Shown one piece after another: positions 1 to 64,000 of a stretch of 64,000 bases of DNA. The notes beneath the pieces are model-generated. The model saw nothing but the letters and a program-made list of their open reading frames with translations, was not told where the DNA came from and ran no database searches. This stretch comes from a virus. The DNA lies in the IMG/VR virus record IMGVR_UViG_3300010370_000030, positions 1 through 64,000 of that record; one strand, given 5' to 3'. Each line of letters begins with the position of its first letter. Position 1 is the stretch's first letter. Made by a program: the position numbers and the translations under genes.

Positions 1-288
1 AAAGAGCTAGAAGAACATGTCTGGTTCCAGCATAGAAGCTATATTGGTAGAGCAAGACTAATGAGAATGAAACCAAAGACATGCCTGACATATCATAAAG
101 ATGATAGTAGTATGAGATTACATATTCCTATAGTGACTAATGAAGGATGTTTCTTCATTAATAATGAGATAGTAGGTAAGATGCATGATACAGGAAGACT
201 TTACCTTTATGATGTGAAATCAAAGCATACAGCAGTTAATGCATCGAGAGAAGATAGAATTCATCTAGTCGTTAACTGCTATCAGTGA
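1..288 (+). CDS. AspH-type 2-oxoglutarate/Fe(II) oxygenase, C-terminal part (5' cut by window edge)
   Basis: The frame is open to the first base, so the N-terminus lies outside the window. The visible part has the aspartyl/asparaginyl beta-hydroxylase pattern (PF05118 type): a metal-binding HxD-like segment in LTYHKDD, the strand LHIPIVTNEG, and the distal His with a following Arg in KHTAVN and DRIHLVV. In this family two His and one Asp hold Fe(II) and the Arg holds 2-oxoglutarate. The same block recurs in genes near 18.0, 22.7, 25.2, 28.1 and 29.6 kb. Its TGA overlaps the next start codon (TGATG), so the two proteins are probably made together. The substrate cannot be inferred. Confidence 0.75.
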   Translation, partial: KELEEHVWFQHRSYIGRARLMRMKPKTCLTYHKDDSSMRLHIPIVTNEGCFFINNEIVGKMHDTGRLYLYDVKSKHTAVNASREDRIHLVVNCYQ

Positions 289-878
289 TGAATTACTTCC
301 CATATGAATTTAAATTCGTATCTATCCTTAGTGACTGGGCTTTGAGTGGGGATACTAAGTTTTTAACAAAGATCAACTCCTTCTTCCGTAAGCAGTGGAC
401 ACCGGGTCTGAGGTATGTTATGGAAAAGGTAGAGGAAGAATTATGTGAGTATGGCCTTCCTCGCGTTATATCAGTTAACGTGTTTAATAGACCAGCTCAT
501 GATGAGCAGATTATTCATATTGATTACTTAAAACTGTTGAACGGAACAGTTATTCCTACATCTGTTGCATACAACATACCCATTATAGGCAATGATTCCT
601 CAATAATGAGGTGGTGGGATGGAGAATATGAGTTGGTGTACTTCGAGAAAGAACAACCGCCCCCATTACCACGCATATCAACATATAGAATAAAATGGAT
701 TACCCAACCACTTGTTGTTGATGAGCTTTACATATCAAAACCACACTTTGTCAGAATAGACCAACCACATAACGTTCAAATAGGTAACCAGGATAGGATA
801 CTGATATCACTGAGGTTTGAATCAAAAGTGACCATAGAAGAAGCTAGTGAGTGCGTAGGATATACCGGTTACCTATAA
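288..878 (+). CDS. Putative 2OG-oxygenase/cupin-fold protein with an 'HxD...NIPI' pattern
   Basis: A 196-residue protein. I see HIDYL (HxD), a strand containing YNIPIIGND, then a tryptophan-containing segment, a second His in DQPHNVQIG, and an Arg-rich strand RILISLRF. This order fits a double-stranded beta-helix oxygenase. The 25.6-26.1 kb protein shares it (HIDRD, INIPI, FHDI, VIISLRS), and the 22.9-23.5 kb protein resembles it. A GTG lies just upstream at 285, but ATG 288 gives the tight TGATG overlap with the AspH-type gene before it. Whether it binds iron or is a degenerate partner is unknown. Confidence 0.6.
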   Translation: MNYFPYEFKFVSILSDWALSGDTKFLTKINSFFRKQWTPGLRYVMEKVEEELCEYGLPRVISVNVFNRPAHDEQIIHIDYLKLLNGTVIPTSVAYNIPIIGNDSSIMRWWDGEYELVYFEKEQPPPLPRISTYRIKWITQPLVVDELYISKPHFVRIDQPHNVQIGNQDRILISLRFESKVTIEEASECVGYTGYL

Positions 879-1061
879 TGTATAGAACCTGTTAGTCCCC
901 ATCTTGAGGACTTCGTTTACCTAGCTTTAGGATATTCTTTTTACTAAACCGTTTACCTATTATTTTACGTAGCGTAGTACAATCACAAAATAATTAATTT
1001 TTTACTAGTCTTGCGGAGTTACGTTACCTAAGCCTAGTAGCATAATAGAGTTTCAACGGAG

Positions 1062-1317
1062 TTTCCTGCATTGTAGGATAAGATATTTTGCATAGTAGGA
1101 AATGCGTTTAAATACGGGGGGTGGTGTGAGGTGATTTGGACCTCAGACTCTCTCAAAAGTCAACAGACCATCTCTCAATCACTTTCCCATAATACAAAAT
1201 CATTTCCCACAATACAAAATACTCCCCACCTCAACATTTCATACCTCAACTATTCACATCTAAACATTTCATACCTCAACAATCCCACAATACAAAATCA
1301 TTTCCTACAATGTAAAA
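1062..1317. repeat. Short repeats around a TTTCC-ACAAT motif
   Basis: Non-coding stretch. A motif like TTTCCYACAATRYAAAA occurs several times: tandem 20-base copies at 1181-1200 and 1201-1220, and further copies at 1283-1298 and 1299-1317. More GC-containing relatives at 1062-1080 and 1087-1104 and at about 2049-2066 include the palindrome TCCTACATTGTAGGA. A separate 18-base unit (AACATTTCATACCTCAAC) is repeated at about 1233 and 1265. The 879-1061 stretch before it shows no convincing gene. The motif could be an operator, but nothing here proves that. Confidence 0.6.
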
Positions 1318-1330
1318 AACCCCTCCAAAT

Positions 1331-1370
1331 AAAAAAAAAGAATCTAGCTTTTACACTAGATTCTTTTTAA
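1331..1370 (-). terminator. Intrinsic terminator of the C-free gene (possibly bidirectional)
   Basis: A 10-bp perfect stem (AAGAATCTAG with CTAGATTCTT, 1338-1347 and 1356-1365) and an 8-base loop. Read on the minus strand, it is followed by a run of T (the A run at 1331-1339), just after the minus-strand stop at 1384. A short T run on the + side could also stop transcription from the left. Confidence 0.8.
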
Positions 1371-1383
1371 TTATCAACCCCTT

Positions 1384-1773
1384 CTAATCATTCTTCACAT
1401 TCACAAACACACTATACTCCTCCTCACCATAACTCACACAATACATCCACTCCTCATTCCCACTCTCCCACAACATAAACCCATCATCATACCACTCATT
1501 CCAATCACAATCCTCATCATCACATTCCTCTCCAAACTCCTTCCTAATATTCTCCTTCCACTCCTCAAACCCCATATACTCATCACTCTTCCTAAACTCC
1601 TCTAACCCTCCCCTACATCCAAACACAAACTCATATACTCCATCCCCTCCCTCTTCAATAATCTCCACAATATCACTATACTCAAACCCATTATTCAAAT
1701 ACTCAATCTCACTCTTCATCTTCTCAATCATCACACTCACATTCACAACTTTATTAATCACAACTTTACTCAT
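1384..1773 (-). CDS. Strongly acidic protein of unknown function, encoded without cytosine
   Basis: A 129-residue protein with about 35 Asp/Glu against about 11 Lys/Arg. The coding strand has no C, so the protein lacks Pro, His, Gln, Thr and Ala entirely. I chose ATG 1773 because GGAG lies 6 bases before it; in-frame starts at 1785 and 1797 are possible. The gene has a TATAAT promoter upstream and an intrinsic terminator directly downstream, so it is a complete monocistronic unit opposite to its neighbours. I recognise no family. The charge resembles DNA-mimic proteins such as phage anti-restriction factors, but that is only a suggestion. Confidence 0.7.
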   Translation of the reverse strand: MSKVVINKVVNVSVMIEKMKSEIEYLNNGFEYSDIVEIIEEGGDGVYEFVFGCRGGLEEFRKSDEYMGFEEWKENIRKEFGEECDDEDCDWNEWYDDGFMLWESGNEEWMYCVSYGEEEYSVFVNVKND

Positions 1774-1817
1774 TTCTCTCTCCATTAAATTAAACACCTC
1801 TCAAACAACAACAACAT

Positions 1818-1844
1818 ATTATAACAAACACATTCTCTCATCAA
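1818..1844 (-). promoter_or_regulatory. Sigma-70-type promoter of the C-free gene
   Basis: On the minus strand a perfect -10 (TATAAT, 1823-1818) follows a TTGATG (1844-1839) at 15 bases, which is a short spacer. The expected start is near 1811, giving a leader of about 38 bases to ATG 1773. Confidence 0.6.
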
Positions 1845-1864
1845 CTCTCTATCAAAATACCCAA

Positions 1865-1902
1865 GTCAACAGTAAGCTCATTCAAAAGACCATACTGTTG
1901 AC
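1865..1902. repeat. 10-bp perfect inverted repeat (GTCAACAGTA / TACTGTTGAC)
   Basis: Arms at 1865-1874 and 1893-1902 with 18 bases between. The left arm begins exactly where the G-free block ends. The right arm contains TTGAC, which could act as a -35 for rightward transcription. An 8-base direct repeat (AAGCTCAT) lies in and after the loop. Confidence 0.7.
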
Positions 1903-1930
1903 AAGCTCATGCAAAGTATGAGACAATGAG

Positions 1931-1984
1931 TGGGGGACCGTTTGCGCGGGGTTGGCGGTGGCGCGCTCTCGCCGTCCATCCCCA
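1931..1984 (+). other. GC-rich segment able to fold; candidate small RNA or regulatory site
   Basis: TGGGG (1931-1935) pairs with CCCCA (1980-1984), GAC with GTC inside it, and an inner GGCG/CGCC hairpin closes the centre. The GC content is far above the flanks. There is no ORF. A TTGACA lies upstream at 1898-1903 but no good -10 follows. Identity unknown. The rest of 1865-2075 holds no gene that I can support. Confidence 0.35.
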
Positions 1985-2075
1985 GAGTGCCTGTTCGAAC
2001 GCATAGAGACATCATCCATAAAAAAAGAGACCAAGACAACAGACCACATATCCTACATTGTAGGAAATAAATATG

Positions 2076-2104
2076 TTGACTTCTGTTTTGGTCTATGAGA
2101 CAGT
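2076..2104 (+). promoter_or_regulatory. Weak relative of the early promoter
   Basis: TTGACT, then a 17-base spacer containing the GGTCTATG block seen in the other early promoters, but a poor -10 (GACAGT). The following leader (GTCGTTAAACAAAAGGA) matches the other early leaders. Confidence 0.5.
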
Positions 2105-2133
2105 GGCCTTGTCGTTAAACAAAAGGACTAATG

Positions 2134-2265
2134 ATGAAGGCAATCTACAAAGGGACGGAGTACTACATCATCTCTGTGCTTGGCGAATTGATCGAGATCG
2201 CCCCTACCAAACACGGTGCAGGGTCGTTCCTTGCGCATAAAGACTTTATCACCATTGTGGAGTAA
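2134..2265 (+). CDS. Small hypothetical early protein (43 aa)
   Basis: ATG 2134 has AGGA 6 bases upstream; ATG 2131 is an alternative. The product starts MKAIYKGTEYYIISVLGE. It is first in the early block and is followed by the next small gene two bases later. No family recognised. Confidence 0.6.
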   Translation: MKAIYKGTEYYIISVLGELIEIAPTKHGAGSFLAHKDFITIVE

Positions 2266-2267
2266 TC

Positions 2268-2441
2268 ATGAAGCGAAGCGCTATCAAGACTGGCATCTGG
2301 GGCGGCTTTGCCGCCTGGGTAGGAGTGCAGACATACAGGCTGATCACAGCCGTTGTCATGTTCATCCAATTGGTGTTCGGACTCTCTCTTGCTGCTGTAT
2401 CGCTCTGGATCGCCGTACACTACAATCTAATACCCAACTGA
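2268..2441 (+). CDS. Small membrane protein (57 aa)
   Basis: A short basic N-terminus (MKRSAIKTG) is followed by a hydrophobic stretch from about residue 24 to 51 that would cross the membrane once. The start lies two bases after the previous stop. The TGA is immediately followed by the TTGACC of the next promoter. Function unknown; early single-span phage proteins often act on the host envelope, but nothing specific is visible. Confidence 0.6.
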   Translation: MKRSAIKTGIWGGFAAWVGVQTYRLITAVVMFIQLVFGLSLAAVSLWIAVHYNLIPN

Positions 2442-2442
2442 G

Positions 2443-2471
2443 TTGACCTGGTATTTGGTCTGTGCTATACT
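2443..2471 (+). promoter_or_regulatory. Early sigma-70 promoter
   Basis: TTGACC, 17 bases, TATACT: close to consensus. It is the clearest member of a repeated family at 2.4-8.2 kb that shares GGTCT in the spacer and a TGACC/TGGCC block after the -10. Confidence 0.9.
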
Positions 2472-2498
2472 GACCTCACTGTTCAAATGGAGTTCCAA

Positions 2499-2855
2499 AT
2501 GAAAGTGTTCGTGTACTTCAACTTGCACAAGAAGTGCTGGTCTGTCAAAGCTCTCGAGGGTCCCCGCAAGGGCCGGGTGGTCCAGCATGCGAAGACTATC
2601 GCTCTGCATAACGTCACATTCAAGGTGTCCGAGGCTGGACGTCAACGAGTGCTGCGGGAGAAGAAGAAGAATGTGCATGCAGGAGCTGTTGGCACGCTGG
2701 ATGTGTACTCATATGAGCCCAGCTCTGTTGACGGTCTCGCCAAGGTCTCATACAATCCCTACAAGGCAGGACACTTCGTCAACAAAGAGACGAATGAGCC
2801 TGTCTACACCGCGCAGTATGCGTATCTCATTGACAAAACCGTGATGGTGAAATAA
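2499..2855 (+). CDS. Hypothetical early protein (118 aa)
   Basis: Start chosen at ATG 2499 because GGAG lies 6 bases before it; ATG 2487 lacks a site. The product is basic with aromatic strands near the N-terminus (MKVFVYFNLHKKCWSVKA) and resembles small single-domain phage proteins. The next gene starts directly at its stop, so they form one early transcript under the promoter at 2443. Function not recognised. Confidence 0.75.
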   Translation: MKVFVYFNLHKKCWSVKALEGPRKGRVVQHAKTIALHNVTFKVSEAGRQRVLREKKKNVHAGAVGTLDVYSYEPSSVDGLAKVSYNPYKAGHFVNKETNEPVYTAQYAYLIDKTVMVK

Positions 2856-3263
2856 ATGTTTGATTCCACTCGCTTCGCTTCCTACAACGACTACAACGAC
2901 TATCTCACCCGCAAGCTCGCTCATTACAATGAGTGGCTGGGAGATCCCAAGCGGACGTTCAAGAATGGTCCCTACCCAGGGTTCCCTGAGGACCTCGAGC
3001 ATGCAGCTCGTATCCAGTCCTTCAAGAAGGCAGCTGCTCAGGAGTTCGAGAAGAAGGCGAACCCTCCCATTGAGCGCAAGAAGAAGTCAAAGAAGGCAAA
3101 GAAGACTGCTGATGGTGGTCCTACCAAACAAGAGCGTGCTGTTGACATCTTCAAGCGTTTGAGTGGGGAGAAGGCTGCGACCATCCAAGCAATCCAGGAT
3201 GAGCTCGGCATGTCGCTCGCTGGTGCCACTACATACTTCTACAATGCAAAGAAGTTGGTCTGA
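2856..3263 (+). CDS. Hypothetical protein with PYPGFPE and GATTYFYNAKK segments (135 aa)
   Basis: Two parts joined by a Lys/Ala-rich linker (about residues 75-90). The N-terminal part (KLAHYNEWL...PYPGFPED) matches the 52-aa protein at 13016. The C-terminal part (about 95-135, ending GATTYFYNAKK) matches the end of the 5012 protein (GATTYYYNAKK), perhaps a small winged-helix-like DNA-binding unit. The start abuts the previous stop. The linkage of two separate small families suggests a fusion. Function unknown. Confidence 0.75.
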   Translation: MFDSTRFASYNDYNDYLTRKLAHYNEWLGDPKRTFKNGPYPGFPEDLEHAARIQSFKKAAAQEFEKKANPPIERKKKSKKAKKTADGGPTKQERAVDIFKRLSGEKAATIQAIQDELGMSLAGATTYFYNAKKLV

Positions 3264-3264
3264 G

Positions 3265-3293
3265 TTGACCTAAGGTCTGGTCTGTTGTAATAT
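3265..3293 (+). promoter_or_regulatory. Early sigma-70 promoter
   Basis: TTGACC, 17 bases, TAATAT. It starts one base after the preceding TGA stop (TGAGTTGACC). The spacer holds the near-palindrome GACCTAAGGTC. Confidence 0.85.
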
Positions 3294-3319
3294 GGCCAGA
3301 CCTTAACAAGGAGATAGAG

Positions 3320-3631
3320 ATGTCAGTTCAAATCAAATCTGTTGTTCGTCCTACTCAACTCGTTCGCAATGTAATGTACAAACACGAGAGTACACGTGGA
3401 CTCGTGTTCACAAACAAGTACAAAACTTGTAGAACTGTCAAGTGCTATTTTGATCCCAAAGTAGGTGCAGAGGAACTCATTTCAGACATCACATCAGTTC
3501 TACAAACAGCAGGTGTACAAGAGTTCAAAATCAAAACCCTAAAGTACACGGATCCATTTCTCTTGGGTCGTATGTGTTACACCTTTAATTCTCTCATTGT
3601 AAGAATCCCTTTCTCAGAACAAGCTCAATAA
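3320..3631 (+). CDS. Hypothetical early protein (103 aa)
   Basis: Led by its own promoter and AAGGAG. Starts MSVQIKSVVRPTQLV. No membrane segment or motif that I can assign. The codon usage is more A-rich than its neighbours. Single-gene unit between two near-identical promoters. Confidence 0.7.
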   Translation: MSVQIKSVVRPTQLVRNVMYKHESTRGLVFTNKYKTCRTVKCYFDPKVGAEELISDITSVLQTAGVQEFKIKTLKYTDPFLLGRMCYTFNSLIVRIPFSEQAQ

Positions 3632-3639
3632 ACAAATAG

Positions 3640-3668
3640 TTGACCTAAGGTCTGGTCTGTAGTAATAT
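3640..3668 (+). promoter_or_regulatory. Early sigma-70 promoter
   Basis: TTGACC, 17 bases, TAATAT. Almost a copy of the promoter at 3265, including the spacer and the GGCCAGACCTTAA after the -10. Confidence 0.85.
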
Positions 3669-3695
3669 GGCCAGACCTTAAATAAGGAGATTGAG

Positions 3696-3923
3696 ATGTA
3701 CGTTCAAGTCTACATTCCTACTGTGATTCTCGAGATGGTTGAAGAGGCCTTTGAAGGGCTCTTTGGCCGCAGGCCTACCACAAAGGAGCTGCGGGACTTC
3801 TTCGCAGCAGACGTAGCAACACTGTACGATCAAGGCATTCACGAAGCTCCTACAAACGAGCTCGAGGACTCCCTCCATCACTTCTTCTATCACAAATTCA
3901 ACACTCCTCCGGAGGCTGCATAA
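3696..3923 (+). CDS. Hypothetical early protein (75 aa)
   Basis: AAGGAG upstream. Predicted mostly helical and acidic (MYVQVYIPTVILEMVEEAFE). First of three genes whose stops and starts overlap (TAATG, then ATGA). Function unknown. Confidence 0.7.
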   Translation: MYVQVYIPTVILEMVEEAFEGLFGRRPTTKELRDFFAADVATLYDQGIHEAPTNELEDSLHHFFYHKFNTPPEAA

Positions 3924-4060
3924 TGAGCTGGGCACGCAAGATGGCTGACAAGCGGAAGATCAATCGTGTATTGGTCCGCTGCAAGAATGTCCGACACAAC
4001 GACAAGCGTACTAAGGTAATGGAGCGTGAGCTCCGCAAAGAAGAGCGAGGTGTAGCATGA
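3923..4060 (+). CDS. Small basic protein (45 aa)
   Basis: Starts inside the previous stop (TAATG). Very rich in Lys and Arg (MSWARKMADKRKINRVLVR). It may bind nucleic acid by charge alone. No family recognised. Confidence 0.55.
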   Translation: MSWARKMADKRKINRVLVRCKNVRHNDKRTKVMERELRKEERGVA

Positions 4061-4218
4061 GCCGTGCGAAAGAACTCCTGGAAGACATCAAAGAAGATAT
4101 CCGCGATGGGTTCCTCTCCGACAAAAGCATTGCACGGAAGTATGATGTGCCTATTGAATGGGTGTACATTGCGTGGGACCAGCTCTGTCAAGAAGAACAT
4201 AATTGTGAGTTGACCTGA
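4057..4218 (+). CDS. Small helix-turn-helix-like protein (53 aa)
   Basis: Starts inside the previous stop (ATGA). The segment SDKSIARKYDVPIEWVYIAW has the spacing of a helix-turn-helix (a helix, a turn at the glycine-equivalent Asp, then a recognition helix). The last codons overlap the -35 of the next promoter, so the gene and that promoter share bases. Possibly a regulator of the early block; inference only. Confidence 0.6.
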   Translation: MSRAKELLEDIKEDIRDGFLSDKSIARKYDVPIEWVYIAWDQLCQEEHNCELT

Positions 4219-4238
4219 TACCTGGTCTATAGTATGAT
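4210..4238 (+). promoter_or_regulatory. Early sigma-70 promoter
   Basis: TTGACC, 17 bases, TATGAT. Its -35 lies within the last codons of the preceding gene. Confidence 0.85.
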
Positions 4239-4266
4239 GGCCTCACGTTAAACAAAGGAGTTAGTA

Positions 4267-4497
4267 ATGAGCCAAGCACAATTCTTCTACGAAGTCAATC
4301 GGGAGCAAGCAGAGATGGAAGATGTCAACGCCGAGCTGCAGATCCTTGCAGACGAAGTGCAGCAGGAAGTAATCGAAGAGCAGTTCCGTCGGTTCCTGCA
4401 GGAAGTATTCGGAGCTCTCTACGAGGAGATCGATCTGGGTTGTGAGTTCGACCTCATCCAGGATATGGAAGCTGGTTGGGACCTTCATAAGGCCTGA
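4267..4497 (+). CDS. Acidic helical early protein (76 aa)
   Basis: AAAGGAG upstream. Strongly acidic and predicted helical/coiled (many Glu and Gln; EVQQEVIEEQFRRFLQEVFG). Single-gene unit between promoters. Function unknown. Confidence 0.7.
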   Translation: MSQAQFFYEVNREQAEMEDVNAELQILADEVQQEVIEEQFRRFLQEVFGALYEEIDLGCEFDLIQDMEAGWDLHKA

Positions 4498-4498
4498 G

Positions 4499-4527
4499 TT
4501 GACCAAAGGGCTGGTCTAGTATAGACT
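4499..4527 (+). promoter_or_regulatory. Early sigma-70 promoter
   Basis: TTGACC, 17 bases, TAGACT. It directly follows a TGA stop (TGAGTTGACC). Confidence 0.75.
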
Positions 4528-4552
4528 GGCCCTACTTTAACAGGAGATGGTA

Positions 4553-4954
4553 ATGAAAGCTGGAACGTACTACATCGGTGACCTCTGCTATGTGTTCAAC
4601 ATGGACGACTGGAATGATGTGTGCAACATCACGATGGATGGACGTGAGGGTGAGTTTGAGCTGCCAGATGGTCGCAAGTTCGCACTCTACAACACTGCAT
4701 ATGGTGATGGAGAGTACAACGACCAGTTTGGCAACAAATACCCTGTCGACTCTGGCACTATCGGATGTGTGTTGTGGAAAGACACTTCTCGCTATGAGTA
4801 CATCCTTGCTGATGTGGGTGCTGTTGTTGACATGAAAGAGGATTTCGATACCTGCTCAGATGGGAACGGTCTCATCAAAATCGGTAGCACGACTATCGAC
4901 ACTGCCGAAGAATGGCTCGATCAGTATGATGAAGAGAATGAAGAATGGAGTTGA
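4553..4954 (+). CDS. Hypothetical early protein, GTYYIGDLCYV type (133 aa)
   Basis: ATG 4553 has GGAG 6 bases before it; ATG 4547 is too close to that site. The opening MKAGTYYIGDLCYV and later DSGTIGCVLWKD recall a family of small proteins that I have seen in many phages and bacteria, with no known function. Acidic. Own promoter. Confidence 0.75.
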   Translation: MKAGTYYIGDLCYVFNMDDWNDVCNITMDGREGEFELPDGRKFALYNTAYGDGEYNDQFGNKYPVDSGTIGCVLWKDTSRYEYILADVGAVVDMKEDFDTCSDGNGLIKIGSTTIDTAEEWLDQYDEENEEWS

Positions 4955-4979
4955 CCTGAAATCTGGTCTATGGTATGCT
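4951..4979 (+). promoter_or_regulatory. Early sigma-70 promoter
   Basis: TTGACC, 17 bases, TATGCT. The TGA stop of the preceding gene is inside the -35 hexamer. Confidence 0.8.
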
Positions 4980-5011
4980 GGCCTTACGTTAATCAATTAA
5001 AGGAGTTTCAA

Positions 5012-5320
5012 ATGAACCAAGTCTTCTCAATGCTCACCCAGTCCCTCATCGATGGCAAAGATGCTGCTGCTGCAGTAGTTGCTCCTGCAAAGAAGAAAGC
5101 TGTCCGGGCTAAGCCTGCAGCGAAGAAGGATCTTGCAGAGCAGGTGGTCGAAGTAGTAAAGCTAAAGGCTCGCCCAGGCACGAAGGCTGATCTCGCTCTG
5201 GAGATCGTGCAGAAGGCAGGCACTCGTAAAGAAGCGATCGCTGAGATCATGGATGTGTGTGGTATGACGGTGCAGGGAGCAACGACGTACTACTACAATG
5301 CAAAGAAGAAGCTGGCCTAA
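5012..5320 (+). CDS. Ala/Lys-rich protein with a C-terminal GATTYYYNAKK domain (102 aa)
   Basis: ATG 5012 follows AAAGGAG. The first half is Ala/Lys-rich and probably disordered, with a histone-H1-like composition. The last ~45 residues (KADLALEIVQKAG...GATTYYYNAKK) match the end of the 2856 protein and may be a small DNA-binding fold. A nucleoid-binding role would fit, but is inferred from composition. Confidence 0.7.
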   Translation: MNQVFSMLTQSLIDGKDAAAAVVAPAKKKAVRAKPAAKKDLAEQVVEVVKLKARPGTKADLALEIVQKAGTRKEAIAEIMDVCGMTVQGATTYYYNAKKKLA

Positions 5321-5321
5321 G

Positions 5322-5357
5322 TTGACAACAAGGCTGGCCTACAACAGGCCAGCCTTT
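5322..5357 (+). terminator. Hairpin in place of an early promoter; terminator-like
   Basis: A perfect -35 (TTGACA, 5322-5327) sits where the other promoters are, but the -10 position holds an 8-bp perfect hairpin (GGCTGGCC / GGCCAGCC, 5332-5339 and 5347-5354) followed by TTT. It looks like an intrinsic terminator that grew from the same repeat family. Confidence 0.55.
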
Positions 5358-5379
5358 CATTCATCATAAGGAGTCTATT

Positions 5380-5682
5380 ATGTTCGCAATGCCTAACACT
5401 CGTCAAGTTCGTCGTATCATTCGTGAAGCTGCTCGTGATATCGGTGTCACGTTCGAGCGTCATTCGTGGACAGACAAAGTGGATGTTGAGAATCCGAAGC
5501 TGCGTCAGGTCTGCTTGAGTCCTCTCTATCTGGGACCTGAGCCTCACAGCAAGTATGACGAGCTGATCAACATTATCCGCAATCGTCTTGCTCAACACAA
5601 CCTCCTCATCATTCAAGGGTTGTCTGATCATCTCTATGTTCGGTTCTATGGCGAGATCGCCCCTCGCAAAAAAAAGGTCTGA
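5380..5682 (+). CDS. Hypothetical early protein (100 aa)
   Basis: AAGGAG upstream. Basic at both ends (RQVRRIIREAARDIG; PRKKKV). No assigned family. The only early gene here that is preceded by a hairpin rather than a clear promoter, so it may depend on read-through. Confidence 0.7.
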   Translation: MFAMPNTRQVRRIIREAARDIGVTFERHSWTDKVDVENPKLRQVCLSPLYLGPEPHSKYDELINIIRNRLAQHNLLIIQGLSDHLYVRFYGEIAPRKKKV

Positions 5683-5688
5683 CCTGAG

Positions 5689-5717
5689 TTGACCGTGAGG
5701 CTGGTCTATGGGATACT
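5689..5717 (+). promoter_or_regulatory. Early sigma-70 promoter
   Basis: TTGACC, 17 bases, GATACT. Confidence 0.8.
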
Positions 5718-5745
5718 GGCCTCACGTTAAACAAAGGAGTTAGTG

Positions 5746-5943
5746 ATGTACATCAATCTTCAGCCGAGCAAGACCTACAAGACCCGCGAGAACGCCATCA
5801 AGGCAGCGATGACGCAGGTCTGCAGCAAGCGTGACGATCTGCGGTTCATCATCAGCATCACGGAAGACGGTCGCTTCTTCCCAGTGTTCCTTGGTGTCAA
5901 TGCTCTGCCGGTGATCCACATCGGATTCTGTGTGGCAGCCTAA
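5746..5943 (+). CDS. Hypothetical early protein (65 aa)
   Basis: ATG 5746 is preceded by AAAGGAG; a GTG at 5743 is less likely. Starts MYINLQPSKTYKTRENAIKA. Compact alpha/beta-looking protein of a small-phage-protein type; no function recognised. Confidence 0.7.
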   Translation: MYINLQPSKTYKTRENAIKAAMTQVCSKRDDLRFIISITEDGRFFPVFLGVNALPVIHIGFCVAA

Positions 5944-5946
5944 GAG

Positions 5947-5975
5947 TTGACCAGGCCAGTGTTCTGAGGGATACT
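5947..5975 (+). promoter_or_regulatory. Early sigma-70 promoter
   Basis: TTGACC, 17 bases, GATACT, although the spacer differs from its relatives. Confidence 0.75.
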
Positions 5976-6003
5976 GGCCTCACTGTTAAACAAGGAGCTA
6001 ATG

Positions 6004-6243
6004 ATGAGTGCAAACGAGATCAAAGTCTACGGCATGTCGGTCGAGCGCATCCAGGAAGAGTATGTCAACAGCATCACGGCTCAGTGCTGCGGCCTGGAGA
6101 TGGTTGTGGCTGGCATCCTGAGCGATGTGCAAGAGGTTGTGCCGTTTGACCATGTCAGGCCCGAGCAAATCCGTCAGCAGCTGAACATCGCTAAGTACCT
6201 CCTTACGCTGATGGCTCGGCAACGTCGTGAGCAGGTAGCATGA
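6004..6243 (+). CDS. Hypothetical early protein (79 aa)
   Basis: ATG 6004 has AGGAG 6 bases upstream; ATG 6001 is closer and less likely. Mostly helical sequence (MSANEIKVYGMSVERIQEEY). First of three linked genes; its TGA overlaps the next ATG. Confidence 0.7.
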   Translation: MSANEIKVYGMSVERIQEEYVNSITAQCCGLEMVVAGILSDVQEVVPFDHVRPEQIRQQLNIAKYLLTLMARQRREQVA

Positions 6244-6425
6244 AGTACTCAGAGATGTCCTTCGTCGCCTTCCTGCAGGCGGCGGAGGATTATGCAGAAG
6301 CAGAGGGTATGCTGGCGGAGTTCACGACTACGTACCAGTACTACAGGGTGTACTGCAGTGTGAAGGACAGCACACTGCTTGCCCTCAACGATGTGTTCGG
6401 CAGAGAATGTCCTCTCATTCATTAA
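6240..6425 (+). CDS. Hypothetical early protein (61 aa)
   Basis: Starts within the previous stop (ATGA). Opens MKYSEMSFVAFLQAAEDYAE. No function recognised. Confidence 0.6.
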   Translation: MKYSEMSFVAFLQAAEDYAEAEGMLAEFTTTYQYYRVYCSVKDSTLLALNDVFGRECPLIH

Positions 6426-6435
6426 GGAGTTCAAC

Positions 6436-6795
6436 ATGAGTACTCGTGCATTCATCGGCATGCAACAGAGCAACGGCAAACTGATTGGCAACTACTGTCA
6501 CTATGATGGATACCCGTCGCACGTCGGTAAGCAGCTTGTTGCGTACTACAGCACCGCTGAGCATGCCATCGCTCTGATCGGTGGTCCGCAGATCCGCTGC
6601 TTTGTTGAAGGGGAAGTCGAGCGCTTCAAGGACAGCGATATTGGCACGGAGACATTTGAGAGTGTGGATGAGGTACTCAACAGCGGCTACGACTACTGCT
6701 ACCTCTTCTCCAAGGAGGAGCAGTGCTGGAAGTGTTTCGGTCGGGATTATGGCCCCTACGCATCCATCATCGTCTCCAAAGAGATCCCGCGTTGA
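6436..6795 (+). CDS. Conserved phage protein, MSTRAFIG...YCHYDGYP family (119 aa)
   Basis: ATG 6436 is preceded by AAGGAG. The N-terminus MSTRAFIGMQQSNGKLIGNY followed by CHYDGYP is typical of a widespread family of phage proteins of unknown function. The gene closes the three-gene unit, and the next promoter begins inside its stop region. Confidence 0.8.
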   Translation: MSTRAFIGMQQSNGKLIGNYCHYDGYPSHVGKQLVAYYSTAEHAIALIGGPQIRCFVEGEVERFKDSDIGTETFESVDEVLNSGYDYCYLFSKEEQCWKCFGRDYGPYASIIVSKEIPR

Positions 6796-6820
6796 CCTGT
6801 TACCTGGTCTAGGGGATACT
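6792..6820 (+). promoter_or_regulatory. Early sigma-70 promoter
   Basis: TTGACC, 17 bases, GATACT. Confidence 0.8.
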
Positions 6821-6849
6821 CTCCCTACTGTCAAACAAAGGAGCTGATC

Positions 6850-7065
6850 ATGCAACAACAGAGCTGGGTGAAAGATGGCGAGCGTATCCGTGGGAACTAC
6901 CATGGGAAGGTTGTGGAGGGTGTTGTGCATGACAGCCGAGTAAAGTACGGCGGCATGGTACAGTACAGAGTCATGCTTGACAACACTGTTCGCCTGCCAT
7001 GGCGCTCTGAGCCAGTCAGCGTAGTCTTGCTCGACGAGAGCGAAGTGCTCCCCAGCGAAGTTTGA
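6850..7065 (+). CDS. Hypothetical early protein (71 aa)
   Basis: AAAGGAG upstream. Beta-rich sequence (IRGNYHGKVVEGVVHDSRVKY) suggesting a small barrel such as an SH3-like or Tudor-like fold; that is only an impression. Last gene of the GC-rich early block. Confidence 0.65.
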   Translation: MQQQSWVKDGERIRGNYHGKVVEGVVHDSRVKYGGMVQYRVMLDNTVRLPWRSEPVSVVLLDESEVLPSEV

Positions 7066-7071
7066 GTGCCT

Positions 7072-7210
7072 GCAGGGGCCCCTGCGGCCCCCTGCAGAGT
7101 CGTACTGCTCCCCTGCAGCCCGCCGGGGGCCCGCCTTTTTTAACGCGCAGGTACCCGTACCCGGGTTCCAGTACTTGGCTGTGTGTCTCCAAAGGGGGGC
7201 CCGCCTTGTT
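7072..7210. terminator. GC-rich palindromes with T runs at the end of the early block
   Basis: Contains a 14-base perfect palindrome (GCAGGGGCCCCTGC, 7072-7085) and two copies of GGGGGCCCGCCTT (7125-7137 and 7195-7207). The first copy runs into seven T, the second into TTGTTTT. These probably terminate early transcripts. No gene fits in 7066-7281. GC content falls sharply after this point. Confidence 0.6.
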
Positions 7211-7281
7211 TTATCCGAATCTGAAAAAAGCTGTCTCAAAAAATTTTTTTGGCAAAAAATCGCGAAAAGGAGCGTCTGCAA

Positions 7282-7926
7282 ATGATCTGGGCTATCCGAA
7301 TTACATTCTTCTTATTGGCGCCTCTCATCCTCTATTGGCAGTATAGAGACGTGCAGAATCTTTTTGCGAGTGTAGAGGCACTCTATGAGAATCAGATTGC
7401 TATCGTACAGGGACAGTTAGCAATTACATCAGAGATCAAGGAGTTGCGAGCAGAAGTATTGCAGCAACCAGTGCCACAGGCGCCTGCACCTAGCATTAAG
7501 CCTCCTTTGCAGGTGATCCGTACAGATCATCAATTGAAGCATGACCCACTTGACATCTTCTGTATGGCAAAGAACATATATCATGAAGCTGCACATGAGC
7601 CTGAGATTGGTCGCTATGCAGTTGCGCAGGTAACACTTAACCGCAAAATGAATCCTAAGTATCCAAAGAAGATTTGTGATGTGATCCTGGATCCATATCA
7701 GTTTAGTTGGGCAAACGATAAGAAGATTCGCTGGACAAATCCTAAAGGTCCTGCATGGGAGGAATCCAAGCGTATTGCATATAATGTAGTAGTAGAGGGG
7801 TATAGAGTGAAAGGACTAGAGCATGGCCTCTTCTATCATGCAGACTATGTCAGTCCTAAATGGCGCGATAACAATGCTCATATCACTCAGATCGGTAGAC
7901 ATATCTTCTATAGCCGGGCACTTTGA
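7282..7926 (+). CDS. SleB-like cell-wall hydrolase, membrane-anchored (214 aa)
   Basis: Hydrolase_2 (SleB/CwlJ) type muralytic enzyme that would cut peptidoglycan. Residues 3-20 form a hydrophobic anchor, followed by a coiled/Pro-rich linker (to ~75) and the catalytic domain (~90-214) with NIYHEAAHE (Glu102 the likely catalytic residue), the QFSW segment and a C-terminal HITQIGRHIFY. ATG 7282 is used because AAGGAG precedes it; an upstream TTG lacks a site. Probably exported and acting in the periplasm during lysis. A second member lies at 21758. Confidence 0.8.
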   Translation: MIWAIRITFFLLAPLILYWQYRDVQNLFASVEALYENQIAIVQGQLAITSEIKELRAEVLQQPVPQAPAPSIKPPLQVIRTDHQLKHDPLDIFCMAKNIYHEAAHEPEIGRYAVAQVTLNRKMNPKYPKKICDVILDPYQFSWANDKKIRWTNPKGPAWEESKRIAYNVVVEGYRVKGLEHGLFYHADYVSPKWRDNNAHITQIGRHIFYSRAL

Positions 7927-7938
7927 AGGAGCGCTGAT

Positions 7939-8163
7939 ATGAACAAACGAATTCTAGAGCTTGCTGAACAGGCTGGGATTACGACTAACTTGGATACTGA
8001 TTACTTTGAAAAAGACGTCAATAAATGGGTTGACTATTATTCAGAAAAGTTCGCCGAACTAATCATCCAGGAATGCATTGACAACCTACTTTGGCATGGG
8101 CATGATGAGGCTGCAAGCCAGTTGGAATGGCTACGAGGAAATCGTTTCGGAATTAAAAAGTAA
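7939..8163 (+). CDS. Small phage protein, 'NKRI-ELA...FAELI-EC' family (74 aa)
   Basis: AAGGAG upstream. Member of a family repeated here at 10063, 10720 and 11060: an N-terminal MNKRILELAEQAG, a central FAELIIQECID and a short end. Common in T4-like phages; function unknown. Confidence 0.75.
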   Translation: MNKRILELAEQAGITTNLDTDYFEKDVNKWVDYYSEKFAELIIQECIDNLLWHGHDEAASQLEWLRGNRFGIKK

Positions 8164-8168
8164 TTATG

Positions 8169-8198
8169 TTGACTCTTTAGCTGGTCTCGTTGTATAGT
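8169..8198 (+). promoter_or_regulatory. Early-type sigma-70 promoter, last of the series
   Basis: TTGACT, 18 bases, TATAGT, with CTGGTCTCG in the spacer and a GTCGTTAATGAGGAG leader like the others. It lies in the AT-richer region outside the main early block. Confidence 0.75.
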
Positions 8199-8227
8199 GC
8201 TCTTGTCGTTAATGAGGAGTTTAAATC

Positions 8228-8731
8228 ATGGCTAAGCACTACATCACTTCTTCCGACATCAAAGTTACACCACACATCTGGCAATCACATGCCTCTCGCT
8301 ATGCATCTAGATCAGATCGCGCTCAGAGCGAACGAGCTATCAATATTGTAGAGACAGCTCTCCCCATCCTCAAAAAAGAACTTGACCTTCCTCGCGATAT
8401 CAAGATCCGTATTGCCAGCGTCAAAGGCAACTACCTTGGCTGGTACATTGAACGTGCACACTTGGCTGTACTTGATTACAAAACAACTGGTCGTAATGTA
8501 TTGGAGATCCTCGCACATGAATTGGTTCACGCAGAACAATACCACCAAGGACGCCTTGCACAACGGTGGCGCAAAGGTAAATATGTCACTTTCTGGAAAG
8601 GCGATGCCGTCCGTGAAAGCTATCGCAACCGCCCACACGAACAAGAGGCATTTAAACGACAGGTTGAACTCGCAGACCTGGTCGTCCAACAACTCGGCAC
8701 GGACTTCATGGTTCTAAAGGTGAAAGCATGA
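8228..8731 (+). CDS. Zinc metalloprotease-like protein with HELVH motif (167 aa)
   Basis: Around residues 97-101 is HELVH (HExxH zinc-binding helix) followed by AEQYHQG, and a further Glu in HEQEAF could be the third ligand. This is the pattern of small SprT-like or related phage metallopeptidases. Driven by the promoter at 8169 with GAGGAG before ATG. The target is unknown. The next gene overlaps its stop (ATGA). Confidence 0.7.
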   Translation: MAKHYITSSDIKVTPHIWQSHASRYASRSDRAQSERAINIVETALPILKKELDLPRDIKIRIASVKGNYLGWYIERAHLAVLDYKTTGRNVLEILAHELVHAEQYHQGRLAQRWRKGKYVTFWKGDAVRESYRNRPHEQEAFKRQVELADLVVQQLGTDFMVLKVKA

Positions 8732-8892
8732 GACACTACCTTATCTGCAGTTGTGGTAACCATCACGACGTCGATGATGTTGAATTCATTAACATCGAAG
8801 AAGGACCACGCGGTGAAGACATTATGACATATAAATGTCCTGTAACTGATAATTACGCTCAATCTTTTGTATATAAAGGAGTAACTGAATGA
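8728..8892 (+). CDS. Small Cys-containing protein, possible zinc site (54 aa)
   Basis: Starts in the previous stop (ATGA). CSCGNHHD near the N-terminus and YKCP at about 35-38 may form a small zinc site. The next gene overlaps its stop (AATGA). Function unknown. Confidence 0.6.
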   Translation: MRHYLICSCGNHHDVDDVEFINIEEGPRGEDIMTYKCPVTDNYAQSFVYKGVTE

Positions 8893-9098
8893 ACATCCAT
8901 ATCCTCGCTCTCACTAAAATGGCTAAGATCCTTGGCATCGCTGCACTCGTAGGTGCTATCGTGGGATTTGTAACAAATCACCTTACAGCCGAAGAATTGA
9001 TGACCTATCTTTCTTTTGGCTTCATCGGCTTCTTGATCGTTATGATGTATGCTATTTTTTATGACGAAGCCAAGCATGAGATTGAGAAGAAGAAATGA
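8889..9098 (+). CDS. Small membrane protein (69 aa)
   Basis: Two hydrophobic stretches (about residues 11-30 and 40-58) separated by a short loop, with a charged C-terminus (HEIEKKK). The start overlaps the previous stop. Size and topology would fit a holin-like protein, but no family is recognised. Confidence 0.65.
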   Translation: MNIHILALTKMAKILGIAALVGAIVGFVTNHLTAEELMTYLSFGFIGFLIVMMYAIFYDEAKHEIEKKK

Positions 9099-9310
9099 CC
9101 TACGTTACTGTCAGTGCTAACATTGATGTGGACATGGACGAAATCGACACGGCCGACCTTGTCGATGAACTAAGGAAACGAGACATCCGACTTCCTAGTA
9201 TGGATCATGTCGAAGAGCTAAAAGTTATCTACCACAAGCGTAGACAAGGACTAGATTATCAGAGAGAATTGGATCAGTTCATGTATAATGTTTTGGGAGT
9301 GACTGTATAA
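9095..9310 (+). CDS. Hypothetical protein (71 aa)
   Basis: ATGA overlap with the gene before. Acidic start (MTYVTVSANIDVDMDEIDTA), then a basic helical half. Its last A is also the first base of the next ATG. Function unknown. Confidence 0.65.
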   Translation: MTYVTVSANIDVDMDEIDTADLVDELRKRDIRLPSMDHVEELKVIYHKRRQGLDYQRELDQFMYNVLGVTV

Positions 9311-9697
9311 TGGGAACCAACTACTACGTTGCATCTAATCACTGTGAATGCTGCGACCGATATGATGAAGAATACCACATCGGTAAATCTTCTGGTGGTT
9401 GGGCATTTTCTTTTCATGGATATCGCGCTGAACGGCTTGTAAGCTGGCAAGCATGGAAAGAATTTCTCAAAGATAAAGTTATCATGGATGAATACGGAGA
9501 ACGTATCGACTACGATTGGTTCGTTGAATATATTGAAGGACCAAAAGCACCCAGTTACACAAATACTCATGGGCGAAAGAACCTTCAACACAATGATGAA
9601 GGGAAAACCTGACAAGTCTGGATATACTTGGTTTAATCCTGAATACGATTGGGATGATCCAGAAGGATACGCTTTCTGTAGTAGAGAATTTTCATGA
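9310..9697 (+). pseudogene. MGTNYYV...CCDR...HIGKSS family gene, split by a frameshift
   Basis: The first frame (9310-9612) opens with MGTNYYVASNHCECCDRYDE and HIGKSSGGWAFSF, the hallmark of a common phage protein family of unknown function, with a likely zinc site. It then loses the family pattern after VEYIEG. The +1 frame continues it (GERTFNTMMKG, DDPEGYAFCSREFS) to a TGA at 9697, which overlaps the next gene's ATG in the normal way. One extra base near 9540-9560 would explain this. It may be a real mutation, a sequencing error or a programmed shift. Confidence 0.7.
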
Positions 9698-9897
9698 ATG
9701 AAGATCAACTAATCTTTAGTGCATGGCGTGATTCAGAAGCATACCAAGTACCCATGACAGAAGAAGGCGTAAAACTTGCAGGGAGGAGATATGAGTCTTT
9801 TCGCAGAGGCTGGGAATACCATAAGTTCTATCTAGAACATGGTGATGTCTATATGAAGGATTACCTTGAACATGGACCGAGGTGTGAAGATGAATGA
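9694..9897 (+). CDS. Hypothetical protein (67 aa)
   Basis: Starts in the second-frame stop of the preceding gene (ATGA). Helical sequence (MNEDQLIFSAWRDSEAYQVP) with a GRRYESFRRGWEY segment. Resembles small phage proteins of unknown function. Confidence 0.65.
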   Translation: MNEDQLIFSAWRDSEAYQVPMTEEGVKLAGRRYESFRRGWEYHKFYLEHGDVYMKDYLEHGPRCEDE

Positions 9898-10066
9898 TAA
9901 TTGGTGGGTCTTTCCCGTAGCAGGTTTAACACTTGCGGCTATTGTTTTGCTAATTGTTATTGGTGGTAAGTTGGAAAAGATGCGTATTTACAACAACTGC
10001 CTTGACAAGAATGGCACATTGCTGTATACTGATGCTGTTAAACATTGCAAAGAGATTGTAAAGTGA
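9890..10066 (+). CDS. Small membrane protein (58 aa)
   Basis: One transmembrane segment (about residues 6-25, VFPVAGLTLAAIVLLIVIGG), then a short soluble tail with two Cys. ATG 9890 overlaps the end of the gene before it by 8 bases. Function unknown. Confidence 0.6.
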   Translation: MNDNWWVFPVAGLTLAAIVLLIVIGGKLEKMRIYNNCLDKNGTLLYTDAVKHCKEIVK

Positions 10067-10242
10067 ACAAACGAATTCGAGAACTTGCTGAAGAATCCCA
10101 TAATGAATTCTACAATGTTCATATTGATTTAGAATTGTTCGCCGAGTTGATTGTTAGGGAATGTTGTGATGCTGTAAACGATGGAAGTAAATTAGGTGAT
10201 TGGTATAATATGCGAATTAAAGAACATTTTGGAGTTAAATGA
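10063..10242 (+). CDS. 'NKRI-ELA...FAELIV-EC...HFGVK' family protein (59 aa)
   Basis: Start taken as GTG 10063, which overlaps the previous TGA and gives the family N-terminus NKRIRELAEE. Contains FAELIVRECCD and ends RIKEHFGVK. Paralogue of genes at 7939, 10720 and 11060. Confidence 0.7.
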   Translation: MNKRIRELAEESHNEFYNVHIDLELFAELIVRECCDAVNDGSKLGDWYNMRIKEHFGVK

Positions 10243-10451
10243 TGCGTTTTGTCACACCAAAAAAACTTTATTACGTGCTACTATACAAACCGAGAACCTT
10301 TCCCGACGGTGGTTGGTCTAACTTTATTGCTACACCATATCTCGGTAAAGCACGATACTACGCTAAGAAACTAAAACGACCACATCGTCAAATTGATGTT
10401 CGGGTGCGTGGTAAGCGTAAAGCGTATGTTTTGAAAGGAAGTTGGCTATGA
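10239..10451 (+). CDS. Basic hypothetical protein (70 aa)
   Basis: Two start codons (10239, 10242) overlap the previous stop. Many Lys, Arg and Tyr (KKLYYVLLYKPRTF; RVRGKRKAYVLKG). It may bind nucleic acid; not assigned. Confidence 0.6.
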   Translation: MMRFVTPKKLYYVLLYKPRTFPDGGWSNFIATPYLGKARYYAKKLKRPHRQIDVRVRGKRKAYVLKGSWL

Positions 10452-10723
10452 ACTTCATTAAGTGCCATAAATGTGGGCGTGAAGAACCTGCATTTGATTA
10501 TGCACATATCTGTGGTCCGGTAGAGGTAAAACAACCTAACAAACGAATCGAACTAACAAGACCTGACGGAACACCTTACCTAACACTTAGAAAAGATAGT
10601 CGGCTTGCCTATATTCAAATTCATGATTATGATTACTTCGGTAATCCTGTAGAGTTTAATTTTGATGTGAGAGCAATTCCTATGTTGATCGATGGGCTAC
10701 TTCAACTGAGAGATCAATCATGA
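10448..10723 (+). CDS. Hypothetical protein with N-terminal zinc-ribbon-like motif (91 aa)
   Basis: ATG 10448 overlaps the previous stop. CHKCG (residues 6-10) and HICG (about 21-24) form a likely Zn knuckle; the rest is beta-rich. Function unknown. Confidence 0.6.
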   Translation: MNFIKCHKCGREEPAFDYAHICGPVEVKQPNKRIELTRPDGTPYLTLRKDSRLAYIQIHDYDYFGNPVEFNFDVRAIPMLIDGLLQLRDQS

Positions 10724-10926
10724 ATGACCGAATTGAAGAACTAGCACAATGTAATGAACGCATTCTAAACTTCTTTCAAACTGGTCCCATTCAACGTGCA
10801 GCCATTGAAGAATTCGCCGAGTTGATTGTTCAAGAATGTATTGACACAGTATTAGATTCGAGTGTAGAATATACTACGCGACCACAAGTTGCAATTGAGA
10901 TAAAAGAACATTTTGGAGTTGAATGA
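10720..10926 (+). CDS. 'NDRI-ELA...FAELIV-EC...HFGVE' family protein (68 aa)
   Basis: Overlaps the previous stop (ATGA). MNDRIEELAQ at the start, FAELIVQECID in the middle, IKEHFGVE at the end. Third copy of this family. Confidence 0.75.
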   Translation: MNDRIEELAQCNERILNFFQTGPIQRAAIEEFAELIVQECIDTVLDSSVEYTTRPQVAIEIKEHFGVE

Positions 10927-11063
10927 TGGATGATACTGTTTGGTTTTTTGTTGGTTGGATTGTAGGCATTCTCCTCGGCTATGTAATGTGGGCACCTGAA
11001 ACCCGGTTCAAGCAAAATTTTATTGATGGATTAACACTGCGATTTCTTTGGGGAAAGCGATGA
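10923..11063 (+). CDS. Small membrane protein (46 aa)
   Basis: ATG 10923 (or 10926) overlaps the previous stop. One hydrophobic segment (TVWFFVGWIVGILLGYVMW) and a basic tail. The next gene overlaps its stop. Function unknown. Confidence 0.6.
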   Translation: MMDDTVWFFVGWIVGILLGYVMWAPETRFKQNFIDGLTLRFLWGKR

Positions 11064-11245
11064 ATGAACGAATCCAAGAACTTGCCCGAGAGGCTGGATT
11101 TTATGCCAATTCAGATATAGAAAAATTTGAAAAGTTCGCCGAGTTAATTGTTAAGGAATGTGCTAAACTTGCAGACAAAGAATCTTGTTATCCCTATTCA
11201 ACTTATGGGCTGTTAATTAGAGAACAATTTGGAGTTAAAGAATGA
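11060..11245 (+). CDS. 'NERI-ELA...FAELIV-EC...FGVKE' family protein (61 aa)
   Basis: ATG 11060 overlaps the previous TGA. MNERIQELAREAG, FAELIVKECAK and REQFGVKE mark the fourth copy of the family seen at 7939, 10063 and 10720. Confidence 0.75.
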   Translation: MNERIQELAREAGFYANSDIEKFEKFAELIVKECAKLADKESCYPYSTYGLLIREQFGVKE

Positions 11246-11628
11246 GCCAAGTAGTAAGAGCAATTGAAGCACATGACACCGGTGAACGAAAACTTATTAA
11301 AGAAAGTTTCTCTACACTGTTTCAAGATGTATTCAATATCAAGTCACATACTCAAGACCTAAGAGGAACTGAAGGTATTGCTAAACAATATCGTATCAGT
11401 GTCATAATTGGTTCTCAAGTCCATGTAAGTGACCTTGATCTTCTTCAAGAAGGTGGTGATGCACTAGAAGAAGCAATTCATCGAACCAAGCGCCAAGTTA
11501 TTGAAGCCATCTATGGTGAGTTTCGACAAGACCTTATGTTGACTGAACGTGCATTGTATGACCGTGATTTTCAGAAAGCACGAGACTATCTAAGGATTCT
11601 AGAACAGAAGATGTTTGGGATTGATTAA
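11242..11628 (+). CDS. Hypothetical protein (128 aa)
   Basis: ATGA overlap with the gene before. Beta strands in the middle (YRISVIIGSQVHVSD) and a helical C-terminus (EAIHRTKRQVIEAIYGEFRQ). The pattern recalls a structural-fragment-like phage protein, but I cannot assign it. Confidence 0.65.
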   Translation: MSQVVRAIEAHDTGERKLIKESFSTLFQDVFNIKSHTQDLRGTEGIAKQYRISVIIGSQVHVSDLDLLQEGGDALEEAIHRTKRQVIEAIYGEFRQDLMLTERALYDRDFQKARDYLRILEQKMFGID

Positions 11629-11891
11629 TGAGTGATATCTGGAAACGCCGTGGTGAGATTGATCGTGCCAGGTCATTAAGGATGGAAGAACTTATGGCCG
11701 ATTACGATAATAATGTTTACTACCCTGCTAAGAAACAATTGCTTCGTGATTGTTTTCTTGAAGGGCACCGCGGAGGTAAGTATCATGACAATGGCTTTGG
11801 TTGGTCGTGGTTCTATTGTGGCAAGTGTGGCGGCCGGTATGATATTAGTGGTCCAGATGGAGAAACCAAATTGGCAGATGGAGCAAAATGA
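11628..11891 (+). CDS. Hypothetical protein with a C-terminal CxxC (87 aa)
   Basis: Starts on the last base of the previous stop. Charged helical first half, then WSWFYCGKCGGRYD near residues 65-75, probably half a zinc site. Function unknown. Confidence 0.65.
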   Translation: MSDIWKRRGEIDRARSLRMEELMADYDNNVYYPAKKQLLRDCFLEGHRGGKYHDNGFGWSWFYCGKCGGRYDISGPDGETKLADGAK

Positions 11892-12205
11892 TGAAACTAA
11901 GTGAATTGCACCGATTGGTGAATGCACATTACCACGAAGAACGAATGGTACGTGAAGATCCAGAAGTTGTTATTCAAATTAAACTCCCATACTCTACTGT
12001 AGGTGCTCATCCAACAGTTAAGATCAAACACATTGGTATGGGGTTCGATTGGGATGCAGGTAAGTTCATTATCACACCAGAAGAAAACCTAACACCTGCT
12101 GACCGTGACTTTGCTGAACAGATGCAAAAGATGCAAGATGATTTGGGTTGGGCTAGGTATGAGAATCGTAATCTCAAAGCAGAAATTAAAAAGCTAAAAA
12201 AATGA
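11888..12205 (+). CDS. Hypothetical protein with C-terminal coiled coil (105 aa)
   Basis: ATG 11888 or 11891, both at the previous stop. A beta-rich core (VVIQIKLPYSTVGAHPTVKI) resembles small phage proteins of unknown function. The end (NRNLKAEIKKLKK) is a coiled coil. Confidence 0.65.
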   Translation: MMKLSELHRLVNAHYHEERMVREDPEVVIQIKLPYSTVGAHPTVKIKHIGMGFDWDAGKFIITPEENLTPADRDFAEQMQKMQDDLGWARYENRNLKAEIKKLKK

Positions 12206-12576
12206 AATCATATAAAGAAGAAGTAGTAAATCAAGCAATCCTTGGTTTAGTTCAAGGTGGCTTTTCGGAAGCAGAATCGCTTCGTATGTTGCTTGAACGA
12301 ATTTATGAGTGTGGCTATAACGAACACTCGAGGCAACTAACCGAATCTGTTGCTAAAAAGCAGCCTATTTACATTGTTGCTGGCACATACGAACAGTTTA
12401 GAACATATCATCGAGAAAAAGGATTAGATTGTTGGTTTTGTTACGTGTCAGGACCAGATACACTGAGAGGCATTATAAATCCGCAGGTAGAATTTGTTGG
12501 CACGTGGCTAGACCGTTCTGATATCCATGATATTATTACACAGGTGAAAGTATCTGCATGGGGAAGAAAAGAATGA
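12202..12576 (+). CDS. Hypothetical protein (124 aa)
   Basis: ATGA overlap. The N-terminal helix pair is followed by QPIYIVAGTYEQFRTYHREK, the pattern of a nucleotide-binding-like small domain seen in phage proteins, without any catalytic motif that I know. Function unknown. Confidence 0.65.
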   Translation: MKSYKEEVVNQAILGLVQGGFSEAESLRMLLERIYECGYNEHSRQLTESVAKKQPIYIVAGTYEQFRTYHREKGLDCWFCYVSGPDTLRGIINPQVEFVGTWLDRSDIHDIITQVKVSAWGRKE

Positions 12577-13019
12577 CAGTAACTGAACTAATTCAAAAAT
12601 ACCCTCTTATTTTCCAAGTTCGCAAAGGCCGTGAACTTGAACCTTTTTGCATGTTTGGTATTGAATGTGGAGCTGGTTGGGTACCACTCCTTAATACACT
12701 CTGCTATCAGATCCAATCGTATATTGATTACCGTAAAGAAAGTAATGAGCGAATCGAAGAGAATAAAAAGAAGTACCCAGAATACGATCAAAAGCCCTTT
12801 GACCTTATTCCTCAAGTTGTTGTAACACAAGTAAAAGAGAAGTATGGTACGCTTCGGTTCTACTATGATGGTGGTGATGAAACAATCGATGGCATGGTGC
12901 GTATGGCAGAGGCAATGAGTGCCGTTACGTGTGAACAATGTGGTGACCTTGGAGCAATAAGAGGTAGGCATTGGTTTTATACTGCTTGCGATAAACATAC
13001 AAGAGAGGAAGATAAATGA
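12573..13019 (+). CDS. Conserved phage protein, KEKYGTLRFYYDGGD...CEQCG family (148 aa)
   Basis: ATG 12573 overlaps the previous stop; ATG 12558 is also possible. The block QVKEKYGTLRFYYDGGDE, then MAEAMSAVTCEQCG and a final ACDKH, is a recurrent phage and bacterial protein with a Cys/His zinc site and no known role. Confidence 0.75.
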   Translation: MTVTELIQKYPLIFQVRKGRELEPFCMFGIECGAGWVPLLNTLCYQIQSYIDYRKESNERIEENKKKYPEYDQKPFDLIPQVVVTQVKEKYGTLRFYYDGGDETIDGMVRMAEAMSAVTCEQCGDLGAIRGRHWFYTACDKHTREEDK

Positions 13020-13174
13020 ACCAGGACTTTATCAATCGTAAAATGGATCATTACAATCAGTGGCTCAAGAGACAGGACCGTGGGGATACATATCCTGGAT
13101 TCCCTGAAGAAATTGAGCTACTTAAAGCTCGTAAGCAACTTCAAGAAGAATTTGCAAAAAGGAAACGTAAATGA
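13016..13174 (+). CDS. Small PYPGFPE-type protein (52 aa)
   Basis: ATGA overlap at both ends. KMDHYNQWLKRQ...YPGFPEEIELL matches the N-terminal half of the 2856 protein, so the same small unit exists alone here and fused there. Function unknown. Confidence 0.65.
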   Translation: MNQDFINRKMDHYNQWLKRQDRGDTYPGFPEEIELLKARKQLQEEFAKRKRK

Positions 13175-13491
13175 AAGTGGTCATCAACACCTGTTATGGT
13201 GGCTTTAGTCTCTCTATCCTTGCTCAAGAAGAATATCTCAGGAGAAAAGGTGAGAAGATACCTGAGAAAGGTGCATGGGATCGTTTCTTTGGTATAGATG
13301 ACTATGAAGGTGTTGAAGAAATCGACCGTACCGACCCAGTGCTTGTATCTATTGTTGAAGAGATGGGCGATCGTGCAGACGGAAAATATGCAGAACTCAA
13401 AGTAGTTGAAATTCCTGATGGCATTCAATGGAGTATCCACGATTATGATGGTATGGAATGGATTGCTGAGGCACATAGGACGTGGTCATGA
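13171..13491 (+). CDS. Conserved phage protein, MKVVINTCYGGFSLS family (106 aa)
   Basis: Begins MKVVINTCYGGFSLSILAQE, a well known opening among phage hypotheticals. Acidic. Overlaps both neighbours by four bases. Function unknown. Confidence 0.8.
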   Translation: MKVVINTCYGGFSLSILAQEEYLRRKGEKIPEKGAWDRFFGIDDYEGVEEIDRTDPVLVSIVEEMGDRADGKYAELKVVEIPDGIQWSIHDYDGMEWIAEAHRTWS

Positions 13492-13622
13492 TTGTTTTAG
13501 AAAAGTTTGCGTTTTTGTTCGCTGTCGTGACAGGTGTTTGTGTAATTACAGCAATGTGCATGGATGCTTTAGGTTTGGTTGATTTTGTTATTTGCTACGG
13601 CAAAGTAGGGGTTTGTAAATGA
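13488..13622 (+). CDS. Small membrane protein (44 aa)
   Basis: ATGA overlap at both ends. One long hydrophobic stretch (FAFLFAVVTGVCVITAMCMD) and a Cys-containing tail. It directly precedes TerC and may be co-translated with it. Confidence 0.55.
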   Translation: MIVLEKFAFLFAVVTGVCVITAMCMDALGLVDFVICYGKVGVCK

Positions 13623-14284
13623 TTGAAATGATATGGGCTGTACTAGCAATTATCTTAATTGACATTGTTCTTGCTGGAGATAATGCTCTCGTTATTGGCA
13701 TGGCTGCTAATAAGCTACCCGAAGAACTACGTCGCAAAGCTATTCTGTGGGGAACCTTCGGTGCTGTAGCGGTAAGGTTTGCGAGCGTAGCAGTATTGAG
13801 CTACCTCCTCCTTATCCCTGGACTTCGGTTGATTGGAGGACTAGCGCTTCTCTACATTGCATGGAAGCTAGCTTTTCAAGAAAAAGAACATACGGTCGAA
13901 GCAAAGACAACCTTCTGGGGTGCAATTTCCACTATTGTTGTTGCTGATGCTGTGATGGGTATCGATAACGCTCTAGGCATTGCTGCTGCTGCGGGTGGCA
14001 ATTTTTGGCTCGTTGTATTTGGATTACTAATTAGTGTTCCAATCATTATTTTTGGTAGCACTATTATTAGCAAACTGCTTGACAAGTACCCAAATGCAAT
14101 TTTTATCGGTAGCTTTGTATTATTTCTGGTTGGAATGCAGATGATTCTCAAAGAACCTTTTATTGCCTCACATCTCGCACCTCTTGACAACCTCACAAAG
14201 AGTATTTTACCATGGCTTTCAGCATTAGTACTTACCGCAAAACAATATTATTGTGTTTGCTCAAAAAATCATGAACCCCTGTAA
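13619..14284 (+). CDS. TerC-family integral membrane protein (221 aa)
   Basis: TerC (PF03741, YjbE/YkoY-like) with about seven membrane segments. Conserved acidic motifs are visible: IDIVLAGDNALVI (about 14-26) and VVADAVMGIDNALGI (about 107-121). Bacterial TerC proteins are linked to metal (manganese) efflux, metallation of exported proteins and tellurite resistance. A TerC in a phage early/middle operon could protect metal-loaded envelope proteins; that role is inferred. Its end overlaps the next gene by 14 bases. Confidence 0.9.
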   Translation: MIEMIWAVLAIILIDIVLAGDNALVIGMAANKLPEELRRKAILWGTFGAVAVRFASVAVLSYLLLIPGLRLIGGLALLYIAWKLAFQEKEHTVEAKTTFWGAISTIVVADAVMGIDNALGIAAAAGGNFWLVVFGLLISVPIIIFGSTIISKLLDKYPNAIFIGSFVLFLVGMQMILKEPFIASHLAPLDNLTKSILPWLSALVLTAKQYYCVCSKNHEPL

Positions 14285-14651
14285 TGAATGTACTGCGTGT
14301 TGTGAGGGATTTTTAACTGGTACTATTCCAATCCTTAATAATTTTGAATTAAAAGAAGGGCAACCTTGCCCGGCTGTATCGCAGAAAGGATGTACCATTT
14401 ATGATCAAAGACCAAAAATATGTTCGGACTATATTTGTAAATACAAACAACATCTTAGTTGGCCTGTTGAATGGCGCCCGGACAAAAGTGGTATTATTAC
14501 GTGGGTGTCTACAAAAAAAGACGTGAAGCGTCTAATGGTCAGAATAACACGTCAAGACTACAATACTGAACTTTATGGCTATCTTCAAAAACTCGCAAGG
14601 CAAGAAAACAACAAATTTGTTGTTATATACCCTATTTCTTTCAATAGTTAG
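14271..14651 (+). CDS. YkgJ-like CxxCxxCC metal-binding protein (126 aa)
   Basis: Start at ATG 14271 gives MNPCNECTACCEGFL, the signature of the PF03692 zinc/iron-chelating family, with later Cys in QPCP, KGCTIYD and ICSDYICKY. Members are often oxygenase partners or Fe-S/zinc proteins of unknown role. It follows TerC with overlapping reading frames, which suggests a shared metal-related job, but this is inference. Confidence 0.8.
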   Translation: MNPCNECTACCEGFLTGTIPILNNFELKEGQPCPAVSQKGCTIYDQRPKICSDYICKYKQHLSWPVEWRPDKSGIITWVSTKKDVKRLMVRITRQDYNTELYGYLQKLARQENNKFVVIYPISFNS

Positions 14652-14757
14652 ATTATTAACACTAGTTGTCTTGTTGATTTTATTGCTGCCTTTGGTTATG
14701 GTGTTGATTGCCGTAGCAGGAACATTCATTGGAGTAATATATGACCTCTTCAAATAA
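14575..14757 (+). CDS. Possible small membrane protein overlapping YkgJ (60 aa)
   Basis: An open frame with one very long hydrophobic run (LLLYTLFLSIVRLLTLVVLL and onward). It overlaps the YkgJ gene by 77 bases and the next gene by 17. A real start could be ATG 14698. The 90-base stretch after the YkgJ stop is otherwise uncoded, which argues that part of this is real. Confidence 0.4.
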   Translation: MAIFKNSQGKKTTNLLLYTLFLSIVRLLTLVVLLILLLPLVMVLIAVAGTFIGVIYDLFK

Positions 14758-15145
14758 TGACGTTGAGAAAGCAATGCTAGAACTTGCTGACAGTAGCAAC
14801 TTGTTCATGCAGGCTATGGATGAGATTAAGGAAGATGAGGAAACGTACTGGAGATCACTGTCCAAGGAACAACAACTCTGTTGTTTTAACTCCGTGGTTC
14901 GTCGAATTCATAAAGGGGATGTTGAATTACATGGGTCGTACCGGTATGTATTGTATGATGTATTTGGTTTTGGTCCTGAAGCATATGCCCGAGCTCAAAT
15001 GGCCGGGTACCTTGATATCCACAACATGATTACTACCCCTGAACAAGAACGCAAACTTCTGACAGAGTTTGCAAAGCACATGGGTCATAATGATGAAGAG
15101 ATTGTAGAAAAAATTCATTCCTTTTTTGTTCGTAAATATTTTTGA
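14741..15145 (+). CDS. Conserved T4-like phage protein, YRYVLYDVFGFGPEAYA type (134 aa)
   Basis: Contains ETYWRSLSKEQQLCCFNSVV, HGSYRYVLYDVFGFGPEAYA and AQMAGYLDIHNMI, a pattern I know from many marine T4-like phages where it has no assigned function. Helical and acidic. Good evidence that the backbone is T4-like. Confidence 0.8.
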   Translation: MTSSNNDVEKAMLELADSSNLFMQAMDEIKEDEETYWRSLSKEQQLCCFNSVVRRIHKGDVELHGSYRYVLYDVFGFGPEAYARAQMAGYLDIHNMITTPEQERKLLTEFAKHMGHNDEEIVEKIHSFFVRKYF

Positions 15146-15153
15146 GGTGTACC

Positions 15154-15402
15154 ATGACCCTTCCATATGAGCGTAGTAATGCTGTAAAAAATACAAGAAG
15201 TTTTTTGGAGGACCTCTGCACCCCTTCAGTTACACCAAAAGTCCCTAAAGAGATCAGGGATAAGGCGCGGTGGTGTTTACGACACTACCCATCTTTTTGG
15301 GAGATTGACAATGTGTCAAAATTAGAAGACAGTGCTAATACTGGATTTCAAGTGTTTGGAACCGATCCGTGGAAAAAGGAGAAACTAAATGCCGATTCTT
15401 AG
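15154..15402 (+). CDS. BPSL0761-like conserved protein (82 aa)
   Basis: ATG 15154 after GAGGT. MTLPYERSNAVKNTRSFLED, then VPKEIRDKARWCLRHYPSFW, resembles the BPSL0761 family of small bacterial and phage proteins, function unknown. A 14-base overlap with the next gene. Confidence 0.7.
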   Translation: MTLPYERSNAVKNTRSFLEDLCTPSVTPKVPKEIRDKARWCLRHYPSFWEIDNVSKLEDSANTGFQVFGTDPWKKEKLNADS

Positions 15403-15661
15403 TACACAGCAGTCTTCAAAACCTCGTCTTGAAAATGACACTCTGGGTAACGAAGCACTAACGGAACTCTATCAAGCCTACAATACAATGAACTTGGAAG
15501 ACTTTCGTATCTTTGCTGAAGGTGTTGTAATGGCTGGTGGTGGTAAGCAGTTGCGTAAACTTGAGATTATTAATAGTATGTACGACCGTAACGTCACCAA
15601 AGAGAAGGTGCTTACAAAAGCACAAAACTTTATTCTTGCGGGAATGGGACTAGGTGTATGA
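15389..15661 (+). CDS. Conserved T4-like phage protein, FAEGVVMAGGGKQ type (90 aa)
   Basis: DFRIFAEGVVMAGGGKQLRK and the C-terminal FILAGMGLGV match a small protein common in marine T4-like phages, with no known function. AAAGGAG upstream within the preceding gene. Confidence 0.75.
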   Translation: MPILSTQQSSKPRLENDTLGNEALTELYQAYNTMNLEDFRIFAEGVVMAGGGKQLRKLEIINSMYDRNVTKEKVLTKAQNFILAGMGLGV

Positions 15662-15846
15662 ACAAACGTGAAAAATGTTCTGCGCTAGTGGAGACGCTAT
15701 TTCCTAATCAAGAACATTTGTGGGATAAGTGGTGGAACTCACCTAATCATGCTTTTAATAGCCTGACACCCAACGATATGTTTGAACAAAACCCCGATAT
15801 TGTATTACGGTACCTTCTCTATCAATATAATGGAGATTATTCATGA
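15658..15846 (+). CDS. Hypothetical protein (62 aa)
   Basis: ATGA overlaps at both ends. Trp-rich (HLWDKWWNSPNHAF). Its position in the overlapping train supports it; no family recognised. Confidence 0.6.
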   Translation: MNKREKCSALVETLFPNQEHLWDKWWNSPNHAFNSLTPNDMFEQNPDIVLRYLLYQYNGDYS

Positions 15847-16073
15847 GTGATCATAGACAACAAGACACAGACTTCTTGCTAACGGTTCCCGATGCAGCCA
15901 TTGAAGCCTGGTTAGAAGTAGCTACTCTTGATGATGTGCTGTATGCTATTGAACTGCTGCAGGATTATTTGGCAGCGTGTGAAGTTGAGGACCTAGAACG
16001 TGTTGACGATATAAAAGATGTTTCGCTTGCATCGTCGTATCTTGCAAAATTTAAAGGAGATTGTAATGCTTGA
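15843..16073 (+). CDS. Acidic hypothetical protein (76 aa)
   Basis: ATGA overlap with the gene before. Acidic helical sequence (TLDDVLYAIELLQDYLAACE). Function unknown. Confidence 0.6.
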   Translation: MSDHRQQDTDFLLTVPDAAIEAWLEVATLDDVLYAIELLQDYLAACEVEDLERVDDIKDVSLASSYLAKFKGDCNA

Positions 16074-16179
16074 ATTTAAATTTTTTTTGGATGCGTGGAA
16101 ATATTGTCGAGATCACAACATCCCTTTGACAAACATTCGTCGTCAAAATTGGGAAACGTGGGTAATTGTTGCTAGCTAA
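16066..16179 (+). CDS. Very small protein (37 aa)
   Basis: ATG 16066 with AAAGGAG upstream; 8-base overlap with the previous gene. MLEFKFFLDAWKYCRDHNIP. It ends the overlapping train, five bases before the convergent gene. Confidence 0.45.
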   Translation: MLEFKFFLDAWKYCRDHNIPLTNIRRQNWETWVIVAS

Positions 16180-16184
16180 CCTGT

Positions 16185-16565
16185 TTAGTTATCCAGCGTG
16201 GCTTCAATCTCGGCCCATCTTTGATCCGTAATATAAACAATATTTGTGGTGTCTATTGTACAATCTGTACCATCAAATATTGTTTGTAAGGTGTTTCGAT
16301 TATTGGTGTACCAATTATCAAACAAGTTGCATGCTTCTTCTGAAGCAAAAACACGTGAGGTCTTGAACCCGGTCTCATCTTGCTCGACGCTATAAGAAAG
16401 GAGGTCATTGGTAATTGTTAGCTCATGCTGTTTATCTTGTATCAAACTAACAGCATTGGCTACGCTAGGCTGCTGTTGTAGTGTGTTTAAAAATGTTTGA
16501 AGATCACCGCTACTGTTAAAAACAGTATTTCCTGTGGTAACTTTTACAACGTGGATATATTTCAT
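16185..16565 (-). CDS. Hypothetical late protein on the opposite strand (126 aa)
   Basis: The only minus-strand gene between 1.8 and 25 kb. MKYIHVVKVTTGNTVFNSSG, with the look of a small beta-rich structural or adaptor protein. A perfect T4 late box (TATAAATA) lies 26 bases before its ATG with a weak TAGGAA site in between, so it would be transcribed late, against the flow of its neighbours. I see no homologue. Confidence 0.7.
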   Translation of the reverse strand: MKYIHVVKVTTGNTVFNSSGDLQTFLNTLQQQPSVANAVSLIQDKQHELTITNDLLSYSVEQDETGFKTSRVFASEEACNLFDNWYTNNRNTLQTIFDGTDCTIDTTNIVYITDQRWAEIEATLDN

Positions 16566-16590
16566 AGCACATTCCTATCAATGGTTGTGG

Positions 16591-16598
16591 TATTTATA
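16591..16598 (-). promoter_or_regulatory. T4-type late promoter (TATAAATA)
   Basis: Reads TATAAATA on the minus strand, the T4 late -10 recognised by gp55-type sigma with gp33 and the sliding clamp. It is well placed for the 126-aa minus-strand gene. No -35 is needed in this class. Confidence 0.75.
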
Positions 16599-16609
16599 AA
16601 GGAGAGAAA

Positions 16610-16777
16610 ATGGAAAGCAATTCGTGGAAATATATGTGTGATTATTTAGAAGGTCGTATTGATCAAGCTCTCTTGCGAACCTCGGAGGATAAACAAACAG
16701 ATATTATGTGTGCATATGTTGAGCGTAGTCTTGTCGGTAAGATCGAAGGCACACAATACCACGTGAGCGAGTTCTAA
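16610..16777 (+). CDS. Small hypothetical protein (55 aa)
   Basis: AAAGGAG upstream of ATG 16610. MESNSWKYMCDYLEGRIDQA. Sits between the divergent minus gene and the desaturase. Function unknown. Confidence 0.6.
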   Translation: MESNSWKYMCDYLEGRIDQALLRTSEDKQTDIMCAYVERSLVGKIEGTQYHVSEF

Positions 16778-16783
16778 TCTTAA

Positions 16784-16805
16784 TGCATATATAGTTTTAT
16801 ATGCA
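16784..16805. repeat. 8-bp inverted repeat before the desaturase gene
   Basis: TGCATATA (16784-16791) and TATATGCA (16798-16805) with a 6-base loop, in a 36-base gap between genes. No T run follows, so it is more likely an operator or an RNA hairpin near the desaturase start (ATG 16814) than a terminator. Confidence 0.55.
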
Positions 16806-16813
16806 GGTAGATT

Positions 16814-17548
16814 ATGAAAGACAGCCACAAACTTTTTGCCCTCCAACTAATAGCACATTTAGCAATTATCCCAATGATACTGTTTGCTTCATGGTATCAT
16901 TGGGTTATGGCTATACTTGTATATTTTGTTGGTGGGACGTCTATTACTGTCATTTATCATCGCCTGCTTTCTCATAAAGCCTGGATATCACCGAGGTGGT
17001 TTGAAATACTTGGCACATTGACAAGTACTTACATCGCTGCTGGGAGTTCAATAGGGTGGGTTGCGACACATAGACAGCATCACCGTTACACAGATCGTGA
17101 AGGCGACCCACATTCACCTAACACTAAACCGTGGTGGAGAGTCCAATGGTTTAGTATGTTTGAACCCGTCAATGTAAAATATAGCGTCGACCTACTCCGT
17201 GACAAATTTCATCTTAAAATACACCAACACTACTTTAAAATACATGGATTCATCGCTACTGTTCTTTTTCTTATTGATCCTTTTGCTGTTGTATATCTGT
17301 ATCTGGTACCTGCTGCCCTTGTATGGAACGCTGGCAGTTCTATTAATACAGTAAACCATATGCTTGGTTATCGTAACTACGATACAAAAGACAACAGCAC
17401 GTGTAATTTTGTTACCGGCTACCTCGTTTTTGGTGAAGGCTGGCACAATAATCATCATGCTGAACCGGCATCAGAAAAATTTCAGCGTAAGTGGTGGGAG
17501 TTTGATCTCGGGTATCAAGTTATAAAATTGGTACGTAAAGATGCTTAA
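16814..17548 (+). CDS. Membrane fatty-acid desaturase (244 aa)
   Basis: Integral-membrane di-iron desaturase of the acyl-CoA/acyl-lipid delta-9 type, inserting a double bond into a fatty acyl chain. All three histidine boxes are present: HRLLSH (49-54), HRQHH (86-90) and HNNHH (about residue 215), with membrane segments before the first box and between the second and third. Length is on the short side but complete for phage and bacterial members. The next gene overlaps its end by 8 bases. With the synthase at 19322 and a second desaturase at 20278 it suggests remodelling of host membrane lipids. Confidence 0.92.
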   Translation: MKDSHKLFALQLIAHLAIIPMILFASWYHWVMAILVYFVGGTSITVIYHRLLSHKAWISPRWFEILGTLTSTYIAAGSSIGWVATHRQHHRYTDREGDPHSPNTKPWWRVQWFSMFEPVNVKYSVDLLRDKFHLKIHQHYFKIHGFIATVLFLIDPFAVVYLYLVPAALVWNAGSSINTVNHMLGYRNYDTKDNSTCNFVTGYLVFGEGWHNNHHAEPASEKFQRKWWEFDLGYQVIKLVRKDA

Positions 17549-18272
17549 CAGAAAACAGCTCCCATCATTTGGTATATTAGACATACCTCGGTTTGACATT
17601 GATGAAATACGCGAATATTGTATAGAACAAGGATTTTTGAATACATCTCAATACAATGATGTTAAGGCAAGTGCGAATAGTGACATTAAACAAATTCTTG
17701 AAGCCAATCACTATGCAAAAAACAACTTTTTCAAGGAAGACGAAGCTCCTCCTCTTGAAGGTGAAAAATATGTCCAGCTGTATTTAACGGGAATGGACCC
17801 TGCAAAACGCTCAAAAGAGTTCAAACTCGAAGAAGATAACGTAAAAATCCGTTTTCAACGGCTAAAAAAGGACAGTCCACACTATTTGCCCGAGGCAGAC
17901 GAGCATAATTATGGTGTTCGCAACGAACGAGTAGCTGGTCCATTGGAAAAAATCCTCGATTCTTTCAAAGCTCCACTGGCAAGAGTCCGTTTTGCAGCAA
18001 TGGCACCCGGTTTCGAGATCAAACCGCATACAGATTACGACCCAACATACATTACTCGTTTCCATTTACCCATCGTTACTAACGAAAAATGCATGCTCTA
18101 CGCCGAATATAAGGGCGTTTTAACAGAAAAACACATGCCAGCCGATGGAAACGTGTATTTTCTCAACACTGGAATCAAGCATTGGGCTGTCAATCATGGC
18201 GATACATGGCGAATTCACCTCCTTATCGACGTGAAAAATCAGGATGACCTTGTAAATCTGAGACCACTTTAA
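17541..18272 (+). CDS. AspH-type 2OG/Fe(II) oxygenase (243 aa)
   Basis: C-terminal half carries the beta-hydroxylase pattern: RFAAMAPGFEIKPHTDYD (HxD), RFHLPIVTNEKC, then GIKHWAVN (distal His) and the WRIHLLIDV strand (2OG-binding Arg). The N-terminal half is unique. It overlaps the first desaturase by 8 bases and so is probably co-translated with it, which raises the chance that it acts in the same lipid or envelope pathway. Substrate unknown. Confidence 0.85.
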   Translation: MLNRKQLPSFGILDIPRFDIDEIREYCIEQGFLNTSQYNDVKASANSDIKQILEANHYAKNNFFKEDEAPPLEGEKYVQLYLTGMDPAKRSKEFKLEEDNVKIRFQRLKKDSPHYLPEADEHNYGVRNERVAGPLEKILDSFKAPLARVRFAAMAPGFEIKPHTDYDPTYITRFHLPIVTNEKCMLYAEYKGVLTEKHMPADGNVYFLNTGIKHWAVNHGDTWRIHLLIDVKNQDDLVNLRPL

Positions 18273-18280
18273 AAACCTTG

Positions 18281-18309
18281 TTGACGTTTTTGTAAAAAAC
18301 ACATAAGAT
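18281..18309 (+). promoter_or_regulatory. Sigma-70-type promoter
   Basis: TTGACG, 17 bases, TAAGAT, in the only gap of the lipid module, before the DUF932 gene. It lacks the GGTCT block of the early series. Confidence 0.7.
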
Positions 18310-18342
18310 GAGGCTTCCTTAACTGATCTAATGGAGTTAATT

Positions 18343-19293
18343 ATGGCACACATGGTTGAAACAATGGCTTATGCGGGTGAAGTTCCTTGGCACGGTCTTG
18401 GTGTTCAGGTTCCAAATGACCTTTCCCCTGCTCAAATGCTGCAAAAAGCTGGTCTTGACTGGCAAGTTCAAAAAGTTCCGGCGTTTTCCAACATTAATGG
18501 AACGCCTGTTAATGTTGGTTGGTCGGCTCTTGTTCGTAGCACTGACGATAAAGTCCTGTCTGTCGTATCCACCGACTGGAATCCTGTGCAAAACACAGAG
18601 GCTTTTGAGTTTTTTCACGAGTATTGTGCGGCTGGTGACATGGAAATGCACACGGCTGGCTCACTTCGCGGTGGTCAGATCGTATGGGTTCTTGCAAAAA
18701 TTAAGGAGTCATTTGACCTTTTCAACGGCGATACGGTCGAATCCTTCTTGTTGTTCACAAATCCTCACAAGTTCGGTCAATCCATCGATATTCGCTTCAC
18801 TCCAATCCGTGCTGTTTGCAATAACACGCTAACACTTGCACTCAGTCAACAAACGGACCGTATGGTCAAGAAGAGTCACCGTCGTGAATTCAACGCTGCA
18901 GAAGTAAAAGAGCAGCTTGGAATCGCAACTGACAAGCTCGCTAAGTATAAAGAGATGGCCGAGTTCCTTGGTTCGAAGCGTTACACGGGTGAATCTTTGA
19001 AAGAGTACTTCAACAAGGTTTTCCCCGTCCTTGCATACGACAAGGAAAAAGGTCCTCAGCGTAAAGAGGTTTCAAAATCAGCAGCTCTTGCGCTTGAAGT
19101 TGTCGAGACACAACCGGGTGCTCGTTTTGCTGAAGGTAGCTGGTGGCAAGCGTTTAACGCTGTCACGTACTTGACCGATCATAAGATTGGTAAGTCGGCT
19201 GATAATCGTTTGACTTCGGCTTGGTTCGGTCCTAACAAAAACCTCAAGGTGAAAGCTCTTGAGACTGCGGTCGAGTTTGCTGAAGCTGCTTGA
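18343..19293 (+). CDS. DUF932/TIGR03299-type phage/plasmid protein (316 aa)
   Basis: ATG 18343 has GGAG 6 bases before it. MAYAGEVPWHGLGVQV and the following core (FTPIRAVCNNTLTLAL) are typical of the DUF932 family found in phages and plasmids. Function unknown; often among early or middle genes. It has its own promoter upstream and a strong terminator directly after it, so it is a separate unit inside the lipid module. Confidence 0.85.
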   Translation: MAHMVETMAYAGEVPWHGLGVQVPNDLSPAQMLQKAGLDWQVQKVPAFSNINGTPVNVGWSALVRSTDDKVLSVVSTDWNPVQNTEAFEFFHEYCAAGDMEMHTAGSLRGGQIVWVLAKIKESFDLFNGDTVESFLLFTNPHKFGQSIDIRFTPIRAVCNNTLTLALSQQTDRMVKKSHRREFNAAEVKEQLGIATDKLAKYKEMAEFLGSKRYTGESLKEYFNKVFPVLAYDKEKGPQRKEVSKSAALALEVVETQPGARFAEGSWWQAFNAVTYLTDHKIGKSADNRLTSAWFGPNKNLKVKALETAVEFAEAA

Positions 19294-19300
19294 TGGAGGT

Positions 19301-19320
19301 GGGCCCTTCGGGGCCCTTTT
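19301..19320 (+). terminator. Intrinsic terminator with TTCG tetraloop
   Basis: GGGCCC-TTCG-GGGCCC followed by TTTT, 7 bases after the DUF932 stop. The next gene begins one base after the T run. Confidence 0.9.
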
Positions 19321-19321
19321 C

Positions 19322-20278
19322 ATGATATACATTGAAAAATTTTGGTACGAGAATAATTTTAACATAACAGAATTTTTTTCTAAGTTCGAATCTGGTCATG
19401 ACTATGAACCGTCTTGGCCAGCTGTCCTTGTTTCATCGTCGCGAGCCAATTTTGATGCTCACGAAGCAATGATGAACAACTATCGTTCAGGAAAAACAAG
19501 GACCAAACCATCATTGTGCCTTGCTGGAGGCCTTGAATCTGTTCATGCCGATATTTCTCGGATACTTGGTCTCTCGAACATGACATTCTCTGTCCTGTCA
19601 GCATGTACTTCTTCAGCATATGCAATATATCAAGCAGGGCTTATCAGTACGCACCAGGGTACTCCTGTTATTGTTGCGTGTGCTGATATGTTCTCTCCTA
19701 TCGATATGCATTGGTTCAATTCACTTGGCGCTGTTTCGCCAGATACAGGTATACCTTTTGATAAAAAAAGTAAGGGTTTCAGACCTAGCAAAGCCCAAGC
19801 GATGTTTGTTGTGTCTGCAAAACCAATCAATCCTGTAGCGCAGATTGAGCAAATGATGTTCATGACTCAACCACAAGAAAAAACAGCCATTGGGGCGCTT
19901 GATGAAATTGAGAAGATGTTTGATCTTGTTGCAATGAACAACGTTGAATGGTGGAATGCTCATTCACCGGGTACTCCTTTAGGTGACGCAACAGAGTTTG
20001 AACTATTCTCACGCTTCAAACGGGATATACCTATTTCTTCCTTGAAGGGTAGGTTTGGTCACGCCTTAGCAAGCTCTTACCTTCTCGAACTTGGCGGGGC
20101 TCTGGAGGCTGTAATGGCGGGAAAGGTCCCTCAGAACGAAGGAATAACGGAGAAGATTGTTGAGGATGATAGGATCATCACGGAACCGATAAGTATTGGA
20201 TGGCGGAAGAGGTTTGTTAAAATGAATATGGGGTTTGGAGGCAAAAACGTCCTGTCTGTTATAAAGGTACTAGTTTAA
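19322..20278 (+). CDS. Beta-ketoacyl-ACP synthase-like condensing enzyme (318 aa)
   Basis: Thiolase-fold KAS (FabB/FabF-like) that condenses malonyl-ACP with an acyl chain. Catalytic residues are intact and in order: Cys95 in LSACTSSAYAI, His213 in NAHSPGTPLGD, Lys242 and His247 in LKGRFGHALASS, then the FGG loop in MNMGFGGKN. Compared with FabF (about 410 aa, Cys163) it lacks roughly 70 N-terminal residues. No clear ribosome site precedes ATG 19322, which follows a terminator hairpin. Its stop overlaps the second desaturase start. It would extend or redirect fatty acid synthesis. Confidence 0.85.
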   Translation: MIYIEKFWYENNFNITEFFSKFESGHDYEPSWPAVLVSSSRANFDAHEAMMNNYRSGKTRTKPSLCLAGGLESVHADISRILGLSNMTFSVLSACTSSAYAIYQAGLISTHQGTPVIVACADMFSPIDMHWFNSLGAVSPDTGIPFDKKSKGFRPSKAQAMFVVSAKPINPVAQIEQMMFMTQPQEKTAIGALDEIEKMFDLVAMNNVEWWNAHSPGTPLGDATEFELFSRFKRDIPISSLKGRFGHALASSYLLELGGALEAVMAGKVPQNEGITEKIVEDDRIITEPISIGWRKRFVKMNMGFGGKNVLSVIKVLV

Positions 20279-21063
20279 TGTTAGAGAAAATTAAAGGTTG
20301 GAATAATTACTATGCTATCAAAGCAGCACAAGTGTCATGTCTCGTGCTGTTACCAGTTGCAATCACCCTCCTTGTCATCAACTTATCGTGGTTGTATTTG
20401 TTTGCAACGCTGCTGACTGTTCTGTTGATTTCAAAGGTAGGACATTCAATAGGGCAACATAGGTATTTTAGCCACCGAAGTTTTAAGACGGACACAAAGC
20501 GTGAATGGTTAATGGCTTTTCTTGGTACACTTGGAACAACACATACAGCTGTTCACTATGCAGCACTACATCGGTACCATCATGCCAATAGTGATACCGA
20601 TTTAGATCCACATTGTCCGGAAAAGTTGGGTGTCGTAAAATCTTTCTTTGGATTTATTGATCGTGAAAAAGCAGATAAGATACCATTCCGCATTGTGAAG
20701 GATCTTCTCGCTAATAAGCCCGTGATGTTTTTTTATAATTGGTACTGGCCCACGCTCGTGTTTTACTGGATCGTGCTGATCGCCATCGATCCTTTGTTGT
20801 TTGTGTTCTGTTATGTTATTCCTTGCGGGTTTGTACAGTTCGTTGCAGGCGTACAGTTGAGCCTTGGACATCACAAAGGGTACGTAAACTTCAATACAAA
20901 GGACAAAAGCATAAATAGTAAGATATGGAACGTGTTGACATTAGGCGAAGGTCTGCATAATAATCATCACAACAAGCCTTACGAGTACAATTTTGCATAC
21001 ACACAAAAACCTGGTGAGTGGGATTTCTGTGGATGGCTTGTTACAAAGTTCCTGAAAGTATAA
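20278..21063 (+). CDS. Second membrane fatty-acid desaturase (261 aa)
   Basis: Three histidine boxes: HRYFSH (61-66), HRYHH (98-102) and HNNHH (about residue 230), with several membrane segments. It differs clearly from the first desaturase (different spacing and loops), so the two may introduce double bonds at different positions or on different carriers. Its start shares a base with the synthase stop, which links the two enzymes tightly. The tmRNA gene follows directly. Confidence 0.92.
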   Translation: MLEKIKGWNNYYAIKAAQVSCLVLLPVAITLLVINLSWLYLFATLLTVLLISKVGHSIGQHRYFSHRSFKTDTKREWLMAFLGTLGTTHTAVHYAALHRYHHANSDTDLDPHCPEKLGVVKSFFGFIDREKADKIPFRIVKDLLANKPVMFFYNWYWPTLVFYWIVLIAIDPLLFVFCYVIPCGFVQFVAGVQLSLGHHKGYVNFNTKDKSINSKIWNVLTLGEGLHNNHHNKPYEYNFAYTQKPGEWDFCGWLVTKFLKV

Positions 21064-21430
21064 TCGTATGAAGTTGACTGAAAGATGTCTCGGACGGCGG
21101 TTCGATTCCGCCCAGGTCCACCAGAAAACTCTTTGAGTAGCTACACTAGATAAACAGAAAAACTTGCTAAAGTCGACCAAAGCAAGGACCTGCTAGGAAG
21201 AAGGGCTACCAAGATTTCAAGTATCGCAGAGAGTTTTCTAATGGGCCTGACCTGGTTTCGACGGGGCAATAAGTAGGAAGATGGACGATTCGGCAATGTG
21301 AAAGCCGTAGGGTTGGGACTTCCCGGCCGAAGAAGCAAACGAAGTAAACGCAAACGAAGAACGTTTCGCATTGGCTGCCTAAACACAGCCTAGGGTTTCG
21401 GTGGGTTTCCTCGTAACAGAATAACCCACC
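21064..21430 (+). ncRNA. ssrA: Circularly permuted (two-piece) tmRNA gene
   Basis: Ribosome-rescue RNA with halves in swapped order. The acceptor piece comes first: a T arm (GGCGG-TTCGATT-CCGCC, 21096-21112), then CAGGTCC, A and CCA ending at 21123. The coding piece starts at 21243 with GGGCCTG, which pairs with CAGGTCC over seven positions to rebuild the acceptor stem, followed by the tmRNA signature CCTGGTTTCGACGGGG. The two are joined by a 119-base spacer bordered by a perfect 10-bp inverted repeat (21123-21132, 21230-21239) that would hold the precursor for processing. A tag reading frame lies at 21335-21382. The exact 5' end of the acceptor piece is not visible to me. Confidence 0.92.
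21335..21382 (+). CDS. tmRNA tag peptide ANEVNANEERFALAA
   Basis: Fifteen codons from the resume GCA to TAA. It starts ANE and ends ALAA, the usual degradation signal read by ClpXP-type proteases. It is translated only after a stalled ribosome switches from a broken message; there is no start codon. A GC-rich pseudoknot-like segment lies just before it. Confidence 0.9.
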   Translation, partial: ANEVNANEERFALAA

Positions 21431-21435
21431 ATTTT
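21400..21435 (+). terminator. Terminator after the tmRNA coding piece
   Basis: 8-bp perfect stem (GGTGGGTT / AACCCACC) and ATTTT. It ends with CCACCA by chance, but this is not the acceptor end, which is at 21123. Confidence 0.75.
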
Positions 21436-21464
21436 AAACACACTCACACACAAAGGAGATAAAC

Positions 21465-21701
21465 ATGAGTGAATCAGCGTTTGGTATTAGACTTGAACTT
21501 CTTAAAATGGCAAAAGAAATGCTTGAGCATGATTACTTTACCAGGAAAGAAGCGGAGAATCAATTGTGGCATTTCAAATGTGAAATGGCAAAGACAAAAG
21601 GTGAAGAGTTGCCTGAGTTAATGCATATTCCATACCCATCTACAGTAGACATTCTTGCGAAAGCAAAAGAACTTAATCGCTTTATTAGCGACAGGCAGTA
21701 A
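21465..21701 (+). CDS. Conserved T4-like phage protein (78 aa)
   Basis: AAAGGAG upstream. MSESAFGIRLELLKMAKEML at the start, a helical protein of a type that I have seen in marine T4-like phages; function unknown. Flanked by two similar hairpin terminators, so probably its own short transcript. Confidence 0.7.
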   Translation: MSESAFGIRLELLKMAKEMLEHDYFTRKEAENQLWHFKCEMAKTKGEELPELMHIPYPSTVDILAKAKELNRFISDRQ

Positions 21702-21715
21702 GATATAAAGGTTTT

Positions 21716-21742
21716 GATGGGTTTCCTTAATAACCCATCTTT
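21716..21742 (+). terminator. Intrinsic terminator
   Basis: GATGGGTT / AACCCATC (8 bp) followed by TTT. Similar in sequence to the hairpin at 21400, so it may be a duplicate. Confidence 0.7.
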
Positions 21743-21757
21743 AACAAAGGAGGAATC

Positions 21758-22309
21758 ATGAAAGCAATCCTTGCAGGATTTTTGCTTATCGCCTTTGTTC
21801 TACCGCTACAAGCGACCATTCATGAATTACCCCTCTTAGTAAATTTTCATGACCTGAGTAAAGAGTCGCAAAAACAAGTTTCTTGTTTAGCAGAGAACAT
21901 ATTTTTTGAAGCTGCATCAGAATCGACAGCAGGTAAAGTAGCTGTTGCGTTCGTAACAATAAACAGAGTGTTGTCGGGTAGGTTTCCGAACACTCTTTGC
22001 GGTGTTGTCCAACAAAAAATACAAGGTGTGTGTCAGTTTAGTTGGTATTGTGATCCTACTAAGCTACATCGTAGACAAGCAATTAAACATACACCGCTCT
22101 ACAATGATATTCTTCGACTCTCAATCGAAGTGTTGATATATCATAAAGTATTTGAGGACATGACAAAAGGAGCTACATACTTCCATAACACCTCTACTAA
22201 TCCGAGGTGGAGATTGCAAAGAACAGCTCAGATAGGGAATCACGTTTTTTATCGTCATGGAAAGGACCGACATGAAATATCAACTAGCAGACAACTTTTT
22301 ATTCACTGA
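21758..22309 (+). CDS. SleB-like cell-wall hydrolase with signal peptide (183 aa)
   Basis: A typical secretion signal or anchor (MKAILAGFLLIAFVLPLQAT) then a Hydrolase_2 domain with AENIFFEAASES (Glu51 likely catalytic), VCQFSWYCD, and the C-terminal TAQIGNHVFYRHG. Same family as the 7282 protein but not a close copy. Export would place it in the periplasm for lysis. AAAGGAGG upstream. The next gene starts within its last 40 bases. Confidence 0.85.
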   Translation: MKAILAGFLLIAFVLPLQATIHELPLLVNFHDLSKESQKQVSCLAENIFFEAASESTAGKVAVAFVTINRVLSGRFPNTLCGVVQQKIQGVCQFSWYCDPTKLHRRQAIKHTPLYNDILRLSIEVLIYHKVFEDMTKGATYFHNTSTNPRWRLQRTAQIGNHVFYRHGKDRHEISTSRQLFIH

Positions 22310-22901
22310 TTTTTTCAACACTTTCCGTGAGGGAATGGTTAAAGATTTTTTGGCGGTCTTTCCTAACTTTAGCGATAAGCAGCCGACACCAGAAGAACGG
22401 GAGTTGGATCCAAAATACAACATGAAGACCGTTGGGCAGTGGAAGACGGCTGGTAATGCTGCAGCAGGTGATGCGTGGAAGGTAGAGGGATTGCGATACA
22501 CAGATCCTGGTGTGAACACTCGATCTGCAACCAATCGCGACAAATACCCAACGGCGTGGCAACTAGTTGATCATTTCGATAATCTATATCCAGATGGTGT
22601 CGAAGGTGGTCAAATAGCATGTCCTATTGCTACGTATAGTATAATGGAAGCACATAGTCGTATTGGTAGACACACAGGAATTGAAAATAGGCGCAAGCAA
22701 TATGTGAGATGTCATATTCCTTTAATTGTTCCGGAAGGTGATATCGTATTTGAGATCGAGCGCAAAGTGTTTATTACGTGGGACAACGTGTTTGCTTTCG
22801 ACAATCAATGCGAACACAGTGCTTGGAATAATTCCTCGTATAGACGGCTTGTTTTTCTAATCGACCTACATCGCTCAATTGTTAAGTGGCCACCAGCGTG
22901 A
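22272..22901 (+). CDS. AspH-type 2OG/Fe(II) oxygenase (209 aa)
   Basis: Start chosen at ATG 22272, after GGAAAGG. The C-terminal half has RHTGIENRRKQYVRCHIPLI, FEIERKVFITWDNVFAFDNQ and CEHSAWNN followed by RRLVFLIDLHR, matching the beta-hydroxylase fold; the first metal site is less standard here (HTGIE in place of HxD). It overlaps the hydrolase by 38 bases and the next gene by 4 (GTGA). Second AspH-type/partner pair in the window. Confidence 0.75.
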   Translation: MKYQLADNFLFTDFFNTFREGMVKDFLAVFPNFSDKQPTPEERELDPKYNMKTVGQWKTAGNAAAGDAWKVEGLRYTDPGVNTRSATNRDKYPTAWQLVDHFDNLYPDGVEGGQIACPIATYSIMEAHSRIGRHTGIENRRKQYVRCHIPLIVPEGDIVFEIERKVFITWDNVFAFDNQCEHSAWNNSSYRRLVFLIDLHRSIVKWPPA

Positions 22902-23455
22902 ACAGGTATCACCACAGGATAAACGTTCCAGTACCATTTGTTTTTCCGAAGTATGAAGTGCCTGATCTTAGATTCCATCTTCATCGTCGGTTTGATAAAA
23001 AGGACATGAATGTTGAGATCGTAACGTGGATACATTCGCTTGGTTTGTATATCGTTGCTGGTGAATATTTTTACACGCCACCCGGTAGAACGTTGGAACC
23101 ACATTCGGATAGTCCGTCAATCAATGACGTCGTTAAACTTAACTGGATGAAGGGTGGCGAAGGGAGTGTAATGGAGTGGTTCAAGCTCAAGGATGGTGCT
23201 ACACTCAAGACAAATACAACGGTGATTGGAACCCAATACTCGTTTGCACCTCGTGAGGACTTAATTAAAGTACACGCTGCTACGATAGGTACTCCAAGTC
23301 TCGTTAATGTCGGTCAAATACACGCTATACAAAACAAAGACCGACCACGTTTCGTTGCATGTTTAGTAATAGCCAAGAATGCGACAAGGAGTAGGGTGAC
23401 ATGGGACGAGGCGTTGGACATTTTTGGTCCCTATGTTGACTTTGATAGAAGTTAG
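22898..23455 (+). CDS. Putative 2OG-oxygenase/cupin-fold partner protein (185 aa)
   Basis: GTG 22898 overlaps the previous TGA. PHSDSPSINDVVKLNW contains an HxD, and VNVGQIHAIQN with PRFVACLVIA supplies a second His and Arg. The arrangement resembles the partner genes at 288 and 25611. Probably a small double-stranded beta-helix enzyme; substrate unknown. Confidence 0.55.
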   Translation: MNRYHHRINVPVPFVFPKYEVPDLRFHLHRRFDKKDMNVEIVTWIHSLGLYIVAGEYFYTPPGRTLEPHSDSPSINDVVKLNWMKGGEGSVMEWFKLKDGATLKTNTTVIGTQYSFAPREDLIKVHAATIGTPSLVNVGQIHAIQNKDRPRFVACLVIAKNATRSRVTWDEALDIFGPYVDFDRS

Positions 23456-23490
23456 ATAGATAGTTCCTTTGTTGTTGAAATGATTTATGT

Positions 23491-23567
23491 GCACGTGTGT
23501 CGCCGAATGGTTAGGCTACGGATTGCAAATCCGTTTTATGCAGGTTCGATCCCTGTCACGTGCTCCA
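23491..23567 (+). tRNA. tRNA-Cys (GCA)
   Basis: GCACGTG pairs with CACGTGC; loop TTGCAAA in stem ACGGA/TCCGT; CCA encoded at the end. First of the tRNA group. Confidence 0.95.
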
Positions 23568-23569
23568 GC

Positions 23570-23662
23570 GGAGGTCTTGATGCTATGGCGTGTGCATCCC
23601 CGGACTGTAAATCCGGTCCCTCGTGGTAAACATTCGCGGTTCGAATCCGTGGACCTCCACCA
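23570..23662 (+). tRNA. tRNA-Tyr (GTA)
   Basis: GGAGGTC pairs with GACCTCC; loop CTGTAAA in stem CCGGA/TCCGG; a long variable arm as usual for Tyr; CCA encoded. Two bases after tRNA-Cys. Confidence 0.95.
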
Positions 23663-23680
23663 CTAATTTTGGAATTAAAT

Positions 23681-24430
23681 GTGAAGATTGAGCAGATCGT
23701 TAGAGTACCTTATACAACACGGCCTACGATGATCAGGAACAACGAAAGTGTCTATAACATAAGTCCTGATCCTGAGTATATCAGGCAGAAAAAACATCAG
23801 TTGCTAATGTTTGATAATGCGTTGTATGGTGAAACGGAAGATGCAGTAAAGAACGATCTGGTTAGAAGGGCGGCGACATATCTTAGTGTACCAATTACAA
23901 CAGACATTGTTGAATTCTCTTTTAACTTTGAAGAAGATGTAGCGATTCTACATCAAGGTGTGTTGTCAGCAATTTGTTTTTGTTTTCCAAGCTCATGGAC
24001 ACCAGGTGCAGGGTTAGGTAAATCGCTTAGGGAGTTGCATGCGCCTGTTGCAGATGGTGAGCTGCTTGTAAAGGCTAGTGATAAGATTGCTTCAACAATC
24101 TCAGATTTTAGTCAAGGCAGTTTTAGACGATATGTTTGGACAATAACAAAAGTGCCTTCTGTAAGTAATTATGAGAAGATTACCGAACAGTACAAAGATG
24201 AAGATTTAGATATAAATACACTTTTCATGCGTATTGAAACACAAACAACATTGCCGTTGCCAAATGGTGCGATAGCGTTGTTCTTTGTAAAGGTTGATGT
24301 CTTACCGCTAAAAGACGTATGGTACAGATACAAAAATTTGTTGTTGCAAAGTTTAAGTAGTATGTCTGATAATATCATTCGATATAAAAATTTGGGAGAA
24401 ATTAGATCGTATTTACTCTCTGTGGCGTAA
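23681..24430 (+). CDS. Heme-dependent oxidative N-demethylase-like protein (DUF3445, 249 aa)
   Basis: The core AICFCFPSSWTPGAGLGKSL with RELHAPV, then FRRYVWTITKVPS, MRIETQTTLPLPNGA and a final MSDNIIRYKNL follows the order of the DUF3445 / heme-dependent oxidative N-demethylase family, which uses heme and O2 to demethylate secondary amines. GTG 23681 has GGAA six bases upstream; a TTG at 23669 is possible. The stop codon lies inside the tRNA-Pro gene. The role in infection is unknown; it might serve nitrogen or methyl-amine metabolism of the host. Confidence 0.7.
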   Translation: MKIEQIVRVPYTTRPTMIRNNESVYNISPDPEYIRQKKHQLLMFDNALYGETEDAVKNDLVRRAATYLSVPITTDIVEFSFNFEEDVAILHQGVLSAICFCFPSSWTPGAGLGKSLRELHAPVADGELLVKASDKIASTISDFSQGSFRRYVWTITKVPSVSNYEKITEQYKDEDLDINTLFMRIETQTTLPLPNGAIALFFVKVDVLPLKDVWYRYKNLLLQSLSSMSDNIIRYKNLGEIRSYLLSVA

Positions 24431-24491
24431 CCTGGCAGCGTTCTACGTTTGGGGCGTAGAGGTCCTGGTTCAAATCCAGGCAGAGAGACCA
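24416..24491 (+). tRNA. tRNA-Pro (TGG)
   Basis: CTCTCTG pairs with CAGAGAG; loop TTTGGGG in stem CTACG/CGTAG; CCA encoded. Its first 15 bases overlap the end of the upstream gene, so RNA processing would remove that gene's stop codon. Confidence 0.93.
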
Positions 24492-24497
24492 AAAAAA

Positions 24498-24572
24498 GGG
24501 CTGATAGTGATAAGGATAGCACACTGCGTTTGCACCGCAGAAGTCGGGGTTTGAATCCCCGTCGGTCCACCA
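24498..24572 (+). tRNA. tRNA-Ala (TGC)
   Basis: GGGCTGA with TCGGTCC (two wobble pairs); loop TTTGCAC in stem CTGCG/CGCAG; CCA encoded. Confidence 0.9.
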
Positions 24573-24578
24573 AGTTTT

Positions 24579-24652
24579 GCCCCTATAGTTAAATGGTATA
24601 ACAGTTGATTTGTAATCATCAATTCCTAGTTCGATTCCAGGTGGGGGCACCA
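24579..24652 (+). tRNA. tRNA-Thr (TGT)
   Basis: GCCCCTA pairs with TGGGGGC; anticodon loop TTTGTAA with one mismatch (T-T) in its stem; CCA encoded. The last A is also the first base of the inverted repeat of the next RNA. Confidence 0.88.
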
Positions 24653-24746
24653 TATTGAAACACATTAGAATCTGTAAAAAGATTAGGGATGGTACACCGC
24701 ATGCCTCTCATTGAAAGCATGTATAGACCTTAGTGTGTTTCAATAT
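24652..24746 (+). ncRNA. Unidentified structured RNA inside the tRNA cluster
   Basis: A 13-bp perfect outer stem (ATATTGAAACACA, 24652-24664, with TGTGTTTCAATAT, 24734-24746) encloses a small hairpin (AATCT-GTAAAA-AGATT) and a second one (GCATGC with GCATGT). It is not a tRNA that I can fold, has no CCA and lacks a hammerhead core. It may be a stable small RNA like the unexplained RNA C and D of the T4 tRNA cluster, or a processing element. Confidence 0.6.
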
Positions 24747-24750
24747 AAAT

Positions 24751-24825
24751 TCCAGTGTAGCTCAGCGGTAGAGCAGTTGACTGTTAATCAATTGGTCGTT
24801 GGTTCGATCCCAGCCACTGGAGCCA
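24751..24825 (+). tRNA. tRNA-Asn (GTT)
   Basis: TCCAGTG pairs with CACTGGA; loop CTGTTAA; CCA encoded. Confidence 0.95.
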
Positions 24826-24827
24826 AA

Positions 24828-24904
24828 GCCCTCTTATCCCAATTGGTAGAGGAGACGGTCTTAGAAGCCGTGAAGTCTCAGTTCGAATCTGAGAGAGGGC
24901 ACCA
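24828..24904 (+). tRNA. tRNA with anticodon TAG (Leu by codon), short variable loop
   Basis: GCCCTCT pairs with AGAGGGC; anticodon loop CTTAGAA; T arm CTCAG/CTGAG; CCA encoded. The anticodon UAG reads CUA (Leu). Bacterial tRNA-Leu has a long variable arm, and the UAA one in this window does, but here the variable loop has only 5 bases. Charging identity is therefore uncertain. Confidence 0.85.
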
Positions 24905-24910
24905 GATTTT

Positions 24911-24986
24911 GCGGGTGAAGTGTTTACGGTTACACGTCAGTCTTCCAAACTGAAATAGACGAGTTCGAATCTCGCCTCCCGCTCCA
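24911..24986 (+). tRNA. tRNA-Gly (TCC)
   Basis: GCGGGTG with CTCCCGC (one T-T mismatch); loop CTTCCAA; CCA encoded. Confidence 0.92.
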
Positions 24987-24993
24987 GTTTAAC

Positions 24994-25071
<78 letters not shown>

Positions 25072-25073
25072 CT

Positions 25074-25604
25074 TTAAATAAATGATTTTTTTGAAAAGTT
25101 AAAGTTTAGATTTAGACGTAACGAGTCACATTTATTCCACGCTGTGTGCATTACAAAGGGACTAAAACAAAAAACTTTACCTCGCTCCCATTTGTATGTG
25201 GTTTGTTCAACGGTGATACCCAGATCTCCATCTGGAACGATTAACGGTAAATGTACACGAACATACTCCTCGCCTTCGTCGTATTTGTCAGTATGCCACT
25301 GTACAATGCCGCCAGGAAGTATTGCGCTGAACCAAATACCTAACAAATGATTTGCTGGGAAGGACTCTATAAAAGGTATCAGGAACTCCGATCTTGCACG
25401 ACATTTCTCGTCCCATTGAGGATTGCGTTTTCTGATAAATGAAAACGCACCGACCCACTCTGCAGAGGTACCTTTGTCTTGCTTAGGTGATTTAATGATG
25501 TTAAGATCACCAACGCCACTATAAATTCTATAGAAATCATTTTCAATTGACACTGCAGCATCTTCAATTTTATTAGTATATAAAAAATTACTGCTGGTAT
25601 ACAT
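25074..25604 (-). CDS. AspH-type 2OG/Fe(II) oxygenase (176 aa)
   Basis: Compact, near-minimal enzyme. Clear pattern: LPGGIVQWHTDKYDEGEEYV (HxD), VRVHLPLIVPDGD, FSPFVMHTAWN (distal His) and SLRLNLNFN (Arg). AGGAG/AGGGA before ATG. It is the second gene of a two-gene minus-strand unit with the 25611 gene, six bases apart, and ends two bases from the tRNA-Met gene on the other strand. Confidence 0.85.
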   Translation of the reverse strand: MYTSSNFLYTNKIEDAAVSIENDFYRIYSGVGDLNIIKSPKQDKGTSAEWVGAFSFIRKRNPQWDEKCRARSEFLIPFIESFPANHLLGIWFSAILPGGIVQWHTDKYDEGEEYVRVHLPLIVPDGDLGITVEQTTYKWERGKVFCFSPFVMHTAWNKCDSLRLNLNFNFSKKSFI

Positions 25605-25610
25605 TCCCTA

Positions 25611-26138
25611 TCAGCTCCTCAAACTAATAATAACTTCATCTGAATTCCCATGATTAATAATGTCATGGAAAGTTGTCGGATTAACAACGACAGGCTTGTT
25701 ACATTGCATGCTGAAAATAACATCAGCGTCATTTCTTGATAGACCAACAATATCAAATCCTGATGCAGATTTTATTGTCTTTGTTTGACGGTTCGATTTA
25801 GGTACGTACCAGCTCATATAAACGTTGTCGCATTTTGTAATCGGTATGTTGATCGCGGCAGGAGTGAGAACACCTTTTGCATCACGGTCGATATGTATAG
25901 CCGACATTTGCTTCGGTTTAAGGCAAGCAACGGTTACAAAATTTATGAGCACGTTATGAACATGATTGTTCTCATCTATATTTAATACTTTGAAGATTTG
26001 TTGGCGTTGCTCACGGTTGAATGTTGATATGGGGAATGTTTTGTCAAAAAGACGATCATAGTGTACAATATCTATAACTACCTTCTCAAGGAGAGGAGCA
26101 TTATATGTTAAGTTGATCACATCGGCAAAATAAGTCAT
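25611..26138 (-). CDS. Putative 2OG-oxygenase/cupin-fold partner protein (175 aa)
   Basis: Contains SAIHIDRD (HxD), AINIPITKCDNVYMSWYV, then VVVNPTTFHDIIN and EVIISLRS at the end, the same order as the 288 protein. First gene of the minus-strand pair. A T4-type late box lies 27 bases upstream, but I see no good Shine-Dalgarno site before its ATG. Confidence 0.6.
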   Translation of the reverse strand: MTYFADVINLTYNAPLLEKVVIDIVHYDRLFDKTFPISTFNREQRQQIFKVLNIDENNHVHNVLINFVTVACLKPKQMSAIHIDRDAKGVLTPAAINIPITKCDNVYMSWYVPKSNRQTKTIKSASGFDIVGLSRNDADVIFSMQCNKPVVVNPTTFHDIINHGNSDEVIISLRS

Positions 26139-26164
26139 TGTAAATACAAGTATTGCAAAGAAAT

Positions 26165-26172
26165 TATTTATC
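26165..26172 (-). promoter_or_regulatory. T4-type late promoter (GATAAATA)
   Basis: Minus-strand GATAAATA placed to drive the oxygenase pair. It touches the first base of the tRNA-Trp gene on the + strand. Confidence 0.55.
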
Positions 26173-26246
26173 TCGGTGTAGTGTTAATGGCAGCACGTGG
26201 ATCTCCAAAATCTAAAGATGCGGTTCGAGTCCGTACACCGAGGCCA
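26172..26246 (+). tRNA. tRNA-Trp (CCA)
   Basis: CTCGGTG pairs with CACCGAG; loop CTCCAAA; terminal CCA encoded. It stands alone, separated from the main tRNA group by the minus-strand oxygenase pair. Confidence 0.93.
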
Positions 26247-26260
26247 CAACGAGGAAGATT

Positions 26261-26890
26261 ATGTCTCATATTGATCATTTAAAAGCTGCGTCACGTACCA
26301 AGCACTTAAACGTTCGTCGCAATGAACAAGTTCCATATCAATCGCATTTTATAATCCCACGTGAGTTTGTTCGTTTGGATCCATGGGAAATTCAATATCT
26401 TTATGCGCTGAGTGAAAATGTATCAGAAGGCATTGTTGAGGTGGGTCGATATAAAGGTGGATCAACGCTGTTGTTCTCTCTAGCTAACACAAAAGTACCG
26501 ATTCACAGTATTGATAATGCACCACAAGATGATGATTATTTGCGCACACTTATGCATACATTAGGCGTAGGTAAAAACGTTAACATTATTGTCGGTGACT
26601 CTCAAAATACAAAATATAGCAGTATCGGTAATTACGATCTATTGTTTATAGATGGTGATCATTCGTATCAAGGATGTCTAAATGATTTGAATAACTGGTG
26701 GGAGCAACTTTCACGCGGTGGACACCTCGTTTGCCACGATTGTTACTACCTTCCTGTTCAAAACGCTGTACATGATTTTATTAACTCTCCTCATGTTAAA
26801 GAAAGCGTTCTAATACACGTAACATACAAAGTCCCAGCAAAACACAAACTTATCCCGACAGGATCCCTATGTCATTTTCAAAAAATTTAG
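26261..26890 (+). CDS. Class I SAM-dependent methyltransferase (209 aa)
   Basis: Rossmann-type methyltransferase of the Methyltransf_24 kind: IVEVGRYKGGSTLLF (SAM-binding loop, about residues 58-72), VPIHSIDNAP, then LLFIDGDHSYQGCLNDL and LSRGGHLVCHD. Such enzymes methylate sugars, small molecules or peptides. It lies just before a radical SAM gene and an AspH-type gene, so the three may modify the same target; inferred from context. Confidence 0.85.
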   Translation: MSHIDHLKAASRTKHLNVRRNEQVPYQSHFIIPREFVRLDPWEIQYLYALSENVSEGIVEVGRYKGGSTLLFSLANTKVPIHSIDNAPQDDDYLRTLMHTLGVGKNVNIIVGDSQNTKYSSIGNYDLLFIDGDHSYQGCLNDLNNWWEQLSRGGHLVCHDCYYLPVQNAVHDFINSPHVKESVLIHVTYKVPAKHKLIPTGSLCHFQKI

Positions 26891-26941
26891 TCATCTTACC
26901 AGTATCATTGATAATGACCAAAAATTATAAAGGAGTTGCTC

Positions 26942-27787
26942 GTGCCATTACCATTGGTAAAAATTAAGAATATTATTCATAATAGTGAAGGGGACCCACT
27001 TCTTGGATTGACTGCTGTCGAGATTAATCCAACCGAATTATGCAACAGGACCTGTGCATTTTGTCCTCGTGTTGATCCGAACGTATATCCAAATCAAAAC
27101 CTTCACATAACACGAAATACTGTCTCAGCCGTTGTAGATGATCTATACAAAAACAATTATAAAGGTCGGCTTGTTTTCTCTGGTTTTGGTGAACCTACTC
27201 TAAACAAAGATATCCTCAATCTAATATCGATAGCAAAAGGTAGAATAGATGATATACAGCTATACACAAACGGCGATAAGATCTTAAATGATGATTGGTA
27301 CACTCTAGATGAATTTTTTGCAGCTGGTGTATCAGGCATGTTTATTGACGTGTATGACGATGAAGTACAGATGAAGAAGTGGCAGAAAAAGATTGAGAGG
27401 TACAACTTTCCTATTCATCTTTCAGCCAAATATAAATTCCCCATCAATATTTTTACGAACCGAGCTGGTACCGTAAAGACAAAAGGTGTACCGCAAGATG
27501 TGTTTGCAGAGCGTTGCTTTCTGCCACATACAAAAGCGTTTGTTGATTGGGATGGAAGTATTTTGTTATGCTGTAACGATTGGGCGCGCGCCGCCGGCAG
27601 ATTCGGTAACGTTAACGAGACCCCTTTTCATAAATTATGGCTGGCACCTGAGCTTAATGCTATAAGGAAGAGATTGATTGCAGGAAGTCGAGCAAACGCT
27701 GGCAGTCCATGCAATGTGTGTAATGCTGTTGGTAATCAGAAGCTCTCTGCCGAAGTACGTCAGGTTTGGCATAATGCGCTTAATTGA
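26942..27787 (+). CDS. Radical SAM/SPASM-like enzyme (281 aa)
   Basis: GTG 26942 follows AAGGAG. CxxxCxxC at residues 34-41 (CNRTCAFC) binds the [4Fe-4S] cluster for radical chemistry; FSGFGEPTLN is the GGE-like motif. A C-terminal Cys-rich tail (CFLPHTKAFVDWDGSILLCC and SPCNVCNAVG) is the SPASM-type auxiliary cluster region used by peptide- or protein-modifying members. Substrate unknown; possible partners are the methyltransferase before it and the oxygenase overlapping its end. Confidence 0.88.
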   Translation: MPLPLVKIKNIIHNSEGDPLLGLTAVEINPTELCNRTCAFCPRVDPNVYPNQNLHITRNTVSAVVDDLYKNNYKGRLVFSGFGEPTLNKDILNLISIAKGRIDDIQLYTNGDKILNDDWYTLDEFFAAGVSGMFIDVYDDEVQMKKWQKKIERYNFPIHLSAKYKFPINIFTNRAGTVKTKGVPQDVFAERCFLPHTKAFVDWDGSILLCCNDWARAAGRFGNVNETPFHKLWLAPELNAIRKRLIAGSRANAGSPCNVCNAVGNQKLSAEVRQVWHNALN

Positions 27788-28301
27788 AGTATTGTCAAAA
27801 AGAAACGACATTACTCCTTTCATACAAGAGGTGCTTGCACCGCAGGTACAATCGTTATGGCAGAGCTATGGAAAATCTTTTTACGCGTTCCGTCACACAG
27901 AGTCCATTCGGTTGTTGGGACCGTTTGAACAGGACGGTGCTGTTATAATGGAGAATGTACTTAGAAACAATACAGAGATCGTTGATTTGACCAATGGCCT
28001 TTTTCCAAAAACTGTTGACTGGCTTCAAACAAATTTTGTATCATTGCAAAGAGCTGCTTTAATAAAGCTGTACCCTTTTAAAGATGTTTCCCTTCATGTT
28101 GATCGAGGTGATTATTTTGATAAAACTAAACGTTTTCACTTATGCTTGAAAGGGTCGTACCGATATTTTGTCGGTGAAGAAAGTTTAGATGTTGTACCTG
28201 GAATGTTATTTACATTTAGGAATGATGTAAAACACGGAACACAAAATTTGAACGGAGAAGATCGAATAACTCTTATGTTTGATGTTCTAAAGCCTCTGTA
28301 G
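27774..28301 (+). CDS. AspH-type 2OG/Fe(II) oxygenase (175 aa)
   Basis: ATG 27774 overlaps the radical SAM gene by 14 bases. DVSLHVDRGDYFDKTKRFHL (HxD), GSYRYFVGEE, MLFTFRNDVKHGTQN (distal His) and DRITLMFDV (Arg). The stop TAG is within the following tRNA (10-base overlap). Probably part of a three-gene modification unit with the two genes before it. Confidence 0.85.
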   Translation: MRLIEVLSKRNDITPFIQEVLAPQVQSLWQSYGKSFYAFRHTESIRLLGPFEQDGAVIMENVLRNNTEIVDLTNGLFPKTVDWLQTNFVSLQRAALIKLYPFKDVSLHVDRGDYFDKTKRFHLCLKGSYRYFVGEESLDVVPGMLFTFRNDVKHGTQNLNGEDRITLMFDVLKPL

Positions 28302-28383
28302 CTCAGTGGTAGAGCAGCGGATTTATACCCCGTAGCGCCAGATAAGCGGCAGGTCGTTGGTTCGAATCCAACCAGAGGCACCA
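28292..28383 (+). tRNA. tRNA of uncertain identity (anticodon position reads TAT) with an enlarged variable region
   Basis: GCCTCTG pairs with CAGAGGC; canonical D and T arms; CCA encoded. With normal spacing the loop is TTTATAC, anticodon TAT (Ile AUA), with one mismatch in its stem. Between the anticodon stem and T arm are 22 bases including a GCC/GGC hairpin, far more than tRNA-Ile has. It may be an insertion or a class II relative. Overlaps the CDS before it. Confidence 0.75.
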
Positions 28384-28387
28384 GTTA

Positions 28388-28464
28388 CTGACCGTAGCTC
28401 AGTTGGATAGAGCAACGGATTTCTAATCCGTTGGTCGGGGGTTCGAATCCCTCCGGTCAGGCCA
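28388..28464 (+). tRNA. tRNA-Arg (TCT)
   Basis: CTGACCG pairs with CGGTCAG; loop TTTCTAA in stem ACGGA/TCCGT; CCA encoded. Reads AGA. Confidence 0.95.
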
Positions 28465-28468
28465 GATT

Positions 28469-28556
28469 GCGGATGTGGCGAAATAGGTGAAACGCAGCAG
28501 ACTTAAAATCTGCCACATAAGAAACGATGCGGGTTCGAATCCCGCCATCCGCACCA
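28469..28556 (+). tRNA. tRNA-Leu (TAA)
   Basis: GCGGATG pairs with CATCCGC; loop CTTAAAA in stem CAGA/TCTG; long class II variable arm as expected for Leu; CCA encoded. Confidence 0.95.
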
Positions 28557-28582
28557 CCTAAATATTTTTATTTGAGACGTTA

Positions 28583-28750
28583 ATGAACCCTTCAGCAAAC
28601 GTAACAAAAGAGCCTCTACACAAAGAAGAAGATAATGCTTGTGTGATGAAAAATGAATACTATGATATCTTATCAACTGAAGATTGTTTGATAGTAGTTG
28701 ATGAACAAGAATTAGAGATTGGAGAGAATATCATTCTTGGTTATAACTAG
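28583..28750 (+). CDS. Small acidic protein (55 aa)
   Basis: MNPSANVTKEPLHKEEDNAC; acidic, no membrane segment. No strong ribosome site. Sits between tRNA-Leu and the RNase H-like gene. Function unknown. Confidence 0.5.
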   Translation: MNPSANVTKEPLHKEEDNACVMKNEYYDILSTEDCLIVVDEQELEIGENIILGYN

Positions 28751-28758
28751 GATTTGTT

Positions 28759-29226
28759 ATGAAGATGAATATTGATGAAGTAAAAAAGTTTATTCAAAAA
28801 CAATCGGAATCAACAAAAATTTACATAGGTGCTGACTCCGTACGTTTCCAACATAAAAAGAAGTGGTACGCAGAATACACGCTGGCCGTTGTTATTCATA
28901 TTGATGGTCAACATGGTTGTAAAGTATTTGGTGAAATACAAAACGAGCCCGACTTTGATCAGAAGAAAAATAAACCAGCTCTTAGACTTATGAATGAAGT
29001 ATATAAAGTGTCAGAGCTATTTCAAAAACTATCCGATGTGCTTGCTGACCGTCACGTAGAAGTTCATCTTGATATTAATCCTGATGAGAAATATGGGTCG
29101 AGCTGTGTTGTACAACAAGCAATCGGTTACATTAAAGGCACGTGTAACATTATTCCCATGGTTAAACCAAATGCATTCGCTGCATCATATGCAGCAGATC
29201 GTTTGAGAGAGGTCATATCAGCATGA
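28759..29226 (+). CDS. RNase H-like protein (YkuK/DUF458 type, 155 aa)
   Basis: IYIGADSVRF at the start, HLDINPDEKYGSSCVVQQ in the middle and VKPNAFAASYAADRL near the end match the RNase_H_like (PF04308) family; acidic residues for metal binding are present. Marine T4-like phages carry it near the gp33-59-32 group, as here. Probable role in nucleic-acid processing, unproven. ATGA overlap with the next gene. Confidence 0.75.
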   Translation: MKMNIDEVKKFIQKQSESTKIYIGADSVRFQHKKKWYAEYTLAVVIHIDGQHGCKVFGEIQNEPDFDQKKNKPALRLMNEVYKVSELFQKLSDVLADRHVEVHLDINPDEKYGSSCVVQQAIGYIKGTCNIIPMVKPNAFAASYAADRLREVISA

Positions 29227-29861
29227 ACATTCTTGCTGCAACAATTAATTTACCGTTGTTAGATAAAGAAAAGGCATTAGTAGAAACTCAATCGGTTGAT
29301 GAACGTTATTGGTTCTATGATACGTATCGTCACACTACCATGCTTCCTGTTATGACAATGGGTGGCGAAATGGGTGAGAAGGGGGCGTCAAATTTTAGAG
29401 AAAAGAAATCTTTTCAATGGACTCCCTATGCTCCACAAACGCTTGTTGATTGGTTTGAACATAGTGTGTTCCCATGGATGGGAATGAGAACACGTATTAG
29501 TATACTTAAAACACACCCTGGTCAAAGAAATCACGAACACATTGATTGCTCACCTCAAGCGTTTGGTTCAAGACAACATAAATTTAGAGTCGTTCTCAAA
29601 GGTCGCACAGACAGTCTTTACTTTGTATCAAAATTTTCACCTATAAGAATGTTTAATTGTGACACGCCCTTCATTATGGATGGTAGCTGGCCTCATGGAA
29701 TGCATAACTTCACCAACGAAGAAAAGTACACAGTAGCAGTTGGTGCTCCTTGGTCAGGTTTAGATAACTACAACAATCTTGGACCTCATATCATTCTACG
29801 TAATCCGATCCTTCTGCCGGAAGATTTGAAGAGATATTATGATCAACGATACTTCAAATAA
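29223..29861 (+). CDS. AspH-type 2OG/Fe(II) oxygenase (212 aa)
   Basis: RISILKTHPGQRNHEHIDC (HxD), FRVVLKGRTDSLYF, DGSWPHGMHNF (distal His) and KYTVAVG. The core beta-hydroxylase pattern, with a C-terminal extension after ~190. It is embedded among replication and transcription genes, where marine T4-like phages also keep an oxygenase, so it may be a conserved backbone member. Substrate unknown. Confidence 0.8.
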   Translation: MNILAATINLPLLDKEKALVETQSVDERYWFYDTYRHTTMLPVMTMGGEMGEKGASNFREKKSFQWTPYAPQTLVDWFEHSVFPWMGMRTRISILKTHPGQRNHEHIDCSPQAFGSRQHKFRVVLKGRTDSLYFVSKFSPIRMFNCDTPFIMDGSWPHGMHNFTNEEKYTVAVGAPWSGLDNYNNLGPHIILRNPILLPEDLKRYYDQRYFK

Positions 29862-30462
29862 AGTTGAGTTTTTTGAAGCTGGTGGTGACAAATACAAGTT
29901 CACCATCATAACAAATTTTGATGCTGATAATGTGAGCTTAATTCAATCTTTGTGGGAAAGTTATTCAGGGAACAGGCTTAAACAAAATTACACTCCTGAA
30001 GCACTAAAAAGGTTGCTCCGAGCTCAGCGTTTTGATCTGGGATTCTTTGTTGTTGAGCGAAGCGACTTGGTAGTTGCGTCGTTTGGCTTAACACTATATA
30101 ATCGCTGGGCCGTAGGTACCCGTTACATAAAACACACAAAGAAAATAGAGCCAATAGCTGCAACAGTTATAGCACCTTTTTTAAAAAAGTTCCTCGATGG
30201 GAAAGTCGATGGAATGGCAGTAGCTTACAATAGTGAAGAAAGAAGAACACTTAGTGTGTTCAGTAAAAAAGCTGATCGTGTATTTGTTTATAAGAAATTA
30301 AACAATGACGATTTGAAGCACCTTTATGAATTTAAGGAACTAGATTATGAAGTTTTCTACAGAAAAACTCGCCAACGAGTTTTTTATGCTCCATACAAAG
30401 AGGGAGCTAAACCGGTTTTTGAACGATATACAGGATCCAATGACAGAAATCAGTCCAGTTAA
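29839..30462 (+). CDS. Hypothetical protein (207 aa)
   Basis: Overlaps the oxygenase by 23 bases. Mixed alpha/beta sequence (DLGFFVVERSDLVVASFGLT; IAATVIAPFLKKFLDGKVDG). It looks somewhat like an acetyltransferase fold but I see no acetyl-CoA motif. Position just before gp33 is conserved in related phages as far as I recall. Function unknown. Confidence 0.65.
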   Translation: MINDTSNKVEFFEAGGDKYKFTIITNFDADNVSLIQSLWESYSGNRLKQNYTPEALKRLLRAQRFDLGFFVVERSDLVVASFGLTLYNRWAVGTRYIKHTKKIEPIAATVIAPFLKKFLDGKVDGMAVAYNSEERRTLSVFSKKADRVFVYKKLNNDDLKHLYEFKELDYEVFYRKTRQRVFYAPYKEGAKPVFERYTGSNDRNQSS

Positions 30463-30676
30463 GTCCCTAAAAGATTTTCAACGAGATGTAGAGAGATTAG
30501 CTTTTGAAAAACGTATCGATTTCATGGAAGCCGTTCTGCTTTATTGTGAGCAGACAGGCATGGAAATTGAGACGGCTGGTAGTTTGATTAAGTCGAGTGC
30601 AAAAATGAAAGCTCGGATTCAAGATGAAGCCGAGGCACTCAACTACTTCCCTAAAACAACAAAGCTGCCTTTGTGA
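30440..30676 (+). CDS. 33: gp33-like late transcription accessory protein (78 aa)
   Basis: ATG 30440 follows AGGA. The core KRIDFMEAVLLYCEQTGMEI is typical of T4 gp33, which links the host RNA polymerase to the sliding clamp and enables late promoters. T4 gp33 is 112 aa, so this is short. It lies immediately before gp59 and gp32, the usual T4 neighbourhood. The late boxes in this window agree with its presence. Confidence 0.75.
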   Translation: MTEISPVKSLKDFQRDVERLAFEKRIDFMEAVLLYCEQTGMEIETAGSLIKSSAKMKARIQDEAEALNYFPKTTKLPL

Positions 30677-31278
30677 TGTTTGCGCTACGGATGGACGCGT
30701 TCGAAGCATATAAACGCTACCTTGCTCTGAAAAGTCATTTTACCACCGATCGGTATGACTTCTTCAAGTACAACGGTGCAGTGAAGGCTCAACGTGATAA
30801 GTTTGAAACACGTAACGACAAGTACTTTTTTCATAAACTATCAAAACACAAAGATCTAACTAACTTTTTAGTAGCTTTGTTTGTTTATGGTAAACATGAT
30901 ATGTGGATTGGTGATGTCCTTCGTAATGAAGAATCAGATAAGATGTATCGTGAGTGGTTACGTGTAAAGGAATCATTGACATATGTTTTTAAAAATGATA
31001 TTGAGAAGTTTAATGAGGATCTTATAAGCAGTTTTGTGGTGACCGACGGTCAACATCCCCACGCTCTTAAACTTTTACTGCGAAAAGAAATTCACATTGA
31101 AACATTTATTATTATGAACGACATCCTTAGGTTCAGTCCTATGTGGAACCGCGAGATTAAAGAACAGGCTGTGTGGCCTGATGTGAGGAAGAAGTGTAAG
31201 AAGTATTTTCCTTTCATGCAATATGACAAAGACCAACTCAAAAAAGTTGTTGTTGACCGTTTTAATGTTAGTCTGTAA
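30676..31278 (+). CDS. 59: gp59-like helicase loader (200 aa)
   Basis: MDAFEAYKRYLALKSHFTTD, then KYNGAVKAQRDKFETRNDKY and FFHKLSKH match T4 gp59, which binds forked DNA and loads the replicative helicase on gp32-covered strands. Length (T4: 217 aa) and the position between gp33 and gp32 agree. ATG 30676 overlaps the previous stop; ATG 30691 is an alternative. Confidence 0.85.
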   Translation: MFALRMDAFEAYKRYLALKSHFTTDRYDFFKYNGAVKAQRDKFETRNDKYFFHKLSKHKDLTNFLVALFVYGKHDMWIGDVLRNEESDKMYREWLRVKESLTYVFKNDIEKFNEDLISSFVVTDGQHPHALKLLLRKEIHIETFIIMNDILRFSPMWNREIKEQAVWPDVRKKCKKYFPFMQYDKDQLKKVVVDRFNVSL

Positions 31279-31286
31279 GATAAATA
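31279..31286 (+). promoter_or_regulatory. Candidate T4-type late promoter (GATAAATA)
   Basis: One base after the gp59 stop and about 65 bases before gp32. Cyanophage-like late boxes have this form. It would add late expression of gp32. Confidence 0.5.
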
Positions 31287-31350
31287 TCTGTATCGTTATG
31301 ATACTGTGGACACGCAAATACAAATCACACTTTTATACAAGGAAATATAC

Positions 31351-32259
31351 ATGACAATCGATTTCAAAGCCCTCAAAAAAGCTAGCGCCACCTCTCTGCA
31401 AACTGCTCAGAGCGCTGTTGAAAAGCTAGCAACTCCCTCAACCAAGCCTCAAGACGACGATCGTTTTTGGCGACCCACTGTGGACAAAGCTGGTAATGGT
31501 TACGCTGTTATTCGTTTCCTTCCTGCGCCTGCTGGTGAGGACGTTCCGTTTGTTCGACTGTTCGATCACGCGTTCCAAGGTCCTGGTGGTTGGTTGATTG
31601 ATGGGTGTCTTACTACCATTAACGAGAAATGCCCTGTATGCGAGCATAACAGTGCTTTGTGGGCAACTGGTTCGAAAGAGAACCAAGACTCAGTACGTAA
31701 ACAGAAGCGCAAGTTGTCGTTTATCAGCAACATCTATGTTGTGAAAGATCCTTCCAATCCCGAAAACGAAGGGCGTGTCTTCTTGTTTAAGTATGGCAAG
31801 AAGATCTTTGATAAACTTAATGCAGCAATGAATCCTGAATTTGAGGATGAAGATTCAGTTAATCCGTTTGATTTCTGGACGGGTGCTAACTTCAAGCTCA
31901 AAATTCGTAAAGTTGAAGGCTATCAGAATTACGACAAGTCTGAGTTTGATACTCCGGAGCCTCTTTTGTCTGATGATGATGAACTCGAGGCTATTTGGAA
32001 GCGTGAATACTCTTTGCAGCCGTTCCTGGATAAGTCAAACTATAAGTCGTATGACGATATCAAGAATCGTCTGAATAAAGTATTGTCGCTTGCTATGGCA
32101 CCTGCTGCTAAGTCTAATGCTTTTGAAGATGAAGCACCTGTTATGCGCGCAGCAGCTCCGAAACCTGCTCCTACGAAAGCTCCGAAGGCGGACTTGCCAT
32201 GGGACGAGCAGGAAGATGAAGACATGCTCCTATTCCAGAAGCTGGCTAGTGACGACTAA
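31351..32259 (+). CDS. 32: gp32 single-stranded DNA-binding protein (302 aa)
   Basis: Same length as T4 gp32 (301 aa). DDRFWRPTVDKAGNGYAVIR and the zinc site (His in FDHAF, Cys in DGC, then CPVC) form the OB core; the C-terminus is acidic (WDEQEDEDM), which recruits replication proteins. It covers single strands during replication, recombination and repair. ATG 31351 has AAGGA upstream. The stop codon overlaps that of the convergent tape-measure-like gene. Confidence 0.95.
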   Translation: MTIDFKALKKASATSLQTAQSAVEKLATPSTKPQDDDRFWRPTVDKAGNGYAVIRFLPAPAGEDVPFVRLFDHAFQGPGGWLIDGCLTTINEKCPVCEHNSALWATGSKENQDSVRKQKRKLSFISNIYVVKDPSNPENEGRVFLFKYGKKIFDKLNAAMNPEFEDEDSVNPFDFWTGANFKLKIRKVEGYQNYDKSEFDTPEPLLSDDDELEAIWKREYSLQPFLDKSNYKSYDDIKNRLNKVLSLAMAPAAKSNAFEDEAPVMRAAAPKPAPTKAPKADLPWDEQEDEDMLLFQKLASDD

Positions 32260-35063
32260 GCACCAACTGCACCTATAAACTCAGCGCGCCCTTGCGGTCC
32301 ATTAGAGGCTGCAAGGGCTTGCGTTGTATTATGTGCAACGATAATTGTTGGTGAAACTGTTGGTTTTTGTTTTGCAGCGTTAACAGCTGTCGATGCTTGT
32401 GCAAGCTGTGTTCCGGTTTCATTGTGTCGAGGTACGATTGTGTTCATGCTCATATCCGTACCCGAACGAATCATACTAACAATAGTTGGGCCTCTGTTGC
32501 CTACTTGTTTGTACCACAAACTATCCTGTAGGTGTGCGGACGCCGTATCGAAATCACCAGCTTCGAGAGAACGCGTCGTATTAGGAAACTTGTTGTACCA
32601 TGTGTTGCCCATATTAAAGGCTAGGTCTATCAAAGCGGCTTTGCCTGTTTGATTCGCTTTATCATAACCAGGACCTTGCTCTGCTCCCTGCTTGTGTTTA
32701 ATGTAATCTTTAGCGAACAGGGCATCAACTTCTTCCATTGTAAATCGTCTGTTCCATTCTGGTGGCAAACTTTTCCCATCACCAATAAGATGTCCTACAC
32801 CAACAGTCCATAACCCAAGACTGTCTTTGTATGGTGATAGCCGCACACCTTCATGTTTTTTAATTAAAGCCATGATAGGCTTATCTTCAGGCGTTATTGT
32901 AGGCATAGACACGGGTTTTCGAATAGGAGTACCAGACCCGCGGCGAGGAATATTTTGAGTAGGTGTTTCGGGACGTGTAAACCATCCCCTTATAGATGGT
33001 ATGATTCCCTTTCTTGGGGTAGCATCACTTTCATTCGGGACCGTAAGAGGGGTACCTTGCATTTCCGTCGCAGCTTTATCGTAATCCATCTCTGTGATAT
33101 AGCTAGACTTCAGTTCATTTTCAACTGCTTCTCTTACCGTGTCGTAGATGAACTTCCACCGTTCTGCTTTATCAGGAGCCGGGTCAGATTCTGGCCATTC
33201 ACCGAATTCCTCGTGGTAGATATCACGGGCCATGTTTGTTATAGTAGCTGGAATAGCTGTAACAAATGAACCAAATGTACCTACAACCTCCACACCAGCC
33301 CCGACGGCATCACCTATCACTATTCTATAAGCAATAGCAGCAACACCAAGGCCTAACCCTATAACAGGAATTGATTTGACGGCTGCCTTGGCAGCAGTAA
33401 CCGCAAATCTTTTTGCGACCGTTGCAACAATTTTTGGTTTATTTTTTACAACATCGGCTAGTATTGGTTTTGGTGTTACAGAGACGCTAGGTTTTTGTAT
33501 AGGCTCTGGTGTAGGAGGTTTTGGAGGTTCAGGTGATGGTGTAGGCGTAGGCGTAGGCGTAGGAGGTTTTGGAGCTTCAGGTGCTGGCGTTATTCGTTTG
33601 CTTTCGGATTCTCTGACTGCTTGAGCTAAAGCAAGACGTCTAGCTTCACTTGCATACTCTGCGTTTACTCGTTTGTAGTCCGCGTCGTTTGCAATCCTTG
33701 CTTTCTCAGCTTCAACCTTTGCTCGTTCCGCATTCACTCTCTCTGCTTCTGTTGCAGCAGCTTTAAGTCTTTCATTAGCGAGTTTTTCTTGACGTCTTAA
33801 TTCTGCAGATCTCTCTACATAGCTCTTATCAAAAGTATCTCTAAGTTTCCCAAATTCTTGCCTTTGTTTCTCGAGCGCATCAATCTCAATTTTTAGTTGA
33901 GCAGCGCGAGCTTGATTGGCCGTTGCAGCAGCTTTACTTACCTGCTCGGCTTTTGCCGTATCTGCGTTTAGACGAGCTCGTTGTGTTTCCACATCGGCTT
34001 GGGCAGCTTGAACTCTTGCGCGTTCCGTTTCAATATTACGGCGGTCAGCATCGACAGCAGCTCTTTCTGTCTGTACCCTCTTTTGTTCTGCTTCAACTTT
34101 TTGTTGTTCTGTTTTTATTCTTTTTTGTTCTTCAGCCTGTTGAGCAGCAACTTTTTTTCGTTGTTCTTCAATTGCATTTGCACGTGCTTCTGCTTCAGCT
34201 CTAAGTTTTTTGTATCTTTCTTCAGCAGCTGCCTTCTCGGCGGATAGTTTTCTTTGCTCGGCTTGTAATTTTCTTTGCTCAGCATCTAAAGCCGCTTGCC
34301 TACGAGCAATTTCACGATTTATTGCAGCCTGTCTTGCTGCTTGTTGTGCGGAAGGACCCCTTCCAACCCCAGCTCTGCCGCGAGCTCTACTCTCTTGTAA
34401 AACTCTATTTGATATTCTCCGTGCTTCTTGGGGCGAGGCACCATTCCTCAAAGCCCTGTTGTAGGCACGGCGCGCAGCAACTCGTGCTCGTCTCTCTGTT
34501 TGAGCAGGGGTTGGACCACGACGTTGACCGGGTGGTTTAGGAACCGGTCTTCCACCAGGAGGTCTACCAGGAGGTCTACCAGGAGGTCTGCGTGGTGTTC
34601 TTCTTGGTGTTCTGCGTGGTGTTCTTCTTGATCTTCCTCGACGACCAAACAGATCTAAAAAGTTATCAAAAAAGCCCCCAACATCATTATTGTCCTCTTC
34701 TAATTGTTGGTTAAGTTTTTTAACCGACGATGGACTAATTTTTATCTTTTTCTTTTTCTTACGAAGATTATCAATTTCTTTCAGAACTTTATCTGTCTCT
34801 TCTTGTAACGTAACCTGTGCGCCCATTGCCTGAGCAAGGATCTGCACATTTCTCGATATAAGGATAAAGTGTTTTTCTATGTTTGATAAAGATGCGCGAG
34901 TTGTACGAAGCTGTGTTGTTACTTCCTCGATATACTCAACGCGTTTTTGTGTTCTTTCTGCGCGCTCTTTTTTTAAACGCGCTTCACGTAACACATCACC
35001 AAATGAACCCAGTCCTTGTTCAAATTTTTCGCGGAGAACCTCTTTCATTACGCTAGTTACCAT
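32256..35063 (-). CDS. Tape-measure-like tail protein with T4-type lysozyme domain (935 aa)
   Basis: N-terminal helices, then a basic Pro/Arg/Gly linker (about 165-185), a long Ala/Glu/Lys/Gln coiled coil (to ~480), a Pro-rich stretch, a hydrophobic region (about 545-600) and near residues 735-865 a lysozyme domain. The catalytic set matches T4 lysozyme in spacing: Glu in KKHEG, Asp in YKDSLGLW nine residues later, Thr six after that, then VGVGH. A tail lysozyme opens the wall during injection. Coiled coil, membrane segment and muralytic domain suggest a tape measure; T4 uses gp29 and gp5 for these tasks. ATG 35063 is two bases after the gene before it. Confidence 0.75.
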   Translation of the reverse strand: MVTSVMKEVLREKFEQGLGSFGDVLREARLKKERAERTQKRVEYIEEVTTQLRTTRASLSNIEKHFILISRNVQILAQAMGAQVTLQEETDKVLKEIDNLRKKKKKIKISPSSVKKLNQQLEEDNNDVGGFFDNFLDLFGRRGRSRRTPRRTPRRTPRRPPGRPPGRPPGGRPVPKPPGQRRGPTPAQTERRARVAARRAYNRALRNGASPQEARRISNRVLQESRARGRAGVGRGPSAQQAARQAAINREIARRQAALDAEQRKLQAEQRKLSAEKAAAEERYKKLRAEAEARANAIEEQRKKVAAQQAEEQKRIKTEQQKVEAEQKRVQTERAAVDADRRNIETERARVQAAQADVETQRARLNADTAKAEQVSKAAATANQARAAQLKIEIDALEKQRQEFGKLRDTFDKSYVERSAELRRQEKLANERLKAAATEAERVNAERAKVEAEKARIANDADYKRVNAEYASEARRLALAQAVRESESKRITPAPEAPKPPTPTPTPTPSPEPPKPPTPEPIQKPSVSVTPKPILADVVKNKPKIVATVAKRFAVTAAKAAVKSIPVIGLGLGVAAIAYRIVIGDAVGAGVEVVGTFGSFVTAIPATITNMARDIYHEEFGEWPESDPAPDKAERWKFIYDTVREAVENELKSSYITEMDYDKAATEMQGTPLTVPNESDATPRKGIIPSIRGWFTRPETPTQNIPRRGSGTPIRKPVSMPTITPEDKPIMALIKKHEGVRLSPYKDSLGLWTVGVGHLIGDGKSLPPEWNRRFTMEEVDALFAKDYIKHKQGAEQGPGYDKANQTGKAALIDLAFNMGNTWYNKFPNTTRSLEAGDFDTASAHLQDSLWYKQVGNRGPTIVSMIRSGTDMSMNTIVPRHNETGTQLAQASTAVNAAKQKPTVSPTIIVAHNTTQALAASNGPQGRAEFIGAVGA

Positions 35064-35065
35064 TA

Positions 35066-36667
35066 TCAACCCACCATCATACTGCTTGGAGCAGAATCAA
35101 AGGTTGTCCCTTCATCGAGCGATCCTCTGTTGGCTATTGGTGAGGGAATGGGTGCTGAATCACGTTGTTCATTCAATACCGATGCGTCAGATGACTGAAT
35201 AACTTGCGGGGTTGGTACATCAGTACGTACCGCGTTCACAATATTATTCAACATCATTGTCATATTTGAGATAGTCGAACCAGTGTCAATGTTTTGAGGC
35301 TGTATTTGATTTACAGCTTGATTAAACATATTTTGAAAAAACGGAGGTGCTTCTGATGGAGCACTTATGGGTTCTCCTGAACCAAATAAGCCAGACAAAT
35401 TAGATGGTATTTGTGATGTGTTTTCTTTAAAATCACGTCGATCCGATGTTGTTGACGATTCGCTCATCAAATTTTCGACTGGATTTGAGGCCGAGCTAGA
35501 CAACATAGGTTGTCGTTCCGGTTTTACTTCAGATGACTGATTGAGAGCGTTATTTGCCTCTGGTAATGGCTGAGTTTGTTCCGACATGACAGGCGTAGCA
35601 CCACCAACATTACTAGGTGGGCTCGGCTGAGTCTGTAATGTATCAGGTGTATCCGTAAATGCTCGATTACTGAACGTGTTGTTTCTTATCGGTTCAGGAG
35701 TACTTACGGGCTGTGGTGAAGGAGGTGTTGGTTGCTCACCATATGTGGAAGGAGTGGCTGTTACAGCAACAGGAGGAGGGGTCGAAACAAGTGTTGGAGC
35801 AGGCGGTGGAGCGGATGGTATTTCAACAGGTTGTGGTCCAGGAGCTGTGCCTTGCAAGTCTGTCGCGGCTTGACCTAGATCAACAGTACCTTCTTGAGGT
35901 TCTAATGTTGGTGGAGGCGGCGGCTCGATTACTGGTGGAGATGGTGGAGTACCCATCATGTCCGTCGCTACATCACCATAGTCTATTGATCTACTGTCAT
36001 CTTCTTCAACGTCATCGCTCTCGTCTGCATCATTTTGTTCTATGTTACCTGGCACCAAGTAGTCCGGTGCATCTTGTTCATTAGCAGCTAACATAGCAGG
36101 TGTGAGAGCGGCTATAGTAGCTACAGTAGCACCACCCATGATAGCCGGACCAAGCAAGAGCTTACCAAGGTTAGCTAGACCGCTCTTTATTAACGAACGT
36201 GTTTTGGTTGTAGCTCTTAGTAATGAACCAAGAATACCACCCTTGGTGTCATCAGTACCTGTATCGGTGCCTCCGGCAGACGCTTTTTTAACTACCTCAG
36301 CTTCAACGGCTTTTTCTTCGTTCTCTTCTTCTTCGACAGCCGCTTTTTCCTTTGAGAGTCTTTCTTTTTGGAACTTGAGTGTGTCTTCCATGCGTGCTAC
36401 GTGCTTCGACCACACAGCAGCTATGTTGAAAATATTATCAGATATGTTAACAACAACGGGCTCTATTCTAACAATCGTTGTGTTTATATTGGTTTGAACG
36501 TTTTGTTGCTCGGCTAAAGCGGAAGAAACAGGATCGTCTTCTTCTTTTTTAAGAACCCGCTTTGATATAGCTTGACCTATAGTACCTGAACCAAAAAATC
36601 CTGTTATGATTTTTTGCTTAGCGACTTTCTTTAGTTCAGCAGATATTTCTGACGCATACGAAGCCAT
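35066..36667 (-). CDS. Pro-rich membrane-associated tail/hub protein (533 aa)
   Basis: A short helical N-terminus and a segment IRIEP-like (VRIEPVVVNISDNIFNIA) that resembles the start of the lysozyme-bearing neighbour (NIEKHFILISRNVQILAQ), a charged coiled coil, a hydrophobic region (about 170-200) and a long Pro/Ser/Gln linker. The motif DVATDMMGTP and QAATDLQGTA also appears in the neighbour (KAATEMQGTP). Probably a related protein of the tail interior or hub, like a T4 gp29-type component. ATG overlaps the gp51-like stop. Confidence 0.55.
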   Translation of the reverse strand: MASYASEISAELKKVAKQKIITGFFGSGTIGQAISKRVLKKEEDDPVSSALAEQQNVQTNINTTIVRIEPVVVNISDNIFNIAAVWSKHVARMEDTLKFQKERLSKEKAAVEEEENEEKAVEAEVVKKASAGGTDTGTDDTKGGILGSLLRATTKTRSLIKSGLANLGKLLLGPAIMGGATVATIAALTPAMLAANEQDAPDYLVPGNIEQNDADESDDVEEDDSRSIDYGDVATDMMGTPPSPPVIEPPPPPTLEPQEGTVDLGQAATDLQGTAPGPQPVEIPSAPPPAPTLVSTPPPVAVTATPSTYGEQPTPPSPQPVSTPEPIRNNTFSNRAFTDTPDTLQTQPSPPSNVGGATPVMSEQTQPLPEANNALNQSSEVKPERQPMLSSSASNPVENLMSESSTTSDRRDFKENTSQIPSNLSGLFGSGEPISAPSEAPPFFQNMFNQAVNQIQPQNIDTGSTISNMTMMLNNIVNAVRTDVPTPQVIQSSDASVLNEQRDSAPIPSPIANRGSLDEGTTFDSAPSSMMVG

Positions 36668-36852
36668 TATTGTTGCTGGAGCCTTTGTTGTTCATTTTTC
36701 AGATGTTCTTTGAGCATATCACCATAAAGATCACGTTCAAATGGATAAAGGTTTTCAAGCTCGATTATCGAATATTTATGATGCTGAACCATCGCGAACA
36801 TAAACTGGTAGTAGTTCGCTATGCTGTTGTGGCTCAGCCCAACGTGAAAAAA
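36667..36852 (-). CDS. 51: gp51-like C-terminal extension reached by -1 frameshift from gp26
   Basis: A 61-codon frame that begins exactly at the heptamer T TTT TTC (36852-36846); a stop codon immediately precedes it in this frame. It reads NYYQFMFAMVQHHKYS and ELENLYPFERDLYGDMLKEH, typical of T4-like hub/tail chaperone extensions. An internal ATG (36801) exists but has no ribosome site and would cut off conserved residues. Ends with the TAATG overlap to the next gene. Confidence 0.7.
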   Translation of the reverse strand, partial: FFHVGLSHNSIANYYQFMFAMVQHHKYSIIELENLYPFERDLYGDMLKEHLKNEQQRLQQQ

Positions 36853-37544
36853 TCAGTTAGTGTCCTGAGCACAATCTTAACAACCCTACCCTTAGAGTTT
36901 GTGTACTGAATTTCGTGTTGTATACGCGGCATTGCATCAATAAATTCTTGTATCTGCTGGTATGCATTGACGGGTAACGATTCAACAAACTCGAATAATT
37001 CTTCTTTTGAGTAAGTACGAGGATCGTGTTCAACACCCTCAGCACAAATCTTATCAATGCATGATTGGATGATAAAGAAATTAAAATCAACACCTTCGCT
37101 GATACTTTCTGCATCGTTAATCAGGTTCACCCTTGGATGACGAATTTTCAAAGACACCTGGTCGCTGATACTAATCTCGTTGCTAACCTCTTTTGGGTAT
37201 GTTACTTCTACGCTTTCAAGATCAACTTCGATATCATAAAGCTGCTCATCTTCATTGTCACGGTACGTTAATTTTATAACGTTCTGGACTGATTTTGATC
37301 TTAGTTTAATAAAGAAGTACTCAAGATCATATGTTGTAAAATCATCAATATTGATACCTAAGCTCAATATACAGTTGGCAACCACCTGCTTCACTGCACG
37401 TAAAATATCGGTTTGCTCACCACTTGCTTGAGCAATGAGAAGGATCTTTTCTTCTTTAACTAAAAAAGGTCTGTATTGTACGATCTGCTTTGTTGAAGGC
37501 AAAGTCAGCGTAAACGTTGGGTGCTGTATCACCGGTAAGCCCAT
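36834..37544 (-). CDS. 26: gp26-like baseplate hub assembly protein (236 aa)
   Basis: MGLPVIQHPTFTLTLPSTKQ with RPFLVKEEKILLIAQAS and the IKIRHP-type strand fit the T4 baseplate family PF12322 (gp26, T4: 208 aa), needed for hub assembly but not present in the finished baseplate. ATG 37544 has AGGAG six bases upstream. Near its end lies the slippery T TTT TTC and a small hairpin containing its own stop, so a share of ribosomes should continue into the gp51-like frame. Confidence 0.85.
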   Translation of the reverse strand: MGLPVIQHPTFTLTLPSTKQIVQYRPFLVKEEKILLIAQASGEQTDILRAVKQVVANCILSLGINIDDFTTYDLEYFFIKLRSKSVQNVIKLTYRDNEDEQLYDIEVDLESVEVTYPKEVSNEISISDQVSLKIRHPRVNLINDAESISEGVDFNFFIIQSCIDKICAEGVEHDPRTYSKEELFEFVESLPVNAYQQIQEFIDAMPRIQHEIQYTNSKGRVVKIVLRTLTDFFTLG

Positions 37545-37560
37545 AATCAACTCCTATTAT

Positions 37561-38409
37561 TTAACGAAATATACCAGATGCATTACTCAGCGTAGTTGAA
37601 GAAGCAAGAGCATCCTGAATGCTGCGTGGCTTGCGAATTGTTCTAAGCGCTTGCACAGCTGTTGTAAGTTTAACCAGCTTTTGCAGTGTGCTGAGTTTGC
37701 CGATGTTTGTATTACTACTACCTTGAAATGGCTGTTTAACGTTGAGTAGCTCGGCGTGCATAAAACAAAATGTAATCCCAAATTGCATGTAACCGTCGGT
37801 ATCCTTCCATGATAGTGATACATCGGGAACAATCTTAGGGAATGCGTTGTAAAGTCTGTACTCTAAAATCTTATCGTTCTGCTCGTTGTATGTTGTTATA
37901 TCGATATCAGATTTATAATTTTCTTTAAACTCAACTTCATATGGTGCAAGACCAGTTGCACTAGATTGACGTGATGAATTTATTTGACCATCGCCGTTAA
38001 CAATCCCGTGCATCCATCCATAGAAAAACTTGTAGATCTCACCAGCACCATCACCGATGAAGTTGAGTGTAATGTCATTGAACTGCATTGAGTATGGGAT
38101 GTTTTCTGTTGGTCCGACACCAAATCTCTTTATACTATCGTCTGTTTGGATGCTGATAGCTGGTAGCTGAGCACCTTCTGCAAATAGAGAAATCTTTTGA
38201 ACAGTGGCCGTTGACTTCTCATCCCCTTGCATTATTTTTGGAAAGGGGATCATTACATCAAAAAGATTTGTTCGGCTGACAGACGAGTTACGAATCTCAG
38301 TAAGGAAGCTGTTATATCGCCCCGTAGGCCCGGACTTCTTTTTTCCAAAGAGTGACTTTAACGTTGCGAATGTACCAAGCGCGTTTAACCCTGTATTCAG
38401 TAAACCCAT
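37561..38409 (-). CDS. 54: gp54-like baseplate tail-tube initiator (282 aa)
   Basis: RTNLFDVMIPFPKIM, MQFNDITLNFIGDG and SLSWKDTDGYMQFGI are of the tail-tube-like fold used by T4 gp54 (320 aa), the platform on which the tube starts. gp48, its usual neighbour, is 1 kb away on the other strand. Overlaps the gene before it (TAATG). Confidence 0.75.
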   Translation of the reverse strand: MGLLNTGLNALGTFATLKSLFGKKKSGPTGRYNSFLTEIRNSSVSRTNLFDVMIPFPKIMQGDEKSTATVQKISLFAEGAQLPAISIQTDDSIKRFGVGPTENIPYSMQFNDITLNFIGDGAGEIYKFFYGWMHGIVNGDGQINSSRQSSATGLAPYEVEFKENYKSDIDITTYNEQNDKILEYRLYNAFPKIVPDVSLSWKDTDGYMQFGITFCFMHAELLNVKQPFQGSSNTNIGKLSTLQKLVKLTTAVQALRTIRKPRSIQDALASSTTLSNASGIFR

Positions 38410-38984
38410 TATTTTACCATATCCCTTGAATTGCGCCAGACAGTCTCTTTTCTACGTTTTTGGAATCTTTCAAGTGGTAGAAACAGAGCAGTGTTCCATT
38501 GTTCAGCAGGAATCCACAGGAATCTGCTTTTTACATGGCTATTTAGATAGTGTTTGACGCATGGTTCAAAGTATTTGAACTTCGAAGACGAGCTTAGTAT
38601 TTGATATGATATTTTTAGTTTAGTTGTGTCGTCATAGACCTTATTGTTTGCAAGATCGAGAAGACTATCCATTAAACGTGCTCTTAAAATATGTGGTAGG
38701 TAGTGTAAGTTGATTCCATAAAAACCACCATCTACTCGTTGGAACGGAAAAATTAGAGGAAACCTATCATAGTACGGTAGCTGATCCTTTGTTTTTGGAT
38801 CATAGTGAAATAAGTACATTCGACCAATGGCTATTCTTGAAACAAGACGCTTATTACCATCGATCAGTTGTCTGGGATTACGAACGTTGGCAGCCTGTTC
38901 TTGCAACCAGTTCTGTGCATTTTGTTGCGTCTGTGCCGCGTTAGTGTTCCCTTGAAGAACACCATAAAATGTATTGGTTGCCAT
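38409..38984 (-). CDS. Possible gp2-like DNA end protector or head-completion protein (191 aa)
   Basis: GRMYLFHYDPKTKDQLPYYD, RFPLIFPFQRVDGGFYGIN and LHYLPHILRARLMDSL form a conserved pattern in marine T4-like phages, where I recall it annotated near gp4. In T4 the gene next to gp4 is gene 2, the DNA end protector, though that protein is larger. Assignment is by position and memory, not by motif. Confidence 0.5.
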   Translation of the reverse strand: MATNTFYGVLQGNTNAAQTQQNAQNWLQEQAANVRNPRQLIDGNKRLVSRIAIGRMYLFHYDPKTKDQLPYYDRFPLIFPFQRVDGGFYGINLHYLPHILRARLMDSLLDLANNKVYDDTTKLKISYQILSSSSKFKYFEPCVKHYLNSHVKSRFLWIPAEQWNTALFLPLERFQKRRKETVWRNSRDMVK

Positions 38985-39427
38985 TATATCTGCTTAATTC
39001 CTAATTCGTGTTCCGTTAAGATCATAAACTTCCATTTTCTGTCTTCACAATATGATGTAGCAGCTTGCCATTTAGCACTGTTTACACCCCACGTATACAC
39101 CTCTCTTAAATATTGTTTGGTCTTTTTTTGTTGTGGAATAGGAGGCTTCACCTCCTTTGCAGGCTTTATTTCAACAACGATAGTTTCATGATGACCGTCT
39201 TTGTTCTTCTTTTTAATTTTAAAGTCAGGAAAGTATCTATGAATTTTATTATCAATAGGAGAGCGGTAAGGTATTATTAACTCCTCACTGGACCATTCAA
39301 TTATGTCCTTGTGAGCGTCTAAATACCTCATAAACTTTAACTCCCAACTACTTCGATAGATGATGTTAGAGGGATCGCCCCTGTATTTAGTGGGGTCAGT
39401 TGGTTTGAAAAGACCTTTATAGCTCAT
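38984..39427 (-). CDS. 4: gp4-like head completion protein, nuclease fold (147 aa)
   Basis: Follows T4 gp4 closely in length (150 aa) and blocks: NIIYRSSWELKFMRYLDAH, EWSSEELIIPYRSP, YFPDFKI, VVEIKPAKEVKPP, REVYTWGVNSAKW. The D...ExK arrangement is that of a restriction-endonuclease-like fold. T4 gp4 finishes the DNA-filled head before tail joining. First gene of the minus-strand block. Confidence 0.9.
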   Translation of the reverse strand: MSYKGLFKPTDPTKYRGDPSNIIYRSSWELKFMRYLDAHKDIIEWSSEELIIPYRSPIDNKIHRYFPDFKIKKKNKDGHHETIVVEIKPAKEVKPPIPQQKKTKQYLREVYTWGVNSAKWQAATSYCEDRKWKFMILTEHELGIKQI

Positions 39428-39432
39428 AGGAC

Positions 39433-39440
39433 TATTTATA
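39433..39440 (-). promoter_or_regulatory. T4-type late box (TATAAATA) between divergent gp4 and gp48
   Basis: A perfect TATAAATA on the minus strand, but only five bases before the gp4 ATG, so the transcript would be almost leaderless. The 12-base gap between the divergent starts also holds the AGGA ribosome site of gp48. Confidence 0.6.
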
Positions 39441-40522
39441 TGTTAGATTCAATATCCAGCGGGTTAAGCAGTGCCGGCTCGGCTTTGCAAGGAGGCGTTC
39501 AATCAGCTTTTAGCTCTGCGTCGTCGCTAGCAGAAAAAGTTGGCGTGAAGGACATCGCAGGTGGTATCAAGGATGGGTTTGGAAAAGCATCGGATGCAAT
39601 AGGTGGCATATTTAAAAAAGCACCATCTGTTAAAGCCGATACCTCATTTCCATCGTCTACGCTACCTCGTGCTACAGCGCGTAAAGAAGAAACACCACAG
39701 TTTGTAGCACCTGTCCCTGGTACGCCACTTATATATCCGGTGGATATGAAGTACTTTACAAAATTCACGTTTTATCAGTATAAGCGTCTCATTGCTACAG
39801 AAACACCAAAACAATTACCTACGGCTACGATCGTGTTGCCGATGCCTTCTAATCTCAGCGAAGCGTTCACTGTTGGTTATGATACCCCAGCACTAGGAAC
39901 GCTGGCCGGTGTAGGGAGCGAGGGTTTAATGAAGGCTTTGGAGGGTGCGAAGTTAGGTAACGACGCCGTGTCAATGGTGAAAGGTGCTTTAGGAGGTGCT
40001 ACGGAAGGAGGGACGGTTAAAGGTATGGCATCAGCGGCCACATTAGCAGCGGCGATGAATTTCATGAAGAATAATAAAGGGACCATAGGTCAAGATCTCA
40101 TAAGAAAAACCACGGGAATGGTACCAAACCCCTTTTTGGCTGTGCTGTTTAGAAATGTGGATATGCGTACCCACCAATTCAGTTACCGTTTTGCGCCTAA
40201 TAATTTAAAAGAATTGCAGACTGTAAAATCTATCATTAAACAATTAAAAATAAGAATGTTGCCTGGTCTTCTTGAGGGTAGTTTAGACGCGGCGTTCACT
40301 TTTCCAGACACCTGTCTAATTTCTTTTGGTCCTGTTGAAAATCCACCGTATAAAATAAAGAGATGCGTACTTGAAAATATGAGTGTCAACTACTCACCTA
40401 ATGGGCCTGCTTTCTTCAAAACAGGTGATCCTGTAATTGTTGATGTTTCACTTTCTTTTAAAGAAATAGAAATATACACAAGAAGAGATGAATTAGGTCC
40501 TCGTTCAACAAGTCCGATTTAA
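39440..40522 (+). CDS. 48: gp48-like baseplate tail-tube cap (360 aa)
   Basis: Length as in T4 gp48 (364 aa). A Ser/Gly-rich N-terminus, then YPVDMKYFTKFTFYQYKRLI, LFRNVDMRTHQFSYRFAPNN and GPAFFKTGDPVIVDVSLSFK, the pattern of the tube-cap family. It completes the baseplate and accepts the first tube ring with gp54. AGGA eight bases before ATG. Confidence 0.85.
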   Translation: MLDSISSGLSSAGSALQGGVQSAFSSASSLAEKVGVKDIAGGIKDGFGKASDAIGGIFKKAPSVKADTSFPSSTLPRATARKEETPQFVAPVPGTPLIYPVDMKYFTKFTFYQYKRLIATETPKQLPTATIVLPMPSNLSEAFTVGYDTPALGTLAGVGSEGLMKALEGAKLGNDAVSMVKGALGGATEGGTVKGMASAATLAAAMNFMKNNKGTIGQDLIRKTTGMVPNPFLAVLFRNVDMRTHQFSYRFAPNNLKELQTVKSIIKQLKIRMLPGLLEGSLDAAFTFPDTCLISFGPVENPPYKIKRCVLENMSVNYSPNGPAFFKTGDPVIVDVSLSFKEIEIYTRRDELGPRSTSPI

Positions 40523-40534
40523 ACAGGTACATCA

Positions 40535-41380
40535 ATGGCGTCATATTTTAAATATTTCCCTAGTTTATTACATAGTAACACTGTTGCTACAAATATCATA
40601 ACACGTATTCGGTTTGAGGAAAGTGTTAGAAAGAACGTTGTTGCTTTTTTCCCACATGTCGTTGAAGAAGGCCAACGCCCAGATCAGATAGCTGAGGGAT
40701 ATTATGGGGATCCTTCTTATGACTGGGTTGTGTACCTCACAAATAATATTATTGATCCATTCCACCAATGGCCAAAAACGCAACAAATCTTTGATGACTT
40801 CATTGTGTCGAAGTATGGATCGAGTGAAATCGCTCAGCAACAAACAGCCTTTTACAGAGTAAATTATGATAATGATGATAGGGTCCTCTCGCCGTCCGCC
40901 TATGCAGCTTTGAGCTCGATTCAAAAACAATATTGGACGCCGATATTGAATCAAAACAACATTATCATCAACTATCAAAGAAAAGAAATAGAAGACGCTA
41001 TTGAAACGAATAAAGTTGTATCGCTTGTTGGTACCTTTGGTAGTGTTGCGGAAGGTACGATAATAAAACAATCGTCGTCTGTTAAAGGCACCGTAAGTTT
41101 TGCAAACAGCACAAACATAGTGATTAAGCACGTGTCGGGTACATGGGCGGCAAACACACCTATCACAACAGTGCTAACAAACACATCGGTAACAGCAAAC
41201 ATCACTTCTGTATCTACTATTGCGTCTAGTTTAGATGCGGACGAGGTAAGTTATTGGTCACCTGTAAGTGTGTTTGATGTTGAGTTTGAGACGAACGAGT
41301 CTTTACGTCACATTGAGTTGGTTATACCATCGTACATAGATGTCATTGAAAAAGATATGCGAGGGTTACTCAAGTCATGA
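40535..41380 (+). CDS. 53: gp53-like baseplate wedge protein (281 aa)
   Basis: YFKYFPSLLHSNTVATNIIT, IAEGYYGDPSYDWVVYLTNN and IIDPFHQWP are the T4 gp53 core. T4 gp53 is 196 aa; the extra length is a Ser/Thr/Val-rich insert at about residues 155-235, before the final IELVIPSYIDVIEKDMR. Overlaps the next gene by four bases. Confidence 0.9.
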   Translation: MASYFKYFPSLLHSNTVATNIITRIRFEESVRKNVVAFFPHVVEEGQRPDQIAEGYYGDPSYDWVVYLTNNIIDPFHQWPKTQQIFDDFIVSKYGSSEIAQQQTAFYRVNYDNDDRVLSPSAYAALSSIQKQYWTPILNQNNIIINYQRKEIEDAIETNKVVSLVGTFGSVAEGTIIKQSSSVKGTVSFANSTNIVIKHVSGTWAANTPITTVLTNTSVTANITSVSTIASSLDADEVSYWSPVSVFDVEFETNESLRHIELVIPSYIDVIEKDMRGLLKS

Positions 41381-42621
41381 ACCGAGCCCCATATGAAGTA
41401 GGTGATTTCCGTTTAAAATCACTGTCGATATCAACAAACGATGGTAAGGGTGTTGTTGTTAGTGTTGATCAGGTTGCCGCAATTGACATCTATGAAGATT
41501 TAACGAAACCAACAGTGTATGCTGAATTAGTTTTATTAGATTCAATCGGTTTAATTGAAAAGTTACCAATCATTGGTGAGGAGAAGGTTGAGATTGAGGT
41601 AGAGACGCCAGGTATAAGCTCGTCAGCAACATTCAAGTTCCGCTGCTTCAAGGTCTCTAATATACATCCACTTGACACAAGCAAGGGAGTAACTTACTTT
41701 CTTCATTGTGTGAGTGAAGAGCATTTACGTAACAGCCATGTTAAAAGAGATTTCATGACCGGTCTTGTAAGTGACATGGTTGAGCGGATTGTTACGAGAG
41801 ATCTGGCTACAGAAAAACCTTTCTTTTTTGATGCCACGAAAGGGATAGAAAGACTCGTGTTCCCTAATTTGAAACCTCTGGCATCGATCGATTTTCTGCG
41901 ACAAAGAGCTGTTGGTGCTGAAGACCCAGAATCTCCATATGTTTTCTTTGAGAACCAGTACGGTTTCAACTTTTCGACCCTGAAGGGTCTCTTTAAAAAA
42001 GGTTTACCAAAAGTTGAGTCGGAGAACAGAGTATTTAATTATCAACAGAATCCAATGTCGTCGCCTGAACAGCAAGCTGCTTCGTTCAGAACTTTGCTTA
42101 GTTATCAAACAGTATACAGTGGTGAAACAGCTAGGAATTTATCAAAAGGTGTTTATAAAAACGTAACCGGTGTCTTCGACATTGCAACAAAGAAGTTTGA
42201 AACACAAGAATTCATCCTTCAAGATAAGTTTGGTTCATTGGCTGCTGATACGACAAAAACAATACCTAATACGTCTGAGTGGATTGATACCTTTGGCTCA
42301 GAAGTACAGCGACGTTTCTTAAGCGTCAAAGATGGGTCGAAACCACAAGTTTTCTTTAACAATATCATAGGGGCTAAAAACTCTTTCGTGCTATTAATGA
42401 ACAGTGACATAACGCGTGTGAAGGTACCGGGCGATACGGGACTTGCTGTTGGCCAAGTAGTGAAACTTGAAATGCCAATTTTAGAGGGTACAACGGGTCG
42501 TAAAAATTTCGACGAAGTAACAACTGGATCATATTTAATCTTACGCCTCAGACATATGTTTACTTTAACAGAAAAGCTGAAACACTTCATCGTATTCGAC
42601 TGTGCGCAGATAGGAAGATAA
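41377..42621 (+). CDS. gp27-like baseplate hub protein (414 aa)
   Basis: An N-terminal beta domain (DQVAAIDIYEDLTKPTVYAE; LVLLDSIGLIEKLPIIGEE) with TYFLHCVSEEHLRNS and a central SIDFLRQRAV follow the hub proteins of contractile tails (T4 gp27: 391 aa). It should form the trimer that carries the spike encoded next. Overlap at its start, direct abutment at its end. Confidence 0.8.
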   Translation: MNRAPYEVGDFRLKSLSISTNDGKGVVVSVDQVAAIDIYEDLTKPTVYAELVLLDSIGLIEKLPIIGEEKVEIEVETPGISSSATFKFRCFKVSNIHPLDTSKGVTYFLHCVSEEHLRNSHVKRDFMTGLVSDMVERIVTRDLATEKPFFFDATKGIERLVFPNLKPLASIDFLRQRAVGAEDPESPYVFFENQYGFNFSTLKGLFKKGLPKVESENRVFNYQQNPMSSPEQQAASFRTLLSYQTVYSGETARNLSKGVYKNVTGVFDIATKKFETQEFILQDKFGSLAADTTKTIPNTSEWIDTFGSEVQRRFLSVKDGSKPQVFFNNIIGAKNSFVLLMNSDITRVKVPGDTGLAVGQVVKLEMPILEGTTGRKNFDEVTTGSYLILRLRHMFTLTEKLKHFIVFDCAQIGR

Positions 42622-43404
42622 ATGACTACAAGATTTTTAGGCGAAGAAGGATTTCAGTGGTTTATTGGTGTCGTTGAGGACAGAGAGGATCCTGAAAAAC
42701 GAGGGCGAGTAAAAGTTCGTGTTCATGGATTGCATGATGAGAACAAGGCGCGCCTACCAACGTCAGGCTTACCTTGGGCCACGGTTGTACTACCAGCTAT
42801 CAGTGCAAGCCTTAAACAAGTTGGTATATCTGCTACAGGTCTACAAGTAGGATCCACAGTGCTTGGTTTTTTCTTAGACGGGAAAGAAGCAAATGTACCA
42901 GTTATTTTTGGATCAATACCAGGTATAGGTGATATACCACAGCTTGCAGCCGACAAACCTTTGATAAACAAACAACCACTTGGGCCTGAGCCTGTCTCTG
43001 CTTTCGCAGCAAAACATCCCTATAACAAAGTCGTTGTAACAGAATCTGGTCACGTATTTGAAGTTGATGACACACCCAACGCACAAAGGCTACATAATTA
43101 TCACAGGTCTGGTACCTATGAGGAAGTGGATGTATCGGGTCGGCGCGTAAATAAAGTGGTGGGAGACGACTACGAGATCGTTGCTAAAAATAAAACGATA
43201 TACATCCAAGGTGATTGGAACATAGAAGTAAAAGGCAACTTCACATTAAATGTGCAAGGGAACATTGTAATTAATGGTAAGAGTATAAACCTCAATCGAG
43301 GAACAAAAGGCGCGGCTAGAAGCGGTGATACCGTGCCTGATTCAGAATCCGACGGCACACAAGGGATTGGTGCTGGATCTTCAACAGTGTTTATAGGGAA
43401 TTAA
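42622..43404 (+). CDS. 5: gp5-like central spike without lysozyme domain (260 aa)
   Basis: An OB-fold at the N-terminus (WFIGVVEDREDPEKRGRVKV; VRVHGLHD) and a C-terminal stretch of beta-helix-like repeats (TIYIQGDWNIEVKGNFTLNV). T4 gp5 is 575 aa with a lysozyme domain between these parts; here the linker between them is too short for one. The lysozyme domain is found in the 32256 protein. It forms the tip that pierces the outer membrane. Confidence 0.85.
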   Translation: MTTRFLGEEGFQWFIGVVEDREDPEKRGRVKVRVHGLHDENKARLPTSGLPWATVVLPAISASLKQVGISATGLQVGSTVLGFFLDGKEANVPVIFGSIPGIGDIPQLAADKPLINKQPLGPEPVSAFAAKHPYNKVVVTESGHVFEVDDTPNAQRLHNYHRSGTYEEVDVSGRRVNKVVGDDYEIVAKNKTIYIQGDWNIEVKGNFTLNVQGNIVINGKSINLNRGTKGAARSGDTVPDSESDGTQGIGAGSSTVFIGN

Positions 43405-43405
43405 A

Positions 43406-43834
43406 ATGGCACTGGTTACAAGAGTAAAAACATCAACGCCCATCCGCCGAAAGCAAGAACTTTATTCTGATTTTTTTACTGACCTGCTTAGTTTAGATGT
43501 AACGCGCGATATCGCTAAGGCTGTGAATGAAGATGCTGTTAAGCAGTCGATTCGTAATCTCCTACTGACAAACAGAGGTGATCGACTGTTTAATAATACG
43601 CTAGGAAGCGACATATACTCGTTACTATTTGAGAACAGTAGCCCAGCTTTGGAACAAACACTATCCGATTACATCAAAACAACGATAGAAAATTATGAAC
43701 CACGTGCAGAATTAATCGATGTCGTTGTTGATAGCGAAGCAGATGAACATGAAGTGTTGGTTGTCATAAATTTTCGTGTTCTAAATAAGACTGAACCTGT
43801 TTCTCTCGAGCTAGTTTTAAATAGGATCCGATAA
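43406..43834 (+). CDS. 25: gp25-like baseplate wedge protein (142 aa)
   Basis: SIRNLLLTNRGDRLFNNTLG and LIDVVVDSEADEHEVLVVIN match the gp25 family (lysozyme-like by name only; T4: 132 aa) that links sheath to baseplate in contractile systems. Stands between the spike and gp6, as in many myoviruses. Abuts gp6. Confidence 0.93.
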   Translation: MALVTRVKTSTPIRRKQELYSDFFTDLLSLDVTRDIAKAVNEDAVKQSIRNLLLTNRGDRLFNNTLGSDIYSLLFENSSPALEQTLSDYIKTTIENYEPRAELIDVVVDSEADEHEVLVVINFRVLNKTEPVSLELVLNRIR

Positions 43835-45622
43835 ATGGCCAATACCAATATTGACTTGGTTGGTTTAGATTTTACAAGTCTAAAAAACAATCTAAAAACA
43901 TTCTTAAAGAATAACACGTCCTTCAAAGATCTGGATTACGAAGGATCTAATATCAATGTGCTGCTTGATGTGCTTGCCTACAACAGCTACTTGAATGCGT
44001 TTTATACGAACATGGTAGCGAGTGAGATGTTTTTAGATAGCGCACAATTACGTGATAGCATTGTTTCACATGCAAAAGAGTTAAATTATGTCCCACGGTC
44101 CTTTGTGTCAGCGAAAGCAACCATCGATGTAACGATTACCCCTTCAGGCAGTACATCATCGGTATTCATTCCTAGAAACACATCGTTTACGTCTCGAGTT
44201 GGCTCAAATACATTTACTTTTGTCACGAACGACTCATATGTTACAGCAGCCAATGGTGCTAGCTTTGTACAGAGGTTGGATTTATATGAAGGGTCTATCA
44301 AGACCGAGTCGTTTGTCATTAACTATTCAAATACATCGCAACGATTTGTACTCTCTAATCCTACAATAGACACGGCTTCCTTAGAGGTTGTGGTATATGA
44401 GGATAATGGACAGACAGCATTAGTGTATACGCGTGCAGCGACTCTCTTTAATCTAAGCGAAACGTCAAGAGTGTTCTTTATACAAGCTGCGCAAAATCAA
44501 CAGTATGAAATTATTTTTGGTGATGGAGTGTTTGGTCGTAAACCAAAGGATGGTTCAACATTTGTTGCCAAATACAGGGCCTGTTCGGGCGAGTTACCAA
44601 ACGGGGCACGCGTATTTGATGTAGATGGTCCAATCGATGGGCATAGTAATGTAGTAGTTACAACGGTTGATGAGGCCTCAGGAGGAGCAGTTGCTGAATC
44701 TATTGAATCGATAAGATTCAATGCGCCGCGCTCATTCCAAGCTCAGAATAGAGCCGTTACTGCAACTGATTATGAGACGTTACTCAAATCTCAATTTTCT
44801 GACATACAATCAATAAGTGTGTATGGTGGTGAAGACAGTGACCCACCTCAGTATGGAAAAGTATTTGTATCAGTCGACGTTGCACAGGCGGATGGTGCGC
44901 CCGAGTTGCGTAAAAAAGCATACTTTGATTTCATTAAAGATAAAACACCACTTAGTATGCAGGTGAATTTTATTGATCCGTTGTTTCTTTATGCTTCGGT
45001 TGAAACAACTGTTCAGTTTGATGTTAACATGACAACAAAGACAACAAACGACATTGAAACGCTGGTGAAAGCAGCGATTAGCAATTATAACATTACAAAG
45101 CTGTCTAGTTTTAAGAAAATTTTATACTACTCACAATTGGTCAATGCTATTGACAAAGCTGATCCAAGTATAGTTTCAAATGATACTGTTGTTAAAATGA
45201 TAGCACATGTTACACCATCAACGAACGTACCATACCCATTTAGTGTATCGATTAACAATCAAGTTGTTGCTGAAGAGGGAAAAAAGCTAGAGGTAGATGA
45301 AACTCATTATGGACATGGACTAACAAGTTCCTTTTTTACATATCAAGGTAGTAGATGTTCTCTTGTCGATGATTCGCTCGGAAATGTTCATATAGCTTTG
45401 CAAGAGGGCGAAACGATTCGCATCATTAAAAAAGTAGGAACAATTGATTACACCAAAGGCCGAGTCGTTGTTGAGGAGACGTTTGAAGTCAGTGCCTATG
45501 AAGGGAATTTTCTTGAGTTAATCTTTAAAACCGTTTCAAAAAATCTCGAAACAAAAAATAATGCCATTCTCAGTATTGACAATCTGGACGTTAACGTAAC
45601 AGCTGTTGGTGTCAAGCAATGA
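43835..45622 (+). CDS. 6: gp6-like baseplate wedge protein (595 aa)
   Basis: LKTFLKNNTSFKDLDYEGSN, VLLDVLAYNSYLNAFYTNMV and AKELNYVPRSFVSAKATIDV are the gp6 / J-like core (T4: 660 aa), which forms the inner ring of the baseplate. The stop overlaps the next start (ATGA). Confidence 0.93.
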   Translation: MANTNIDLVGLDFTSLKNNLKTFLKNNTSFKDLDYEGSNINVLLDVLAYNSYLNAFYTNMVASEMFLDSAQLRDSIVSHAKELNYVPRSFVSAKATIDVTITPSGSTSSVFIPRNTSFTSRVGSNTFTFVTNDSYVTAANGASFVQRLDLYEGSIKTESFVINYSNTSQRFVLSNPTIDTASLEVVVYEDNGQTALVYTRAATLFNLSETSRVFFIQAAQNQQYEIIFGDGVFGRKPKDGSTFVAKYRACSGELPNGARVFDVDGPIDGHSNVVVTTVDEASGGAVAESIESIRFNAPRSFQAQNRAVTATDYETLLKSQFSDIQSISVYGGEDSDPPQYGKVFVSVDVAQADGAPELRKKAYFDFIKDKTPLSMQVNFIDPLFLYASVETTVQFDVNMTTKTTNDIETLVKAAISNYNITKLSSFKKILYYSQLVNAIDKADPSIVSNDTVVKMIAHVTPSTNVPYPFSVSINNQVVAEEGKKLEVDETHYGHGLTSSFFTYQGSRCSLVDDSLGNVHIALQEGETIRIIKKVGTIDYTKGRVVVEETFEVSAYEGNFLELIFKTVSKNLETKNNAILSIDNLDVNVTAVGVKQ

Positions 45623-48600
45623 GACAGATTGAAGAGTTAATATTCCCGCTTGTTAAAGCTCAATTCCCCGATTTCTATCAGGACGAAGGTCCTCGCTTTG
45701 TTTCTTTTGTTAAAGAATATTACAGGTGGATGGAGACTGAGGGGGAAGCATTAAACGCTTCGCGTAACTTACTTGATTACCGAAATATCGATAGCACGTC
45801 AAGTGATTTTATAAAATATTTCAAGAACAAATACCTGTCTGGTGTGCCTCTTTCAACAGAAGCAAACACACAACTTGTTATTAAACACGCTCTTGATATC
45901 TATAAATCCAAGGGAACAGAACGTGGTGTGCAGCTATTGATTCAAGGGCTTTTTAATGAAGAATCAAGAGTTGTTTTTCCCGGTCAGGATATTTTCAAAA
46001 CATCTGACGGCGTATGGATTAAGCCAACGTATCTTGAATTGACGGTTAAAGAAAGAACACAAAGTTTTGTTGGTCAAGAAATCGTAGGTTCGCGGAGTGG
46101 TGCTAAGGCATTTTTAGAAAGTCTCGTAACCAAACGACTTTCGGGCAAGTATCAACAAGTTGCTTATCTGAGTAGTGTCAGGGGTAATTTTGAAACCGGC
46201 GAGCTCATAACGACGTCGTCAAACACATCTTTTGAAAACGCGCCGACTGTAATAGGGTCAATGACTTCGCTTACAGTGGCCGATGGCGGTGCTAATTTTG
46301 CCGTTGGGGATATTTTTGAAGTAACATCCACAAACGGTAAGCAAGGCAAAGCACGTGTAACCGAGGTTTCAAATGAAACCGGACGTGTCACTTTCATATA
46401 TGTCGATGCATTTACAAGTGGTGGTTGGGGATATAGCATTGACCATGCAAACGTTATCGTATCGGATAAAGTCCTAACTCTCACAAACATTGTTAACGCC
46501 AATGGGTTAATTACTGACTTCAGTCAATTTGAAACTGTTACACAACCTCTAGCTAATATTGGATATAGTACCGCAAGAGGGAACAATTATTATTTTAATG
46601 TCGGTAACATTATAGAGAACTATAATTCTAATGGTGATGTTGTTGCTAACGCTGTTATAGCGGTTACGAGCAAAACAACAAACACTGTTGGATGGATTAT
46701 AGTGGTACCTAATGTTGGTAACATAGCATCCCAAGACACAACCTTTGCTGTACGTTCACAAGATCCTGATGAATCATCATTCAATCCGTCGTCGATCGGA
46801 TTTGCTGAAAATACGTACACGTCTGTTTACAGCAAGACATACTCGAATTTGTTTACAGGTAACTTTTCTCGGTTATTCACTGCCACATATACGTCAGGAT
46901 ATGTGGGTGTATATGGTAGCACATACAGTTCTGTTTACACACAAGAATATTCCAGTACGTACAGTAGAGTATTTACTTCAGATTCTTATTCAGGTAATTT
47001 CGTTGGTGCTTTCACTAGCGGCGTCTACACGGGTACATATAGTCGAGTATTTACAACAGCTGGAGAAACAGGCTTTACTGGATCGTATTTACAGTACTTC
47101 ATTGTCACCTCACCCTACACAGGCTCTGCATATACATCGGCATTTACGGGTACATATACATCAGCAGGGTTCACAGGAGTATATAACCGTGTTTATACAG
47201 GCGACTATAATACAGTATTTTCAAGCGCCTATACGGGTACGTTAGTACCAGGGGTTTATACAGGATCGTATGCTGGCTCCTATCTTGGAACATATGAAGG
47301 ATCTTTCTCTGGCTCACGACCAAATCCGTTTGCTGGTGGAACATATGGTGGTTCGTATGTGGGACAATTTACTCGTGTATTTGTTGGATCGTATCAGGGC
47401 GTATATCAATCGTCTTATCAAAATCCATACAGCGGTGCAACATTCGCAATAGGAGTTAACTCCTATAATGTACCCAGTTATATTGGTAATTTTACAAAAG
47501 CATACACAGGTGGATATATTGCATACCCTGTTTATACGGGTCTGAAAGCACTACCATATGGAGGTGTACCAGGAGTTACACAAAGTTATATAGGTGCTGG
47601 TTACACAGGATCTTATCTAGAATCATTCACGGCTAATTACAGTGGTGCATATGGTGGTGATTCATTTTCAAGAATTTTTACAGGATCATATCAGCTCGGT
47701 TCATTCACAGGAAACTTCACATCTCAGTTTACTGGTAATTTTACTGGTTTGTACGGAGCAGCATACACGGGCACCTACAGTGATGTGTTCACAAACGAGT
47801 ATGTGGGCAGTTTTTCACAAACATTCCAGGGCAACTTTACAACAATCTATACAAAAAATTACACAGGATTGTATAATGTCTTTTCCGGTGCCTACACGAG
47901 CACGTACTCACAAGCATTTACTGCATTTACAGGGCAATATACAGGATTTACAGGGAATTACAGCTTAGCTTTCAGTGGTAACTATAATGCTTTCTCTGGG
48001 CAATACCTTACTTTTTCATTGTCGTTTGGTGGATACAGTTCAGCTTTTAGCGGCGTATATAACAATTCATTCACCAGCGGGTATGGTGGGTATACTGGCA
48101 TCTTTACAAGAACTTACACCAGCACCCAAGGAACAGCAAACGGTGTTATAGCTCAGTATTTTAGCAAAGCATATACAGGGTTATATGCGGGATCGGATTA
48201 TACAAGCGCCTTTAATGGTTACACGAGAACATTTACAGTAACGCTTGATGGTGCGTTTACGAGTTCATATAGTGGCCAATTTACAGGCGCTTACGTAGGA
48301 TACACAGGAACGTATCTAGCTCGAACATACACGGGCGTTTATGGTGCTTACAGTGGTGTATATCAAGATTCGCTGTTTACAGGTAATTATGGTTTCTTCA
48401 CAGGTGCTTTTGGATCAGCCTACACAGGTCTCTTTGTAGGAGGTGGTAGTGCTCGAATAAACACATTAACAGCACATGAATTTAGTAACAACGATCTAGT
48501 ACGCTATCATGTTATGCCCGGTAACACATACATTCCTGAGTTGTCGATAGGAGCAGCATATTATGTTGTGAATGCGGTATCGGGATCAACGAGTTTGTGT

Positions 48601-51063
48601 TTATCTCATACGCCTAGTGGCACACCTATAGCCCTTACGATTGGATCAAATGAAACAGGTCACAAACTAATTCGTACGTTAGGCACAGCTGTAATCACCT
48701 CATATGGGGATCGAACAGCTACAGGTAATGTCAGTGGATCGAATACAACATCACTTATATACTCTTTCAACGCGCAGACATCCGTATCAAGCGCTGGCGA
48801 CACAATAACAATACCGAGCCATCAGCTTGAAAATAATTACGTCATTTCTTACAGCGTTAATGCAGGTAACACACAGCTTGATGGACTGATTAATAACACA
48901 AAGTACTACGTTGTTAACACAACAGCATCCACTATCCAACTATCTGCTACCAGAGGTGGATCGCCTCTAGGTATATCAGCGAGTAATAGAAGCGAAAATG
49001 GGCATTTCATAACACACACGACTGGATATGTTGGTGTTGTAGATATATCTGTGAATGGATTCGTTGCATCGGCCCAAACCTACATTCGCGGGTCGACGAG
49101 TAACACAACAGCCTCAGTAGCGAACGTTAGTACAGGATCAGGAGCTGGTTTTAGTATCGGCCTTTTGACGGATACAGAGAATGTTCTACTATCACCTGAC
49201 TTTATTAATGGGAAAAATACAGGTAATGTGAAGTTTAGCGAAATAAAACTTAACGGTATTGGTTCCAATGTTACCGCTGGTGGATATGGAACGGCAGCTA
49301 CATTTAATGGTAATACTGATATTACAGAAGGAGCAAATGGTACTGGTGTCCTGCTGCCATCACGTATTGAGTTTAATGCTTTGTCAGGTGTTAACAACAC
49401 AACAAATATTATTACCATCAGCTCACCAGCTAAGCACATCTTTAGTAACAACGAGCAGGTAAAATATCTTGTTACACCAGGTAACACAGCTGTTACAGGT
49501 TTAGCAAACAACACCAACTATTATGTTGTTAATGCAGTCGCAGGATCGACAACATTACAGCTATCGCTTACTTCTGGTGGTTCACCAATTGATATAACAG
49601 CTACCGCCAATGAGGTTGGGCACTCGCTTACACGACAAGCCACGACCGGATCAAACAACAGTATAGCCTTAAGCACAGCAGTTAATTATTTACCAAATAG
49701 TGCTGTGCATTATAGTCTAAGTGCTGCGAACACGTCTATTAATGGTCTTACACCCAACACCGTGTATTATGTTGATCAGTCAAACGCTACGCATATAACG
49801 TTAAAAGATTCACCGACAGGTCTACGTATCAATATCCTTAAAGGACCAACCGAATCGGGGCATACGTTATTTGGTCCTCTGAGAATAATCACTGGTGCAA
49901 ATTCAACATATGATAACGTTGGTTCAGGCGAAGAAATATTCCGTGGTCTTGGTTTTATTAAATTCCCTGGAACGAATCTCGATACAATTCTCCTTGACGC
50001 TCTTCGTTTTGACAGTACCACTATAGGATCTATAGCTTCACTAGTTTCTATTAACCCAGGATCTGATTACAATGTTGATCCGTTTGTAACCGTTGTTGAT
50101 ACGTATGTTGTTGGATATGACAACCGTGATTATGTCATGCAAATTAACACTACAGTTGGTGCATTTGTTGTTGGTGAGCAGATACAACAATCATATAGCA
50201 ATGTAGCAACACAACTAACCGTTACAGGATTCACAGGTACGGCTGCGAACGGTGTTGGAACTTCGACATTTATCATAAATGAGTTTGTTTATCAAAGCAA
50301 TTCAACAGCAAACGTAGCAGCATCTGGATATGTAGTTGAAGCTGCGATAAGTGCTGGCGCTGGAACATTAAAAGTTAAAAATGTAACCGGTACGTTTGTT
50401 AATAATGCGCCGTCTTACCCTCTAAAAGGATTATCGTCAGGATCAACATCTAATGTTACACTAGTAACGGCAACAACACTTGCCACTACTGCTAGAGCAC
50501 TTGTTAAATCAGCGAACTCATCAGTACTTAAATTAAAGCGTATCAATTTAGAAAACACCTTCCTCGATGGTAATCCAATTATAGGTCGTTCGTCTGGTGC
50601 AACAGCAAATGTTGTTGGTGTTGTTGAGGATGCAAACGCTGTACCAGTTGGTTTAAATGCATCAATAGAAGCCAATGTTCAAACAGCTAACAATGTTGTG
50701 AAAAAACTTGCTGTTGCTGATTCGGGTTTTGGATATCTTGATCGTGAACCAGTTACTTTGACGATGTCCAACTCCGCGTTCAGCGTGACTGCTGTTGTTG
50801 AGCTTGGTAAACAAGGCGTTGGCCAAGGATATTATGGTTCGACGAGAGGATTTTTAAGTAATGATAAGAAACTGCAGGATAGCGAATTTTATCAAGAGTA
50901 CAGTTATGAAGTACAAACAAAGGTACCGTTTGATAGATATTTCGATGTCTTGAAAAGAGTTACACACGTAGCTGGGACAAGAGCATTTGGTAGAGTTATT
51001 TCTCTTTCGCTGGCAAACTTAGAAATGACTGCTATAAATACTATCGAAACCTCGAACACGTAA
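45619..51063 (+). CDS. 7: gp7-like giant baseplate wedge protein with YTG repeats (1814 aa)
   Basis: N-terminal ~250 residues (LIFPLVKAQFPDFYQDEGPR; YYRWMETEGEALNASRNLLD; IKHALDIYKSKGTERGVQLL) match the gp7-like protein of marine T4-like phages. Residues about 397-940 are a Tyr/Thr/Gly/Ser/Phe-rich array of units like YTGTYSRVF. Four copies of a ~70-residue beta domain follow (about 944-1420), each with FSNNDLVRY- and YYVVNAV-like strands and an ETGH turn. The end (KVPFDRYFDVLKRVTHVAGT) is again gp7-like. T4 gp7 is 1032 aa; the rest is an insertion that could bind the host or extend the baseplate. Confidence 0.8.
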   Translation: MRQIEELIFPLVKAQFPDFYQDEGPRFVSFVKEYYRWMETEGEALNASRNLLDYRNIDSTSSDFIKYFKNKYLSGVPLSTEANTQLVIKHALDIYKSKGTERGVQLLIQGLFNEESRVVFPGQDIFKTSDGVWIKPTYLELTVKERTQSFVGQEIVGSRSGAKAFLESLVTKRLSGKYQQVAYLSSVRGNFETGELITTSSNTSFENAPTVIGSMTSLTVADGGANFAVGDIFEVTSTNGKQGKARVTEVSNETGRVTFIYVDAFTSGGWGYSIDHANVIVSDKVLTLTNIVNANGLITDFSQFETVTQPLANIGYSTARGNNYYFNVGNIIENYNSNGDVVANAVIAVTSKTTNTVGWIIVVPNVGNIASQDTTFAVRSQDPDESSFNPSSIGFAENTYTSVYSKTYSNLFTGNFSRLFTATYTSGYVGVYGSTYSSVYTQEYSSTYSRVFTSDSYSGNFVGAFTSGVYTGTYSRVFTTAGETGFTGSYLQYFIVTSPYTGSAYTSAFTGTYTSAGFTGVYNRVYTGDYNTVFSSAYTGTLVPGVYTGSYAGSYLGTYEGSFSGSRPNPFAGGTYGGSYVGQFTRVFVGSYQGVYQSSYQNPYSGATFAIGVNSYNVPSYIGNFTKAYTGGYIAYPVYTGLKALPYGGVPGVTQSYIGAGYTGSYLESFTANYSGAYGGDSFSRIFTGSYQLGSFTGNFTSQFTGNFTGLYGAAYTGTYSDVFTNEYVGSFSQTFQGNFTTIYTKNYTGLYNVFSGAYTSTYSQAFTAFTGQYTGFTGNYSLAFSGNYNAFSGQYLTFSLSFGGYSSAFSGVYNNSFTSGYGGYTGIFTRTYTSTQGTANGVIAQYFSKAYTGLYAGSDYTSAFNGYTRTFTVTLDGAFTSSYSGQFTGAYVGYTGTYLARTYTGVYGAYSGVYQDSLFTGNYGFFTGAFGSAYTGLFVGGGSARINTLTAHEFSNNDLVRYHVMPGNTYIPELSIGAAYYVVNAVSGSTSLCLSHTPSGTPIALTIGSNETGHKLIRTLGTAVITSYGDRTATGNVSGSNTTSLIYSFNAQTSVSSAGDTITIPSHQLENNYVISYSVNAGNTQLDGLINNTKYYVVNTTASTIQLSATRGGSPLGISASNRSENGHFITHTTGYVGVVDISVNGFVASAQTYIRGSTSNTTASVANVSTGSGAGFSIGLLTDTENVLLSPDFINGKNTGNVKFSEIKLNGIGSNVTAGGYGTAATFNGNTDITEGANGTGVLLPSRIEFNALSGVNNTTNIITISSPAKHIFSNNEQVKYLVTPGNTAVTGLANNTNYYVVNAVAGSTTLQLSLTSGGSPIDITATANEVGHSLTRQATTGSNNSIALSTAVNYLPNSAVHYSLSAANTSINGLTPNTVYYVDQSNATHITLKDSPTGLRINILKGPTESGHTLFGPLRIITGANSTYDNVGSGEEIFRGLGFIKFPGTNLDTILLDALRFDSTTIGSIASLVSINPGSDYNVDPFVTVVDTYVVGYDNRDYVMQINTTVGAFVVGEQIQQSYSNVATQLTVTGFTGTAANGVGTSTFIINEFVYQSNSTANVAASGYVVEAAISAGAGTLKVKNVTGTFVNNAPSYPLKGLSSGSTSNVTLVTATTLATTARALVKSANSSVLKLKRINLENTFLDGNPIIGRSSGATANVVGVVEDANAVPVGLNASIEANVQTANNVVKKLAVADSGFGYLDREPVTLTMSNSAFSVTAVVELGKQGVGQGYYGSTRGFLSNDKKLQDSEFYQEYSYEVQTKVPFDRYFDVLKRVTHVAGTRAFGRVISLSLANLEMTAINTIETSNT
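46810..48440 (+). repeat. Coding repeat array: YTGxYxxxF units
   Basis: About 540 residues made of imperfect 8-12 residue units with conserved Tyr, Thr, Gly and aromatic positions, separated irregularly (YTG, FTG, YSG, FSG). DNA repeats are degenerate but recurrent (ACAGGA, TACACAGG). Confidence 0.85.
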
Positions 51064-51071
51064 CAATAAAG

Positions 51072-52835
51072 ATGACAACACAACTTATCACCAATTATTT
51101 TCGTCTCCATAATGTTAATCAATTTAAAGAGTCGATAAACGAAACAGCAAACAGCGTATACTATGTGTTTGCGGCTCGACATACACCATACGCAAGTGGA
51201 GATGGTACTGTTGCTAGCATTACCAATAGCGTCGAAGAAACGATGACCAATCCTTATGAAGAAATGGTCTTTGGCAAAAGAGTCTCTGCAAATGATGTCG
51301 CTGTAATGATACCTAGGTATGTGTGGACATCCAATACACAGTATTCTGCATACCGAAGTAATGAAGATCTCAACGATAAACAGTTCTTTGTATATGTCGA
51401 TGAAGGGTCCTCATATAGTGTGTTCAAATGTTTGGACAACAACGGTAATGCCTACTCGACATATGCGCCTTCTATTAGTGAAACTTCGCCCGATGATGAG
51501 TACTATGCAACGAACGATGGGTATCAGTGGAAGTTCATGTATTCAATTACTCCTACACAGTTTGACAAATTTGCAACTTCAGATTTGATACCTGTATTTG
51601 CAAACACCCAAGTTGTAGGCAATGCAGTCTCTGGTGCTATTGAAGTTATAGGTGTTACTTTCAAAGGATCCAATTACAACACAACGTTGAGTGGTATATT
51701 TGAGTCGGACGATGTTCGTATTGGTGGTGACTCCACGCTTTATTACATAGCTAACAGTGCATCATCAGCAAATAATTTTTATACAGGCAGTTATATTTAC
51801 TTAACTGCTGGTACAGGAGCTGGACAAGGTCGACGCATAGTCGATTACTCCGTCATTGGTGGTTCAAAAACCATTACATTAAGTGAACCGTTTACAGTTA
51901 ACCCTGTCGGTGGTACTGAGTATGAAATTACTCCAGCTGTTGTTATAGAAGGGGATGGAAATGACGCTGAAGCTCGAGCTATTGTTAACACAACTTCTTC
52001 CAATTCAATATCACGAGTAGAAATTATCAACCGGGGTAGTGGTTATACATGGGCTTCAGCAACTGTCACAGGTAATACAGGGGGCATATCGAATAATGCA
52101 ACTCTCCGTGTTGATAGGGGACCTAAAGGTGGTCATGGTTCAAATCCTGAATACGAACTTATAGGTACGGCTTTAGGAGTAAGTGTTACGTTTGCCAACA
52201 ATGAAGTCGGTACAATACCGACAGAAAATGATTATAGAACTTTTGGTTTAATAAAAGATCCATTATATGCAAACGTTGTCTGTACGCTTACGTCACCAAA
52301 TGGTTCTTTCACGGTCGGTGAGCTCGTAACACAAAATGTTTCGAATGCGTCTGGCTATGTTACAGAGTGGGATACTATTAGTACTTTGTCCTTGACGAAT
52401 GTTAGCGGGGTTTTCGTTACTTCGCAAGTTGTAACTGGTGCTACTTCGGATGCTGAAGGCACAGTAAGTACGTATCAAATAAACGGACAAGCAAAGAATT
52501 TCAATACATTCGATCAGCGTTATCGTTATACCTTTCTACCAATCAGCGGTACCTTTCAACAAGATGAAGTTGTATATCAAACAGATCTACAACTTGCAAA
52601 TGCCATTTTCCACAGCAACACGTCAACAAATCTATATGTAACACACGTCAAAGGTGTGCTAAATACAGGTAACACTTTGATAGGGATCAATTCAACAGCA
52701 ACGGCAAACTTACTATTTGCTTATGCGCCTGATCTAGTTAAACATTCTGGTGAAGTAGTGTATGTAGAAAATGAGACACCAATCACGCGATCCAATTCTC
52801 AATCAGAAACCATCAAGCTAATTTTGCAGTTTTGA
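51072..52835 (+). CDS. 8: gp8-like baseplate wedge protein (587 aa)
   Basis: Opening MTTQLITNYFRLHNVNQFKE, then SVYYVFAARHTPYASGD and YQWKFMYSITPTQFDKFATS follow the gp8 family as found in marine T4-like phages. T4 gp8 is 334 aa, so this is enlarged by beta-rich segments in the second half (TGNTGGISNNATLRVDRGP). It follows gp7-like by 8 bases. Confidence 0.85.
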   Translation: MTTQLITNYFRLHNVNQFKESINETANSVYYVFAARHTPYASGDGTVASITNSVEETMTNPYEEMVFGKRVSANDVAVMIPRYVWTSNTQYSAYRSNEDLNDKQFFVYVDEGSSYSVFKCLDNNGNAYSTYAPSISETSPDDEYYATNDGYQWKFMYSITPTQFDKFATSDLIPVFANTQVVGNAVSGAIEVIGVTFKGSNYNTTLSGIFESDDVRIGGDSTLYYIANSASSANNFYTGSYIYLTAGTGAGQGRRIVDYSVIGGSKTITLSEPFTVNPVGGTEYEITPAVVIEGDGNDAEARAIVNTTSSNSISRVEIINRGSGYTWASATVTGNTGGISNNATLRVDRGPKGGHGSNPEYELIGTALGVSVTFANNEVGTIPTENDYRTFGLIKDPLYANVVCTLTSPNGSFTVGELVTQNVSNASGYVTEWDTISTLSLTNVSGVFVTSQVVTGATSDAEGTVSTYQINGQAKNFNTFDQRYRYTFLPISGTFQQDEVVYQTDLQLANAIFHSNTSTNLYVTHVKGVLNTGNTLIGINSTATANLLFAYAPDLVKHSGEVVYVENETPITRSNSQSETIKLILQF

Positions 52836-52845
52836 GAGATAACAC

Positions 52846-55800
52846 ATGCCATTAGAAAAATCCCTTAATGTAAGTCCTTATTACGATGATTTTAATGAAG
52901 AGAAGGACTTTTACAGAATATTATTCAAGCCTGGTGTTGCTGTTCAGACTCGAGAACTGAATCAACTTCAAGCGCTTTTACAAAATCAAGTTGAACGTTT
53001 TGGTAGTCACGTATTTAAATCTGGCACGATATTAAGTGGCGTAAATTTTAATTATCTAACAGCATACCCTTATGCAAAGATACTAGATGTGCAAACGGAT
53101 GGTCAGCCTTCATTACCAGCAGGATATGTTAACTATTTTGTTAAGTCAAGTTTAAATCTAACAGCACGTGTTGTTGATTACAAAGATGGTCTAGAAGCAA
53201 GCAATCCTGATCTTAAAACAATCTATCTTAGATACACGAATAGTTCAGATCCAGATCCCGCCGCTTCAAGTATCATATACTCAGCATTTCAACCTAATGA
53301 ACAGCTAACTGTTTTTGGTGAGGATTATCCATTATTCAAAATTAATGTTATTAGTGGTGGTGTTGGTTTTTCTAACTCGGATACAATTGTAGTTCAAAGT
53401 GCTCTACAACTAGCTAACGTGACGGGAACGTTCACAAATGGTGAAGTCATTACACAATCGACGACGCTTGCTAAAGGTGTTATTAAGGCAATAAACACAA
53501 CAGCCATAGCATGCACGACTATTCTTAGTATCGCACCTCTCACGGCTGATTTAACCAATACTAGCGTTAATTCGGCGGCATGGACCTTCACAGCACCATA
53601 TACCGTGGTCGGAAACACTTCAGGTGCAACTGCTAATGTATCTGGCTTAATAGGTTCGGGTGCTACAGCTCTAATGACCACGGATACAAGTGGTATCATT
53701 CAATCTATATCACTAAGTAACGTAGGTGAAGATTATACCTACTTACCTTGGGTGACAGTAAAGACTTCTAATACCACTGCTACCGTTGCAAGTTTGGATC
53801 TTGTCGCGCAAAATTACAAGGCCAAAATTACTGTAGCAAACACTACTGTAAACGCTGTTGGCACAGGATATGCATTTGGTGTATCAGAAGGTATTATCTA
53901 CCAAAAAGGACACTTTCTTCGAGTTGAAAAACAGTCTATTATTATAGACAAGTACACAACAACACCAAACAACATTGTTGTTGGTTTTAAGACTACTGAA
54001 GAATATGTTGATAGTAATGAGGACGAAACACTTCTCGATAACGCATCGGGAGCGCCTAACTATACGGCACCGGGGGCAGATAGACTGCTGTTGACACCGG
54101 TTCTGACAACCTTGACGTCGGAACAAGCTGCAGCAAATATTGACTTTTTTGCTTTAGCAGAGTGGAAATCGGGTCTACCATTTAAAGAGAACCGTACAAC
54201 AGTATACACAACAATAGGCGATGAACTAGCTCGTAGGACGTATGAAACGCATGGTAATTACATCATAGATCGTTTCAACGTCACAACAAAAGAAAAGGCA
54301 ACAACAAACACGACACATTTTGATGTTGTTGTTGATCCAGGTACAGCCTATATTGAAGGGTACAGAATAGCGACGAAATACAACAACTATATCAATGTTG
54401 CTCGCTCTTCAACAACAACGGACTTATCATCTCAATCTATAACAGTTAATTATGGCAATTACACAATTGTAAAAGAGCTTGTTGGGGTTTTTAACTTTAA
54501 GGCTGGAGCATCTGTTTCATTATACGATACAGCAAAACAGCTAATAACCAATAGCACGAATACCACGTTGACTGTTACAAATGGAACAATTACGCCAGCT
54601 GGTAATTCTATAGGAACAGCAAGACTTCGTTCCTTGGTTCTTGATACAGGCGATCCTGGAACAGCCGAAGCAACGTATAGGATGTATCTCTTTGATATTG
54701 ACATGGACTCGGGATATTCATTCCGTGACGTCAAGAGCATTTATTCTAACGATGGACAAGACGGTATTGCAGATGTAGTACGAGTTCAGGATGCTACAAT
54801 CAATGCGAACGTTGCACAGCTGTATGATGTTTCACGAAATCAATTAGTGTTTCCAATTGAAGCCGGGGCTGTTGAGTCATTAGAAAACATTTCGTACATT
54901 TATAGAACTGTTTCAGACAACGATCGGCTAGTAACAACATCAGGCACAGTACAAATAGGACCACTGAACGCGGGATTCACATTTCCATACAGCGGAACGC
55001 TATCAGCAACACAAGAAAAAGATTTTGTTGTGATACCAACAGAGCCTTTTCAAGCCGCTGCGAATATTACAGGCACAAGCATAAGTGTGTATGCAAACGG
55101 GTTGATCGAAGGAACAGGTACTACATTCATAGCCGATCTTGCACCAGGTGATTTTATCAAGTGTGCCAATTCAACAGCTGCTGCTTATTTTCAGATTAAA
55201 TCAATTGCAAACAACACTCAAGCGCAGCTAACAACAGCAGCAACAGCAATGACTGCTGGTAATACATACCTATATTTCCCTGCGCTATATCCTATATCAC
55301 TATCACGTACATCACGAAGTATTAGTATCAATGGTGGCGCCAACACTGCGACGATTAGTCTAGGCGTTTCAGCAAACGTTGAAGCAAATGCGATCGTCGT
55401 CTATAACGTAAAGAGAACAAACGTTTCACCGGTGTCAAAAACGATTAATCGTGACGTGCTTGTTAAAATTCATACAGCAAATAATGATGGTAGTAATACA
55501 GGACCGTGGTCATTAGGATTACCAGGTGTTGTTCGTCTAAAAAATGTATACCTTGGTAACTCAACCAATGTAGGAACAACAACTAATACGACAGTATCTG
55601 ATGTTACAAAATATTTTGTTATAGATCCTGTTGAAGATGAGAACGCTTATAGATTGTCTCAGCTTAAATTAAAAAACGTACCCTCTACGCTAGCTGTCAA
55701 CACAAATCAGTTCATACTTGCGAAAGTTGATGTATTGACGCAGGCGTCTCGAGGTCTTGTTGCTATCGGTTCTTACGATATAGATGATACAGCTAACCTT

Positions 55801-56859
55801 GCTAGTTCTTCAAGTACGATTAACACGTTAGAGATACCTGAACTCTATACGACTCAAGGTAAATATGTTGACCTACGTAATGCCTTTGATTTTCGTCCAT
55901 ATGCTACAAACACTGCTGTTGTTACGGCAACATTGGGTTCAGCAAATACAAACCCATCAGGCGCATTCACTTTAAGTAGTGCAGAATTGTATATCCCAGC
56001 ACCTGATTCCACCATAACGTTCGATGCCACGTATTATAATAAACGTAAAGACCGTGTTGTTGTAACAAGTAACGGATCCTTTGTTGTTCTACAAGGTACG
56101 CCTGATCTTAATAATCCAAAAGCTCCAGAACAACCAGATCATTCGGTTACAATAGGCGTGCTAAGTATTCCTGCATATCCCTCGTTGCCTTCAGTTTTAA
56201 ACTCTCAGACAACAGAGTTTGCCGGTAAAGAACTTGTTTCACAAGATACGCTTTTAACTGAAAGACTTAGTAGCTCACTAGTGACGGTTGATTCAGTAAA
56301 AAATATTAATGATGCCCAACACCGCGTTTACACGATGAAAGATATTGGTTTACTTGATCGTCGTTTAAACACAATTGAAAGCACCGTGAGTTTATCAGCT
56401 ATTGAGCAAAAAATAAAAGAACTAACAATTCCAAGTAGCATAACAATAACAACAAACAGATTTAAGAACGCATTCTTTGTCGATCAGTTTAGTGATTACA
56501 CTAAATCTGATTCAACTCATCGTGAATTCAGAGCAGGTATATCGCCTGAACGTGGAGTTTTACAACCAAAGATCAATCAACTAAATATTGAGTCTGAGTT
56601 TGATTTAACGCATTCTAACACAGCCGCTTGTGTTACGAATGGATTTGCTATGTTACCGTATACGTCGGAAACACTGATCAATCAAAACATAAAGAATATT
56701 GTTCTTAACGGTGATGGACAAGAAGTAAGGTTTATAGGGTCAGGATCAATTTCACCTCCATCTTTCTCTGTGAAATTGCGTGGTGAACGTATTATTCAAG
56801 AAGATGCTCCACCACCACCGCCGCCTCCACCAAGTAGGCCGTGGTGGAAATTCTGGTAA
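52846..56859 (+). CDS. DUF4815-type structural/tail-fibre protein (1337 aa)
   Basis: LNVSPYYDDFNEEKDFYRIL, FKPGVAVQTRELNQLQALLQ and QVERFGSHVFKSG are the signature of a large virion protein common in T4-like marine phages (DUF4815), probably a baseplate-linked fibre. The middle is Thr/Asn/Val-rich. It ends with a Pro run and a Trp-rich tip (RPWWKFW). Exact role in host binding is unproven. Confidence 0.8.
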   Translation: MPLEKSLNVSPYYDDFNEEKDFYRILFKPGVAVQTRELNQLQALLQNQVERFGSHVFKSGTILSGVNFNYLTAYPYAKILDVQTDGQPSLPAGYVNYFVKSSLNLTARVVDYKDGLEASNPDLKTIYLRYTNSSDPDPAASSIIYSAFQPNEQLTVFGEDYPLFKINVISGGVGFSNSDTIVVQSALQLANVTGTFTNGEVITQSTTLAKGVIKAINTTAIACTTILSIAPLTADLTNTSVNSAAWTFTAPYTVVGNTSGATANVSGLIGSGATALMTTDTSGIIQSISLSNVGEDYTYLPWVTVKTSNTTATVASLDLVAQNYKAKITVANTTVNAVGTGYAFGVSEGIIYQKGHFLRVEKQSIIIDKYTTTPNNIVVGFKTTEEYVDSNEDETLLDNASGAPNYTAPGADRLLLTPVLTTLTSEQAAANIDFFALAEWKSGLPFKENRTTVYTTIGDELARRTYETHGNYIIDRFNVTTKEKATTNTTHFDVVVDPGTAYIEGYRIATKYNNYINVARSSTTTDLSSQSITVNYGNYTIVKELVGVFNFKAGASVSLYDTAKQLITNSTNTTLTVTNGTITPAGNSIGTARLRSLVLDTGDPGTAEATYRMYLFDIDMDSGYSFRDVKSIYSNDGQDGIADVVRVQDATINANVAQLYDVSRNQLVFPIEAGAVESLENISYIYRTVSDNDRLVTTSGTVQIGPLNAGFTFPYSGTLSATQEKDFVVIPTEPFQAAANITGTSISVYANGLIEGTGTTFIADLAPGDFIKCANSTAAAYFQIKSIANNTQAQLTTAATAMTAGNTYLYFPALYPISLSRTSRSISINGGANTATISLGVSANVEANAIVVYNVKRTNVSPVSKTINRDVLVKIHTANNDGSNTGPWSLGLPGVVRLKNVYLGNSTNVGTTTNTTVSDVTKYFVIDPVEDENAYRLSQLKLKNVPSTLAVNTNQFILAKVDVLTQASRGLVAIGSYDIDDTANLASSSSTINTLEIPELYTTQGKYVDLRNAFDFRPYATNTAVVTATLGSANTNPSGAFTLSSAELYIPAPDSTITFDATYYNKRKDRVVVTSNGSFVVLQGTPDLNNPKAPEQPDHSVTIGVLSIPAYPSLPSVLNSQTTEFAGKELVSQDTLLTERLSSSLVTVDSVKNINDAQHRVYTMKDIGLLDRRLNTIESTVSLSAIEQKIKELTIPSSITITTNRFKNAFFVDQFSDYTKSDSTHREFRAGISPERGVLQPKINQLNIESEFDLTHSNTAACVTNGFAMLPYTSETLINQNIKNIVLNGDGQEVRFIGSGSISPPSFSVKLRGERIIQEDAPPPPPPPPSRPWWKFW

Positions 56860-56872
56860 GGATAAGTGTTAA

Positions 56873-57352
56873 ATGGCAATACAAACAAATTTATTTTTTA
56901 CGACACGCGACCAGGTTTTTACGGTAACAGTCTATGGGCTGAGACCTTTAACAAGACATTATTGTTTTTTTGAACGCAAACTTGTTCCGACAACTCAAAT
57001 AAAACCTTTAAATGGAAATTTAGGTGAGTCAATTATTACCGATGAAAACGGATCTGTAACATTTGACTTCTATTATCAAAGTGGAGCTTCTCTCGCTGCG
57101 ACAACTGTTGCGGAAGCTCAACGGTTTGCTGCATCTATTGCAGGTACGAAGGAAATTATTGTTAGCAACATCGGTTCGTCTACGTTAGATGCAGGATACG
57201 AAAATACATCGGATTCTTTCTTTACAACACAAATCCAAATTTCTGTTTTTATTCCGTCAGATAATGAGTTTGAGACTATAAACAAACCCTATGTACCGCC
57301 GCCTCCTCCTCCTATTACAGACGCGGGATACGATCAACCTCAAGGATGGTAA
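56873..57352 (+). CDS. Structural protein with Pro-rich C-terminus (159 aa)
   Basis: LFFTTRDQVFTVTVYGLRPL and ENGSVTFDFYYQSGA suggest a small immunoglobulin-like beta domain; the end (PYVPPPPPPITDAGYDQPQG) is Pro-rich like that of the gene before it. Probably a connector or decoration within the fibre complex. Confidence 0.65.
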   Translation: MAIQTNLFFTTRDQVFTVTVYGLRPLTRHYCFFERKLVPTTQIKPLNGNLGESIITDENGSVTFDFYYQSGASLAATTVAEAQRFAASIAGTKEIIVSNIGSSTLDAGYENTSDSFFTTQIQISVFIPSDNEFETINKPYVPPPPPPITDAGYDQPQGW

Positions 57353-57372
57353 TTAATAATAAAAGGTAATAA

Positions 57373-59409
57373 ATGAGCTACGATTTAGGACAAACATTTT
57401 ATGTAGACAAAGCGGCAGTTCAAAATGCTGAGATGTGTTTTGTTACCTCTGTTGGTTTGTTTTTCAAATCAAAACCTGTCCAAGGCAAAACAGTAAGTGG
57501 TTTAGAATCACCAGGTGTCACCGTTGCTTTGTGTAGTGTTAAAGAAGATGGGACACCTAATATAGGTAGTTCACCGATAGATATAGCCCGTAAAGAATAC
57601 GCCGATATATCTGTAAGTGCTACGGGTTCTACAGAAACGACTTTTATATTTGCTAAGCCGATATGTATCGATACTAATCGAACATATTGTTTCCTTATAG
57701 CTTTTGACGGTAATGATACGGATTATGAAATATTTGCAAATAAAGCCGGCAAACTAGCTGTTTCATCGACGTCGATTTCACAGGTCTCATCAGGCATTGT
57801 TGATGGTAATGCCTACAAAATAACAAATGGTAACGTTCTTACTCCTCTGACCGATACAGATATCACATTTAAAGTTAAAGTAGCTAAATTCACCGAGCTC
57901 ACACAAACGATAAAGATTAACAATCGTCCCTATGAGTTTTTAACCGTTTCTGGTGTTACTGGAACATTTAAAGGTGGTGAAGAAGTTTATGGCTACGGAA
58001 CAGGTGTAGGGAACGTCACTATCACACAAACGACATCTCTTGTTGGTGACGGTACAAATTTTACTGCACAGTTATCCGTGGGAGATAAAATCAAGATAGA
58101 AAGCGCTAACGGTGATTTGGTTAATATTCGCGTTGTAAACTCTATTACTAACACAACACATTTGGTAATGGATCGCCCAGGAAGTTTTATTGATAGTGAG
58201 GCAACGTGTAATACCGCACCAACAGGTATTCTTTATGAATATGATCCAATAAATGATTTAATGGTGATACAAGATTCAGACTCAATATCTGACAACTACA
58301 GAAACTGGGGTGATTCAGGTATCATCATAGGTGTGGATTCTAGAGCTTCGGCAGATATAACTAGTGTAGCGAATACCCGTGTTAACAACATTATACCCAA
58401 CTATACGGCTACAACACCTCCACAAACATCACTGTCGCTTACGGCTAATTTTGCTAACACGAGTGGAGGAGTGAGCTCCACGAGGAAAGTAACAGCAAAG
58501 CTCGGTAAGCGAGTGTTCATCAATACGTATGACGCAATGCTGGCTTCTAGGACCCGTGAAGTCAAGGCAGCTACGCCTTTCAAATCGTTTGAAGGTGAAC
58601 TCGTATTGACAACATCCAATCCTTACTCTAGTCCCTTTGTACGTGAAAATGATTTGGATTTATTTGTAGAAAGATATAGCGTTAACAATAATACAGCAAG
58701 CGAATCATCAAACAGAGGGTCTGCTTCAGCTCGTTACATTGGAAATCAAGTAACGTTAACAAATAATCAATTTGCTGAAGATATGAAAATCTATCTCAAA
58801 GCATTTAAGCCTTCAAACACTGATATTAAAGTGTATGTTAAATTTTATAACACGACAGATATTGAATCATTTGACATGAAGAGTTGGACAGAACTATCGT
58901 TAAATTCAACTTCGGTAAGTGTAACATCAAACCCTTCAAACATTGATGATTTTAAAGATTTAGGGTTTGATGTACCGTTTTATCCACCTGGTACGCAAAT
59001 CACAGGTAATTTTGCTGTCAACGCGAATGGTTTAATCGAAGGGTCATCGGGTACAGTAAGTAGTAACGTAGCTGTGGGGGATGTTGTTCGGGTTTATCAT
59101 CCAGCTAATGCTAGCATATACGTTGTAGATTCTGTGGTCGCAACTAATTCTTCTTCTTTAACCTTGTCGAGAGGGATTTCAAATACAACCATTACAAACC
59201 TACAATCGGGATTTTATGTAGACAAGACTACAGACAAAGAGGTTGCTTTCCTGGATAAACAAAATTTTAACACATTAACATATTTTAATAGTTCATTATC
59301 TAAGTTCAAGACATACAACGCTTTTGCTGTGAAGATTGTGTTATTGTCTTCGGATAATACAAATATACCATTTGTTGATGATCTACAGGCTGTGGCGGTG
59401 TCAGCGTGA
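57373..59409 (+). CDS. Large structural/fibre protein (678 aa)
   Basis: YDLGQTFYVDKAAVQNAEMC and FFKSKPVQGKT open a pattern that I know from tail proteins of marine T4-like phages; it has repeated beta domains and YRNWGDSGIIIG in the middle. AAGGTAATAA before ATG. The final GTGA overlaps the next start. Probably connects baseplate and fibres; inference. Confidence 0.7.
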   Translation: MSYDLGQTFYVDKAAVQNAEMCFVTSVGLFFKSKPVQGKTVSGLESPGVTVALCSVKEDGTPNIGSSPIDIARKEYADISVSATGSTETTFIFAKPICIDTNRTYCFLIAFDGNDTDYEIFANKAGKLAVSSTSISQVSSGIVDGNAYKITNGNVLTPLTDTDITFKVKVAKFTELTQTIKINNRPYEFLTVSGVTGTFKGGEEVYGYGTGVGNVTITQTTSLVGDGTNFTAQLSVGDKIKIESANGDLVNIRVVNSITNTTHLVMDRPGSFIDSEATCNTAPTGILYEYDPINDLMVIQDSDSISDNYRNWGDSGIIIGVDSRASADITSVANTRVNNIIPNYTATTPPQTSLSLTANFANTSGGVSSTRKVTAKLGKRVFINTYDAMLASRTREVKAATPFKSFEGELVLTTSNPYSSPFVRENDLDLFVERYSVNNNTASESSNRGSASARYIGNQVTLTNNQFAEDMKIYLKAFKPSNTDIKVYVKFYNTTDIESFDMKSWTELSLNSTSVSVTSNPSNIDDFKDLGFDVPFYPPGTQITGNFAVNANGLIEGSSGTVSSNVAVGDVVRVYHPANASIYVVDSVVATNSSSLTLSRGISNTTITNLQSGFYVDKTTDKEVAFLDKQNFNTLTYFNSSLSKFKTYNAFAVKIVLLSSDNTNIPFVDDLQAVAVSA

Positions 59410-59639
59410 ATTATCGTCCAGATACAAGCGACTCTAATTATATTCGAGATCCTCTGTCCAAAGCTGTTCTAAATATTGATATGGCAGGATATGAACGGTT
59501 CAAAACGGAACGAGACTTCATACTAAGGCAGCAACAACTTGAAAATAGTGTGCATGATCTTAAAAAAGACTTGAATGAATTCAAAGACTTGATTAAACAG
59601 TTAATTAACGGAAACACAAATGGCAAGACCAATAGCTAA
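59406..59639 (+). CDS. Small coiled-coil protein between fibre genes (77 aa)
   Basis: GTG start in the previous stop. An N-terminal NYRPDTSDSNYIRDPLSKAV and a long helix (RDFILRQQQLENSVHDLKKD) that would form a coiled coil. A trimeric link in the fibre is possible. It overlaps the next gene by 20 bases. Confidence 0.7.
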   Translation: MNYRPDTSDSNYIRDPLSKAVLNIDMAGYERFKTERDFILRQQQLENSVHDLKKDLNEFKDLIKQLINGNTNGKTNS

Positions 59640-61692
59640 TGTTGTTATATCTACGGATTCATTTGCAACGTGGATTGGTATTACTAATCGGATAGCGGAC
59701 ACTATTACGACGCAGGCCTTAACAGCAAACAATACCGCTAATGGGGCTAATGTTTCTGGTAATTCACAACTGATAGGTATTTTTGCTGCAAACACTATAG
59801 CTGCTGGCACAACCCTACGTGGTGGTACAGTTAACGCATCGGCTAATTTAAATGTAACATCAAATGCTTACTTTACAGGAAGTAATACGGCATTTGCTAG
59901 CAACGTTGCCATCTACAATTCGACAGGATATTTTTATTCAAACACACAAACGTTTTACGTAGCTGGTACACTTGCCAATGTAACCGCAAACAGCTACTTT
60001 AATTCCAACTTCTTCATTGCAAACACGGTTATAAACCGTGTACAAGGTGGTGGATTTCAAGTAACTTCAAACACACTACTTTCTTCAGCTAATGTGTTTG
60101 TTAACGCAACGGCAACAACAATACAAAACGGCCAGGCGACAATAACATCTAACGTCTCTATTGAGAATACAAATACCAATATTAATGCAACAGCTTTTGG
60201 TGTTCAAGGTGTTAGCACTATAACAGGTAACACTACATTAAAAGGTAATACATCTACTAATAGTATTCAGCTCACTGGCAATTCGACTGTAACAGCTTTA
60301 TCGGTAAGTGTCAACAGCGCTTCTGTTGTGGGTAATTTGGCTGTGACAAATGCTACTTCGTTATCCAATACGTTATCTATTAGTGGCAACACAACGATAT
60401 CAAACACGTTAGTTGTTACTGGTAATGTAACGTTCTCAAATACCCTATCAGTTGTTGGTGCAGCTACACTGTCGAATACATTAGCCGTGACAAATGCAGT
60501 AACTTTGTCAAACACGTTGTTGACGGTAGGTAATGTAACGTTTTCGAATACATTAGCTGTAACCGGTGCTGTCACAATGTCTAATACGCTAGCCGTGACA
60601 AATGCAGCTACGTTTTCAAATACAGTATCCGTTACTGGTAATGCTACGTTTTCAAACACAATATCTGTTACGGGCGCTGCAACACTTTCAAATACACTGG
60701 CAGTGACAAATGCGGCAACATTATCTAACACGCTGTCTGTTACTGGTAATGTTGCGTTTTCAAACACATTATCCGTTACAGGTAATACTACATTATCAAA
60801 CACATTAGCTGTAACTGGTGCTGTAACGTTATCAAATACATTAGCCGTTACAGGTACTGGGACGGTGAACGGTGCATTCACCGTTAACAATACAGCTTCT
60901 GTAGGCAACACAACAATAACAGGATTTGTTAACGTATCATCAACGGCAAATGTTGGTGGTAATGTAAATTTAAGAGGCACTCTCACTGTTAACGGTGCTG
61001 TGACAGTACCTAATACATTAGCTGTAGGAAATACTAGTGTTACTGGTTTTGTGTCTGTGACACAAACATTGGGTGTAACTAACGCTGTTACTTTCTCCAA
61101 CACACTAGCGGTCACGGGTAATGTAACGTTTTCTAATACGTTAGCGGTTACAGGTGCAACGACTTTATCTAATACGTTAGCTGTTATAGGTAATGCGACG
61201 TTCTCAAATACAATATCCGTCACTGGTAACGCAACATTCTCAAATACGATATCTGTAACCGGTAATACTACGCTATCAAATACATTAGCCGTAACAGGTG
61301 CTACGACTCTATCGAACACACTCAGTGTTGCTGGTAATACAACACTCCAAACAGATCTTGAATTGTGCGTTGTATCGACTACACTTAATACAGTCACTGT
61401 AACTCCACAAGATGTGTTGGTGTTAACAAAGCCTGTAGGATATAGAGCTGCAAAAATAACTGCAGCAGTGACAAGTCAAAGTGGTGCCAATGTATCAACA
61501 CAGGAAATGATCCTCGCACATTCAGCTTCTGCTAATGATGTAACATTGACAATTTATGGTACAGTAGCTGCTCCAGCAACAGCTAATCTGGGTAGTTTTT
61601 CTGCTGCTATAAATACAACAGCACTAGCGCTAAAGTTTCAACAAAACGGTGCTAGCTCGCTTGTAAAAATGTTCATTCAGTTTATCAAATAA
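59620..61692 (+). CDS. Repeat-built tail fibre protein (690 aa)
   Basis: About residues 245-570 consist of a 12-residue unit like VTGNVTFSNTLS repeated roughly two dozen times, with another unit (TITGFVNVSSTANVGG) inserted. Regular Val/Thr/Ser/Asn/Gly spacing fits a beta-helix or stacked-beta fibre shaft. The C-terminal ~120 residues are non-repetitive (VLVLTKPVGYRAAKITAAVT) and may be the tip. Shares units with the next gene. AATGG start overlaps the gene before. Confidence 0.8.
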   Translation: MARPIANVVISTDSFATWIGITNRIADTITTQALTANNTANGANVSGNSQLIGIFAANTIAAGTTLRGGTVNASANLNVTSNAYFTGSNTAFASNVAIYNSTGYFYSNTQTFYVAGTLANVTANSYFNSNFFIANTVINRVQGGGFQVTSNTLLSSANVFVNATATTIQNGQATITSNVSIENTNTNINATAFGVQGVSTITGNTTLKGNTSTNSIQLTGNSTVTALSVSVNSASVVGNLAVTNATSLSNTLSISGNTTISNTLVVTGNVTFSNTLSVVGAATLSNTLAVTNAVTLSNTLLTVGNVTFSNTLAVTGAVTMSNTLAVTNAATFSNTVSVTGNATFSNTISVTGAATLSNTLAVTNAATLSNTLSVTGNVAFSNTLSVTGNTTLSNTLAVTGAVTLSNTLAVTGTGTVNGAFTVNNTASVGNTTITGFVNVSSTANVGGNVNLRGTLTVNGAVTVPNTLAVGNTSVTGFVSVTQTLGVTNAVTFSNTLAVTGNVTFSNTLAVTGATTLSNTLAVIGNATFSNTISVTGNATFSNTISVTGNTTLSNTLAVTGATTLSNTLSVAGNTTLQTDLELCVVSTTLNTVTVTPQDVLVLTKPVGYRAAKITAAVTSQSGANVSTQEMILAHSASANDVTLTIYGTVAAPATANLGSFSAAINTTALALKFQQNGASSLVKMFIQFIK
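60358..61345 (+). repeat. 36-base coding repeats (SNTL units)
   Basis: Near-tandem units of about 36 bases encoding 12 residues. The antisense frame stays open for 376 codons across them because the repeated units contain no stop on that strand. Confidence 0.9.
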
Positions 61693-61700
61693 GGTAAGTA

Positions 61701-63494
61701 ATGGCTGATACGTCAAGCAATGTTCAATTTAAGGTTGAAAATGGTCTCCTTGTTTTAGGTACCGCTAACGTTGCTGGACCAGTGGTGTTCAATGGCAACG
61801 TTGACATTAACGGGTCATATCTTTCTGTTACGGCAAACCTTCAAAGTAGCCTGATCCCATTAAATAACACCTATTCACTTGGTAACGCAACGTCGCGCTG
61901 GGCATTGAGTGCAATGGGTGGTAGCTTCGTTGAAAGTGTTTCAGTTACCAACACCTTATCAACAGGTAATACAACAATAACCGGCTTTGTGAACGTATCT
62001 TCCACAGCAAACATTGGTGGTGCAACAACACTAAGAGATACGTTGACTGTTGACGGTGCTGTAACGATCGCCAATACCCTAGCTACAGGTAATACGTCCA
62101 TAACTGGTACATTGGCAGCCAACGATACAACTATAACAGGGTTTGTTAATGTATCTTCAACAGCCAATGTCGGTGGCGCCACGTCGTTACGAAGTACACT
62201 GGTTGTAAACGGTGCTGTAACAATAGCCAATACGTTAGGTACAGGTAACACATCTATAACAGGGTTCGCAACAGTATCCACAACCCTCACAGTTACTGGA
62301 GCAACGACACTTTCTAATACGCTCTCTGTAACAGGAAACACTACTCTTTCAAACACGCTAGCTGTCACTGGTAATACATCTCTTTCTAATAGTTTAATCG
62401 TAACTGGTAACACAACCTTATCCAATACGCTGGCTGTAACTGGTAACGTCGTTCTATCGAACACGATAGCTGTTACTGGTAACGTGACGTTTTCTAATAC
62501 GTTAGCGGTTACAGGTAATGCTACTTTTTCAAACACTATTAATATTGCAGGTATCGCGACCTTACGTAGTGCTGCCAATGTGGTTGGAGCAGCTGCAGCC
62601 TTCAATGCATTGACAGGGGTTGCAAACACGACGGAGTTCATCACCACAACAGCAGCACATGGCTTTAGTAATGGTGATCTGGTTCAGTACATTGTATCGA
62701 CTGGCAATACAGCTGTGACAGGTCTTGCAAATGGAACAAGCTACTACGTGGTTGAGGCAAATTCAACCGCATTTAAGTTATCCACGTCGTATGGTGGATC
62801 AGCCATAAATCTAACCGCCAGTGCTAGTGAAGTTGGACACACTCTTACGCCCCAACGAATTGTTCTATCAACGAATGGTAATATTGACAGTTCGTTAGGA
62901 TTAGCTAACGTTGGCTCTTTACGTGTATTAGGGACCGCTGTTGTAAACGGTGCAGTAACGCTAGCTAGTACGTTAGGTGTTAATGGAGCAGCAACATTTT
63001 CAAACACATTATCCGTAACAGGTAATGCGACCCTGTCAAACACGCTTGCTGTTACTGGTGCAACGACGCTATCAAATACACTTGTTGTTTCGGGTGACGC
63101 AACATTTGACACAGATTTGCTTTTCATTGATGCAGTAAACAATAGGATTGGATTTAAGAACACATCACCAAGTTCAACCGATCTAATAACTATATCTGGT
63201 AACACAGTACTTACTGGTTTAAGTGCAGCTATTCGTTTCCTATCGTCAAACGCAACACATAATGCGTCTATTACAATAGCCGGTAACGCAACAAATACAC
63301 GTACGACGTTTACTACATACGAAGCGAACGCAACAGCAAGTGACGGTGGTTTTATTTTCCAGGCAGCAAACGGAACAACAACCACATCTGTTCTAGCTTT
63401 TAATCAAACTGAGCTAAAGTATAAAACTGGTAATGTTGCACATGCAGGAAATTTTGGGATTTACGATGTGAACGGTACGCGGCTAGGACCATGA
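61701..63494 (+). CDS. Repeat-built tail fibre protein with beta domain (597 aa)
   Basis: Built from the same SNTL and TITGFVNVSSTANVGG units as the gene before it (about 75-285 and 430-475), interrupted at about 300-385 by one copy of the beta domain found four times in the gp7-like protein (HGFSNGDLVQYIV; YYVVEAN; EVGHTL). The end (SITIAGNATNTRTTFTTYEA) is a distinct tip. Likely part of the host-recognition fibre, with recombination among related genes. Confidence 0.8.
   Translation: MADTSSNVQFKVENGLLVLGTANVAGPVVFNGNVDINGSYLSVTANLQSSLIPLNNTYSLGNATSRWALSAMGGSFVESVSVTNTLSTGNTTITGFVNVSSTANIGGATTLRDTLTVDGAVTIANTLATGNTSITGTLAANDTTITGFVNVSSTANVGGATSLRSTLVVNGAVTIANTLGTGNTSITGFATVSTTLTVTGATTLSNTLSVTGNTTLSNTLAVTGNTSLSNSLIVTGNTTLSNTLAVTGNVVLSNTIAVTGNVTFSNTLAVTGNATFSNTINIAGIATLRSAANVVGAAAAFNALTGVANTTEFITTTAAHGFSNGDLVQYIVSTGNTAVTGLANGTSYYVVEANSTAFKLSTSYGGSAINLTASASEVGHTLTPQRIVLSTNGNIDSSLGLANVGSLRVLGTAVVNGAVTLASTLGVNGAATFSNTLSVTGNATLSNTLAVTGATTLSNTLVVSGDATFDTDLLFIDAVNNRIGFKNTSPSSTDLITISGNTVLTGLSAAIRFLSSNATHNASITIAGNATNTRTTFTTYEANATASDGGFIFQAANGTTTTSVLAFNQTELKYKTGNVAHAGNFGIYDVNGTRLGP
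61950..62560 (+). repeat. Coding repeats shared with the previous fibre gene
   Basis: 36-base SNTL units and longer GNTTITGF units, partly identical in DNA to those at 60.3-61.3 kb (for example around AACACAACAATAACAGG). Suited to homologous exchange. Confidence 0.85.
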
Positions 63495-63495
63495 A

Positions 63496-64000
63496 ATGGC
63501 AAGACCACTTAGAGCAAGATATGTTACAGCAAGTACAAGTGATGGTGTTCAGGAGATGTCGGATAGTGACATCAATGACCTTGTTATTCCTAGGATAACC
63601 AACTTATTTTACGCTGCATCGAATACATCCGGCTACGGTAACAAACTCGAACTAAGAACTACACCACCAACTTGGAATTATGTTACTGGTGGGACTGTTC
63701 TTGATGTGTTTCCAACAGCTTTACCACCCATCGGGACACATCCAGTAACTTCTTCGTCAACAACATACACGTTGTACCAAAATCTTGACACTGCATTGAC
63801 AACAAACTTTGATCTTATAACCAAACCTGTTAAAACAGAGGCAAGTGGCGGTGTTCAAAAAATCCAGCAATTCTCAAACAATGATATTAGAGACGATATT
63901 CACAGCAAAGTTATTGCCGAAATATCTGCTGGAGCACAGGGAGCTTACTGGCTTGGAACTTCGCCACCAGGAACAGGCACGTGGATTATCGTATCTTCGA
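63496..64000 (+). CDS. Fibre or structural protein, cut by the window end
   Basis: ATG 63496 is one base after the previous stop. It starts MARPLRARYVTASTSDGVQE and remains open to the last base (168 codons). The early part (EMSDSDINDLVIPRITNLFY) may assemble it next to the fibres. The C-terminus is missing, so no more can be said. Confidence 0.7.
   Translation, partial: MARPLRARYVTASTSDGVQEMSDSDINDLVIPRITNLFYAASNTSGYGNKLELRTTPPTWNYVTGGTVLDVFPTALPPIGTHPVTSSSTTYTLYQNLDTALTTNFDLITKPVKTEASGGVQKIQQFSNNDIRDDIHSKVIAEISAGAQGAYWLGTSPPGTGTWIIVSS

Follow-up and report, generated by a model that had tools for sequence, protein, structure and literature searches.

The region from 2076 to 8227 of this viral genome contains twelve promoter cassettes, half of which have an inverted repeat around the -10 box. 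We propose that it is a hyperplastic stretch of PeSL-type (promoter-early stem-loop) cassettes in a T4-like phage and that the stem acts on the transcript that reads through from upstream (with a probability of roughly 80%). The window that we analyzed covers positions 1 to 64,000 of an IMG/VR virus record of 81,807 bases; the motif searches covered the whole record (81.8 kb).

The twelve sites are all on the + strand, and we identify each by the first T of its TTGAC. The sequence-only reading had described twelve sites of the form TTGACC-17-TATACT, with spacers that share GGTCT and with GGCC downstream of the -10. The twelve sites are real, but the exact form occurs only at 2443. The -35 box begins with TTGAC at 12 of 12 sites (TTGACC at nine), and the spacer is 17 bases in 11 copies and 18 bases at 8169. 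The -10 boxes are TATACT, TAATAT (twice), TATGAT, TAGACT, TATGCT, GATACT (three times), TATAGT, and GACAGT; 11 of the 12 copies have an A at position 2 and a T at position 6, and site 5322 has no -10 (CAGGCC is in its place). As in PeSLs, these appear to be host-like sigma-70 promoters. GGTCT is present in 10 of the 12 spacers (it is missing at 5322 and 5947), and GGCC follows the -10 in most copies, but not in all. At every site, the distance from TTGAC to the start codon (ATG) is nearly fixed, at 54-61 bases. With a weight matrix for the motif, ten sites score 43-68 and site 5322 scores 16, while the maximum in reversed sequence is 2.7; site 8169 is weaker (a score of 20 with a shorter matrix). 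Searching the rest of the record with this motif model, as had been suggested, found no sites beyond the twelve, so the array is confined to one region. The sole match on the other strand (5364) is the palindrome of site 5322 itself.

Six of the cassettes have a strong stem. Cassettes 3 (3265..3319) and 4 (3640..3695) are nearly identical and share the stem TAAGGTCTGGTC/GGCCAGACCTTA, which in cassette 3 surrounds a -10 of TAATAT; cassette 3 would serve the gene at 3320-3631 and cassette 4 would serve 3696-3923, 3923-4060, and 4057-4218. Cassette 6 (4499..4552), ahead of 4553-4954, has a 12-pair stem (AGGGCTGGTCTA/TAGACTGGCCCT). Cassette 8 (5322..5379), upstream of 5380-5682, has a perfect 11-pair stem (AAGGCTGGCCT/AGGCCAGCCTT) and no -10, and is probably a stem-loop-only derivative. 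Cassette 9 (5689..5745; stem CGTGAGGCTGGT/ACTGGCCTCACG) would serve 5746-5943, and cassette 10 (5947..6003; stem AGGCCAGTGTTC/GGATACTGGCCT) would serve 6004-6243, 6240-6425, and 6436-6795.

The remaining cassettes are without a strong stem. Cassette 1 (2076..2133) has a -35 of TTGACT and a weak -10 (GACAGT), followed by the leader and the ribosome binding site, and would serve 2134-2265 and 2268-2441; cassette 2 (2443..2498), with the exact form, would serve 2499-2855 and 2856-3263. Cassette 5 (4210..4266; -10 TATGAT) precedes 4267-4497 and cassette 7 (4951..5011; -10 TATGCT) precedes 5012-5320. Cassette 11 (6792..6849; -10 GATACT) has a weak, shifted stem (TAGGG/CCCTA) and precedes 6850-7065. 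Cassette 12 (8169..8227) is outlying, with a -10 of TATAGT and no stem, and precedes 8228-8731. As the sequence-only reading had noted, several cassettes adjoin or overlap the end of the upstream gene: those at 2443, 3265, and 4499 start one base past a TGA and that at 5322 one base past a TAA, and those at 4210, 4951, and 6792 contain the upstream gene's stop.

What that reading missed is that the GGTCT block in the spacer and the GGCC block after the -10 belong to the two arms of an inverted repeat, or dyad, with the -10 between them. Six of the 12 copies (3265, 3640, 4499, 5322, 5689, and 5947) have a stem of 11-12 pairs, so that a stem-loop is combined with a promoter, its arms flanking the -10, as in PeSLs. 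The ungapped stem score is bimodal: these six sites score 28-29 and the other six score 10-15. Among background windows outside of the region, just 18 of 20,960 (0.09%) reach a stem score of 26. If we fold the 48 bases from TTGAC, the six stemmed sites have energies of -18.6 to -21.7 kcal/mol, as compared to -16.0 kcal/mol for the 1% quantile of random 48-mers from the same genome. The arm sequences vary among the copies (AAGGTCTGG/CCAGACCTT, AGGGCTGGTCTA/TAGACTGGCCCT, GTGAGGC/GCCTCAC, and AGGCCAGT/ACTGGCCT), and the arms co-vary. When arms were swapped between copies, only 2-3 of 100,000 permutations were as stable as the cognate arms (10-16 of 100,000 if one near-identical copy was removed). 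Because true partners pair better than swapped ones, GGTCT and GGCC appear to be largely the inner parts of the two stem arms.

This bears on the idea, raised by the sequence-only reading, that conservation of the spacer points to a shared regulator. In its explicit form, GACC-N8-GGTC together with GGCC would be an operator, and a phage or host DNA-binding protein between the -35 and the -10 would co-regulate the array. The six copies without a strong stem still have TGGTCT, and in several copies GACC-N8-GGTC is a palindrome in its own right. But the sequence of a fixed operator would be conserved, and here the arms vary while the pairing holds, including by G-U pairs, which make sense only in RNA. 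Also, GGTC is missing from copies 5322 and 5947, and leftover TGGTCT would also be expected if the stem-less copies descend from a stemmed ancestor. We consider the operator improbable. A common regulator is unnecessary, as in half of the copies a co-varying stem has this spacer block as its left arm; a binding protein may act at the six stem-less copies that retain TGGTCT.

The repeated unit seems to be a regulatory cassette (about 57 bases) and not whole genes, because the elements are alike and the sequences on either side are not. Mean pairwise identity is 61% for the element and 60% for the ribosome binding site stretch, and it is at chance level both over the initial 60 bases of the genes (28%) and over the 60 bases upstream of the element (26.5%). 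This contrast gives good support to the earlier description of promoter-leader-ORF cassettes. We rejected duplication of whole genes, as a C-terminal domain in common was seen only for the genes at 2856 and 5012. This domain of the proteins encoded by 2856-3263 and 5012-5320 ends in GATTYFYNAKK (45% identity over 44 amino acids), and they are the only paralogous pair in the array. The protein encoded by 2499-2855 belongs to the family of gp82 from mycobacteriophage L5 (PF25735, E = 3.5e-44), here in a T4-like phage; its gene has about 70% DNA similarity to cluster A mycobacteriophages, and the similarity begins at about the ATG, which is the edge of the cassette.

A related strain, L125 (contig IMGVR_UViG_3300042521_002517), matches the window at 95.8% identity from 1.9 to 7.9 kb, and all 11 of the cassettes that its contig covers are present. 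Past 7931, L125 and the window are unrelated, as far as the contig extends. L125 has 204 extra bases, with a gene for a 62-amino-acid protein, between promoter 6 and the gene at 4553. This insert is flanked at both ends by an 8-base repeat, TTTAACAG, that lies in the leader of cassette 6, so a gene appears to have been gained or lost there between the strains. The earlier proposal of spread by duplication is thus supported for the regulatory unit, both by the identity contrast and by the extra gene at a leader. PeSLs are associated with gene gain, loss, or exchange, and our only strain comparison gives a single event, an indel at an 8-base leader repeat rather than recombination of one complete cassette with another. 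In the copies at 4499 and 5322, L125 differs mostly in the loop and the stem is retained. In cassette 8, the loop of L125 is TGTTGTA and that of the window is the reverse complement, TACAACA; L125 has a poor -10 (TAGGCT) there, which the window copy has lost. This flip of the loop with loss of the -10 (window 5322-5360, L125 11036-11075) looks like the result of inversion or template switching at a palindrome.

In the explanation that we prefer, each cassette would combine a host sigma-70 promoter, a short AT-rich leader (of the GTTAAACAAAGGAG type), and a ribosome binding site, and would drive one to three small genes. The predicted transcription start lies about 35 bases past TTGAC, which places it at the right arm's end or close to it; the cassette's own mRNA should therefore be unable to fold the stem. 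RNA that reads through from the upstream gene would contain both arms and would form a hairpin of 11-12 pairs just past the upstream stop codon; we predict 10.6-12.3 expected arm-arm pairs in the read-through RNA of the six stemmed copies. The hairpin would most likely end the upstream transcript, attenuate it, or mark it for cleavage, so that each gene's level would be set by its own promoter. Early expression is suggested by the host-like sigma-70 boxes and by analogy to T4-type phages. The shared cassettes may also be recombination points for swapping small host-interaction genes. A point against this explanation is that half of the copies (6 of 12) lack a strong stem.

In PeSLs, the stem-loop reportedly terminates transcription effectively. 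Here the six stems are strong, but none has a U-tract that passes a terminator-rule scan, so simple rules do not predict intrinsic termination, and the stem may be a mark instead of an intrinsic terminator. For instance, cleavage at the stem could distinguish read-through from locally started mRNA and leave both with the same leader; we view this variant as possible but tentative. We consider it unlikely that these are ordinary strong promoters in tandem, spread by duplication, whose dyads are functionless by-products of template switching at quasi-palindromes. The loop-centered differences from L125 at 4499 and 5322, and above all the reverse-complemented loop of 5322, are what such switching or an inversion would leave behind, but by-products would not explain six stems of one length class, in the same place, that are retained across strains, or why the distant phage RB49 has the same architecture. 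We rejected a role for the hairpin in translation control, by hiding the Shine-Dalgarno site of the read-through RNA, as very improbable: predicted pairing of this site rises in the read-through RNA for 3640, but across the twelve sites there is no consistent predicted change in its accessibility between own and read-through RNA, and the stem usually stops short of it.

The phage is T4-like, both by its T4-type baseplate proteins and by its gene order (tRNAs, small genes, ssDNA-binding protein, and reversed lysozyme), which matches the T4-like phage DLP6. The baseplate proteins have their nearest named relatives in Sinorhizobium phages phiM12 and phiM19, Caulobacter phage Cr30, and Stenotrophomonas phage DLP6; a nucleotide search of positions 1-20000 against phages gave no match. 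At 21031-21473, among the phage's 13 tRNA genes, is a phage-encoded permuted tmRNA of the betaproteobacterial family (tag ANEERFALAA), so a betaproteobacterial host is likely. The cassettes recur between the small genes of a variable region in this genome, as PeSLs do in T4-like phages. GC content at the third codon position is mostly 0.52-0.77 for the array genes (0.36 for one) and 0.30-0.51 for the genes after the array. Two other features lie beside or within the array. A C-rich, strongly skewed stretch at 1119-1884, with a 137-amino-acid ORF on the other strand, is missing from L125, which has about 380 unrelated bases there instead. Directly 3' of the gene at 6850-7065 is a very GC-rich palindromic stretch (7066-7200; CCTGCAGGGGCCCCTGCGGCC...), which precedes a lysis-type hydrolase gene (7282-7926). 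The T4 late-promoter box (TATAAATA) is uninformative, as it is too rare and is present on both strands.

We looked for the array in other phages. Scanning viral contigs for GAGTTGACC-N8-TGGTCT gave 25 contigs with one match each, none of which scores with the full matrix, and in 12 related contigs a search allowing two mismatches gave no more matches than a backwards control. When we queried viral contigs with three array genes, the array was found only in the L125 contig, and a search for the core pattern likewise found only this contig besides our record. A detector of stemmed promoters reports five in the array (six in the whole record) versus 1.15 expected, and 10 in RB49 versus 1.74 expected, with no clear excess in the stretches that we sampled from DLP6, ACP17, an Aeromonas phage, and five viral contigs related to ours. 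As the sampled stretches of the relatives have no elements above chance, we see no evidence of descent shared with the RB49 elements; the genome seems to have the RB49 architecture, without the RB49 sequence, and this architecture is absent from the sampled members of its branch. This suggests that the PeSL design arose or was acquired within this T4-like branch. Twelve cassettes, of which six have a stem and six do not, in a single genome and a close strain, make a compact natural set for testing the role of the PeSL stem, and the genes behind them are candidate early host-takeover genes.

PeSLs were reportedly described, by Arbiol in 2010 and Comeau in 2014, in the T4-type phages RB49/phi1, PST, and nt-1. 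Both studies are cited in PMC4503421. We consider our array to be PeSL-type cassettes and a further instance of the design already known from coliphage RB49. As a positive control, we applied the same stem and arm-permutation tests to 19 intergenic promoters of RB49. About 11 of the 19 have a stem around the -10 (for example, TTGACATACAAGGGAGATTCTCTATAATGGGAGTCTCCCTT) and the rest are stem-less; no permutation of 100,000 matched the cognate arms; and, by eye, most of these stems also lack a U-tract. Both sets have a host-like promoter, stem arms flanking the -10, and a leader with a ribosome binding site, between small genes in variable regions. In both, the arms vary among copies and stemmed and stem-less copies are mixed, and there is a gene indel between strains at a cassette. 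What they have in common appears to be architecture only: we saw no sequence similarity beyond the promoter boxes. Unlike in RB49, the stems here are 11-12 pairs (mostly 7-10 in RB49), the loops are 3-11 bases (mostly 6), the -35 is mostly TTGACC, the -10s are weaker, and twelve cassettes are packed into about 6 kb, in another phage branch with a probable betaproteobacterial host.

The early promoters of T4 conform closely to the UP, -35, TGn, and -10 elements (PMC2988021). Like them, our promoters are of the host sigma-70 type, with extra conserved positions, and many precede small non-essential genes; unlike them, the extra conservation is in the spacer and post -10 blocks that form the dyad, and the -10s are weaker. 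Cluster K mycobacteriophages have SAS elements (a 13-bp sequence, GGGATAGGAGCCC, at the translation start) and ESAS elements (17-bp inverted repeats), and the authors found that pairing as RNA is generally not supported for the ESAS arms (PMC3203893). Like our cassettes, these elements are repeated, include an inverted repeat, and lie immediately ahead of the start codons of many small, unrelated genes. We rejected membership in this family because GGGATAGGAGCCC is missing from all twelve elements and their arms co-vary as stems. SAS lies at the translation start itself, there is no sequence similarity, and the arms here are predicted to pair as RNA.
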